Shown piece by piece: positions 1-35,665 of a DNA stretch of 35,665 bases (position 1 is the first letter of the stretch; the number at the start of each line of letters is the position of its first letter). Location: positions 1 through 35,665 of the IMG/VR virus record IMGVR_UViG_3300050026_000677; one strand, given 5' to 3'. The position numbers and the translations under genes are program-made. The notes under the pieces are model-generated. The model was not told the origin of the DNA. It saw nothing but the letters and a program-made list of their open reading frames with translations, and ran no database searches. This DNA comes from a virus.

Positions 1-1538
1 CCTCCCCCGCCCCCACCACCGCTCCCACAATCGGCTCCTGTCCCGCTGACCACGCCAAGCGAATTGACGTGAAGGCATTGGGTTGTTCCGGTTACGTCAA
101 TCGTCATAATACCAGACGCCGAGAGAGCGACGAACGAGCCGTTACGTCCGGGGTCGATGACGGTTACGCCGCTGATCTCAAACGCATTGGACGTGTTGAT
201 GTAGGCGTCCGTGCTAATGCTGTGGTCCGCATTTATTAGGGTGGCCCCTCCGACCGCGTAACTCCCGGCCGCCATGCCCGCATTGGCTGCGCTACCGCCG
301 ACTTTGAACCCCACCCCCGTTGCCGTTTGAACCTGAGTAGACGCGCTGAACTCCAAAGTGCCGTAAACCGGAGAGTAGGCTTCCGCCCCCTGCCACAAGA
401 TGCGCCCGAAGTTCCCTAGCCCATCAATCTTGATGGCTGCGGCATTGGCTGAGGTAAGAATCGAGTTGGAGTCCAGCAGGTTCTGAATCCAGACTCCATA
501 CCCGGTAACGACGTGCCCACCGCCGCCGCCGTAACCTCCCGGCTGCCCAACGATGAAGCCCGCCCAGGTGTTCACCGTCACTCCGGCCCCGACTTGCGCC
601 AAGCTCGCCATATAGTTCATGCCGACGTTCGCAGTGTACGGTGAGGAGGAAGCCTGATAGTACAATTCCGAAACGCAGGGTTTCTGCTGGCCGCGGATGT
701 ATGGTGATCCGTAGATCGGGTCCGCTGGCATCGTCATTGGACCAGCAACCACGACGCAGTCCACTCCGAACTGATCCCATCCGTAGGTCTGCTCGTCAAT
801 TGTGCTCCGACTAAATCGGACCACCGCCGACACCCCGCGCGATTCGTTGTCCTGGTTCAACCAGGTATGGTCGATATTCGACACCACGTACCCGAGAGCC
901 GTAGAATCATTCAGGCTGGCCCCGCCCCACGCGCTGAAAGCGTTGGTGTCCGTGATCTGATTGGCCCCAATGAAGATTGGAGCGTCGAAAGTCTTCACGC
1001 CTGTCACAGTCTGCGCGGTATCGAGCGTCATGCACGTCGGACAGGAAAGAGTACCGGAGGTGTTCACGATGGGCAGAGAAACGGAAAGGTCCAGGGCTAT
1101 CGTGGTCAGGCCGGAGATCGTAGAGACAGAGATCCCGCTGCCCGCAGCAAAGGAGATCGCTTGATCGAACAGCACGTTGTCGCCGTACGTGATACGTCCT
1201 GAAGGAATACCGGCCCCTACGCATGAGACATCGTACCGTCCGTTCGCTGCGTAAAAGAACCAGTAGCCGAGGTTGGATGCGCTGAAGGGGTTGGCGAGCG
1301 CCGTTCCAAGGTTGTCCTGATAGATCGTGGCGAGCGTTCCGGGCGATCCGGTCCCGGTAAGGTAAACGTAGACCTGCGCGGCGGGGCCTGGGTAGGAGCG
1401 TTGTACCGGGGTGGTGGTTGAGGATTGGTAGCCCATGACGGAGATCGTCTGGTTGCCGGCCTCGCACCAGCCTTGCGCGCGATCATTCGCCTTCAGGAAC
1501 GGGATTGTAAGAAGCGCGAGAACGAGTAGTCTTTTCAT
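1..1538 (-). CDS. Tail fibre or spike protein with signal peptide (partial, runs off left edge)
   Basis: The frame is open from the ATG at 1538 to the window edge, giving 512 codons without a stop; the C-terminus lies outside. The protein begins MKRLLVLALLTIPF, a basic and then hydrophobic Sec-type signal. Residues about 45-105 (VYVYLTGTGSPGTLATIYQD through ANGRYDVSCVG) resemble the beta-rich virion-attachment domain seen at the N-terminus of many phage fibres and spikes. The rest is rich in Gly, Ser, Thr and Asn with short beta repeats (TAQTVTGVKTF, ITDTNAFSAWGGASL), as in trimeric fibres, and the last visible residues are a poly-Gly stretch. It starts one base after the stop of the upstream gene, so it is probably translationally coupled. 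The inferred role is receptor binding or a lateral fibre. The signal peptide is odd for a virion protein. The fibre call is good; the exact family is unknown. Confidence 0.75.
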   Translation of the reverse strand, partial: MKRLLVLALLTIPFLKANDRAQGWCEAGNQTISVMGYQSSTTTPVQRSYPGPAAQVYVYLTGTGSPGTLATIYQDNLGTALANPFSASNLGYWFFYAANGRYDVSCVGAGIPSGRITYGDNVLFDQAISFAAGSGISVSTISGLTTIALDLSVSLPIVNTSGTLSCPTCMTLDTAQTVTGVKTFDAPIFIGANQITDTNAFSAWGGASLNDSTALGYVVSNIDHTWLNQDNESRGVSAVVRFSRSTIDEQTYGWDQFGVDCVVVAGPMTMPADPIYGSPYIRGQQKPCVSELYYQASSSPYTANVGMNYMASLAQVGAGVTVNTWAGFIVGQPGGYGGGGGHVVTGYGVWIQNLLDSNSILTSANAAAIKIDGLGNFGRILWQGAEAYSPVYGTLEFSASTQVQTATGVGFKVGGSAANAGMAAGSYAVGGATLINADHSISTDAYINTSNAFEISGVTVIDPGRNGSFVALSASGIMTIDVTGTTQCLHVNSLGVVSGTGADCGSGGGGGG

Positions 1539-1539
1539 A

Positions 1540-2010
1540 TCATGATGCCTGATGGATCGCCGTGATCCTTCCGTAATCGTCGATCGTAATCGTTCCGGGC
1601 GATCCTCCGGAGGTCAGCTTCGCTCCTACCGTGTAAGTGCCGGCGCCCGGTCCTTGCGGTAGGAGGGCGATCTCGACCTGCTGGCCGTTAGTTGTGATCG
1701 TCACTCCCGGTCCGGTGGATAGCAACAGTCCGCCGCTCAAACCGTTGATCTGCGTAAGACCGGGAAGACCGAACAGTTTCAAAGGATACGATCCGCCCGA
1801 TTGAAGCTGCTGCCCGATTCCCTGCGCGGCTTCGGTCAGGCCGGCGGGAGTGTTGGAAACCTTTCCGGGAAGTTGAGCAAGAGCGGAGTTCGCGTTGTCC
1901 TGCGCGTTAAACGCGAACGACGCCACCTTGCGGAGTTCACGCGCAACCTCAAGAGGGATCGACGGGTTCAGCGCCACGGGCGGACGCTTCGATTGTGTGT
2001 TCACAGCCAT
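1540..2010 (-). CDS. Small tail-associated structural protein
   Basis: This 156-residue protein has an N-terminal alpha-helical part (about 20-50, LEVARELRKVASFAFNAQDN) and a Gly/Thr-rich beta C-terminal half. It ends in LTSGGSPGTITIDDYGRITA, a motif close to the LTVDAQGRITAAS of the 988-residue fibre encoded at 17.3-20.2 kb; this kind of 'D.xGRITA' segment is common in phage tail fibres. It lies between the nozzle gene (4 nt gap) and the second fibre gene (1 nt gap), so it probably links or chaperones a fibre on the tail. There is no clear Shine-Dalgarno, and coupling to the upstream stop is likely. The function is inferred from position and motif only. Confidence 0.7.
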   Translation of the reverse strand: MAVNTQSKRPPVALNPSIPLEVARELRKVASFAFNAQDNANSALAQLPGKVSNTPAGLTEAAQGIGQQLQSGGSYPLKLFGLPGLTQINGLSGGLLLSTGPGVTITTNGQQVEIALLPQGPGAGTYTVGAKLTSGGSPGTITIDDYGRITAIHQAS

Positions 2011-2013
2011 CGG

Positions 2014-5000
2014 TTATATTTTAGCCCCGCTTGTTCCACCACCACCGCTCGTATCCCCGAACGGCTTCACTCGCATGTACGCAGCGGTCGATCCCCAGGA
2101 CTTTACAAGGAATTCGATATCGCGCTCGTACAGTTGCAGGTTCGTACCGGTCGCGCTGAGTTGCCAGTAGCGGCCCTTGAACGGCGGACACGGGTTATAC
2201 ATCTTGACCGGTGTTCCGGAAGACGGTAACGCCGCCAGCGTAACGGGCGCGCCGCCGTCCACGATCACGCTTACGATCCCGCCTCCTATCCCGCACGTAT
2301 AGGCAGTCCAGATTTCGCGGCAATGTAGATACCCGGACTGGCCAAGCGCGGTAGGCTGCGAGATCCAGTAGTTCGCCGGCTCCGGTTCAATTTCATAGAC
2401 CCATTCCGAATCCGGCCATACCTCCCAGGGAACGTCGTCCATCGGTACGAGCCGCATCATGTGGCCGCGGAACGGAGCGGAAAAGGAAAAGGGAATCGTC
2501 TGCTCTCCGTTCGCGCTCACGGTCATTACCAGCGCCGCACTCGTCTGATACCCGTCGTATTGCACTTGCACTTGCTTCGGTTGACCAAACGTATTGAAAT
2601 GCAGCCTGATACCTTGAACGAATTTATAATGCAGGCCAGCCCCGCCGCCGCCCCAGTCCGTAACGCGGGCGGTCGTGATCTCGGGCAGCGGAAGGAACGA
2701 CGGCTGCCATTCGTACAGCGCCACGGGTCCGGTGCCGGTAATCAGCAGCGTCAGGTTGAAATGAATCAGTGGTTCGTCGTCGGTATCAGGCGGTTCAAAA
2801 ACAAGGTCCAGGATGTTGCGAGCGCGCGTGACAGGCGGCGGCTCGTACAGCACGGTTAGGACAGGACCGGATACGAGCAGGTTATCCCAAAGGATCTGGA
2901 CGCCGGGCGACCCCATGTAATCGAACATCAGGTCGCCCCATTGCTTTACGGCGCGGCTATCACCCGCGTCCACGGCAGGCGTCAGGCAGACGTAGTCGAC
3001 GGGACCGCCCGCGTCGGCGATCGCGCCTTCCGGAGTGGTTGAGGAAACCTGATACAGATTCCCGTCCACACCACCTACCATTAACAGCGGGTTCGGTACG
3101 CCCCTTTCGAGAACGAACAAGGTCGCTTCGGGATTGTAGGTATCCTTCCGCCATCCCTTCATGGCGAGCGAGTAGACCAGCGCTTCGTACGTTCCCTGCG
3201 AATTCAGGTACGTCGCGTACACGAAGCCTTCCGCGTACCCTACCCGGAGCGAGGCGGCGGGCGCCGCGTACACGGGCGGGTAGATCGTCTGGCCGGTGAT
3301 CGTTACGGGTACGCCCGGAACACCCGGTTCGCCCGCCTGTCCGTCATGCGGAAACAACGGATCTAGGTCGGCTTCGGTCAGGTTCTCGGCGGACGGACCG
3401 AACGAATAGGCGTAGATCCCGTCCGGTCCCCAATAGAACAGGACGCGGCGCCGCGCATCGAACGCCCACGGACCGGCGATTCCCTCGACGCCGCTCAAAC
3501 GGTACGACTGGTACGGGTTGGCCGCGCCAGGCGTAGGTTCTACGCGGTAAACCGAGGACGCGGTAAAGGTGTAGTTCGATCCTTCCTGATAGAACCCGTT
3601 CAACAGCGGTTCGCTCGGCCCAGTGACCTCGATATAGCCGCTGTCGGAAGCGCCGTCCGGATTATCGACGTTCGAGAAGTACAGGAAGCCGGGGTTGAGC
3701 GGGTCGCCAACGCTCAACACCCGGTTGTTCGCTTCGTCAAGCCACCCGGCGTATAGCGGTTGTCCCTCGATCGTCGCCTCCTGGATCTGGAACGGATACG
3801 TTCCGGAGGGCGGCGCGACTGATTGTGCAAGCTGGAGGAACGTCACGCTCGCGGGCGGCGCGTACAGGCTGTACGTCTTGCCGCCGATAACGATTTCGGT
3901 GCCGCGTAACCAACGGACGTTGAACTGATCACCCGATGCCCAGACGATCGAAGTACCCGTTACGAGCGCGGTGCCGTTATGAGGTACGTCGGTCACCGGC
4001 CAGGGTTGGTAGGAGGTTACTTCAAGCGGATCGGTGATCTGCGCGGCGGCTTCGGTAATGGTGTCCTGCCATGCGTAACCGGACGCAATTGGTTGAGAGC
4101 CGACGTAATGCCAGTCCGGATTCGTTCCACCTCGACGCTCCCAATCAACGGTGTCAACCTGTGGATCACCGCTGGCCGACGCGGTGAGCGTAATCGCTTG
4201 ACGGCGTAGTATTTCACCATTTCGCGTCTCCGGACTGACCGTGCTGTGAGCGCCGGTTAGGGAATTACGATACCGATACCGCCACTGGATCGCTGGCGCT
4301 TGATTACCGGCCGTGTTGAAATTACAGTCCGGACCGTATCCGCCGCCGACCCACCAGCCGGACACCTGCGCGTTCACCACGCCGCCGCTCGTATAAATCA
4401 GGATGCCGAGCGACTGGATGTTGTTCAGCCCGAGCGTCGGATCGGTCCCGACCCGCGTCATCTCGCACAGTTTGAACATTACGTCGATCCACGCGCTTTG
4501 GCCTGTGTTGAAGATCACCGGATTCGGCGATCCTGGCGCTACAACGGTAGGGGCGAGTTCGGCGGCGACGCCATATTCGATGGCGCTCAATTGCGCGTCG
4601 ATCGTCGGAACCGTGCCGGGAAGTACTCCAGCAAGTGCAGATTGAGCGAAGTCGCTTTGTCTCAGTACGAAATAGAGGAAGTCAGTAGTGAAAGCGGAGG
4701 AGGCATCGGTCGTGGCGATGTCAACCATCACATGCACTTCGGTTACGTACTGTGGGTTGTCGAACAGCAGGCCGACATGCATGTAATCTTCGCCGGAGAT
4801 CGGACGGTCGGCAAGCTGCGTTGCGTCTACGTAGCCAGCGGTAGGATAGGCGTTCGAGAACAGGACCGCGCTCATCGAACCACCCGTAACGGTAGGGGCG
4901 AGGTTCGCCAGGATCGCGTTGCCGCTGATCGATGCGCCGTCCGCGTGCGTACTGGCCGTCCACGTGCGGAAGTTGGGAGGACTCGTAATCGTTTGGGTCG

Positions 5001-5964
5001 CGGATACGGTTACAGCTCCCGTGTCGCAGCGGAAGCTGTAAGTACCGTCCGGAGCAGCGGTCACGCTCAACACACGAACGTACGTGATGCCGTTCAAACA
5101 CAGGAGTTGATTACGCGCGAGGCCGGGAAGCGCGGCGGCGGGCACGATCGTACAAAGTCCGGAAGATCCGGTATCGTATTGGATAGCCGCGACGGTCGTG
5201 CCGGAAAGCGGCACGAACACCTGTTCGATAAACACCTGCTCGCTGTCGATCGTGATCATCGCGCCGGCGGTCATCCAGCCGTATCCGCCCGATGAAGAGA
5301 CGCCGATCGAGGCCATGCCGGGAGCGCCGGAATCGTACAGGATAACGAGCACGGTCGTCCCGACAGGGATACGGGTGGTTGTAACGGGTGTCGCTCCCGT
5401 TCCTCCCGTGTTGTTGATCGCCGCCCACTCAGAGGATACGGAGTTATCCGTTTCGGTGTCGGAAATTACTTTGTAAAGCGGCTGCGAGCGCACGGCAAGC
5501 GGTTCGGAAACCGGAGAGGCAATACCGATATTCTGCTTTGTAACACCATCCGTCTTGTAACGCTGTTGCTTCAGGGAATCATACGTGTACAGCCACGATT
5601 CGGGGGATTGCGGAGGGCGATACGATACGAGCGCGAGCGAATTGCCGCTGAAGCCGGAATCGATTTCGGTAAGCGGACTGGACGCTCCGCTATAGAGCTT
5701 CGTGCCGCTACCTACAAACCGCGCGAATGGATTTACGGCTTCCGGAACGGAGTCGTTCATCCGCGCGATCGAATGGATGGGAGAGGCGTTCGGAACGGAG
5801 GCGAGCGCGGTGATCGGCGGGCGCGTTACGAGGGCGCCTGCCTCCAGGTCCGGTTGGAGGTTGAACAGGAGCGAACAGCGGCCGGGAGGAAGCGAATCGG
5901 GCGGGTGATGAATGTCCATCCCGGTGTACGAGAATTTACCGGGGATGCGTTTGAACTCAGGCAT
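2014..5964 (-). CDS. Large tail nozzle / beta-propeller tail protein
   Basis: This is a 1316-residue beta-rich protein with no signal peptide. Around residues 745-800 it has NRVLSVGDPLNPGFLYFSNV followed by a 'PLLNGFYQEGSNYTFTASSVYRVEP' type segment, and near 840 it has RRRVLFYWGPDGIYAYSFG followed by NLTEADLDPLFP. This succession (release-site statement, vendor-style 'g.l......l.vft..siy', then 'fl..dGiy.ys......Ls...d.lF') is typical of the propeller proteins that form the distal tail tube of podoviruses (T7 gp12 and P22 gp10 type). It is much longer than those, roughly 500-800 residues, so extra beta domains are present. I chose the ATG at 5964 (MPEFKRIPGK) over the GTG at 5988; it overlaps the upstream stop by a few bases. 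It follows an adaptor-like gene, as expected for tail tube assembly. Assignment is by motif and context, without a database search. Confidence 0.7.
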   Translation of the reverse strand: MPEFKRIPGKFSYTGMDIHHPPDSLPPGRCSLLFNLQPDLEAGALVTRPPITALASVPNASPIHSIARMNDSVPEAVNPFARFVGSGTKLYSGASSPLTEIDSGFSGNSLALVSYRPPQSPESWLYTYDSLKQQRYKTDGVTKQNIGIASPVSEPLAVRSQPLYKVISDTETDNSVSSEWAAINNTGGTGATPVTTTRIPVGTTVLVILYDSGAPGMASIGVSSSGGYGWMTAGAMITIDSEQVFIEQVFVPLSGTTVAAIQYDTGSSGLCTIVPAAALPGLARNQLLCLNGITYVRVLSVTAAPDGTYSFRCDTGAVTVSATQTITSPPNFRTWTASTHADGASISGNAILANLAPTVTGGSMSAVLFSNAYPTAGYVDATQLADRPISGEDYMHVGLLFDNPQYVTEVHVMVDIATTDASSAFTTDFLYFVLRQSDFAQSALAGVLPGTVPTIDAQLSAIEYGVAAELAPTVVAPGSPNPVIFNTGQSAWIDVMFKLCEMTRVGTDPTLGLNNIQSLGILIYTSGGVVNAQVSGWWVGGGYGPDCNFNTAGNQAPAIQWRYRYRNSLTGAHSTVSPETRNGEILRRQAITLTASASGDPQVDTVDWERRGGTNPDWHYVGSQPIASGYAWQDTITEAAAQITDPLEVTSYQPWPVTDVPHNGTALVTGTSIVWASGDQFNVRWLRGTEIVIGGKTYSLYAPPASVTFLQLAQSVAPPSGTYPFQIQEATIEGQPLYAGWLDEANNRVLSVGDPLNPGFLYFSNVDNPDGASDSGYIEVTGPSEPLLNGFYQEGSNYTFTASSVYRVEPTPGAANPYQSYRLSGVEGIAGPWAFDARRRVLFYWGPDGIYAYSFGPSAENLTEADLDPLFPHDGQAGEPGVPGVPVTITGQTIYPPVYAAPAASLRVGYAEGFVYATYLNSQGTYEALVYSLAMKGWRKDTYNPEATLFVLERGVPNPLLMVGGVDGNLYQVSSTTPEGAIADAGGPVDYVCLTPAVDAGDSRAVKQWGDLMFDYMGSPGVQILWDNLLVSGPVLTVLYEPPPVTRARNILDLVFEPPDTDDEPLIHFNLTLLITGTGPVALYEWQPSFLPLPEITTARVTDWGGGGAGLHYKFVQGIRLHFNTFGQPKQVQVQYDGYQTSAALVMTVSANGEQTIPFSFSAPFRGHMMRLVPMDDVPWEVWPDSEWVYEIEPEPANYWISQPTALGQSGYLHCREIWTAYTCGIGGGIVSVIVDGGAPVTLAALPSSGTPVKMYNPCPPFKGRYWQLSATGTNLQLYERDIEFLVKSWGSTAAYMRVKPFGDTSGGGGTSGAKI
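5952..5963. repeat. 12-bp direct repeat, copy 1
   Basis: TGAACTCAGGCA on the plus strand. It covers the stop of the 93-residue gene and the first codons of the nozzle gene. An identical copy lies at 6226-6237. Confidence 0.85.
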
Positions 5965-6238
5965 CCAAAATAATCCCTTCTTCCTCACTCCTGGGACTGT
6001 ACCGAGTTATCAATGTATGCAATTGCTGATGCGATTGATCTCTGTAAATCAGGAATTTTCCATTCCGATCCGTAACTTTAACTGAGTATACAGTTTTGCC
6101 AGCTTCGATCCGCATCGGCTTTATCCAAATGCCTTCAGCATCTTGATGCGGAAAGTTGGCAAATTCGTCAACTGGATCGTTGGCGTGAGCTTCGTAGTAA
6201 TCCGTAAACCTTTTGATCTTTCCAGTGAACTCAGGCAC
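5957..6238 (-). CDS. Unknown 93-residue protein in a low-GC cassette
   Basis: The gene starts with GTG at 6238, seven bases behind a good GGAGG, and overlaps both neighbours by about 8 bases. The protein begins MPEFTGKIKRFTDYYEAHAN and has mixed charged and beta-type content (KTVYSVKVTDRNGKFLIYRD). I do not recognise a family. The coding DNA is visibly AT-richer than the genes on either side. The first four codons (xTG CCT GAG TTC) are repeated at the start of the nozzle gene, and the same 12 bases occur at both ends of this gene. This suggests a small gene inserted at the junction between the adaptor-like and nozzle genes. It could be a moron or a minor virion protein; there is no evidence for either. 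Confidence 0.65.
   Translation of the reverse strand: MPEFTGKIKRFTDYYEAHANDPVDEFANFPHQDAEGIWIKPMRIEAGKTVYSVKVTDRNGKFLIYRDQSHQQLHTLITRYSPRSEEEGIILDA
6226..6237. repeat. 12-bp direct repeat, copy 2
   Basis: TGAACTCAGGCA on the plus strand. It covers the stop of the 441-residue gene and the first codons of the 93-residue gene. It is identical to 5952-5963, and the two copies bracket the low-GC cassette. Confidence 0.85.
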
Positions 6239-7556
6239 GCGCTACCTCCATCTCAGATTTCAACGCAGGCTGCTGGAGTTGACCACGATAGAAGGCGATC
6301 GCGTCTAACCTCGCGTTCTGTAGTTTAGCCGCCGCGATCAGGTTCGCGTACAGTCGACTCGTTCCATCGAACTCCGCGCCACCCATCTTGAACGAGGCAA
6401 TGTGTTGAGCATAGTCGAGCACCGGGTCGATCTGGCCTCGCGGCACCTGGAGGTAACCGCTTACCGGCGCGTTCACCACCATCCAGAGGCCGACACCGTA
6501 CGCCGCGTCCGGCGTCTGACCGATACAGGCCATGTTGCGGCCACACATGCCGACGAACGACGGAGCGCCGGTTGTCAATTGCCAGTCCGGAAGGTAGGCG
6601 TCTATGTCGAAGACCGAGCCGATGCCGCATGTGGTATTGTCGATATCGGCGGTAAGAACCGATGGATAAAGACGTACTAGTTGAACGAATTCTGTATAAC
6701 GTTGTTCACAGTAAGCTGCTCGAACAAAGTCGCGAGATGGACCGTCAGATCCTAAAATGTCCGCGAGCACGCCCCACTTTAGAGCGGGTGAAAGATCATC
6801 TGGAATCTGCAAGAGAACTGGTGTGGCAACGTTTAAGTTTAGCTGCACTCCGCTCGTTACAAGGAGACAATCCAGAAATCCCTCATTCAGAGGAGGCGGA
6901 ACCATCCTGATCTGCTGCGGTCCGACGCCGAACACCGAGTAGCTGACCGGCTGATCCGGATTCTGTTCCGCTCCTGGAACGTACGCCTGTTCCGCCCATT
7001 CGTCTAACCGACCGAGCGGGTACGCCGGGTTCGCGGGCGGCGTCGTTTGAGGAAGCGGTATCCAGGCGGTCCGCCTTACATCGAACGTTCCTTCGGGAAG
7101 CGGAGCGATATCGGTCGGCGGCGACGGACCGGCGATCATCTGTTGCGTGACGCGGCATCCCGTATCGTCTAGGAAGCGGTTCAGCCGGTTCTGCATCGCA
7201 ACTTGTAACTGCGCGAACGTGAACTGGCCGGTGCCAACCCACCCTGGAGCGAGCGCCGGTTCCAGGAGCGCGGCGAGAACGTTGTTCGCCACCTCTACGT
7301 CGGTCGCGGTATAGGCGATCGCCGCGTTGTTCGTCGCTCCGGTCAAGTTCGGTAAATCGTAATAGAGAACGTTGGCGGCGGTAGGGAAAGCGATCTTCTG
7401 CTTGTAGGATGCGGTCAGGAGTTGATGGAAGCGAACCGATTCGATGATCGCGTTCAGGAGTTCGTCCGGCTGATTCCAGTAGACGAACCCCGTGTCCTGG
7501 AGGCGGCTGGCTAAAGCCGCAACGGCTTGCGCGAACGTGAGATAGCTATAAGCCAC
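6231..7556 (-). CDS. Head-tail adaptor-like protein, long form
   Basis: This 441-residue protein opens with MAYSYLTFAQAVAALASRLQD, an alpha-helical start, then WNQPDELLNAIIESVRFHQL, followed by beta-rich segments and a helical C-terminal half (LSPALKWGVLADILGSDGPS, AYCEQRYTEFVQLVRLYPSV). The plan resembles the 357-residue adaptor-like protein at 8.3-9.4 kb: an N-terminal 'TF.q....l' helix, a helix pair, then beta structure. Its position just before the nozzle gene fits a second connector ring or a tail-completion protein. The stretch coding for roughly residues 220-300 (about 6650-6900) is lower in GC than the rest, so this part may have been exchanged. The function is inferred; family-level identity is uncertain. 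Confidence 0.65.
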   Translation of the reverse strand: MAYSYLTFAQAVAALASRLQDTGFVYWNQPDELLNAIIESVRFHQLLTASYKQKIAFPTAANVLYYDLPNLTGATNNAAIAYTATDVEVANNVLAALLEPALAPGWVGTGQFTFAQLQVAMQNRLNRFLDDTGCRVTQQMIAGPSPPTDIAPLPEGTFDVRRTAWIPLPQTTPPANPAYPLGRLDEWAEQAYVPGAEQNPDQPVSYSVFGVGPQQIRMVPPPLNEGFLDCLLVTSGVQLNLNVATPVLLQIPDDLSPALKWGVLADILGSDGPSRDFVRAAYCEQRYTEFVQLVRLYPSVLTADIDNTTCGIGSVFDIDAYLPDWQLTTGAPSFVGMCGRNMACIGQTPDAAYGVGLWMVVNAPVSGYLQVPRGQIDPVLDYAQHIASFKMGGAEFDGTSRLYANLIAAAKLQNARLDAIAFYRGQLQQPALKSEMEVARA

Positions 7557-7566
7557 ATCCGATCAG

Positions 7567-7782
7567 CTATGGAGCAGGAGTGAAATCGACGTAGTAGTAC
7601 TTTCCGATTTCAAACTTAGACGCCGCCGCTTCGTTCACAGTCTGCACGTTGAACTGGGCAGATGGTGTTGCCTTGAAATACTTTTCATTTTCCTCGGAAC
7701 CAGCATATACAGCGTAGAATCCAAGGCTGAAACCACCGTCTCCAAGATTGACTTTGGAGCCTAATGCGACCTTGCAACGCAT
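7567..7782 (-). CDS. Unknown small protein (71 residues)
   Basis: The ATG at 7782 is preceded by a purine-rich GGGGGA site. The protein reads MRCKVALGSKVNLGDGGFSL at the start and ends KFEIGKYYYVDFTPAP, a compact beta-type sequence with Tyr-Tyr-Tyr-Val-Asp near the end. No family is recognised. Base composition is more AT-rich than in the neighbouring structural genes. It sits between two putative connector genes and a short basic protein, so it may be a minor virion protein or an accessory gene. Confidence 0.65.
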   Translation of the reverse strand: MRCKVALGSKVNLGDGGFSLGFYAVYAGSEENEKYFKATPSAQFNVQTVNEAAASKFEIGKYYYVDFTPAP

Positions 7783-7794
7783 CGTTTTGTCCCC

Positions 7795-7992
7795 CTAGAA
7801 AGGTTTAATGATTTTTCCCGCCGTCTGCGCCGAGCGAACGCTCGCGGCGCCGGTCTTAATGTCGGTCCGCATCGTATTCGCCGCGATCTTCGGCCGCAGC
7901 GGCGACTTCCGAATCAAGCCGTGTTGCGAGGCGGCCATCGGAGAGTTGAGCGGCCCGAACATGTGGCCGCCGGTCGTTAGTTTCTTTGCCAT
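7795..7992 (-). CDS. Short basic protein A (65 residues), paralogue of protein B
   Basis: The start is set by a perfect AGGAGGT seven bases before the ATG at 7992; a longer reading from 8025 has no ribosome site. The protein begins MAKKLTTGGHMFGPLNSPMA and continues ASQHGLIRKSPLRPK. The block SPMA-x2-HGL-x2-K-x-P-x2-P recurs in protein B (8124-8309), so the two are diverged duplicates. Both are basic, short, rich in Gly, Pro, Ser and Thr, and have no membrane segment. They lie between the two adaptor-like genes. A virion-internal, DNA-contacting or head-completion role is possible but not shown by the sequence. Confidence 0.75.
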   Translation of the reverse strand: MAKKLTTGGHMFGPLNSPMAASQHGLIRKSPLRPKIAANTMRTDIKTGAASVRSAQTAGKIIKPF

Positions 7993-8005
7993 CGTTATAA
8001 CCTCC

Positions 8006-8024
8006 TGGCGTCTGCAAAACGCCA
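8006..8024 (-). promoter_or_regulatory. Stem-loop abutting the ribosome site of protein A
   Basis: On the minus strand TGGCGT pairs with ACGCCA across a 7-base loop, and the AGGAGG of the next gene (8001-8005 side) follows immediately. It could mask or expose the ribosome site, or protect a processed mRNA end. The 130-base gap upstream (7993-8123) holds no ORF with a start site that I trust. Confidence 0.45.
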
Positions 8025-8123
8025 AATCCCGTCCAAGGAAATTGAAGACCGGGGATCATTGCCGCCGCACCGACTCCCCCCTGCCATAGATACCTCAGAA
8101 TGTGCGGTCCAAGGCAGAGATCA

Positions 8124-8309
8124 TTAAACGCTTTGGGAACGTGGTCGCGGCGAACTGATCGTCGTCCCTCCGCTCATGGACTTCCGCTTCGCGATATTCG
8201 TTCCGGCCGGATGCATCGGACCCTTCGCTACGAGGCCGTGCGCCGGCGTCGCCATTGGGGAGCGGACGCCGCCGATCATCCCGGCCTTCGCTCCACGTGA
8301 AAGTTTCAT
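8124..8309 (-). CDS. Short basic protein B (61 residues), paralogue of protein A
   Basis: The ATG at 8309 follows AAAGGAG with normal spacing, and earlier in-frame starts lack one. It begins MKLSRGAKAGMIGGVRSPMA and then TPAHGLVAKGPMHP, matching protein A at SPMA-x2-HGL-x2-K-x-P-x2-P. The C-terminus is Ser/Arg/Lys-rich (KRKSMSGGTTISSPRPRSQS). It is probably disordered, positively charged and cytoplasmic or virion-internal. It lies 25 bases after the adaptor gene start region and before protein A in transcription order. No family name can be given. Confidence 0.75.
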   Translation of the reverse strand: MKLSRGAKAGMIGGVRSPMATPAHGLVAKGPMHPAGTNIAKRKSMSGGTTISSPRPRSQSV

Positions 8310-8334
8310 CGGTAAACTCCTTTCAATCAATTCA

Positions 8335-9408
8335 TTATACAGGCGGAAGAATCGAACTGATATCGTGCGATTGCAAGAACTCGCCGCCCAACGGGAACGA
8401 GAACCCGCCGTTAAATACAAAAGGTTTTGGCGACGGCATCAGTTCATCATCTTCCTTGACACATAACCGCAGGGTCGCACGGTACTCTTCGTTCATCATC
8501 GTACAGTACGTAACCCAGTTCGTACCTTGCAGATCTTTGAATCGTGGCGTGTTCGCGAGCGCCCACTGACCGGCGAACACCTTCGCTTGGAACGTCACGA
8601 GATCATCCAAGGCGTACGATACGCTAGGAAGCTGCGTCGTCATCGTTAACAACGGACCCTTCGTAACCATGTTCACCTGGTACGTAGCCGGATTCACCGG
8701 GTTCGGATACATCTCGTACACGGGCTGGCCGAGCGAGTTCGTCCCGTACAGCGCAAGGATGTAGGCGTCTCCTTGCCCTCCCCGCTGCGGGTCGATCCGG
8801 TTCAAATCCTCCTGGCTGAAGTAGAGCGACCGCCCGGTGATCGCGTACCCGTCCAGCAGGTTCGTAATCGAAAGATACCTGGCGAACTGTCCGTCCGCTC
8901 CAGTCGAGGTAACAGGAAGGAACGGCGCGGCGTAATAACACTTCAGAACTTGGTAGGAGAGACCGATGCCGCTCGCCTGGCCATACGGCGCGTCGATCGT
9001 GAGGTTTCCCGCTCCGTCCCACGTCACGATCGAGTAGTTCGGACCGATCGGCGCAGCCATCCCGCTTTGCGAGGTTCCGAGGCGTATCTGATACCCTACC
9101 CCCAGAATTGGTGATGCGAGAGGCGGATTGCCGAATACGATCGCGTTCAGTGCGGCAGTCGCGGCGGCGTTCATCGTGACCGCCGTCGAGTTGAACGTTA
9201 CACTACAAGTCCCTACCGATACGACCGCCGGCACGAATATCTGCGCGTTCGATACGACCTGCCACGACCACATACGGTAGTCGTTCACCCGCTTCCAGGC
9301 GCGATTGATAATGCGCGACGCCATCGGATCGGGAAGGGAAGATATTTCGCCGGTCAGCTCTTTGTAGAGCTGCTGGAACGTCAGCATCGGATATGGCAAG
9401 GCAGGCAT
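8335..9408 (-). CDS. Head-tail adaptor (connector) protein
   Basis: This 357-residue protein has an N-terminal helical hairpin: LTFQQLYKELTGEISSLPDP, then MASRIINRAWKRVNDYRMWS. This is the usual look of podovirus gp11-type or gp4-type adaptor proteins that bind under the portal, where a helix bundle is followed by an inserted beta domain. The middle (60-200) is beta-rich; the C-terminal third has helices (ALDDLVTFQAKVFAGQWALA) and a charged tail. Its position after the capsid genes and before the tail genes fits a role in closing the portal and docking the tail. The ATG at 9408 has only a weak ribosome site. It is similar in plan to the 441-residue gene downstream. Confidence 0.7.
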   Translation of the reverse strand: MPALPYPMLTFQQLYKELTGEISSLPDPMASRIINRAWKRVNDYRMWSWQVVSNAQIFVPAVVSVGTCSVTFNSTAVTMNAAATAALNAIVFGNPPLASPILGVGYQIRLGTSQSGMAAPIGPNYSIVTWDGAGNLTIDAPYGQASGIGLSYQVLKCYYAAPFLPVTSTGADGQFARYLSITNLLDGYAITGRSLYFSQEDLNRIDPQRGGQGDAYILALYGTNSLGQPVYEMYPNPVNPATYQVNMVTKGPLLTMTTQLPSVSYALDDLVTFQAKVFAGQWALANTPRFKDLQGTNWVTYCTMMNEEYRATLRLCVKEDDELMPSPKPFVFNGGFSFPLGGEFLQSHDISSILPPV

Positions 9409-9419
9409 CGCTGATTACC

Positions 9420-9455
9420 AAAAAGCCTGTGCCGGATCAAACTTACGACCGGCAC
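9420..9455 (-). terminator. Possible rho-independent terminator after the 125-residue gene
   Basis: On the minus strand GTGCCGG (9455-9449) pairs with CCGGCAC (9435-9429) over a 13-base loop, and TTTTT follows at 9424-9420. It lies in the 77-base gap between a head gene and the adaptor gene, so it could lower expression of the downstream genes relative to capsid. The U-run is short, and termination strength is not known. Confidence 0.4.
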
Positions 9456-9485
9456 CGGCAGCTCGTAGAGACGTCGCTCGTACCT

Positions 9486-9863
9486 CTAGTATGGACCGAA
9501 ACCGATCAGCCGGACAATCTCGCCAGCCGTCCCGGTTCCGCCTCCGTATTCCGCGCCGGTAGCGGCGACGATCCACCGCAGCAGCCATGTTGGATTCGGC
9601 TGCCCCTGGTTATAAGCGGTAGCCTGGAACGCCTGCACCACGTAGGTGCCACTGATGGAACCGCCTACCGGAATGATGCCTTCCAGACCGGCGACCAGTC
9701 CGAATGCGGACGGAGTGATCGCTTGTCCTCCGGTTGGAGGAGCGAGCGGGTTGCTTGTGTTGTTCGTGACCGCGGTATACGACGCCGGTCCCGCCCAGTC
9801 GATGATCGCGTACGGCCGATCCCCCCACGCTCCGTTGCGTGGGGAGTCTGCAAAAGGTGTCAT
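9486..9863 (-). CDS. Unknown head-region protein (125 residues)
   Basis: AAGGAG precedes the ATG at 9863. The sequence is Gly/Ala/Thr-rich and beta-like, with AFGLVAGLEGIIPVGGSISG and VVQAFQATAYNQGQPNPTWL, and it ends GEIVRLIGFGPY. It follows the decoration-like gene and precedes the adaptor gene. The placement suggests a second decoration or minor head protein. It has no signal peptide or membrane segment. No family is recognised with confidence. Confidence 0.65.
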   Translation of the reverse strand: MTPFADSPRNGAWGDRPYAIIDWAGPASYTAVTNNTSNPLAPPTGGQAITPSAFGLVAGLEGIIPVGGSISGTYVVQAFQATAYNQGQPNPTWLLRWIVAATGAEYGGGTGTAGEIVRLIGFGPY

Positions 9864-9875
9864 AATCGTTTCTCC

Positions 9876-10550
9876 TTACGCTCCGGGGAAGTAGCCCGGA
9901 CCGAGCCCGAGCATAACCGGACTGATCACGCTTACTGCTGGTACCTTAGCCCAGACGCGGCCGAGCACGTCCTTCAGGATGCCGGCCGTGACCGAGACGC
10001 CAGCAGCCGCCGTATCCGCGTACGGGCTGTTGGTAGAGTCTACGTACACGAGGTCGCCCACCTGCGGCGAGAAGTTGTTGAGCACGCCGGTTTTGAATTT
10101 GACTTCGGCGATACCGGCTACCTGAATGAACCAGTAGTTCCCTCTCGCCGTGTTCGAGAGAGCGATGCCGGCCACCGGCCCCTGCGGGTTAGCGTAGTCG
10201 GGCGTTACCTTGAAATTGCCGCTTTCAAGGTTGGAAGTGCCCACCGGGTCGGTCCAGAAGACCACTTGACCCTGGACCGCGGCGGCAGCCGAGCTGGCTG
10301 GGTCGAACTGCACGTACTGGTAGTCGCCGCCGTACAGTTGCGAGCTGGCCGGGTCCGAGTAGGCGGCCGCTACTCCCTCGGCGAGCGTGAGGGTACCGCC
10401 TACCATGCCGCCGTAAGACGATACGAGGGAGCCGCTTACCTGCGCGGTCGATACGAGCACGCCCGGAGCCGGGTCGCCGGCGTAAGAGGCGGTGTTTAGG
10501 TATCGCTGTGTGACGATCGGCGATTGATTTGCGCCATGAACTTTTGCCAT
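9876..10550 (-). CDS. Probable capsid decoration protein
   Basis: This 224-residue protein is rich in Ala, Gly, Ser and Val. The part at about 120-215 (NYWFIQVAGIAEVKFKTGVL, then VGDLVYVDSTNSPYAD and GILKDVLGRVWAKVP) looks like the beta-barrel of phage head decoration or fibre proteins that add domains at capsid axes: a 'G-D-lvyvd...G-v...' strand pattern. It is directly downstream of the major capsid gene (12 nt), the usual place. The start at 10550 has a modest AAGGAG-like site. The role is to stabilise the expanded head; inferred. Confidence 0.6.
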   Translation of the reverse strand: MAKVHGANQSPIVTQRYLNTASYAGDPAPGVLVSTAQVSGSLVSSYGGMVGGTLTLAEGVAAAYSDPASSQLYGGDYQYVQFDPASSAAAAVQGQVVFWTDPVGTSNLESGNFKVTPDYANPQGPVAGIALSNTARGNYWFIQVAGIAEVKFKTGVLNNFSPQVGDLVYVDSTNSPYADTAAAGVSVTAGILKDVLGRVWAKVPAVSVISPVMLGLGPGYFPGA

Positions 10551-10562
10551 TGTAATTTCTCC

Positions 10563-11756
10563 TTACGAAGTGACTCCGTACCCCTGCACACCGGTCCAGG
10601 GGGCTACGTCTTCCACGTTCACCGCGGCCTTCAGTTGCGAGGCGACGCGGGTATTATCCGGAGCGCGGATGAAGTCGGTAGGCATGAAGCCGAACTCGCT
10701 CGAAGCGCTCAACCGGAAGGCGATCCGCGAGAGGTTGAACATGCAGCCTACTTCGCCGACCGTAACCGAGGTGTTCACCGGGAAGTTCGAGAGCGTGGTC
10801 GCGGGCGTGGTAAAGACGCCGGTTAGGTTGGAGCCTCCTGGATTGTTTGTCTTGCCGTACGCCGCGAAGCTCGACGGGAAGTAGTCGTCGATCATCACGA
10901 TCAGGTTTTTGAAGCGGAACCCCATCGCGCCGAAGAACGGATCACGAACACCCGCGCCTTCCTGGCCGAACCGCTGCTGCTGCTGAATCCGGTTCTCGAC
11001 GAAGTTGTTGAGTGGCTTGTTCATGGTGAACAGGTCCGGTTCGTCCTGGCCGCGTTTCGCTGTGATGTACATGGCGTTGATGGCCGCATACTGGATTGTG
11101 CCGGCGACGCCAGAGGCTTGACCGAGCCAGTAGGTATTGCCATTGAGCGCCGCGCCGATCGCGCCGTTGCGTTGCGCCGTTCCGTATGTCGCGTAGGCGT
11201 TCCCATCGTACGACGGATCAACACCGTTGTTCAGGAACTCCGGCCAGCCGTTCATATTGATCGTACGCGGTGCGACTTGGCCGTTCTGTTGCAGATCGAG
11301 CGCCATGATCGTGCTCATCGTAAGGTAGGCGTTCGCCATATCCGTTTCGAGGAGCGAGAAGACCGCGAGGTCGCCGGTGTTGAGAACCGAAATATCTTCC
11401 AGATACTCGATGACCATCACCACGTAGTACCGCGGGTCGAAGATGTTCGATGAGATCGTCAGCGGCTTCGTCAGGTTGAATCCGCCGATTCCCTTCGCGT
11501 AGGCGCCGCCCATGAGCGGAGCGTACAGTTGCAGGTTCCGCATGAAGGCGCCGCCTTCAAACGGGACAAGACACTTCGAGCGGAGGTGGGCCTGGAAAAC
11601 CGAGGACAGGAAAAACTCATCCTCGATCGCGTCCTGGTTCACTTCCGGAAGCGTTGTTTCGTTGATTGGATCTAAGAGTGGGTCCGCGCCACCGGCGATA
11701 GGCCCGTGGTCCTGTAGCCACTTAATCAGATCCTCGTGCGTATAACGGTAACGCAT
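10563..11756 (-). CDS. Major capsid protein
   Basis: This 397-residue protein begins MRYRYTHEDLIKWLQDHGP. It is placed after a scaffold-like gene and before a decoration-like gene, and its length is typical for HK97-fold coat proteins. Features that fit include an extended acidic N-terminal arm (VNQDAIEDEFFLSS), long mixed alpha/beta segments (FDPRYYVVMVIEYLEDISVL; NAYLTMSTIMALDLQQNG), a Gly/Asn-rich central loop and a C-terminal beta part (EVGCMFNLSRIAFRLSASSE). The ATG at 11756 is chosen over the GTG at 11762 because AAAGGAGA gives better spacing to it. Assignment is by context and general fold pattern; a fold search would be decisive. Confidence 0.8.
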   Translation of the reverse strand: MRYRYTHEDLIKWLQDHGPIAGGADPLLDPINETTLPEVNQDAIEDEFFLSSVFQAHLRSKCLVPFEGGAFMRNLQLYAPLMGGAYAKGIGGFNLTKPLTISSNIFDPRYYVVMVIEYLEDISVLNTGDLAVFSLLETDMANAYLTMSTIMALDLQQNGQVAPRTINMNGWPEFLNNGVDPSYDGNAYATYGTAQRNGAIGAALNGNTYWLGQASGVAGTIQYAAINAMYITAKRGQDEPDLFTMNKPLNNFVENRIQQQQRFGQEGAGVRDPFFGAMGFRFKNLIVMIDDYFPSSFAAYGKTNNPGGSNLTGVFTTPATTLSNFPVNTSVTVGEVGCMFNLSRIAFRLSASSEFGFMPTDFIRAPDNTRVASQLKAAVNVEDVAPWTGVQGYGVTS

Positions 11757-11769
11757 TTCCACTCTCCTT

Positions 11770-12822
11770 TTATGCTGACTTACGACCGTAACCTCCGGTC
11801 GCTAACTTCTCCAAATGTTTCGCGGCGGCCCGCTGCGCGCCGGTAGGCCCGCGATCACCCATCTGCCTTACGTGCTGGCCGGGTTTTACGTCGAGCGACG
11901 GGACGCCGCCCGCGTCCGCCACGGGACTCTTGTTCGGGTCCATCTCGAAGGTGCGGAACTTCGTCTTGAAAGCGGACGATATGTTGGCGCCCGCGCCGAG
12001 GTCGGCCTGGCGCGGGGTCACCACTTCGAGCGCTTCCTTCTGGCGCTTGTCGGCATCCGCCTTCTCGCGCTCCGCCGCCCACTCGGACTTGAGGCGTTCA
12101 TCGCGCTTCTGCATCCGCAGGCCGGTATCGCCGCCAACCGAATACTTGTCCTGCCAGATCCCGTAGATCGACCCCTTGCCCATCGAGGAATCGCTACCCG
12201 ATTGAGCGGCCTTCAGGATCTCCTGCTTTTCGGCGAACGTGAGCCGTTTCCCGGTCAGTTCCTCATGCTCGCGGTCAATCTCGCCCCATATAAGAGGGAT
12301 AGAGGCCATCGAGCCGAGTTCCGGGGTCATGGCGGTTACGAACTTCTGTTCCATCCGCTTCATCAGGTCGTCGCCGAATGCCTTGAAACGGGTATCCAGA
12401 TCCTCCGTGTTATCGACCGGCTTACCGCTCTTGCGGGTTTCGATCAGATCGCTCATTCCAGGGAGGTCGTCGTCGGTAAGACTATACTTGTCCTGAAGGA
12501 TCTTCATCAGCTCACGCGCCTTTGCGGTCGAGATCCGCTGACCGGCGAGTTCCTTCAAGATCCCGTTCTTCTCCGTTTCGGCCGCTTCCAGGGCCTTGCG
12601 AAGGGTTTCGAGCTGCGCTCCCTGACCCTCGAACTGCTTTCGTTCGTCAGCGAGCGCCTGCGTTTTCCTGCTGTAATCCGCAGTGCGCGTGAAGCCGCCG
12701 ACGAACTTTACAGCAAGGGCGTCGTTCGCGGCGTACCGCGTGCGGAGAAAATCCGCCATTTCCTTGTCGTCGCCAGCGGCCTCGGCAATACACTGTTCCA
12801 AAAGCTGTTTATCTACCGGCAT
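11770..12822 (-). CDS. Capsid scaffolding protein
   Basis: This 350-residue, highly charged protein has a long predicted coiled coil at about 52-105 (SRKTQALADERKQFEGQGAQ, LETLRKALEAAETEKNGILK). More helices follow (RFKAFGDDLMKRMEQKFVTA; KRDERLKSEWAAEREKADAD), and the C-terminal end is basic (AAAKHLEKLATGGYGRKSA). Coiled-coil content, lack of beta structure and position just upstream of the capsid gene are typical of scaffolds; the basic tail is where scaffolds usually contact the coat. AAAGGA precedes the ATG at 12822. No protease motif is visible within it. Confidence 0.8.
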   Translation of the reverse strand: MPVDKQLLEQCIAEAAGDDKEMADFLRTRYAANDALAVKFVGGFTRTADYSRKTQALADERKQFEGQGAQLETLRKALEAAETEKNGILKELAGQRISTAKARELMKILQDKYSLTDDDLPGMSDLIETRKSGKPVDNTEDLDTRFKAFGDDLMKRMEQKFVTAMTPELGSMASIPLIWGEIDREHEELTGKRLTFAEKQEILKAAQSGSDSSMGKGSIYGIWQDKYSVGGDTGLRMQKRDERLKSEWAAEREKADADKRQKEALEVVTPRQADLGAGANISSAFKTKFRTFEMDPNKSPVADAGGVPSLDVKPGQHVRQMGDRGPTGAQRAAAKHLEKLATGGYGRKSA

Positions 12823-12876
12823 TCGTTTCGTTCCTTTCAGGCCGTATCGTTAAACGGTACGGATTGCTGATAAGCG

Positions 12877-13230
12877 TTACGCTGTCGTATTCGGAACCGG
12901 CTGTTCGGCCAGCCCCGGACTTGATACGATCTGCCTTTGTGCGGAGCGGATCGCCTCCGATGCGGAACGGAGAGCCTTCGTCGCAGTCGGATAGGACTGT
13001 CCCATTTCGAGAAGCGAGGCTTCCATGGAGCGCAACGCCTGAATGTCTTGTTTCAACTTCGCGTCGGCGGACGAGCCGCCCACAGGCGTACCACCTTCCG
13101 CTCCTGCGCCGGGAGAACCGGCGCCTGGAACAGGAGCCGATAGATCACCTCCGCCGCCTTGCGGGGAGGGAGCGTTCATGCCAGCCATTTGCGTAGGGGA
13201 CGCGGACGCGGGTGAATTGACTTCAGGCAT
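12877..13230 (-). CDS. Unknown head-operon protein with low-complexity N-terminus
   Basis: This is a 117-residue protein. Residues 1-55 are Pro/Gly/Ala/Ser-rich (GAGSPGAGAEGGTPVGG) and likely disordered. Residues 57-100 form an amphipathic helix (ADAKLKQDIQALRSMEASLL; ATKALRSASEAIRSAQRQIV). It is the first ordinary gene after the leader and precedes the scaffold. The start at 13230 lacks a clear Shine-Dalgarno, and a strong hairpin sits about 37 bases upstream, so translation may be restrained. A head assembly helper or internal protein is possible. Confidence 0.65.
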   Translation of the reverse strand: MPEVNSPASASPTQMAGMNAPSPQGGGGDLSAPVPGAGSPGAGAEGGTPVGGSSADAKLKQDIQALRSMEASLLEMGQSYPTATKALRSASEAIRSAQRQIVSSPGLAEQPVPNTTA

Positions 13231-13266
13231 TCGGAAAAAGATCCATTCGGTTATACAAAGGGCTAT

Positions 13267-13298
13267 GGGAAGCGGTCCGTATTACCGAACCGCCTCCC
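13267..13298 (-). promoter_or_regulatory. Strong 13-bp hairpin between micro-ORFs and head genes
   Basis: On the minus strand GGGAGGCGGTTCG and CGGACCGCTTCCC pair across GTAATA with two G-U pairs. No U-run follows, so it is more likely an mRNA stability, processing or attenuation element than a full terminator. Confidence 0.5.
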
Positions 13299-13335
13299 GG
13301 TTTAACTACCTAGTCCCGTCACAAGCGATTACCAG

Positions 13336-13392
13336 TTACGGGCGGGACCCTTTCCGCTTGTGGGGACGCATTTTGCCACGGCGTTTTGCCAT
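13336..13392 (-). CDS. Micro-ORF: 18-residue strongly basic peptide
   Basis: The ATG at 13392 follows CTGGAGGTG with ideal spacing, one of the best ribosome sites in the window. The product MAKRRGKMRPHKRKGSRP has 9 Lys/Arg residues plus His among 18. It lies 24 bases after another basic micro-ORF. Such a peptide could bind RNA or DNA, act as a leader, or be packaged as an internal head peptide. Nothing beyond its charge points to a function, but the ribosome site argues that it is translated. Confidence 0.55.
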   Translation of the reverse strand: MAKRRGKMRPHKRKGSRP

Positions 13393-13416
13393 GATGCACC
13401 TCCAGTCGAACGGTTT

Positions 13417-13479
13417 CTAGCGGTGCTTTTTGCGACCGCGCCGGCTACGATCCTGCTTATCCTCGCGGATACCGATCAT
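13417..13479 (-). CDS. Micro-ORF: 20-residue basic peptide
   Basis: The ATG at 13479 has AAAGGA about 7 bases upstream. The product ends DRSRRGRKKHR, sharing an RRG-x-K-type basic block with the 18-residue peptide that follows. It overlaps the stop of a possible 22-codon leader by ATGA. Its function is unknown; two successive basic peptides with their own ribosome sites are hard to explain as chance. Confidence 0.5.
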   Translation of the reverse strand: MIGIREDKQDRSRRGRKKHR

Positions 13480-13544
13480 AACGCCATCCTTTCCCCGACG
13501 ACCGGCTCAAACCGGCTATCGGTACTCAAGATTGAACTATCCAT
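13476..13544 (-). CDS. Possible 22-residue leader peptide
   Basis: An ATG at 13544 opens 22 codons (MDSSILSTDSRFEPVVGERM then AL) ending in a TGA that overlaps the next ATG. There is no convincing ribosome site, and a small GGGC/GCCC hairpin (13546-13560) lies just upstream. It is listed because of the ATGA coupling only. Confidence 0.25.
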   Translation of the reverse strand: MDSSILSTDSRFEPVVGERMAL

Positions 13545-13570
13545 CCGGGCGAAAGGCCCTAGAAACACGA

Positions 13571-13608
13571 AAGGCGGATACCGGCCGGTTAAAGCCGATA
13601 TCCGCCTT
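13571..13608 (-). terminator. Terminator-like hairpin in the head-gene leader
   Basis: A perfect 10-bp inverted repeat (AAGGCGGATA / TATCCGCCTT) has an inner CGGC/GCCG stem. On the minus strand it is followed by TCGTGTTTCT, a weak U-rich tail. It lies downstream of the fibre genes and of the promoter at 13698-13727, so it may end the fibre transcript or act as an attenuator. Confidence 0.55.
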
Positions 13609-13697
13609 CCGCTGAAACGAGGAACCCGAACGATGAAGCGCGGGAGCCTAGCTGCTTCCGGGGACGATCTACCCGAAAAGAACGCCCTTCGCCAATA

Positions 13698-13727
13698 ACC
13701 TTACGATGGAACGGGAGGGAATGTCAA
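13698..13727 (-). promoter_or_regulatory. Candidate promoter for the head-gene block
   Basis: On the minus strand TTGACA (13727-13722) is a perfect -35 box. After 18 bases comes TAAGGT (13703-13698), a weak -10. It lies just after the end of the long fibre gene and reads toward the micro-ORFs and head genes. Apart from the features listed separately, the 13231-13750 gap holds nothing else that I can identify; in particular no tRNA. Confidence 0.45.
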
Positions 13728-13750
13728 GCGGTTGCGTTCGCGGTTGCGTT

Positions 13751-16489
13751 TCAGTGTACCCCGCTCCCCACCATTCTCCCGCCTACCACGCTGGAGGGGG
13801 TGGCGGTCGTGGCCGAACCCTGAGCGCCGATAGTCACCTCGGCGAAGTTCTTATTATTTTCGGTGCTGACGATCTGACCACACGTCACGATGGACGTACA
13901 CGTGTTGCTGTATGTGCCATTACCAGCCGTGCCGCTGGCTAAAGCCACCCCAGGCCAGGAAGCTATCAGAAGCGGGTTGGCAAAATTAAGACTGCTATTG
14001 TAGGTTCCGTTCGCAACCCCAGAGCAACCGAATGTGAATGTAGTACTCGATGGCACTGAGGCGACAGTCCAAGTAGCCGCTGGCGCGCTAGCCCCTCCTC
14101 CTAGCGTGGAATCGCTTGCACCGGATACATAAATCTTCCACCCCGGCAGCAGGTTGTGGACTACAGTGGTTGTAGCCGTGCAAACTGAGGAAGACGCAAC
14201 AATGCTGGTTAATGTCCCAGCCTGCTGCACTGTCGCCTGATCGGTTGTGATATAGCCGCTGATTGCGCTGGGAATTGTAAAAGTGGTTGGACCCGTCACG
14301 GTAATCGTCCATGTGCCATTCAAGCTTGGAGCGCTCGTAACCTGGGCTATCAACACGGTGTTACCAGTTGTATACGGGTTGGCGTGGTCCGTTGTGATGG
14401 TGGTGATTCCGCTCCCAGCCACAGCCGATGTGATCGTGTACTGCATCGCGTTCCAAAGTGGCCATATCTGACGCGGTTGGACCGCCGTAAGCGCTACGTT
14501 AGTCTGGTTGGCGTTGGTGTTTCCACTGACATTCGAGACCGTCACATGATCTCCTACCGACATCCCCAAATCATCCTGCGTGACAATCCAGATTGGGCCT
14601 TGGCCTGATTGAGTCATGCCCGCGATAGAATCCGTTGGCCGTATGCCAACCCAGATATTCGCCCGCTCGCTCATCGTGGGGGAAACCCAAAGCGTTCCAC
14701 CATACGGAGAACCCTGACTTTGAACGGGAGACGGAGTTCCTCCGGTCGTGCCAGTGGAAAATCCGGCAGTCTTCAGTGACCCAGTAGTAGAATAGCGGAC
14801 CTCATAGTTCAGATTCGTGTACTTAGGGGTGATCCATCCCACCTCATAGCCCGGTTGGCTGTCACTGACCCGTGTAGGTGCCCAAACAATCGTCCGTGTG
14901 CGAACCAGCTCTTCCGGCTCGTTTAGCGTGGTGTAAAGAGTCTCGGCTCCCACAGTCATCGTCAGTGGCGTACCGTTCTGCCCATAATCGCCGTTGACAT
15001 ACCACGAAGTCAAGCCGTCAAAGTAGTGAAAGTGCGTGGTCGAATCATATCCCGTCCATCCCGAATACTGCCAAACGCCGTTATAGGATGGGTCGTTAGG
15101 CCACACTGCCGCTCCGCTTGCTCCCACTTGGTGGTCGGGAGCGGCATTGACCTCAACTTTCATGTTGCGGCCGGGATACATCGTAAAGGGCGGTCCGTAG
15201 TGATAGTAGTGCATTCCTGGACTGTTATGGACATTCTGGACGTTTCCACCTCCCTTAACGTAGGTGCCGATATAGAACGCGCCCTGCTTATTTATAGAGT
15301 TAACATTACCTATGCTGCTGTACGAAATCGGAAAGCTGAGGCGATTCACCGTCGTTGAGAACGTGCCGGATTTGATGTAGTTCTGCATGTACCCAGACCC
15401 ACGGGCATATATCCCTCCCGCCGTACCGGAGTACATAAACAGGTACGGGGAAATCTCCGGGCTTGCAAAACTAATGATAGGGCTAGAACCTGTGTAAGAC
15501 CCTGTGGAAATGCTGGAATCGACACCGGCCAGCGTGACTTGACTCGAAGATGCGACGGTTACATAGTAAGGCCGGATGTTGAGCAGGTTGTTGCTCATGT
15601 TTGAGACGTAGGCAATCCAGTTGGCCCCAAGCGTGTACCCGCTACTGCAACCAGTCGATGCCGTGCCCAAAGTTACCGTAGTCGTGCGGTCGCTGTTGAC
15701 GGTAAGGCCTGTGATTGGGCAGGCGGCAGATCCCCAATCCGGGGGAGGGTACTTGCCGTTAAATGTTCCAAACGTCCAGTACGCCCGCAAGCACTGGTGG
15801 ATGTCGCTGGAACCTGTTGTGCAGGAGTTCATAAATTGCTGGTAGCCGGAATTGGTCTGATTGTCCCAGAGGGCACCCACTTCGGCAACATTTGACCAAA
15901 CATAGCGGTTGTCCCCAGTCCAGCGCCGTAGTTGGAGCGAACCAGAGAACGCCCCGAACGAACTGGAGTTTAGGGGAATCTGTAGAGTGTTGGCGTCAAT
16001 TACTGATGCTGTCCAGCTATCAACCACGGAAGGGCTGCTGCCCGCCCAGCAGTATACATTCTCGCTGGGATCGTGCGCAGCCGCCGTGGTTCCGTTTACC
16101 CCTCGCGCCGAAAGAGTTAAAACGTTGTGATAAACCGAAGTATAGGTAGCTTCTTCACTGTCGATATGTATGGTGCCTGATGATCCACAAAAGCCTTCAT
16201 GGTCAACATCGACCGTAAGATCTGTAGCCGTAATTCCCAAAATGATCGCAAGATGACTGTGTGTGTTGATGGGAACCCACGGCCCTGTGGCCCCATAAAT
16301 TTGGAATAGAGGCGTCTGCCCGGTTGAAAATCCATGCCCGTTGTTGTAAATCAGGTTTGTGTTGGACCCGGACGAGACTACGCTGTCGGGTACCGACTCC
16401 TTCCAGTCGTTCAGTACGGCTGTCGCCTGCGCCCAGGCGGGAGCGTAGAGAATTAACAACAGTACTAAAGATCGCAATAGCTTCATCAT
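13751..16489 (-). CDS. Large secreted fibre-like protein (912 residues)
   Basis: It begins MMKLLRSLVLLLILYAPAWA then QATAV, a textbook Sec signal with an AWA|Q cleavage site. The mature part is rich in Ser, Thr, Gly, Asn and aromatic residues. The middle (about 440-560) has PPFTMYPGRNMKVEVNAAPD and YDSTTHFHYFDGLTSWYVNG, resembling carbohydrate-binding beta sandwiches. Residues 680 to the end form repeated Ig-like or fibre strands (SGITTITTDHANPYTTGNTV; PSLNGTWTITVTGPTTFTIP) with scattered Cys pairs. The ATG at 16489 is preceded by AAAGAG; a GTG two codons earlier is possible. It is the last of three consecutive secreted genes. It could be an adhesin-type virion fibre or a host-surface protein carried by the phage. 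Confidence 0.7.
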   Translation of the reverse strand: MMKLLRSLVLLLILYAPAWAQATAVLNDWKESVPDSVVSSGSNTNLIYNNGHGFSTGQTPLFQIYGATGPWVPINTHSHLAIILGITATDLTVDVDHEGFCGSSGTIHIDSEEATYTSVYHNVLTLSARGVNGTTAAAHDPSENVYCWAGSSPSVVDSWTASVIDANTLQIPLNSSSFGAFSGSLQLRRWTGDNRYVWSNVAEVGALWDNQTNSGYQQFMNSCTTGSSDIHQCLRAYWTFGTFNGKYPPPDWGSAACPITGLTVNSDRTTTVTLGTASTGCSSGYTLGANWIAYVSNMSNNLLNIRPYYVTVASSSQVTLAGVDSSISTGSYTGSSPIISFASPEISPYLFMYSGTAGGIYARGSGYMQNYIKSGTFSTTVNRLSFPISYSSIGNVNSINKQGAFYIGTYVKGGGNVQNVHNSPGMHYYHYGPPFTMYPGRNMKVEVNAAPDHQVGASGAAVWPNDPSYNGVWQYSGWTGYDSTTHFHYFDGLTSWYVNGDYGQNGTPLTMTVGAETLYTTLNEPEELVRTRTIVWAPTRVSDSQPGYEVGWITPKYTNLNYEVRYSTTGSLKTAGFSTGTTGGTPSPVQSQGSPYGGTLWVSPTMSERANIWVGIRPTDSIAGMTQSGQGPIWIVTQDDLGMSVGDHVTVSNVSGNTNANQTNVALTAVQPRQIWPLWNAMQYTITSAVAGSGITTITTDHANPYTTGNTVLIAQVTSAPSLNGTWTITVTGPTTFTIPSAISGYITTDQATVQQAGTLTSIVASSSVCTATTTVVHNLLPGWKIYVSGASDSTLGGGASAPAATWTVASVPSSTTFTFGCSGVANGTYNSSLNFANPLLIASWPGVALASGTAGNGTYSNTCTSIVTCGQIVSTENNKNFAEVTIGAQGSATTATPSSVVGGRMVGSGVH

Positions 16490-16501
16490 AGTCACAGCTC
16501 T

Positions 16502-17251
16502 TTAGTTTGACTGGAACGCCAGCGCAGAGGAACTATACCCCATCGAACTATTTTGGGTGACAGACATCTGATACGTGCCTGCACTCACATTCAGGGCATC
16601 ATTGCCAACTCCGTTAGTGTTGGAAAAGGCGGGTCCTGGCAAAAAAATGTCAAATGGGTTAGTCCATCCCGTACCAGTGACAGTCTGTGTACTGTAATGC
16701 TGATAGTCTGTGTCTATCGCAGTGACAATCAGATCTTTAGCCCCTGTCGTCGTCACGGGTGGGCTAGACGCAGTTAAGCTAGCTGCCACATTTGCCGCCG
16801 AAGCACACGCCCCATCCAGGGTCCAGGTGCCCCCATGATACTCCGCATATGCTACGTACCCTGGATAATTGCTCGATGTAGTAACCGTGATCGTAGTAGC
16901 CCCACCAGTAAGATTTAAGTTGTACGCAATGTCCGACATTCCGTCCTGCGCAATAGAAGCCGCCGCACAGGCCCCATTCGCAGTCCATGTGCCACCACCC
17001 GAAACAGAGCTAATATACGTTGTATGATCGCCTGTCGTAGCTAAGACGACGCCCAGATTACCGGCCGTCGTTGAGGCTACGGTTATGGTGCAGGTGGCTA
17101 ACACGCAAACAGAACTAGTTGGACTGACACGCTGGATATTACTGATTGTAACCCCTGCGGCACTGGTCCTATGCCGTGCCGTGATCACCTCAGTCCCTTG
17201 AGACAATAACAGAGCGGTGGTCACAGCCGCTAAATAGAGTAAACGTCCCAT
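16502..17251 (-). CDS. Secreted beta-rich protein (249 residues)
   Basis: The N-terminus MGRLLYLAAVTTALLLSQGT is a hydrophobic export signal. Two similar halves are visible: GGGTWTANGACAAASIAQDG and GGTWTLDGACASAANVAASL share a 'GGTWT-x-(N/D)GACA(S/A)AA' motif, so the domain contains an internal duplication. Between them lies an ITVTTSSNYPGYVAYAEYHG strand region. It sits 18 and 12 bases from its secreted neighbours. It is probably part of the same fibre or adhesin set; no named family. Confidence 0.65.
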   Translation of the reverse strand: MGRLLYLAAVTTALLLSQGTEVITARHRTSAAGVTISNIQRVSPTSSVCVLATCTITVASTTAGNLGVVLATTGDHTTYISSVSGGGTWTANGACAAASIAQDGMSDIAYNLNLTGGATTITVTTSSNYPGYVAYAEYHGGTWTLDGACASAANVAASLTASSPPVTTTGAKDLIVTAIDTDYQHYSTQTVTGTGWTNPFDIFLPGPAFSNTNGVGNDALNVSAGTYQMSVTQNSSMGYSSSALAFQSN

Positions 17252-17268
17252 TCTCTTCTCCTAGTAAG

Positions 17269-20235
17269 CTAGTAAGGCTGATAAGTGTACTCGATCAGCA
17301 GGGCAATGCTTTTCGCATTTCCAACGGTGGACATTCCTGGATCAATGCCGGTTCCGGTAGTCCAGGCCGATGTGCTGATTGTTCCGGTGGAGCTGTAAGC
17401 GTAGCTGTTCCCACAGGTCACGGTGCCGGTAAGGATGGCCGTGCCTGTACCAGCCGAGCCAAAGGTGGGAGTCAGCACTGTCGTATTGCTTGCCGCGTCG
17501 CTCCTGCATTTTACAGCCGTGATCGTCCGAGTCGCGCCGGAGTCGTTGTAGCAGGTGTTGTTGACAATCGCATCGTCGCCGGATGTCATGGCAAAGGATG
17601 TTCCCGACCCTCCCCACGCCTCCGTGCATTGGCCGTGCAGGACAGGGAGATCGGCTAGGGCAATTGCACGAGCACTCACCACATGACTTGCGTTTTGCGC
17701 CAGGAAATAAGTAGCCGCTCCGGTAGCGGATAGATCCTCGTTCGTGCCACCGTAGGCCAGGGGGGCCATACTCAAGGTAGCAAGCGATCCAAGGCCCGAG
17801 ACGTTGCCAGCAGCTAGAACCCCCGTCAGATTGCCGCTTAACTGCCAAACCGTGTCAGTGTCCGAGTATAAGGCTACCTTGGCCCACTGGCCCGCCGTAG
17901 AGGCCGATCCGTATAACTGGTGAAGCGTCGTACCCGACCCCGTGAACGTGACTGTTCCTGATCCGGTCTGTTCCACGATGACGTTGAACCCTGCACCTAA
18001 CCCAGTGGGTACCGTGACTGTACAGACGGCAGAAAACTGAATCACGGAAGCGTTGTCGGCAGCCAACAGCGTGTAACTCCCAGTACCGCAGGAGTTCTGC
18101 TCTACGGCGTAGGTAATCGGAACCTCAACACTCACGCTGGAAGCAGAAACTTGAAGCGCCGCATTCTGATATCCCGCTTGAGCAGCCGGAGTAGATCCGT
18201 TGAAGTTGGGGTTAGAGACAGAAGATCCGTTGACGTTGACTGATGTGCCGCCTCCGCTTGCCGTCCCGCACGCGAAGGCATGGGTGCTGTTATTCCACTG
18301 CAACATGTCTGTGGAACCGCTGCAACCGTTCGTCCCTCCGGTCGGGAGCGCTTTAAACGCCGGGTCAGCACCAGTCGTTCCATACAGCAGTGCGTCAGCG
18401 CTTGGAACGGTGATCGCATTGGGCGCTGAGGTCGTGTTGCCTGCGTAGAGCGCGTGAGCGGTAGGGGAGCTAACCAAGGTGAACGGCGCCGTTTCCCATG
18501 CCAACTGATGACATAGAGCAGGTGAGCCGGTCGTATAAGTTCCACACGTCGCGGAGCCGGTATCGTACAGGACTTGGTTAGCCGTGCCGTTCGTGGTAGG
18601 CAGCATGTATAGAATTTGCGTTGCCGCCGCCACATCCGATACTGCGAAGCCCGCCCCGCCAGAGGTAACGCCCTTAAACTCTATGGAACCCGATAATCCC
18701 TGTCCGTTCCCATCCGTTGAGAACTTCTGCCACGTCGGGGTAGTCGCGGAGCAATAGTAGATGTTCAGGCCGACCGAATCCCAGTACATTGCGAGGTTAC
18801 TGGAGGTCGGGACCGCGCAGGCCGCCGATGGCGCGCCGGAGCCGGTGGTCATTACGAGGTATCCAGATCCCCCCGAACCGTTGGACGCCGCCGTAATACG
18901 CCCTTGAGCGTCCACGGTCAGGTTGGTGTTCGTGTAGGAATTCGGACTGACCGCGGTGTTTGGTAGGTCCGCTGCGATCAACGCCGAGGATGAAATCACG
19001 TGCGAAGCATTCTCGTGCAGGACCTGCGCGCCGGTCGTGTTGACCGCCCCGCCCGCAGCGGAGAGGTCTACCCCCGTGCCACCGCCCGCAAGGGGAATCG
19101 TGGGAAGGTCCCCTGTGGCAATTGCCCGAAAAGCCGGAGCGGTGGTAGTGGCAAAGAGAGCTTGCGTAGTCGTGGTAGATGCGGAGGTGGATGTGGGCGC
19201 GTTTCCTGCCCCACCGCCCAGCACCACGCCATACTGCGTGAGCGCTCCAGAGCTGGCCCAGGTTGTGCCGCTGTTAAAATACGGGACGCCGCCGCTAGTG
19301 CCTGCCACGGTAAAAGCCGGCGTGCTGGTCCCATTGGCCACGGAGATAAGACCCCCGGTAAAACTAACGCTCGTGACTGTGCCACCGCCTCCCGGCGTGG
19401 CGCACGTGCCATCGCTCTTGAGATAGCCAGAGCAAGAACCGCTCCCGAACAGGCCAATGATAGTGGATGAAGTTGCCGGAGAACCCCAGGACGTGTCAGA
19501 GGCCCATGTAACGATGCCGGCGCTGGAGGGCCACGTCATACTGCCGCCGCCTGCATATTGCGGAATGTTCAACGTGGTTCCGTTCCACGTGGCTGCTCCT
19601 GAAGACCCTATGGTGGTCAGCGTGATGGCGGCCGGGAACGTGCTCGGGTATCCGCTTAGACCGGAGATGGTGGAATAGTTAACCAGAGCACTTTGAAAGG
19701 CCGCTGGAGAGTTGCTCTGCCACGTACCAGCCCAGTTACCGGAGTTCGTCGGCGGAAAGGTGGATGGATAACCTGTTAAGCCTGAGATCGTCGAGTAGTT
19801 GGTAAGCGCGAGTTGGAAATACGACGGCGCGTGGCTCTGCCAGGTACCTGCCCAGTCTCCGCTATTGGTCGGAGGGAATGTACTTGGATACCCCGTCAAC
19901 CCAGCGATGGTCGAATAGTTGGTCAGGACACCCGTAACGTCACCGAGCGCGAGCGCTACCGCTCCGGTCCGGGTATTGAACGATGCGACGCCCGAGACGC
20001 CCGATTGCCCAACGTTCGCCCAGTCGGCGGCGAGAGCACAGGTAAGCGCGTTGCCGCATACCCATACCGCCTTGTTACTGTCCATGCAGAGGGAACGGTA
20101 GGCGCCGAACGTGTTACCAGGCGTACCGACGCAGGCGAGAACGGAACCGCCGCCGCCTGGTGGCGGCGTAATCTGCGCGTCTAGTACGAACGCAGCGGCG
20201 AACAGCAGTAGCGATAGTTTCAAAGCGATCTTCAT
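17269..20235 (-). CDS. Long tail-fibre protein with signal peptide and 40-residue repeats
   Basis: This is a 988-residue protein. I use the ATG at 20235 (MKIALKLSLLLFAAAFVLDA then QITPPP) because GAGGT lies 9 bases upstream; an ATG at 20244 overlaps the previous stop. A signal peptide with a likely cleavage at LDA|Q is followed by VASFNTRTGAVALALGDVTG, a motif well known from phage tail fibres. Then come 2.5 copies of an exact 40-residue repeat (NYSTI(A/S)GLTGYPSTFPPTNS...). Later parts carry LTVDAQGRITAAS and 'AGGGTGVDLSAAGGA' / 'YGGTNEDLSATGA' segments typical of repetitive fibre shafts. The C-terminus (GQCTEAWGGSGTSFAMTSGD ...) may be the tip. It probably binds the host surface. Confidence 0.75.
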   Translation of the reverse strand: MKIALKLSLLLFAAAFVLDAQITPPPGGGGSVLACVGTPGNTFGAYRSLCMDSNKAVWVCGNALTCALAADWANVGQSGVSGVASFNTRTGAVALALGDVTGVLTNYSTIAGLTGYPSTFPPTNSGDWAGTWQSHAPSYFQLALTNYSTISGLTGYPSTFPPTNSGNWAGTWQSNSPAAFQSALVNYSTISGLSGYPSTFPAAITLTTIGSSGAATWNGTTLNIPQYAGGGSMTWPSSAGIVTWASDTSWGSPATSSTIIGLFGSGSCSGYLKSDGTCATPGGGGTVTSVSFTGGLISVANGTSTPAFTVAGTSGGVPYFNSGTTWASSGALTQYGVVLGGGAGNAPTSTSASTTTTQALFATTTAPAFRAIATGDLPTIPLAGGGTGVDLSAAGGAVNTTGAQVLHENASHVISSSALIAADLPNTAVSPNSYTNTNLTVDAQGRITAASNGSGGSGYLVMTTGSGAPSAACAVPTSSNLAMYWDSVGLNIYYCSATTPTWQKFSTDGNGQGLSGSIEFKGVTSGGAGFAVSDVAAATQILYMLPTTNGTANQVLYDTGSATCGTYTTGSPALCHQLAWETAPFTLVSSPTAHALYAGNTTSAPNAITVPSADALLYGTTGADPAFKALPTGGTNGCSGSTDMLQWNNSTHAFACGTASGGGTSVNVNGSSVSNPNFNGSTPAAQAGYQNAALQVSASSVSVEVPITYAVEQNSCGTGSYTLLAADNASVIQFSAVCTVTVPTGLGAGFNVIVEQTGSGTVTFTGSGTTLHQLYGSASTAGQWAKVALYSDTDTVWQLSGNLTGVLAAGNVSGLGSLATLSMAPLAYGGTNEDLSATGAATYFLAQNASHVVSARAIALADLPVLHGQCTEAWGGSGTSFAMTSGDDAIVNNTCYNDSGATRTITAVKCRSDAASNTTVLTPTFGSAGTGTAILTGTVTCGNSYAYSSTGTISTSAWTTGTGIDPGMSTVGNAKSIALLIEYTYQPY
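19624..19920 (-). repeat. In-gene tandem repeat, 120-bp period
   Basis: Units begin at 19920, 19800 and 19680 and encode NYSTIAGLTGYPSTFPPTNS and variants; the third is cut short after about 19 residues. The DNA copies differ at many third positions, so the repeat is old and held at the protein level. Confidence 0.8.
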
Positions 20236-20240
20236 AATGC

Positions 20241-20486
20241 TCATACCTCGGGCGGGGATACCTCCCGCGAACTGGCCCACTTCATATCACGGGCTTTGCC
20301 TTTCAGAAAGTTGATCTGGAGCGATCCGGTGTAGGTGAGGCGGTCAATCACCGTCAAGACCTCGGCCATGGACGAAGCCGGGAAGCGGACCTCTACCTGG
20401 GTTTTGGCCGAAGGGACGGCGTTCGGCAGGGAGGAAAGGGACGAGCCGTTGAAAAGACTAGGAGCGGGACTTCGCCCTTCGGCCAC
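20241..20486 (-). CDS. Unknown small protein (about 81 residues)
   Basis: The convincing part is the C-terminal half: TQVEVRFPASSMAEVLTVID then RLTYTGSLQINFLKGKARDM, an alpha/beta fold-like segment. I suggest the GTG at 20486, which has AAGGAAGGCGG upstream and overlaps the preceding small gene by 29 bases; the longer reading from 20612 is out of frame with the better gene there. Its stop overlaps an ATG at 20244 of the fibre gene. No family is recognised, and the start is uncertain. Confidence 0.5.
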   Translation of the reverse strand: MAEGRSPAPSLFNGSSLSSLPNAVPSAKTQVEVRFPASSMAEVLTVIDRLTYTGSLQINFLKGKARDMKWASSREVSPPEV

Positions 20487-20622
20487 GCGAACCGCCTTCC
20501 TTACGCTTTTCCGAAAGCATGATCGCGACCGCCTGCTTCCTGGAGCGTACCTTCGGACCGCGTTTCGATCCGCTGTGCAGACGACCCGCCTTCCATTCAT
20601 GCATCGTTTCACTGGAAGGCAT
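20458..20622 (-). CDS. Small basic protein, DUF6496-like (54 residues)
   Basis: The ATG at 20622 has a strong GGAGG at correct spacing. The product reads MPSSETMHEWKAGRLHSGSK and then RGPKVRSRKQAVAIMLSEKR, ending in a basic KEGGSRGRRAKSRS tail. The pattern M-x-E-(F/W)-K-x-G-x-L-x-SGSK-x-GPKV-x-x-(R)KQA-A-I-A-SE is one I know from short phage and bacterial proteins grouped as DUF6496; their function is unknown. It is the gene just after the membrane protein (2 nt gap). Confidence 0.75.
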   Translation of the reverse strand: MPSSETMHEWKAGRLHSGSKRGPKVRSRKQAVAIMLSEKRKEGGSRGRRAKSRS

Positions 20623-20624
20623 GG

Positions 20625-20834
20625 TTACCTCCGAAACAACGGAACACTACCGCTATACCCCGGTCCGGCAAGGCCGAACAGGAAGTAGATCAGCCATATG
20701 CAAACCACTACGATCACGACCACGCGAATCACGCGGGCGATAACCGGGTCCATCGGGATCTGCGATACGGCCCACAGGATCAGGCCGACGATCACCAGAA
20801 CCACGATAATCTGAATCAGAAATATCGGGAACAT
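20625..20834 (-). CDS. Two-helix membrane protein, Thivi_2564-like
   Basis: This 69-residue protein has two transmembrane segments: about 4-24 (IFLIQIIVVLVIVGLILWAV) and about 36-56 (VIRVVVIVVVCIWLIYFLFG). They are joined by SQIPMDPVIARV. The 'IPMD...I..i...vvvivv..Wll..FG' pattern is that of the small Thivi_2564 family of membrane proteins found in bacteria and phages. AGAGAGG precedes the ATG. It lies between the portal and the DUF6496-like gene. Its role is unknown; a holin-type function cannot be excluded but a better candidate exists at 24.5 kb. Confidence 0.7.
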   Translation of the reverse strand: MFPIFLIQIIVVLVIVGLILWAVSQIPMDPVIARVIRVVVIVVVCIWLIYFLFGLAGPGYSGSVPLFRR

Positions 20835-20855
20835 CGAAAACCTCTCTTTCTCTTT

Positions 20856-23075
20856 CTACTTCGCTGAAGTACGTACTACCGAATCCGTCCCGCCGCGCTT
20901 CGTCTCCATCACCGGGGCGGACTGGAATGTCTCGGGCCGGCCACGGCCGCCTCCCTTACCGCCTCCCTTACCGCCGCCGCCGCGTTGGCCGCCGCCCATT
21001 GCAGACGCCACCCGCGCCTGGATTTCAAGCTGCGCAATCCATTTTTCGATCTCGTTGCGCGCCTCGCGCATCTCACCCGTTTCAGGATCTTTGACCATGC
21101 ACGGTCCGAAGTTCTTCACATCGAACAGTTCCGCTTGCGTCCACCAGGAAAGCGGGAAGCCGACCTTCATCAGTTGCAGCATGAAGAGTTTCCGCGTCGT
21201 GCTGTTCAACTCGTGAAGCGAATAAGGGGTGACCGAAAAACTGAAATTGTTCTTGTGCCAGCGGGCGCGCTCGAACGAACGGGTTCCTAGATCCGGCATC
21301 CGGAAGCCGCCGTGCTGGTCGATCGACCAGGAGCCGTCCGGACCTTCACGCATCTCGACCGGATTACCGCTGTTCGGATCTTTTGCGAGAGGAACGAGCG
21401 TTCCGGGTTCGTAGTCGAAGTCTTCTTCGGTTACGCCTTCCGGCCCGAGCATCCGCATCCGTCGTTTGGCGGTGGCGAACTGGAACCAGTCGGACTTCCA
21501 CATTTCGCCCGCCATCCGGATACCTTCCTCCATGTTGCGGGATTGGTCTTTTACGAGCGGACCCATCGCCTCGAGGAGTCGTTCGGTATTGTCGCCTGAA
21601 GGGATCTGGCGGGCGCGGGCGAGCGCCGATACATCAGCCACACCCATCTGCTCTTTCATCAACGCGGGGAGGATTTGCGCGGCGACCTGAATGATCTCCG
21701 GGCCGACCTGGTATTGCTGATATGGGAATACCGGCGCGAACTGCGAACCGGGAGGGTTCAGGCTCATGTCGAGTCCGGTGCGGAGGCCGGGGATACGCGG
21801 GTTCATCGTCTGTAAGAGCGATACGGCGGTAGAACCACGGTCGAAGAAGGCGGGAGGGTTCAGCGACAGGTTCATCTTGTCGTTGATGCCTCTCCAGAGT
21901 TCAATGATTACCTTTTCGAGCGATTGGCCGTAGCGCGTGACCGGGAACCCGAGGAAGTTCCACGCCCAGTCGTCGGCGCGGAATTGCACAGCCGGAACGC
22001 GGCCGTCCCAGCGGTAGGATGATTGGTGCTCCGGAGCGGGATTTACGATACAGGAGTCGGTCGCGATTATGAGACGCCTGTTCGGATATATCAGGCAGTC
22101 CTCGCGCTTCGCGATCCGGGTTTCCTGCTTACCGCCCGAGAGCTGGCGGCCCGTCGCGATCTCCTGGCCTACGAACGGAACCTCGTAACTCCACGATGTA
22201 CCCCACTGGCCATCGGGACCCATGATCTGAAGCGGGTGACCTGTTTCGTTCACCGAATCGTCGTCCACGTAGATGTAGTAGACATCGGTCGTATCCCACG
22301 TGGAAGCCTCTTCCGGTTGGCGAACACCCTGCGAGAAACGTTTCAGGACGGCGGAGGCAAACTTGACCGCCTGCGCGATCACCATGCCCTTGCCTTGCGT
22401 GGTGACGCGATTCGGTTTTACGGCGTCCCGCTGTAACGGGAACATCCGCCATACCTGATGGATCGGCATCTTCTTCCGCATCGCCACGGCGTAAGCGCCT
22501 TGCAGCGATAGGGAAGGAGGGAGGCCGAGCGGGATCACGTCGAGCGGACCGTAGGCGTCCCATACGAGGTCGCCGTCGCCGTGGTTGTAGAAGTTTGGGT
22601 CGTACCGCGGGCCGATGTAACCTGTCCCGCCGACCGACGCCCACTGCCACGCTTTACGAAGCATCCGGTCGGCGAACGTCATGTTCTGCCAGGCCATGAA
22701 TCCTTTGTTCAGGATTTGGTTTTGCTCACGGTACTGTTCCGATTCGGCCTTGAAGGCGGGGATAATACGAAGGTTCGTTTGGGCGGCGACGATCTCGCGG
22801 GTATTACGGAGCGTCTGTTCGGTCTTGACGTTTGAGAGGGACTGGACATCGGTTACCAGGAAATCGCCGTTTACAAGGTCCATCCCGTCCGAAATGTACT
22901 TGTAGGCCGGCTGCAAGCGGAGGTAAGAGCGTCCGTCCGCCAGCATGGATTGAGACCAGGCGAAGAGTTCGTCAGGCGAACAGGCATCCCAGCGGGACTG
23001 AGAGCGGTTGTAAACAAAGGGGGGAGGGCAGAGGTAGGCGGTGTCAATAGGGGAATAGCCGGGATGCCTGTTCAT
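20856..23075 (-). CDS. Portal protein
   Basis: This 739-residue protein starts at the ATG at 23075 (a GTG one codon earlier is also open). It is long, as in podoviral portals. Visible portal-like features are helical wing and stem segments (REQNQILNKGFMAWQNMTFA; LEKVIIELWRGINDKMNLSL) and a central 'GIGYI..RYDP' equivalent (WASVGGTGYIGPRYDPNFYN). A Gly-rich, basic C-terminal tail (GGGQRGGGGKGGGKGGGRGR) probably lies in the capsid lumen. The genes for terminase and capsid are nearby in the expected polarity. It forms the DNA entry channel at one capsid vertex. Assignment rests on length, context and pattern. Confidence 0.75.
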   Translation of the reverse strand: MNRHPGYSPIDTAYLCPPPFVYNRSQSRWDACSPDELFAWSQSMLADGRSYLRLQPAYKYISDGMDLVNGDFLVTDVQSLSNVKTEQTLRNTREIVAAQTNLRIIPAFKAESEQYREQNQILNKGFMAWQNMTFADRMLRKAWQWASVGGTGYIGPRYDPNFYNHGDGDLVWDAYGPLDVIPLGLPPSLSLQGAYAVAMRKKMPIHQVWRMFPLQRDAVKPNRVTTQGKGMVIAQAVKFASAVLKRFSQGVRQPEEASTWDTTDVYYIYVDDDSVNETGHPLQIMGPDGQWGTSWSYEVPFVGQEIATGRQLSGGKQETRIAKREDCLIYPNRRLIIATDSCIVNPAPEHQSSYRWDGRVPAVQFRADDWAWNFLGFPVTRYGQSLEKVIIELWRGINDKMNLSLNPPAFFDRGSTAVSLLQTMNPRIPGLRTGLDMSLNPPGSQFAPVFPYQQYQVGPEIIQVAAQILPALMKEQMGVADVSALARARQIPSGDNTERLLEAMGPLVKDQSRNMEEGIRMAGEMWKSDWFQFATAKRRMRMLGPEGVTEEDFDYEPGTLVPLAKDPNSGNPVEMREGPDGSWSIDQHGGFRMPDLGTRSFERARWHKNNFSFSVTPYSLHELNSTTRKLFMLQLMKVGFPLSWWTQAELFDVKNFGPCMVKDPETGEMREARNEIEKWIAQLEIQARVASAMGGGQRGGGGKGGGKGGGRGRPETFQSAPVMETKRGGTDSVVRTSAK

Positions 23076-23084
23076 CACCCCCTA

Positions 23085-23423
23085 CTATACGCCTATAAAG
23101 GTCCAAAGCGGAACGGTCGCGTCCGGTATGCCCGCCCAGGACTTGACGTTGGTGAGGTAGGCGTCGGTCGGGTTGCCATCCGACGCCGGCGCCCAGATCG
23201 AGATCAGTTGTGTGAGCGAATCGCCTTTCGCAATGTGGAGAGCAACCACGTGAGCGGCGCCGGCAACGCCTTCCGCGCGGGTGTTCGGACGCCAATAGCC
23301 GTTATGAATAACCGGGTTAGCGAGCCACGGGGCGGCGCGGAGGTTACCGGGGTTCAACCATGCCTCGTTCATCCCTTCCTGGCGGAAGATCGCGTTTACC
23401 AGACGTTCGAGAAGGTCGTTCAT
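23085..23423 (-). CDS. Lysozyme-like peptidoglycan hydrolase (112 residues)
   Basis: The ATG at 23423 starts a compact domain: MNDLLERLVNAIFRQEGMNE with Glu16 as a likely catalytic acid, then NPGNLR at 24-29, EGVAGAAHVVALHIAKG at 51-67 and WAPASDGNPTDAYLTNV at 77-93. This order (E-G, NPGNLR, 'a.G..A', 'i..WAP..dgN.t..Y...V') is characteristic of a lysozyme-like family found in phages as virion murein hydrolases or endolysins. There is no signal peptide or membrane anchor, so export would need a holin or delivery with the virion. It is six bases from the portal gene, which slightly favours a virion-associated enzyme. Confidence 0.65.
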   Translation of the reverse strand: MNDLLERLVNAIFRQEGMNEAWLNPGNLRAAPWLANPVIHNGYWRPNTRAEGVAGAAHVVALHIAKGDSLTQLISIWAPASDGNPTDAYLTNVKSWAGIPDATVPLWTFIGV

Positions 23424-23427
23424 TTCA

Positions 23428-24171
23428 TCACTTTGCCCTTTGCGACTTCCAGCCGGTATCCTCGGCGCAGAAGTCCTGCATGTTACCTTGGTTGAATTCA
23501 AGCAGTTGCGAGTGGAAGTGCGCGTCGAGCGGTTTGCCGTACCGCCGCGCGGACTTGCGGTCGCTCCTCGCCTGCATCGCGCGGCGCAGGAACGCAACGA
23601 GCGGATGCGAGCGGGACGGGCCGATCCGCGCGTTCACATCTTCACGCAACGCCTTGCGCCGCTGCTTCCAGTATTCCTCGTGCATGTAGCGGTGGTCGCG
23701 CATCCGGGAGGTAATATCCTCGTTCGCCTTCTTAATGAACCGGTTGTAGTCAGCCATCGAGTTCATTACGACCGGCTGCATACCAGGTTCCGTTTCGTAG
23801 TTGCGGCCGGGAACGTAATAGCGCTCATGCGAGCGCTTGAAATCGTCGGAGCGGGAATCCCAGTCCGGATAGGTAAGGACGGTTATGTCAGCGAACCCGC
23901 GGGCCGGACGCGCCCAAAGCTCACCGGGAAGGGAAACTCTTTGCAGCGCCGTGCCGGTACATGGTTCGAGCACCGGCGCGAGTTCCACACGCTCCTTCTC
24001 GATCAGGACCGTGCCGTCCGGCTGCGGGACCTCACGCTCTATCTCTTCGTACCGGGGAGCAGCCTGCTTGAACCCGGTACACTCGATCGAGGCGAGTGCC
24101 GTACCGCGCGAGTGGTAGAAGCGCTCGTCGTCGCGGCCACAGTCGGGACAGCGGTAGTCGATCATTGGCAT
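23428..24171 (-). CDS. Zinc-ribbon protein of unknown role (247 residues)
   Basis: The N-terminus MPMIDYRCPDCGRDDERFYH resembles the FmdB-type zinc ribbon start, with CPDC as one half of a metal site; Cys31 (SIECTG) and Cys71 (EPCTG) may supply the other ligands. The rest is charged and helical (YNRFIKKANEDITSRMRDHR; YMHEEYWKQRRKALREDVNA), with a basic C-terminal region. It lies between the lysozyme-like gene and the KTSC gene. Many phages carry such a gene near the portal; the role is unknown and could involve DNA or head assembly. Confidence 0.65.
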   Translation of the reverse strand: MPMIDYRCPDCGRDDERFYHSRGTALASIECTGFKQAAPRYEEIEREVPQPDGTVLIEKERVELAPVLEPCTGTALQRVSLPGELWARPARGFADITVLTYPDWDSRSDDFKRSHERYYVPGRNYETEPGMQPVVMNSMADYNRFIKKANEDITSRMRDHRYMHEEYWKQRRKALREDVNARIGPSRSHPLVAFLRRAMQARSDRKSARRYGKPLDAHFHSQLLEFNQGNMQDFCAEDTGWKSQRAK

Positions 24172-24203
24172 TGGGAATCAGTCCTTCGCTAAAACGGTCA
24201 TCG

Positions 24204-24220
24204 CCGAACGCGGCGTTCGG
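24204..24220 (-). other. Short perfect inverted repeat in intergenic gap
   Basis: CCGAAC and GTTCGG flank a 5-base GC loop in the 82-base gap between the KTSC and zinc-ribbon genes. No U-run follows. It may be an RNA processing or stability element. Confidence 0.3.
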
Positions 24221-24253
24221 TATGTCATGACCGGGGATTTGAACATCGTTCGT

Positions 24254-24511
24254 TCAGTACCTCCGCGCGGAACGCCGTCCGCTTCGTGTTTGTCCGTCCG
24301 CGATCTTCGTGAACGGGTATACGCTTCTTATCTTATCGTTGAAATAGTCCTGCGAGGAACCGGTTTGGAAAAGGGAATCGGCGACCGTCTGCGGCACGTT
24401 CGCGTATTGGTAGACCGCGCCGTTCGTAAACTGGATCGTGAGCATTCGGGATTCCGCGTCGTACGAACCACCGTTCAGATGGCGCGATTGGAAGGCGTGC
24501 CAGTCGTTCAT
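24254..24511 (-). CDS. KTSC-domain protein (85 residues)
   Basis: The ATG at 24511 overlaps the upstream stop as ATGA. The protein reads GGSYDAESRMLTIQFTNGAV, then YQYANVPQTVADSLFQTGSS and DYFNDKIRSVYPF. The order 'Y-D....L.i.F.nG.vY.Y..VP......l....S...YFn..Ir..Y' is the KTSC domain, found alone in phage proteins and fused to lysyl-tRNA synthetases in some bacteria; its biochemical role is not established. No ribosome site is present, so translation probably depends on the upstream holin-like gene. Confidence 0.75.
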   Translation of the reverse strand: MNDWHAFQSRHLNGGSYDAESRMLTIQFTNGAVYQYANVPQTVADSLFQTGSSQDYFNDKIRSVYPFTKIADGQTRSGRRSARRY

Positions 24512-24771
24512 TTCAATAGCGCGGATGGCGCAGCCGGCTCGGACTCGGTATGCTGTTGCGTGGTCGTGTCGGTAGACGTGGGACCGCCTCCCTGGTTGCC
24601 ATGACCGGTGATCTTCATAAGCAAAGCTCCCGCGATGCCGGACATGGTGGCGGCGATCGTCTGATAGAACTGGGCGTCCGATCTGAACCACCACTCCGCA
24701 AAGAACAGGGCCAGCGTGAAGAACATCAGCAAGCCCGTCAGCAGCACTACGATAGGGTCGAGTTTGTTCAC
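24508..24771 (-). CDS. Holin-like small membrane protein (87 residues)
   Basis: It starts with GTG at 24771 after GTAGGA. It has a strong transmembrane helix at about 7-30 (PIVVLLTGLLMFFTLALFFA) and a second, more amphipathic one at about 36-54 (YQTIAATMSGIAGALLMKIT). A polar, Thr/Gln/Glu-rich C-terminal tail follows. Size, two-helix layout and a charged tail fit a class II-type holin, but basic residues are few. A lysozyme-like gene is 1.1 kb downstream in the same transcript. Holin is an inference; a general membrane protein is the alternative. Confidence 0.55.
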   Translation of the reverse strand: MNKLDPIVVLLTGLLMFFTLALFFAEWWFRSDAQFYQTIAATMSGIAGALLMKITGHGNQGGGPTSTDTTTQQHTESEPAAPSALLK

Positions 24772-24831
24772 GGTTTCCTACCTATCTACTCTACACCGGC
24801 TTGTGTTTTGGCGCCACAGGTGTTAATCCTG

Positions 24832-24848
24832 AATATCGAAAGGATATT
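24832..24848 (+). promoter_or_regulatory. Hairpin with the ribosome site in its loop
   Basis: AATATC and GATATT pair over GAAAG; the AAAGGA of the plus-strand gene at 24854 spans the loop and stem. This could regulate its translation. Confidence 0.35.
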
Positions 24849-24853
24849 GACCA

Positions 24854-25018
24854 ATGATTACACTTTCATGGTGGGAGCAATTCATCATCAACGCCGCCAT
24901 CAGTCTGTTGTCGGTGCTCGCATCCAAACTCACGAACCAGACCGAGATCGACGCCTTGAATTCCGCTATAACGTTCCTGCAAAGTCTGCTCAGGGGCGTC
25001 GTCGCGGCCAAACCCTAG
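24854..25018 (+). CDS. Counter-oriented small protein (54 residues)
   Basis: This plus-strand ORF opens with ATG at 24854, preceded by AAAGGA about 10 bases upstream, inside an otherwise wholly minus-strand block. The product reads MITLSWWEQFIINAAISLLS then VLASKLTNQTEIDALNSAIT and FLQSLLRGVVAAKP. It has one hydrophobic or amphipathic helix (about 8-25) and a second amphipathic helix (about 34-52). Its TAG shares bases with the TAG of the terminase gene on the other strand, so the two genes converge and overlap. It explains the only 240-base gap in this part of the minus-strand operon. It could be a holin regulator, a membrane-active peptide or a virion protein; no family can be named with certainty. 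Confidence 0.55.
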   Translation: MITLSWWEQFIINAAISLLSVLASKLTNQTEIDALNSAITFLQSLLRGVVAAKP

Positions 25019-27351
25019 AAAGGAAACAGTTCGTCCGCCCGCTGCGGCAGGCCGCGCGTGTCGGATTGCGCGCCCCATGACCACGTGGCGTACTGCGATC
25101 CAGAGTCGGGACGCTTCGTTTCCAGACCGGAACCGGAGGGAGAGAGCGCCGATTCTCCGTAGGCGGCCATCGCAGGGTTCTTACCCGAGTAGGCCATTAC
25201 CTTAGCCGCGCGCCAGTAGTTCGGATCGAACTTTGCGAACGATGTATGGATGAACCCTAGCGCCATGATCCGGTCGTCGTGTCCTCCCTGCCCCGCTCTT
25301 AACTGCTGAAGGTATTCGTCGCCTTCGAGCGAGCGCATCTCGCGTACGAAGAACGGCGAGCAGATTTCGATTTCGCCGTTGCGAAGCGACGTAACGATAT
25401 GGTCGATCATGGCCGCGCGGAAGTAGAAGTTCGTAAAGACGCCGAGCTTATTGGCTTTGTCGAGATTGAGCGTGCGCGCGTCGATCTTGCCGTCGTTCCA
25501 TAAATGGAAGTTGTGCCAGCCCATGAGGCGGAGGACCAGTTGCGGCATATCGCCCTTGCCGCGGCACTCGATCGCCATACGTGGCTGCTGCGTGTAACCG
25601 TGACGGTTAGGAACGCTGTACCATGTACCGAGTGCAAGTAAGAGGGGCCACACGTCAAGCGCTCCCAAATGGCCCGAGGCGAATTCAACGACCTGCTTAG
25701 AAGATCCTTCAAGAGACCACTTGCGAAGTCCCTCGATACAGGTACGGTCCTTGTCGATGCCGTCCCCCGTGTCGCATCCGAAGCCGTACTCGAAACCTTC
25801 CATCGGCGGCTCGAATACGTAGAGCTTATCGACCGAACCGCGCTTTGAGTCGGTTTCGTACGTCCAACCCTGGAAGCGGAGCGGAACGAGTTCAAACGGA
25901 ATCACGATGCCGCCGCCGGCATTCGCGTTGATCGCGATCGGCGGTTTGGAACGGTCAATCAGAACGTCCGGTGGTTGAATACGAGGGTTCACGAACTCGG
26001 AGGGACCGCGAATGCCGAAGACGCCCCAGGGGATCTTTTCATTTGTGTTGGTCGTGTAGAAGTTGATCGTGTCGAGATCGAACACGGTCATGTTCGTACT
26101 GTTAAAGGCTTCGTCGTCCGTGGCAGGCATCTCGGAAAGGAACTTCGGTAAGGTATTTTTGCGGATCGCGTCGCCGCGCTCGCACTCGTAATACCAGATT
26201 TGTTCGAGCGGCATCGACCAGTTGGAACCGAGGTATTTCGTGAGGTAATCGTTCGACTTGACGTACGATTCGGCCATCCGCGCGTGAGCGACCGCCCACG
26301 GAGCTATCGTAGTGGAGTAGTCCGCAGGGACGGGACGGGCGATCAGATCGACCGGCTTCGGGTAGAGGCCGCCGACGAACCAGGGGAGGAACAGAGGTCT
26401 TAACCGGCTCTTTCCCTGCGGCCACTCTTCCTTTGCCGCTTCCCAGTGGTTGTGCCAGGAGTTATGAATCCCTTTCGCTGTTCCTTCCAGAGCCAGGAAG
26501 GCGCGAGGCGAAGGGTGCATACCGCGAAGGAGGGAAGAATCGACTAACTCATCCATGTCGGAGAATTCCGCGAGTTCGCTCAGGTGTGCGACGTTAGGCG
26601 AATCGCCGCGTCCCATACCCGTGGCCATCTGGCCATGTTCCATGGTAATCGCGCTGCCGTTGAAGAATTCGAGCAGACGGCCGGCCTGGTCCACCTTGCC
26701 GAGCTTTCCCGGTTGAGACGATCCCGGCTGCATCCAGTAAGGCAAGCGGACCAGGACGAACGAGATCAATTTGAATAGCTTGAGCGTTTTCTTATCAGTG
26801 CTCGACGCAAGGTAGGCGTTTACGTCGGCGTCGAACACAACCCGGTGCAGGATGATGAGCGTGATGATACGCGAGATCCCGAGCTGGCGCGCCTTCAGGA
26901 TGATGAGGAAGATCGCTACTCCCAGGTCTTCCATCTCGGCAACGATATTGAGGAAGATTTCCTGCGACTTCCACAGTTTCATCCGTACTGTTTGCTTGTC
27001 GGTGTCCTTGATCCACACCGCGCGCTCAACCCAGTACCAGAAGTTGAGGGCGCAAAGGACGCGCTGCTGGCGCATCCAGTCGCGCTCCTCGTCGGTCAGG
27101 GTGTCTTTCCAAGTAAGGAGCGGACGGCCGGTCGAGTCGAAGACCTGGCGGCCGTCGGGCGTTACGGAGCGGGTAGGGATCAGGCGGCCGTTCTCGTCCG
27201 GCTGGACGAGCGAGTCGAAGTGCGCGACGGCGCGCTGGAACTCGACGATCGAAACCTCGTTCAGAGCGAGGCCGTGGTTTGATGGGTGAGCGAGGTAGCG
27301 GTCGATCGAGGCGGTGATGATACGTGGGCTATACACGTCGAAACACCACAA
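25015..27351 (-). CDS. terL: Terminase large subunit (packaging ATPase and nuclease)
   Basis: This 778-residue protein has both enzyme halves. The ATPase domain has a Walker A-like KARQLGIS at 153-160, a Walker B region NVAHLSELAEF at 253-263 and a coupling-type ALEGTAKG at 287-294. The RNase H-fold nuclease has acidic residues in GFGCDTGDGIDKD (about 524-534), AIECRGKGD (593-601) and GQGGHDDRIMA (687-697). It cuts concatemers and pumps DNA into the prohead through the portal. The ORF starts with TTG at 27351 and has no good ribosome site, so the true start is uncertain. Its stop codon overlaps that of a plus-strand gene. It is separated from the putative small subunit by three genes. Confidence 0.9.
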   Translation of the reverse strand: MWCFDVYSPRIITASIDRYLAHPSNHGLALNEVSIVEFQRAVAHFDSLVQPDENGRLIPTRSVTPDGRQVFDSTGRPLLTWKDTLTDEERDWMRQQRVLCALNFWYWVERAVWIKDTDKQTVRMKLWKSQEIFLNIVAEMEDLGVAIFLIILKARQLGISRIITLIILHRVVFDADVNAYLASSTDKKTLKLFKLISFVLVRLPYWMQPGSSQPGKLGKVDQAGRLLEFFNGSAITMEHGQMATGMGRGDSPNVAHLSELAEFSDMDELVDSSLLRGMHPSPRAFLALEGTAKGIHNSWHNHWEAAKEEWPQGKSRLRPLFLPWFVGGLYPKPVDLIARPVPADYSTTIAPWAVAHARMAESYVKSNDYLTKYLGSNWSMPLEQIWYYECERGDAIRKNTLPKFLSEMPATDDEAFNSTNMTVFDLDTINFYTTNTNEKIPWGVFGIRGPSEFVNPRIQPPDVLIDRSKPPIAINANAGGGIVIPFELVPLRFQGWTYETDSKRGSVDKLYVFEPPMEGFEYGFGCDTGDGIDKDRTCIEGLRKWSLEGSSKQVVEFASGHLGALDVWPLLLALGTWYSVPNRHGYTQQPRMAIECRGKGDMPQLVLRLMGWHNFHLWNDGKIDARTLNLDKANKLGVFTNFYFRAAMIDHIVTSLRNGEIEICSPFFVREMRSLEGDEYLQQLRAGQGGHDDRIMALGFIHTSFAKFDPNYWRAAKVMAYSGKNPAMAAYGESALSPSGSGLETKRPDSGSQYATWSWGAQSDTRGLPQRADELFPF

Positions 27352-27393
27352 TCATACTAGGAAACGGAGCGCAATTCATAGCGTTCCCATCTT

Positions 27394-28170
27394 TTAAGAC
27401 AGCGCCGCAATGTCTTTACGCAGTTGCGCGAGGTTAAATCCAGTGAGCGTGTCCCCCTGTGCGGTAAGCCAGTCTTCACTGAGGACCGCGTAGGATTCGT
27501 CGCAGTAGTCGCTGAAAAAGTTGTGCGACATCTTCAGCCTCTCAGCCCAGGTAATGCAGGTTGCCGTTTCGGGGCTTTCGGCCATGACGGGAATACAATG
27601 CCCGCCCCAACCGCCCGGCTGCCCCGCGGCGCTATAGATGCCCCCGTCAGGAACGGTCCAATCGTAAGCACCCTGCACGGCCGTAGGCAACGCAACTCCC
27701 GTGAAGACGTTGCCGAAGATCCAGGCCGCTTCCCGAAGATTGGCAAGGGTAGGCGTGAGTTCGACGAAGCCCGCGATTTTGTGGATCTTTCCAGCCACCA
27801 TGATGCCATTGTTCCGCCAGTAGTTCAGCGCGGTGAGCATATCGCAGCCCTGATCTGTAGAAGGATCTGGCGGGTAATAGCCGCCAATCGCCTCATAGGC
27901 GGCCAGCGCTTCCGGGTCCGTCATAGTCTGCATGGCCGTGCCGCCGGAAGCAAAGTAGGTCCACTGTTGGACCATGTGTCCCATGGCGGCGATGACACAA
28001 TCTCCAAGCCGGTCGTTGAGGAGCATGGGCCACGAGGGGACCTTGACCACATAGCTGATCTCAGGGGGAGGCGTGGGCAAGACTCCCGGGAGCCGGTAGT
28101 TTTTGAATTGCAGGGTCCGGTGGAACCGGTCTTCCCTGCGGGGTTTCTTTCCAAGTTTGTGTATGAGCAT
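27394..28170 (-). CDS. Papain-like cysteine peptidase-type protein (258 residues)
   Basis: AAAGGA precedes the ATG at 28170. LNDRLGDCVIAAMGHMVQQW contains Cys58 at the start of a helix, GQPGGWGGHCIPVMAE contains His191 on a strand, and ITWAERLKMSHNFFSDYCDE follows, the usual Cys, His, Asn/Asp order of papain-like and C39-like folds. Residues 75-165 insert a helical part. There is no signal peptide. It could be a prohead protease substitute, a cell-wall or toxin-type hydrolase, or a bacterial accessory gene; bacterial homologues of this pattern are usually unassigned. It sits 11 bases from the glycosyltransferase gene, with which it forms an insertion between the terminase genes. Confidence 0.65.
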   Translation of the reverse strand: MLIHKLGKKPRREDRFHRTLQFKNYRLPGVLPTPPPEISYVVKVPSWPMLLNDRLGDCVIAAMGHMVQQWTYFASGGTAMQTMTDPEALAAYEAIGGYYPPDPSTDQGCDMLTALNYWRNNGIMVAGKIHKIAGFVELTPTLANLREAAWIFGNVFTGVALPTAVQGAYDWTVPDGGIYSAAGQPGGWGGHCIPVMAESPETATCITWAERLKMSHNFFSDYCDESYAVLSEDWLTAQGDTLTGFNLAQLRKDIAALS

Positions 28171-28181
28171 GATGGTTCCTT

Positions 28182-29246
28182 TCAGACCAGGGGTTGCTCT
28201 TTACCGTAGAGGTTGGGATCGTCTTCGTTTCGGGAAATAAAATACATCCGGATGGCATCGCGGAGCGCAGGCTTGTCACCGCTCAATTGGTAAATGCCTT
28301 GCCAGTCTGGTTTCAGATCCGTCGTTGGGGCGAATTGATGCTTGACCAGAATAGTGTCGCGGTTGGCATAAGCGCGGCGCATTTTAGATCCATGAAAATT
28401 GTGGAGCGCAAAGCAATCCACGTAGCCAATATTTTTGCGGAGCTTGACCGCTTCTTTTTGCCACGCCAGAATGGTATTGCGGTAGTCGGCTGCATAGCCG
28501 TCGATGTGCATGTCAGGCGCTTCTTCCCCGACCAGCCCAAAAGTCATGAACCAATCCCCATGGCCCAGGATGCATTTGTCCAGCAGGCCCCCGACCGTTT
28601 CAAAAGCGGACCGCCTGAAAGCCCAGGCGCCGCCTGTGGCGCCCACACCGCGCCGGCCGCCAACCATGGCGCCGTAATAGTTTTCCGCCGCGGACCCGCG
28701 TTTTCGCCAGCCTCCGTTGGCATACCCTTCCGGGAGCCTGTAACCATTCTGCACGTAGTTGAAAGCGAAGCTGGGGTTCACTCTTGTCGGTAGTTGGCAT
28801 GTCCCATAAGTTTCCCCGGAGAGGTCCGCGTAGGAAGAAAACAGTTGCACGAAATCGTAGTGCTGAAGCTGGTGAATAGCTTCGAGCGCCCAATCGTGCC
28901 GGGTAAAGTGAAAGTCGGCATCCACGTAAGCGCCATATTGCCAGTTCGAGGGAAATCGGGAAATAACCCGGTTCAGGATGTTTTCCTTATGGAACAGTTC
29001 CGCCGACGTACGCAGTTGAACGTCCAGAGGATTTTCAGCGTCCGTTACCTCGTGGGGCCTGGCGCCATAAGCCAGCTCACCGAAATGCAGCTGGACGTTT
29101 GGGGATTGCTCCATGTGACGGCGGAAGTCGTTGGAAAGTTCGCGCCGGGTTCTCCAGCGGAACGGATTGGAATAGGCGGCAGCCACGTGGAGCGTTTGAG
29201 ATTCGCTCCAGGCGGACCAAGGCTGGTGAACGTCAGGATGTTGCAC
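28182..29246 (-). CDS. GT-A-type glycosyltransferase (354 residues)
   Basis: WQYGAYVDADFHFTRHDWA holds a DxD metal site (Asp109-Asp111) after a hydrophobic strand. GATGGAWAFRRSAFETVGGL (202-221) and GHGDWFMTFGLVGE (228-241) match the acceptor-loop and catalytic-acid regions of GT-A fold enzymes ('GG.w.frr..fe.vGG', '(G/E)DxW'). It would transfer a sugar from a nucleotide sugar in the cytoplasm; the acceptor could be a virion protein, phage DNA or host surface precursor. Codon choice looks less GC-skewed than in the core genes. It overlaps the preceding small gene by 14 bases and lies between the small and large terminase genes. Confidence 0.75.
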   Translation of the reverse strand: MQHPDVHQPWSAWSESQTLHVAAAYSNPFRWRTRRELSNDFRRHMEQSPNVQLHFGELAYGARPHEVTDAENPLDVQLRTSAELFHKENILNRVISRFPSNWQYGAYVDADFHFTRHDWALEAIHQLQHYDFVQLFSSYADLSGETYGTCQLPTRVNPSFAFNYVQNGYRLPEGYANGGWRKRGSAAENYYGAMVGGRRGVGATGGAWAFRRSAFETVGGLLDKCILGHGDWFMTFGLVGEEAPDMHIDGYAADYRNTILAWQKEAVKLRKNIGYVDCFALHNFHGSKMRRAYANRDTILVKHQFAPTTDLKPDWQGIYQLSGDKPALRDAIRMYFISRNEDDPNLYGKEQPLV

Positions 29247-29481
29247 TGGAAGGCTCCCGTATCAATAGAAAGTGTACACTACGCTCCGGTTCGGGAATCG
29301 CCTTCCACGACGCTTCGCATTCGTCCAGCAAGGCGGGAAGCAGGAGGTACGCCTGCGTCTGTTCCTCGGTCAGCGGCGCAGACAGACCGAACGGGTTCTC
29401 CTGCGCGGCGGCGGCAGTAGCGCGGTAGGCGTCCAGCCAGAGCCGATGTTCATCATGCTGGTTCATCGTCATCTTTTTCAT
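29233..29481 (-). CDS. Unknown small protein (82 residues)
   Basis: In-frame starts at 29481 (MKKMTMNQHDEHRLW) and 29466 (MNQHDEH) are both possible; AAGAGG six bases before 29481 favours that one. Longer readings run antiparallel to the coding sense of the upstream gene and look unreal. The protein is acidic and helical (LTEEQTQAYLLLPALLDECE). It overlaps the end of the small-terminase candidate and the start of the glycosyltransferase. Function unknown. Confidence 0.5.
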   Translation of the reverse strand: MKKMTMNQHDEHRLWLDAYRATAAAAQENPFGLSAPLTEEQTQAYLLLPALLDECEASWKAIPEPERSVHFLLIREPSSATS

Positions 29482-30394
29482 CGTCGTCCTCTTCATCTCC
29501 TGTTTCATCCGGCTCGCGTTCCTTCCGCTTCGCCTCTCCCTGATCGGTAGCCATGATCTTAGAGAGTTCCACGACCTCGGAGTCCATATCGCGCAGACCG
29601 GAGCGATCCACCGGCGAGGATTCGGTCCTACCTCCCGGAAGCGTGACCGATCCGCTCGACGCGACCGGCATGTAAAACAGTTGGTTGACCGGAGCGCGAC
29701 CGCCACCGCTACCCGCGTTCACCGGCAACGCGCCGCTCGCGCGTAGGAACATCTCCGCGTGCTTGTAGTTTTCCGGCGCCGCCATCGCGAACTCCGCGCT
29801 TCGTTCCAATACTCTGTCACGCATGAAGCTCATGCAGAGCGACGCCTTTGGTTGGCAGACCTTCCAGGCGTTGCCCGAGACCCAGCGGATCAGTTCGTCC
29901 TGCGATACGGAACAGAAGTCGCACAGTTGCTCAGGCGCATGGATCTGCTTCTCGCGCGTGGTGAGCGCCTTCCATGCCGCTACGTACCGCGCGGCACCCG
30001 CATTCCCAACCTTCGCCTCCATCTCGACGTACGCGATGTAATTGCGCCACGTAGGCTCTACGTAACGGAAGGCGGCGGCCAGCGGCGTAAGGGAAACGAT
30101 AGAGGCGAACCGGCCGTTCGCGCGGTCCTGGACCGGTTTATCGGATGCAGGCGTGAGGTCTTGTACAGGCGCGGGCGGAAGCACAACCGGACGCGGGTTC
30201 TGCGTCGGCACAAGCGTTAGAGGGGGACTCGATGCCCCCTCGTTACAACCCTGGGTAGGGCAAAGGGCATCACCTCCTTTATCTTTACGGACGGACGTTG
30301 GCTTCCGCCCGCGCGAGCTGGAAGGCTTGGCGGACGATCTGGTCGGCTTCCTCTTCGGTGTGCCCGCCGCGGAGGACCGGGATACCTTCTTCAT
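29453..30394 (-). CDS. Probable terminase small subunit
   Basis: This is a 313-residue protein. Residues 1-45 are Lys/Arg/Ser-rich; 100-230 are helical, with LCDFCSVSQDELIRWVSGNA as a likely helix-turn-helix and SFMRDRVLERSAEFAMAAPE then YKHAEMFLRASGALP as the oligomerisation region seen in small terminases. The C-terminal tail is very acidic (ETGDEEDDDEKDDDEP). Position upstream of terL supports a DNA-recognition role. The ATG at 30394 has GGAG close by, but the gene then overlaps the previous one by 110 bases, which is unusual. A perfect ribosome-binding sequence lies inside at 30269-30280 without a matching in-frame start, so the N-terminus needs checking. Confidence 0.55.
   Translation of the reverse strand: MKKVSRSSAAGTPKRKPTRSSAKPSSSRGRKPTSVRKDKGGDALCPTQGCNEGASSPPLTLVPTQNPRPVVLPPAPVQDLTPASDKPVQDRANGRFASIVSLTPLAAAFRYVEPTWRNYIAYVEMEAKVGNAGAARYVAAWKALTTREKQIHAPEQLCDFCSVSQDELIRWVSGNAWKVCQPKASLCMSFMRDRVLERSAEFAMAAPENYKHAEMFLRASGALPVNAGSGGGRAPVNQLFYMPVASSGSVTLPGGRTESSPVDRSGLRDMDSEVVELSKIMATDQGEAKRKEREPDETGDEEDDDEKDDDEPA
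30217..30280 (-). promoter_or_regulatory. Full-length Shine-Dalgarno and 17-codon ORF with terminal hairpin
   Basis: On the minus strand AAAGGAGGTGAT (30280-30269) matches the anti-SD end of 16S rRNA over 11 bases. The ATG overlapping it (30270) opens MPFALPRVVTRGHRVPL, ending in TAA at 30217. The last codons form a 7-bp hairpin (GAGGGGG / CCCCCTC, 30220-30241). All of this lies in the first third of the small-terminase candidate and just after the stop of the previous gene. It could be an alternative start region, a leader peptide or a frameshift stimulator. Confidence 0.35.
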
Positions 30395-30728
30395 TCATCT
30401 CCATTCTAGGCTGCTGCAATTCCGCGTGCATCTCGCTGATAGCCTTCTGGAACGCAGGCGAGAACGGAGCGACGCCGAGCGATTCGGCGAGCGCCGCTTC
30501 GTGCGAGAGGCGCGATTCGTATTCGGAGCCGGATTCGGACATGTGGAACGAATCGTCCGGTTGAGCGGACGATTGAACAGATTGAACAGGTTGAACAGGG
30601 TGTACGACGGGATAGTCCGGAAGCGGAGGCGAGATGCGTTCGAGCGCTTCCGCGATACGAAGTAGAACGGAGCGGCAGTCGAACAGTTCGGAGCGGAGTT
30701 CGGAAAAGTCGCTGAACAAGTCGAACAT
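30285..30728 (-). CDS. Unknown protein (147 residues)
   Basis: It starts MFDLFSDFSELRSELFDCRS with an amphipathic helix, followed by a Pro/Val/Gln linker (VHPVQPVQSVQSSAQP) encoded by a triple 9-bp repeat. The rest is acidic and helical (SRLSHEAALAESLGVA; HTEEEADQIVRQAFQLARAE). No family is recognised. The start is 5 bases from the previous gene's stop. It lies in the unknown group that opens the late block. Confidence 0.6.
   Translation of the reverse strand: MFDLFSDFSELRSELFDCRSVLLRIAEALERISPPLPDYPVVHPVQPVQSVQSSAQPDDSFHMSESGSEYESRLSHEAALAESLGVAPFSPAFQKAISEMHAELQQPRMEMNEEGIPVLRGGHTEEEADQIVRQAFQLARAEANVRP
30572..30598. repeat. 9-bp tandem repeat, three copies
   Basis: (A/G)TTGAACAG three times on the plus strand. 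In the gene it encodes the VQ-containing linker of the 147-residue protein. Confidence 0.8.
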
Positions 30729-30733
30729 CGTAT

Positions 30734-31246
30734 CTACCTCTCGGATTTAGCTTTCGGAACGGGAGGCGCGGTAACCGCCGCTTCAAGCGCCGCCGCCCGC
30801 GCCTCCAACGCCTCCAGCCGGTTCCCTACCTCTACCGCCAACTGCGACTGTCGCATAAGCGCGAGCATCCCTTCCAGGATTTCGACACGTTCGGTAACAG
30901 AGGCGGTAATCGCCGGGTCGAACAGGACCTCGCCGACATTGGAGCGAACCTCGTAATAGACACGCTGCGGAACAGGCGTCGTTACGGGGGGATCGCTACC
31001 GGCGACCGGAACCTCGACTATTTCCTCATGCATACCGAGTTCGCGAACCGCGTAAGCGTGCTGGTAGGAGGTACCGGATGTGGAATCGAAGATGATCACT
31101 TCGATCTCGCCGCCTCCCGTCTGCGTAACCGGGTGTTGATTCAATACGATAGCTGGAGCGTAGTATTCCTGCCCATTCGTGCGGGAGTGACCCGGCATAC
31201 GGAGTGTCAGGATCGTGCCGAGCGCGTATCGTTGTATCGTTTCCAT
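30734..31246 (-). CDS. Unknown protein with C-terminal coiled coil (170 residues)
   Basis: The ATG at 31246 (METIQRYALGTILTLRMPGH) follows GGGAGA with good spacing and comes 4 bases after the previous stop; earlier in-frame starts have none. Residues 1-90 are beta-type (GGGEIEVIIFDSTSGTSYQH). Residues 115-165 form a helix with heptad character (VTERVEILEGMLALMRQSQL; AVEVGNRLEALEARAAALEA). It is possibly oligomeric. No function can be assigned. Confidence 0.65.
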   Translation of the reverse strand: METIQRYALGTILTLRMPGHSRTNGQEYYAPAIVLNQHPVTQTGGGEIEVIIFDSTSGTSYQHAYAVRELGMHEEIVEVPVAGSDPPVTTPVPQRVYYEVRSNVGEVLFDPAITASVTERVEILEGMLALMRQSQLAVEVGNRLEALEARAAALEAAVTAPPVPKAKSER

Positions 31247-31250
31247 CGTT

Positions 31251-31793
31251 TCATCTCCCAATTGAAATTGGATTAATAAACTCGTTCCATACTCCATTGC
31301 GCAGCAGCGGAGCCGGAGCCGGTGTAATAAACTTGAAATCCTCACTAAACAGGAAGCCGTTTTCCCATCCGGGTTTGCGGATGTAGACGGTATGCTTGGG
31401 GATCTTGGCGCGTTCTGCCTCGTAGCGCTTCTCTGTGGCGTCCCTATCCACTAGCCATTGTCGGCACTCCCCTAATCGCTTGTCAATTTCAAGAAGCGGT
31501 ACAACAGAACCCAGATCGCGGCAGGGATGATACGGTTCGGCACCATCAACGGTGATGTAATTCGAGAACGTACCCGTGCCGTACAGCAATGAACTGGTTG
31601 TTGCCTCGCTCTTGGTGCTGATGTACCGTTGCTCGATGTCCTTCTGCACCGCATCCCAGTGAGTAGTGGCAGCGTCAAGCGCGTTCTTGGCAGTCTTGAC
31701 CGTACGCGCGTCGGCGTCGGATAGGGAAACAACTTTGACGGTTTGCCCTGAAGATGACAGGCAAAACAAAACAAAAAAACAAAGCCGTTTCAT
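31251..31793 (-). CDS. Exported small protein in AT-richer DNA (180 residues)
   Basis: It starts MKRLCFFVLFCLSSSGQTVK, a short Sec signal probably cut before Gln17. Then comes a helical part (DADARTVKTAKNALDAATTH; DAVQKDIEQRYISTKSEATT) and a mixed C-terminal domain with two Cys (YHPCRDLG, LGECRQ). GAGAGG precedes the ATG. Its base composition is lower in GC than that of its neighbours. It is surrounded by phage genes of unknown role; a periplasm-acting accessory gene (moron, exclusion or lysis-related) is possible. Confidence 0.65.
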   Translation of the reverse strand: MKRLCFFVLFCLSSSGQTVKVVSLSDADARTVKTAKNALDAATTHWDAVQKDIEQRYISTKSEATTSSLLYGTGTFSNYITVDGAEPYHPCRDLGSVVPLLEIDKRLGECRQWLVDRDATEKRYEAERAKIPKHTVYIRKPGWENGFLFSEDFKFITPAPAPLLRNGVWNEFINPISIGR

Positions 31794-31796
31794 CGT

Positions 31797-32639
31797 TCAT
31801 CCTCTCTGTGAATTACCGAAACTCAATCGCGTTCTTCCATCCCCACCGAGTCCCTTCGCGCCGCCGCCGCTCATCAGGCCTGCTGGGCCGGCATCATATA
31901 CACTGTTTACCGATTCGTACGGTTTACCGGCCTGGTCGCCGAACTTCTTCACGCTCGCCACGTGCGTACCGGCGGACACATGGATGCCGGCGTGATCGAT
32001 CCCTTCGCCGGCGAGGTCTATTTCGACCTGGCCTTTGCCGACCGGGATCGTTTGGTGAGCGTCGTTACCGGTTGGAGCGACTTGTTCGCTGAAACGGTAC
32101 GACGGGTCCACGTGGCCGCGGCGGCCACCCGTGGCATCCGGAACCGGAAGGTCCGCTATTACAACGTGCGAACCGGTCTCGCGCGGACCGACCGATGGTC
32201 GGGGGATCGGGATGCCGTGCTTGGCGCGGATACGGTCGGGAGGTTCTCCTCCAGGGATCGGCGCGGCGTTGATGATCGCGTCAAGCATCGATTCGCTATG
32301 CTGCGGCGGTGGAGCGGCGATACGCGCCGCAGCGAACAAGGCGGCCTTCGCTTCCTCGGTACGAGGAGCGACAGTGAACGAATCGGTTATATTGTTGTCC
32401 AGTTGGAAGGAACCGTCGAACGCCGCTCGCTCCGGAGGGGAGGCGACCGGGACGGAACCGCCGATGTACATGTCGATCTCGACCTTCACGGAGAGGCGAA
32501 TCGACGCCATCGGGAGTGTGAGGTGCGGTTGCAGAAGCGGTTGAGAGGCGAGCAACTGGTGGAACCAGTCCTGAAGCGCGTCCGCCGCTTCGCGCCCGTT
32601 CAGATCGTTGTAGGTAAGGCCGGTTGGAAGTCGTGACAT
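31797..32639 (-). CDS. Unknown protein (280 residues)
   Basis: It begins MSRLPTGLTYNDLNGREAAD. Residues 45-60 (IRLSVKVEIDMYIGGSVPVA) form strands, 90-120 are helical (EEAKAALFAAARIAAPPPQH), and the C-terminal 100 residues are Gly/Pro/His-rich with FGDQAGKPYESVNSVYDAGP. There is no export signal and no ribosome site of note. I see no catalytic motif. It is the second gene of the leftward block. Confidence 0.6.
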   Translation of the reverse strand: MSRLPTGLTYNDLNGREAADALQDWFHQLLASQPLLQPHLTLPMASIRLSVKVEIDMYIGGSVPVASPPERAAFDGSFQLDNNITDSFTVAPRTEEAKAALFAAARIAAPPPQHSESMLDAIINAAPIPGGEPPDRIRAKHGIPIPRPSVGPRETGSHVVIADLPVPDATGGRRGHVDPSYRFSEQVAPTGNDAHQTIPVGKGQVEIDLAGEGIDHAGIHVSAGTHVASVKKFGDQAGKPYESVNSVYDAGPAGLMSGGGAKGLGGDGRTRLSFGNSQRG

Positions 32640-32651
32640 GATAAAAGGATA

Positions 32652-32927
32652 CTACCAGGAGCCGGCGTTCAGTTCCTCGACCAGTTCGAGGATGCGGGCG
32701 ACATCCGGGTTTTTCGAGAGCAGATCCATCAGCTCGTCCGCCTTACGAACCTTGCGCTGTTCCTCGGAGGCGCGCTCGATACAGACCTTCAAACGGTCGC
32801 GCAGCGTAGGATTGGCAAGGCAAACACAGTCGTTGTCTAGCCGGGGCCGATGTTGACGGGTCTTCCGGTGGCGGTGTCGATGGGGCACCACAGGGTGCGC
32901 GCCTTTGATAAACTCTTCATTCATCAT
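32652..32927 (-). CDS. First gene of the leftward block, unknown (91 residues)
   Basis: The ATG at 32927 follows AAAGGA. The N-terminal half is His/Arg-rich (HPVVPHRHRHRKTRQHRPRL), the C-terminal half helical and charged (ERASEEQRKVRKADELMDLL; DVARILELVEELNAG). Being first after the divergent promoter and strongly basic, it could bind nucleic acid and regulate, but this is inference. Confidence 0.6.
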   Translation of the reverse strand: MMNEEFIKGAHPVVPHRHRHRKTRQHRPRLDNDCVCLANPTLRDRLKVCIERASEEQRKVRKADELMDLLSKNPDVARILELVEELNAGSW

Positions 32928-32955
32928 TTTATTTTCCTTTCCTCGTTCGGGAGGT

Positions 32956-32984
32956 TTGCAATCCGAATCGTAGCACGGTATTCT
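32956..32984 (+). promoter_or_regulatory. Candidate rightward promoter
   Basis: TTGCAA (32956-32961), a 17-base spacer and TATTCT (32979-32984), about 30 bases before the truncated methyltransferase ORF. It overlaps the leftward candidate. Confidence 0.45.
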
Positions 32985-32995
32985 ATAACCTGCAA
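32967..32995 (-). promoter_or_regulatory. Candidate leftward promoter
   Basis: On the minus strand TTGCAG (32995-32990), a 17-base spacer and TACGAT (32972-32967). It overlaps the rightward candidate promoter and would drive the whole leftward block. Confidence 0.4.
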
Positions 32996-33013
32996 GAACG
33001 AAATGAGACGAAG

Positions 33014-33199
33014 ATGAACATCGGCAATTTCATCGACCAGACGTTTTGCTGCGATTGTCTTGATCTGTTGCCGCTGCTTCCGGACGGATCGGTGGACATG
33101 GTGCCGTGTGACCTGCCCTACGGCACCACGCAGAACAAGTGGGATGTGATCGTCCCGTTCGAACTTTGTGCGATTGCGGAAAGACGTTTACGAGAATGA
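33014..33199 (+). pseudogene. Truncated DNA methyltransferase (N-terminal fragment)
   Basis: Sixty-one residues: IDQTFCCDCLDLLPLLPDGS then VDMVPCDLPYGTTQNKWDVI matches the start of N4/N6 DNA methyltransferases, with the catalytic motif IV as DLPYGTT (DPPY class). Homology stops after VPFEL; CAIAERRLRE then leads to a stop. Full enzymes have about 200 residues or more, including the S-adenosylmethionine site, which is missing here. It ends in ATGA overlap with the next gene, so it may now act mainly as a translated leader. It probably arose by deletion near 33160-33195. Confidence 0.7.
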
Positions 33200-34230
33200 A
33201 CCCTTACCCCGAACGAATCGGCGAACTGCACGAATTCCTCGCCGCGCGGTACGGCCAGCGCGACCGGCAGGCTACCGAGATCCTGCTAGCGTGCCTTCTG
33301 GACCCCGCGATCACCGGCGTTCGCAAACCATGGATTGTGGTTGAGACCGACTTTCCGTCGCGCGAAACGGATACCGGCTGGTTCTCGTTCGGTTCCACCG
33401 CTCGTACCCGGTCGCTCGCCGTGCCGCGCGTGGAGCGGCTGAACAAGTGCGAAGAGATTCTGAGCGGATGGTTAGACGAACGCAAGGCCGATCCGAATCG
33501 TGAAGGGATATTCATCGACGCGGAGTACCGGCGCGGCGTGGTCCTGCGTATCAACCCGATCAACCGGATCAACCCGGCCGGCACGTGGCGGGCGATGACC
33601 GCGGCGCTGTACGATACGCTGCTGGCGTCGTCGATACGGTTACGAGTCGATCATCCGAGAAGCGGGATCGCGCTCGGGTACGACAACGGCGCGGATGGCG
33701 AACAGCTCAGTACGCTCACGAGGCGGGTGCTTGATAACACGTTTCGCGAACGTAGAGTCCACGCGGCGGAAGTACCGGCGTCGTTCCTTTATTGGTGCGA
33801 GCTGTTACAACGGCTGGCGCCGCTGCAAACCGACTGGGAGGCGCTGACAGGTCAGATCGCGGCGGTCGCGCGGAACGTCGGTATCCTTTATCACGACGGC
33901 CGCGCGTTCGGTAAAGAGATCGCCGAGCGGTTGCTACGGGACGCCGTACCATACGGAACACGAACGATCCTGGAGGAATCCATCGAGGGTGATAGCAGGA
34001 AGGGAGTGGCGGCGAGCCGTGTTGTTATGAGTTTATCGCTGGCCGCGCGGAACGGACCGGACGCATGGGCGAGGCGCGAGGTGAAGCGGCTGATCCGGGA
34101 GGGTATCCTGAAGCGGAAGGAAGAGTTGAAGCGGAGGACGACCGGGTATCTGTATCATCCGTGGAAATATAGAGTTACGAGCGAGGATTATCGAACGTTA
34201 CTGGATCGAGGTAAGGAGCTACTGGTATGA
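33196..34230 (+). CDS. Unknown early-region protein (344 residues)
   Basis: The ATG at 33196 overlaps the previous stop. The protein begins MNPYPERIGELHEFLAARYG. Residues about 118-127 contain RINPINRINPAG from a triple 9-bp repeat. The middle is helical (WRAMTAALYDTLLASSIRLR). The end (ARREVKRLIREGILKRKEEL, YRVTSEDYRTLLDRGKELL) looks like a winged-helix-type DNA-binding part. It has no nuclease or helicase motif that I can point to. Position in the rightward group suggests a replication or regulatory role; not shown. Confidence 0.6.
   Translation: MNPYPERIGELHEFLAARYGQRDRQATEILLACLLDPAITGVRKPWIVVETDFPSRETDTGWFSFGSTARTRSLAVPRVERLNKCEEILSGWLDERKADPNREGIFIDAEYRRGVVLRINPINRINPAGTWRAMTAALYDTLLASSIRLRVDHPRSGIALGYDNGADGEQLSTLTRRVLDNTFRERRVHAAEVPASFLYWCELLQRLAPLQTDWEALTGQIAAVARNVGILYHDGRAFGKEIAERLLRDAVPYGTRTILEESIEGDSRKGVAASRVVMSLSLAARNGPDAWARREVKRLIREGILKRKEELKRRTTGYLYHPWKYRVTSEDYRTLLDRGKELLV
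33550..33576. repeat. 9-bp tandem repeat, three copies
   Basis: ATCAACC(C/G)G three times, encoding INPINRINP in the 344-residue protein. Confidence 0.8.
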
Positions 34231-34664
34231 GCAAGAAAAGCACTTTGAAAGAGCACGAAAGCGCAATGGACAAGAGGTTCGGCGTCGCACGTGAAGGTAA
34301 TTACAAGTCCAAATACCGGCTTCAAAAGAAAGTAGGGTATGCCGTCCGAGACACCATGAGAGTATCTTCCTTCAAACCATCTCCGAGCGCGCACGCCATG
34401 ACAGCCAGGCAGTTAGCTATAGCAGCCAAGTTCATCATGCACTCGCCCGCCGGGTGCGACGCCGAAGCGTTCCTTGAAGTGTCGCTTGATACAGCGATCA
34501 AGCTCATGGCCGCAGCGGTTCAGAGATGTCGTTTACGCTGCGAGGAATATAAACAACAGGGTATCGATCCACAGATCAAGGTAGTAATTATGCCGGCGAT
34601 CGAGTACTGCGCTGCTGTTTACAAGGAATATAAACTGTTTCGAGGTAAGGTAACGTTACCGTAG
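34227..34664 (+). CDS. Unknown protein (145 residues)
   Basis: It starts by ATGA overlap with the previous gene. The N-terminus is basic (MSKKSTLKEHESAMDKRFGV; YKSKYRLQKKVGYAVRD), the rest helical (AMTARQLAIAAKFIMHSPAG; LDTAIKLMAAAVQRCRLRCE). Four Cys residues are present without a clear metal motif. It might bind nucleic acid; no family recognised. Confidence 0.6.
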   Translation: MSKKSTLKEHESAMDKRFGVAREGNYKSKYRLQKKVGYAVRDTMRVSSFKPSPSAHAMTARQLAIAAKFIMHSPAGCDAEAFLEVSLDTAIKLMAAAVQRCRLRCEEYKQQGIDPQIKVVIMPAIEYCAAVYKEYKLFRGKVTLP

Positions 34665-34673
34665 TTACCGTAG
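34649..34673. repeat. Palindrome and 9-bp direct repeat at gene end
   Basis: GGTAACGTTACC (34649-34660) is a perfect palindrome, overlapping TTACCGTAG repeated twice (34656-34673). The TTACCG core reappears downstream of the cupin gene. Confidence 0.6.
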
Positions 34674-34692
34674 TTCGGTTGCATCGTCTCAC

Positions 34693-34708
34693 CGCGGCTC
34701 GCGCCGCG
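34693..34708 (+). other. Stable GC hairpin
   Basis: CGCGGC and GCCGCG flank the loop TCGC. It lies in the 83-base gap before the 67-residue gene and has no U-run. Confidence 0.4.
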
Positions 34709-34747
34709 TGTTCGAAGATTCAACCTCACGAGAGAAGGAAGAAGGTT

Positions 34748-34951
34748 ATGACAAACGAAGATGTAATCGTCGGCCAGGTATGGGAAAGGCATGACGGCTC
34801 ACGCTTCCGTATCGAGTCGCGCAATCGAGAGTACATTTATTACTGGCTCGCTACAGGGTCAAAACCACAATACAGAGGCATACGTATTGACTTACTACTT
34901 CGCAACTATAATCTACTTTTCGATCCTTACGCAATAAACAATCGCCTGTAA
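34748..34951 (+). CDS. Unknown small protein (67 residues)
   Basis: The ATG at 34748 (MTNEDVIVGQVWERHDGSRF) has GGAAGAAGG upstream; the longer reading from 34679 lacks one. It is a small beta-type fold with REYIYYWLATGSKPQYRGIR. 'G..W...dG..f.v....' starts are common in short phage proteins of unknown role. It precedes the cupin by 16 bases. Confidence 0.65.
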   Translation: MTNEDVIVGQVWERHDGSRFRIESRNREYIYYWLATGSKPQYRGIRIDLLLRNYNLLFDPYAINNRL

Positions 34952-34967
34952 TGAAAGGATGTTTTAA

Positions 34968-35300
34968 ATGGAACGAATTGATAAACGCTGGGGATACGAA
35001 CTGATCCACCATAACGCCGACGGTTACTCGATGAAGACGCTTGTCCTGAAGCGCAGCGGGATCAGCAGCCTGCATTACCATACGAAGAAGACCGAGACAT
35101 TCCTGGTGGTCGAGGGAGGAGTGCTGATCCAGGTCGGCAGCACCATGCACATTCTATCGAAAGGCAAGTCGATCCATATTCCCGCGGGGACGCCGCATCG
35201 GTTCCAGGTAGCGGCCGGTTATGAAGCGGTGATTATTGAGGCGGGAACGATCCACGATGAGGAAGACGTTACGCGGATCGAGGAATCGCGATACCTGTAA
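34968..35300 (+). CDS. Cupin-domain protein (110 residues)
   Basis: AAAGGA precedes the ATG. The metal-binding cupin motifs are clear: LKRSGISSLHYHTKKTETFL (His36, His38, Glu43) and GKSIHIPAGTPHRFQV (His77). The start KRWGYELIHH and end 'EAGTIHDEEDVTRIEESRY' fit the mannose-6-phosphate isomerase / sugar-nucleotide cupin subgroup. It could modify or bind a sugar phosphate, perhaps linked with the glycosyltransferase, but the two genes lie in opposite transcripts. Confidence 0.8.
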   Translation: MERIDKRWGYELIHHNADGYSMKTLVLKRSGISSLHYHTKKTETFLVVEGGVLIQVGSTMHILSKGKSIHIPAGTPHRFQVAAGYEAVIIEAGTIHDEEDVTRIEESRYL

Positions 35301-35324
35301 CCGAAACGATAACCTTACCGAGTT

Positions 35325-35364
35325 ACCGATCGATCGGTTATACCATCCGATCGGTTATACCATC
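35325..35364. repeat. Palindrome and 17-bp tandem repeat
   Basis: ACCGATCGATCGGT (35325-35338) is a perfect palindrome. CGATCGGTTATACCATC occurs twice without a gap (35331-35347, 35348-35364). It is a likely protein-binding cluster. Confidence 0.7.
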
Positions 35365-35379
35365 GGTTCTCATAGGTTC

Positions 35380-35406
35380 GGATAGACGGCGCGGACGCCG
35401 CTATCC
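35380..35406 (+). terminator. Hairpin after the cupin gene
   Basis: GGATAG-A-CGGCG and CGCCG-CTATCC pair (11 bp, one bulged A) over CGGA. It is placed to end the rightward early transcript, but no U-run follows, so factor-independent termination is doubtful. Confidence 0.45.
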
Positions 35407-35470
35407 TCACGCAATATTACAGAACCGCCTTCCCAAAATTATAATCTAAAATTAAAAAGTACGATTATTT

Positions 35471-35492
35471 TTTGTAAGTTGTAACTTACAAA
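35471..35492. promoter_or_regulatory. Operator-like inverted repeat 1
   Basis: TTTGTAAGTT and AACTTACAAA are perfect 10-bp arms around GT, preceded by 40 bases of AT-rich DNA. This is the form expected of a dimeric repressor site. The 35301-35665 stretch has no ORF that I can support. Confidence 0.5.
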
Positions 35493-35590
35493 TGGGGACG
35501 GGGTCAAGCGCACGCCTGCGGCAGCCAACCTCTGACAAATCGCGGTCACTAGCTCCCGCTGGCTGCCCGCATCCACTTACCGAACGATAA

Positions 35591-35608
35591 GACTCATTAT
35601 CATGAGTC
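35591..35608. promoter_or_regulatory. Operator-like inverted repeat 2
   Basis: GACTCAT and ATGAGTC flank TATC. It lies about 100 bases right of the first inverted repeat and before an AT-rich TATATATAG stretch near the window end. Confidence 0.45.
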
Positions 35609-35665
35609 GAGTGACCTGGTTACTACTACGTTTGGTATCATTATATATAGCTGCTAGAGGTGAGT

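Follow-up and report, generated by a model that had tools for sequence, protein, structure and literature searches.

A covarying RNA hairpin at the ribosome site of a basic micro-gene ahead of the scaffold and capsid genes in a group of soil phages

Results

We analysed the full length of the linear virus record IMGVR_UViG_3300050026_000677 from IMG/VR, a soil phage of 35,665 bases (hereafter the window). Its head genes, all on the minus strand, were called from PHROG matches that are weak yet mutually consistent (Table 1). The control region described here sits between a gene at 13751-16495 and the gene for a 117-residue protein, with the scaffold and capsid genes next. Read along the minus strand, a TTGACA promoter is followed by a folded leader with a terminator, a hairpin with a Shine-Dalgarno (SD) sequence, two micro-ORFs (ORF1 and ORF2) and the head genes. 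A sequence-only reading had pointed to a promoter-like TTGACA, two strong hairpins and at least two basic micro-ORFs with ribosome sites in this leader, and all of these are present, the hairpins being at 13611-13568 (the terminator, with its T-rich tail) and at 13526-13491 (AGTACCGAT...GTCGG), both on the minus strand. The gene at 13751-16495 encodes a 914-residue protein with a signal-peptide-like N-terminus; in relatives, the place upstream of the promoter is taken by a DUF6496 protein and a GSSLSALTG protein of ~70 residues.

Table 1. Head genes and control-region features of the window.
Feature	Position	Strand	Description
Terminase	25015-27351	minus	PHROG match
Portal	20856-23078	minus	PHROG match
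Sigma70-type promoter	13698-13727	minus	-35 TTGACA 13727-13722, 18-nt spacer, -10 TAAGGT 13703-13698
5' leader segment	13654-13690	minus	Conserved GGGCGTTC...CGTCCCCGGAAGC; part pairs with sequence just past the terminator
Intrinsic terminator	13560-13611	minus	Long stem-loop AAGGCGGATATCGG...CCGGTATCCGCCTT, then TCGTGTTTCT
22-codon ORF	13476-13544	minus	MDSSILSTDSRFEPVVGERMAL; overlaps ORF1 by ATGA; spans the RNA hairpin
Conserved RNA hairpin and flanks	13485-13534	minus	YY-N-AGUA-CCGAU-A-[variable stem]-N-GUCGG-R-GAAA-GGA
ORF1	13417-13479	minus	20 aa, MIGIREDKQDRSRRGRKKHR, 9 K/R; AAAGGA upstream; found in relatives
ORF2	13336-13392	minus	18 aa, MAKRRGKMRPHKRKGSRP; SD GGAGG; recurs in some relatives
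Pro/Gly-rich coiled protein	12877-13230	minus	117 aa; first large gene downstream; kept in relatives
Scaffold-like protein	11770-12822	minus	phrog_3927, E 6e-5
Major capsid protein (MCP)	10563-11762	minus	phrog_9953, E 1e-6

Using the 117-residue protein as a query, we retrieved five IMG/VR phages, all five of which have an identical upstream layout, and two scans with hairpin patterns yielded about 24 contigs. Since a pattern search fixes its own letters, we re-retrieved loci with the MCP alone, obtaining 34 loci, 33 of which cover the control region. A basic micro-ORF was found at the expected place in 31 of the 33; the hairpin was clear in 29 and altered in two (L049 and L066), both of which have the ORF. 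L062 and L069 have neither hairpin nor micro-ORF and still have a promoter-like site and the terminator, suggesting that the hairpin is tied to the ORF. The 34 loci include near-identical copies (L043/L044/L046; L052/L053/L054) and so represent fewer distinct phages; the layout is common to some 30 related uncultivated phages. Two loose DNA pattern matches, L032 and L033, have no ORF and look like chance matches. A blastn search of the region against phage records gave no match, and neither the exact hairpin pattern nor relatives of the terminase were found in 84,980 bacterial and archaeal genomes. The nearest isolates are the Tunturiibacter phages Tunturi_1/2, which infect Acidobacteriota (PMC11924767). 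Probable homing-endonuclease-like genes occur at differing points of the head cluster (L002:6512-7021, L014:8151-8693 and L035:5009-5605), the L035 copy being annotated as HNH and the other two called by eye only.

An exact TTGACA was found within 300 nt upstream in 28 of 34 relatives, as compared to 6% in shuffled sequences, with promoter spacers of mostly 17-18 nt; the -10 of the window promoter (TAAGGT) is weak. A long-stem terminator was present in 26-27 of 34 leaders and in none of the shuffles at equal stem score. It is of the rrnB-T1 type, with a long GC stem, then GCCTTTCG or GCCTTTTG, then more T, and lies some 100-190 nt downstream of the -35 box. A promoter/terminator scan of the single sequence missed the site because of the weak -10 and a T run that is broken up in the tail (TTTCGTGTTTCT). 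Seven leaders (L007, L012, L016, L028, L030, L031 and L034) have no terminator, indicating that gating by termination would not be universal in the group. The 5' leader segment can form a long-range helix with a segment 3' of the terminator stem, such that the terminator is nested inside. This helix beat shuffles in 25 of 26 terminator-bearing leaders (mean z -1.77; 12/26 beyond -1.64; window z -1.98). As it forms only in transcripts that have read through, we infer that transcription is gated at the terminator and that the read-through leader is folded.

The aligned hairpin reads N-AGUA-CCGAU-A-[variable stem]-N-GUCGG-R-GAAA-GGAG, followed in nearly all members by about 7-12 nt to the ATG, and the GGA at its 3' flank is the SD sequence of ORF1. 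Over ten base pairs, 89% of cells are paired, with 22 double-sided changes as compared to 7.6 +/- 2.3 in shuffles; the observed covariation (score 0.182, against 0.084 in shuffles and at most 0.07 once the partner strand was slid) was reached in 0/500 shuffles. At the first pair, 27 members have C-G and L043 has a compensatory A-U, a swap that came to light free of any pattern bias. A covariance model trained on the hairpin sequences matched the window at E 5e-10 and gave a single significant copy per hairpin-bearing phage record, in records of up to 63 kb, always at ORF1; that members match is built into the model, whereas their having just one copy per genome is not. The same model found no hairpin in Tunturi_1, L062 or L069. 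No Rfam 15 family matched the window, L001 or L004 at E <= 1. We conclude that this hairpin, conserved as an RNA element and without an Rfam match, contains the ribosome site of ORF1. L049 has the ORF but has lost both a clear promoter and the AGUA flank. L004 has a second, nearby copy of the AGUACCGAY...GUCG hairpin (4630-4720) and L034 a partial tandem repeat of it (5313-5348), in each case directly upstream of the micro-ORF.

The two bases 5' of N-AGUA are mostly pyrimidines and can pair with the GG of the SD sequence. Two such outer pairs are possible in 30 of 34 members, against a null expectation of 11.6 +/- 2.7. We rejected covariation in this outer helix: the GG is invariant and permuting the loci leaves the score unchanged, which indicates a conserved pairing potential and not covariation. 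In many members the outer helix has only about two pairs, so masking of the SD sequence may be weak.

Pooling all searches, we collected 34 distinct ORF1 members of 13-25 codons (e.g. MLGLREDSQARRRGGKRHKKR in L068 and MFETREDQQNRRGRRRGHKKR in L008) with a loose consensus of M-F-x-x-x-x-E-x-A-x-R-R-R-G-R-x-R-x-K-K-R. Each has 7-10 Lys+Arg whatever its length, and the SD spacing is near-constant. The charge persists across peptides that differ in length and N-terminus, the extreme cases being L009, L048 and L067 with a bare M followed by basic residues. Synonymous changes made up 93 of 219 codon changes, against 41.7 +/- 5.5 expected if the same substitutions are randomly placed, and 182 changes were at third positions, against 131 +/- 6.5 expected; 0/5000 simulations reached either value. 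The test used sixteen ungapped pairs that share members and so are not independent events; the effect was also large within close groups, where synonymous to non-synonymous ratios were 7:5, 8:5, 10:6 and 10:5. This synonymous-site comparison, which had been suggested along with the micro-ORFs, points to selection on the protein. Relatives that keep the hairpins and lose the reading frames had been named as grounds against the micro-ORFs; instead, ORF1 retains its frame, start, SD sequence and charge in 31/33 loci. Judged from these substitution patterns, ORF1 is a genuine protein-coding gene under amino-acid-level selection, previously undescribed. Profiles from PHROG, Pfam and PDB gave no match to the micro-ORFs, a search of limited sensitivity for such short sequences, and a kinship of the ORF1 peptide with ribosomal proteins was dropped as no PDB profile matched. 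The AAAAAG close to the ORF1 stop codon was also considered as a site of programmed frameshifting and rejected, as several relatives have AAGAAG there.

ORF2 has relatives in L042 (MARRGKSRPHRRKRVRM) and in L012 and L030, where the peptide (MARRGSKRPHRRKRGRY) is identical despite six synonymous codon differences, with zero amino-acid changes. The sequence-only reading had listed a third ORF, of 22 codons, overlapping ORF1 by ATGA. The ORF and its overlap exist, but a comparable frame was found in only 9 of 34 members, with inconsistent lengths and offsets, and we rejected it as a gene; it is probably a by-product of the conserved RNA hairpin. In several relatives, further basic small ORFs of 26-42 residues (e.g. 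MKRMKKRGSMKIGGKVRTPFMQRISSGKKR) lie between ORF1 and the homologue of the 117-residue protein (L012:2329-2421, L016:5883-5969, L021:2353-2481, L022:1588-1713 and L014:10303-10438). Tunturi_1 (L035, PP887698.1, 5735-5805) and Tunturi_2 (L074, 568-636) have an unannotated 22-codon Lys/Glu-rich ORF (GCAGGAGG) with a good SD sequence before the annotated gp5. A short conserved element lies 30-50 nt ahead of the 117-residue protein gene (13231-13275, minus strand, in the window), reading CCCTTTGTATAACG in the window's group and CCCGTAACTAAACGG, possibly a small hairpin, in other relatives. We considered CCCTTTGTATAACGG and CCCGTAACTAAACGG at this place as lookalikes of 23S rRNA segments, and dropped the idea as too post hoc.

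A strand with AGUA facing one with GAA marks the sarcin-ricin, or bulged-G, motif. AGUA is present in 33 of 34 aligned members of the phage hairpin, GAA precedes the SD sequence, and the inner stem covaries. The standard loop geometry of the motif is 5x4 (or 6x5) (PMC8450098). Relative to the 5x4 standard, the phage loop, known from sequence alone, is one base larger, at 5x5 or 6x4, with an extra purine before GAAA or, in L058 and L066, an extra 5' base. The hairpin at 457-474 of E. coli 23S rRNA (AGUACCGUGAGGGAAAGG) and the phage element both have AGUA / GAAA strands between CC/GG helices. Their shared consensus is expected 0.0005 times per random 2.9-kb sequence, but the true significance is much weaker because the likeness was noticed after the motif was seen.

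Discussion

We propose, with a probability of about one half, that the region controls late genes at two levels, with transcription gated by the terminator and the hairpin controlling translation of a basic micro-protein encoded by the first gene of the scaffold-capsid operon. A strong promoter would start the structured leader of this operon, the terminator would stop most transcripts until late infection, and late read-through would then admit RNA polymerase to the head genes. The read-through mRNA would carry the dedicated hairpin with its sarcin-ricin-like AGUA / R-GAAA flanks. The outer two-pair helix would take up the GG of the SD sequence, and translation of ORF1 may hinge on closure of the hairpin; here the pairing potential is seen in the alignment and control is what it suggests. 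The Arg/Lys-rich micro-protein of 13-25 residues is most likely a helper in head assembly or DNA packaging that binds nucleic acid with no strict sequence specificity, and may also bind its own leader.

Because the peptide's charge is fixed and its sequence plastic, general binding to nucleic acid in assembly or packaging is favoured, and ORF1 may simply encode a structural peptide that binds nucleic acid, with no regulation. In one alternative, possible though not likely, ORF1 is a small DNA-condensing virion or packaging peptide, and the hairpin passively enhances translation or stabilises the mRNA 5' end. Such a role fits the 7-10 Lys+Arg kept despite a varying length and N-terminus, the place of ORF1 as the first ORF ahead of the scaffold and capsid genes, where other small basic ORFs often accompany it, and Tunturi_1, where with equal gene order an unannotated 22-codon K-rich ORF (MAKESKKEMKKEELKKKKSGKK) occurs without the hairpin. 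However, a passive hairpin needs neither near-invariant unpaired AGUA/R-GAAA flanks nor a nearly fixed CCGAU/GUCGG base stem. Autoregulation, with the Arg-rich micro-protein repressing its own translation by binding to the hairpin next to its SD sequence, is unlikely. Arg-rich peptides of this size, such as lambda N and HIV Rev, do bind structured hairpins, the hairpin occurs once per genome at ORF1 only, and hairpin and ORF are missing jointly in L062 and L069; yet the peptide varies widely and the RNA core does not, and the CCGAU and ACGAU hairpin variants show no evident correlated change in the peptide. An RNA core far more rigid than the peptide argues against the peptide as the hairpin's specific ligand, and favours a conserved partner, the ribosome or another host factor. 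On these grounds we prefer a packaging or assembly peptide combined with a translational operator, and place autoregulation next.

The remaining alternatives concern the leader and the partner of the hairpin. It is rather improbable that the main product of the promoter-terminator unit is a free-standing small RNA of roughly 100-150 nt, with the micro-ORF operon served by read-through from upstream. The near-consensus promoter, the closely spaced strong terminator and the persistence of the unit in the two loci without a micro-ORF are consistent with such an RNA, but the pairing of the 5' leader with sequence past the terminator needs a read-through transcript from this promoter or an earlier one, and seven members have no terminator. 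Still less probable is that the phage element mimics the universal 23S hairpin and is bound by a host ribosomal protein or by the phage's ribosomal-protein-like micro-protein, tying capsid production to the state of the host ribosomes; if true, the phage would have its own form of ribosomal-protein operon control, based on a protein of ~20 residues. The simpler reading of the likeness would be that both RNAs draw on the same sturdy structural module. Attenuation by a leader peptide, in which micro-ORF translation controls a downstream terminator, is one of three functions put forward from the sequence and is very improbable; the other two, an RNA-binding role and a packaged or assembly basic peptide, may each still apply. 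The leader does contain short ORFs, and many relatives have a further hairpin between ORF1 and the next gene. However, the only T-tract hairpin lies 5' of the ORFs, ORF1 is selected at the amino-acid level rather than for translation irrespective of peptide sequence, and several relatives have extra small genes between ORF1 and the operon. We also rejected antitermination of the lambda N type at this region's terminator: the peptide is suitably basic, with 7-10 Lys+Arg in 13-25 residues, but the hairpin lies downstream of the terminator, on the wrong side, and not upstream as the RNA site of lambda N does.

The preferred reading, control by terminator and SD hairpin, has its closest counterparts in lambda pR'-tR', HK022 put and ribosomal-protein leaders, none of which the region matches in full. 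The lambda late unit pR'-tR' makes 6S RNA and is Q-dependent. As there, a promoter is closely trailed by an intrinsic terminator (within about 200 nt in 26-27 of 34 leaders) ahead of late or head genes; unlike there, a structured hairpin and a micro-protein follow the terminator. In ribosomal-protein operons, the encoded protein represses its own translation via the leader. The phage region similarly has a structured element at the SD sequence of a gene for a basic, putatively nucleic-acid-binding protein, but that element matches no Rfam leader family. Protein J of microviruses is a small, basic, packaged peptide that resembles ORF1 in its size of about 20-25 residues, its strongly basic make-up and a gene close to that of the capsid; no sequence relation was found, and the window phage is a dsDNA phage with a terminase. 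The HK022 put antiterminator RNA has about 70 nt and two stem-loops (PMC9378689). Both it and the phage leader are folded RNAs just past a phage promoter, a likeness of layout; unlike in put, the terminator here is nested in a long-range helix.

Gene callers skip genes of 13-25 codons, and a conserved first gene of the capsid operon in a group of soil phages therefore went unseen; the nearest isolate, Tunturi_1, holds a similar unannotated ORF. The SD sequence on which the hairpin sits belongs to a phage protein that is among the smallest conserved ones, making the region a compact, testable case of translation control ahead of capsid genes, and one in which it can be tested directly whether such peptides have a packaged role, a regulatory role or both. 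Tunturi_1/2 share with the window phage the order terminase, portal, small basic ORFs, scaffold and MCP (MCP 26% and terminase 29% identical), but the hairpin was not found in them and their micro-ORF is Lys/Glu-rich. By contrast, in L034 the hairpin and micro-ORF accompany a capsid protein (MCP at 7525-8502) that is only remotely related (profile E 5e-21), even more distant than that of Tunturi_1, suggesting that the module is ancient or has moved horizontally.
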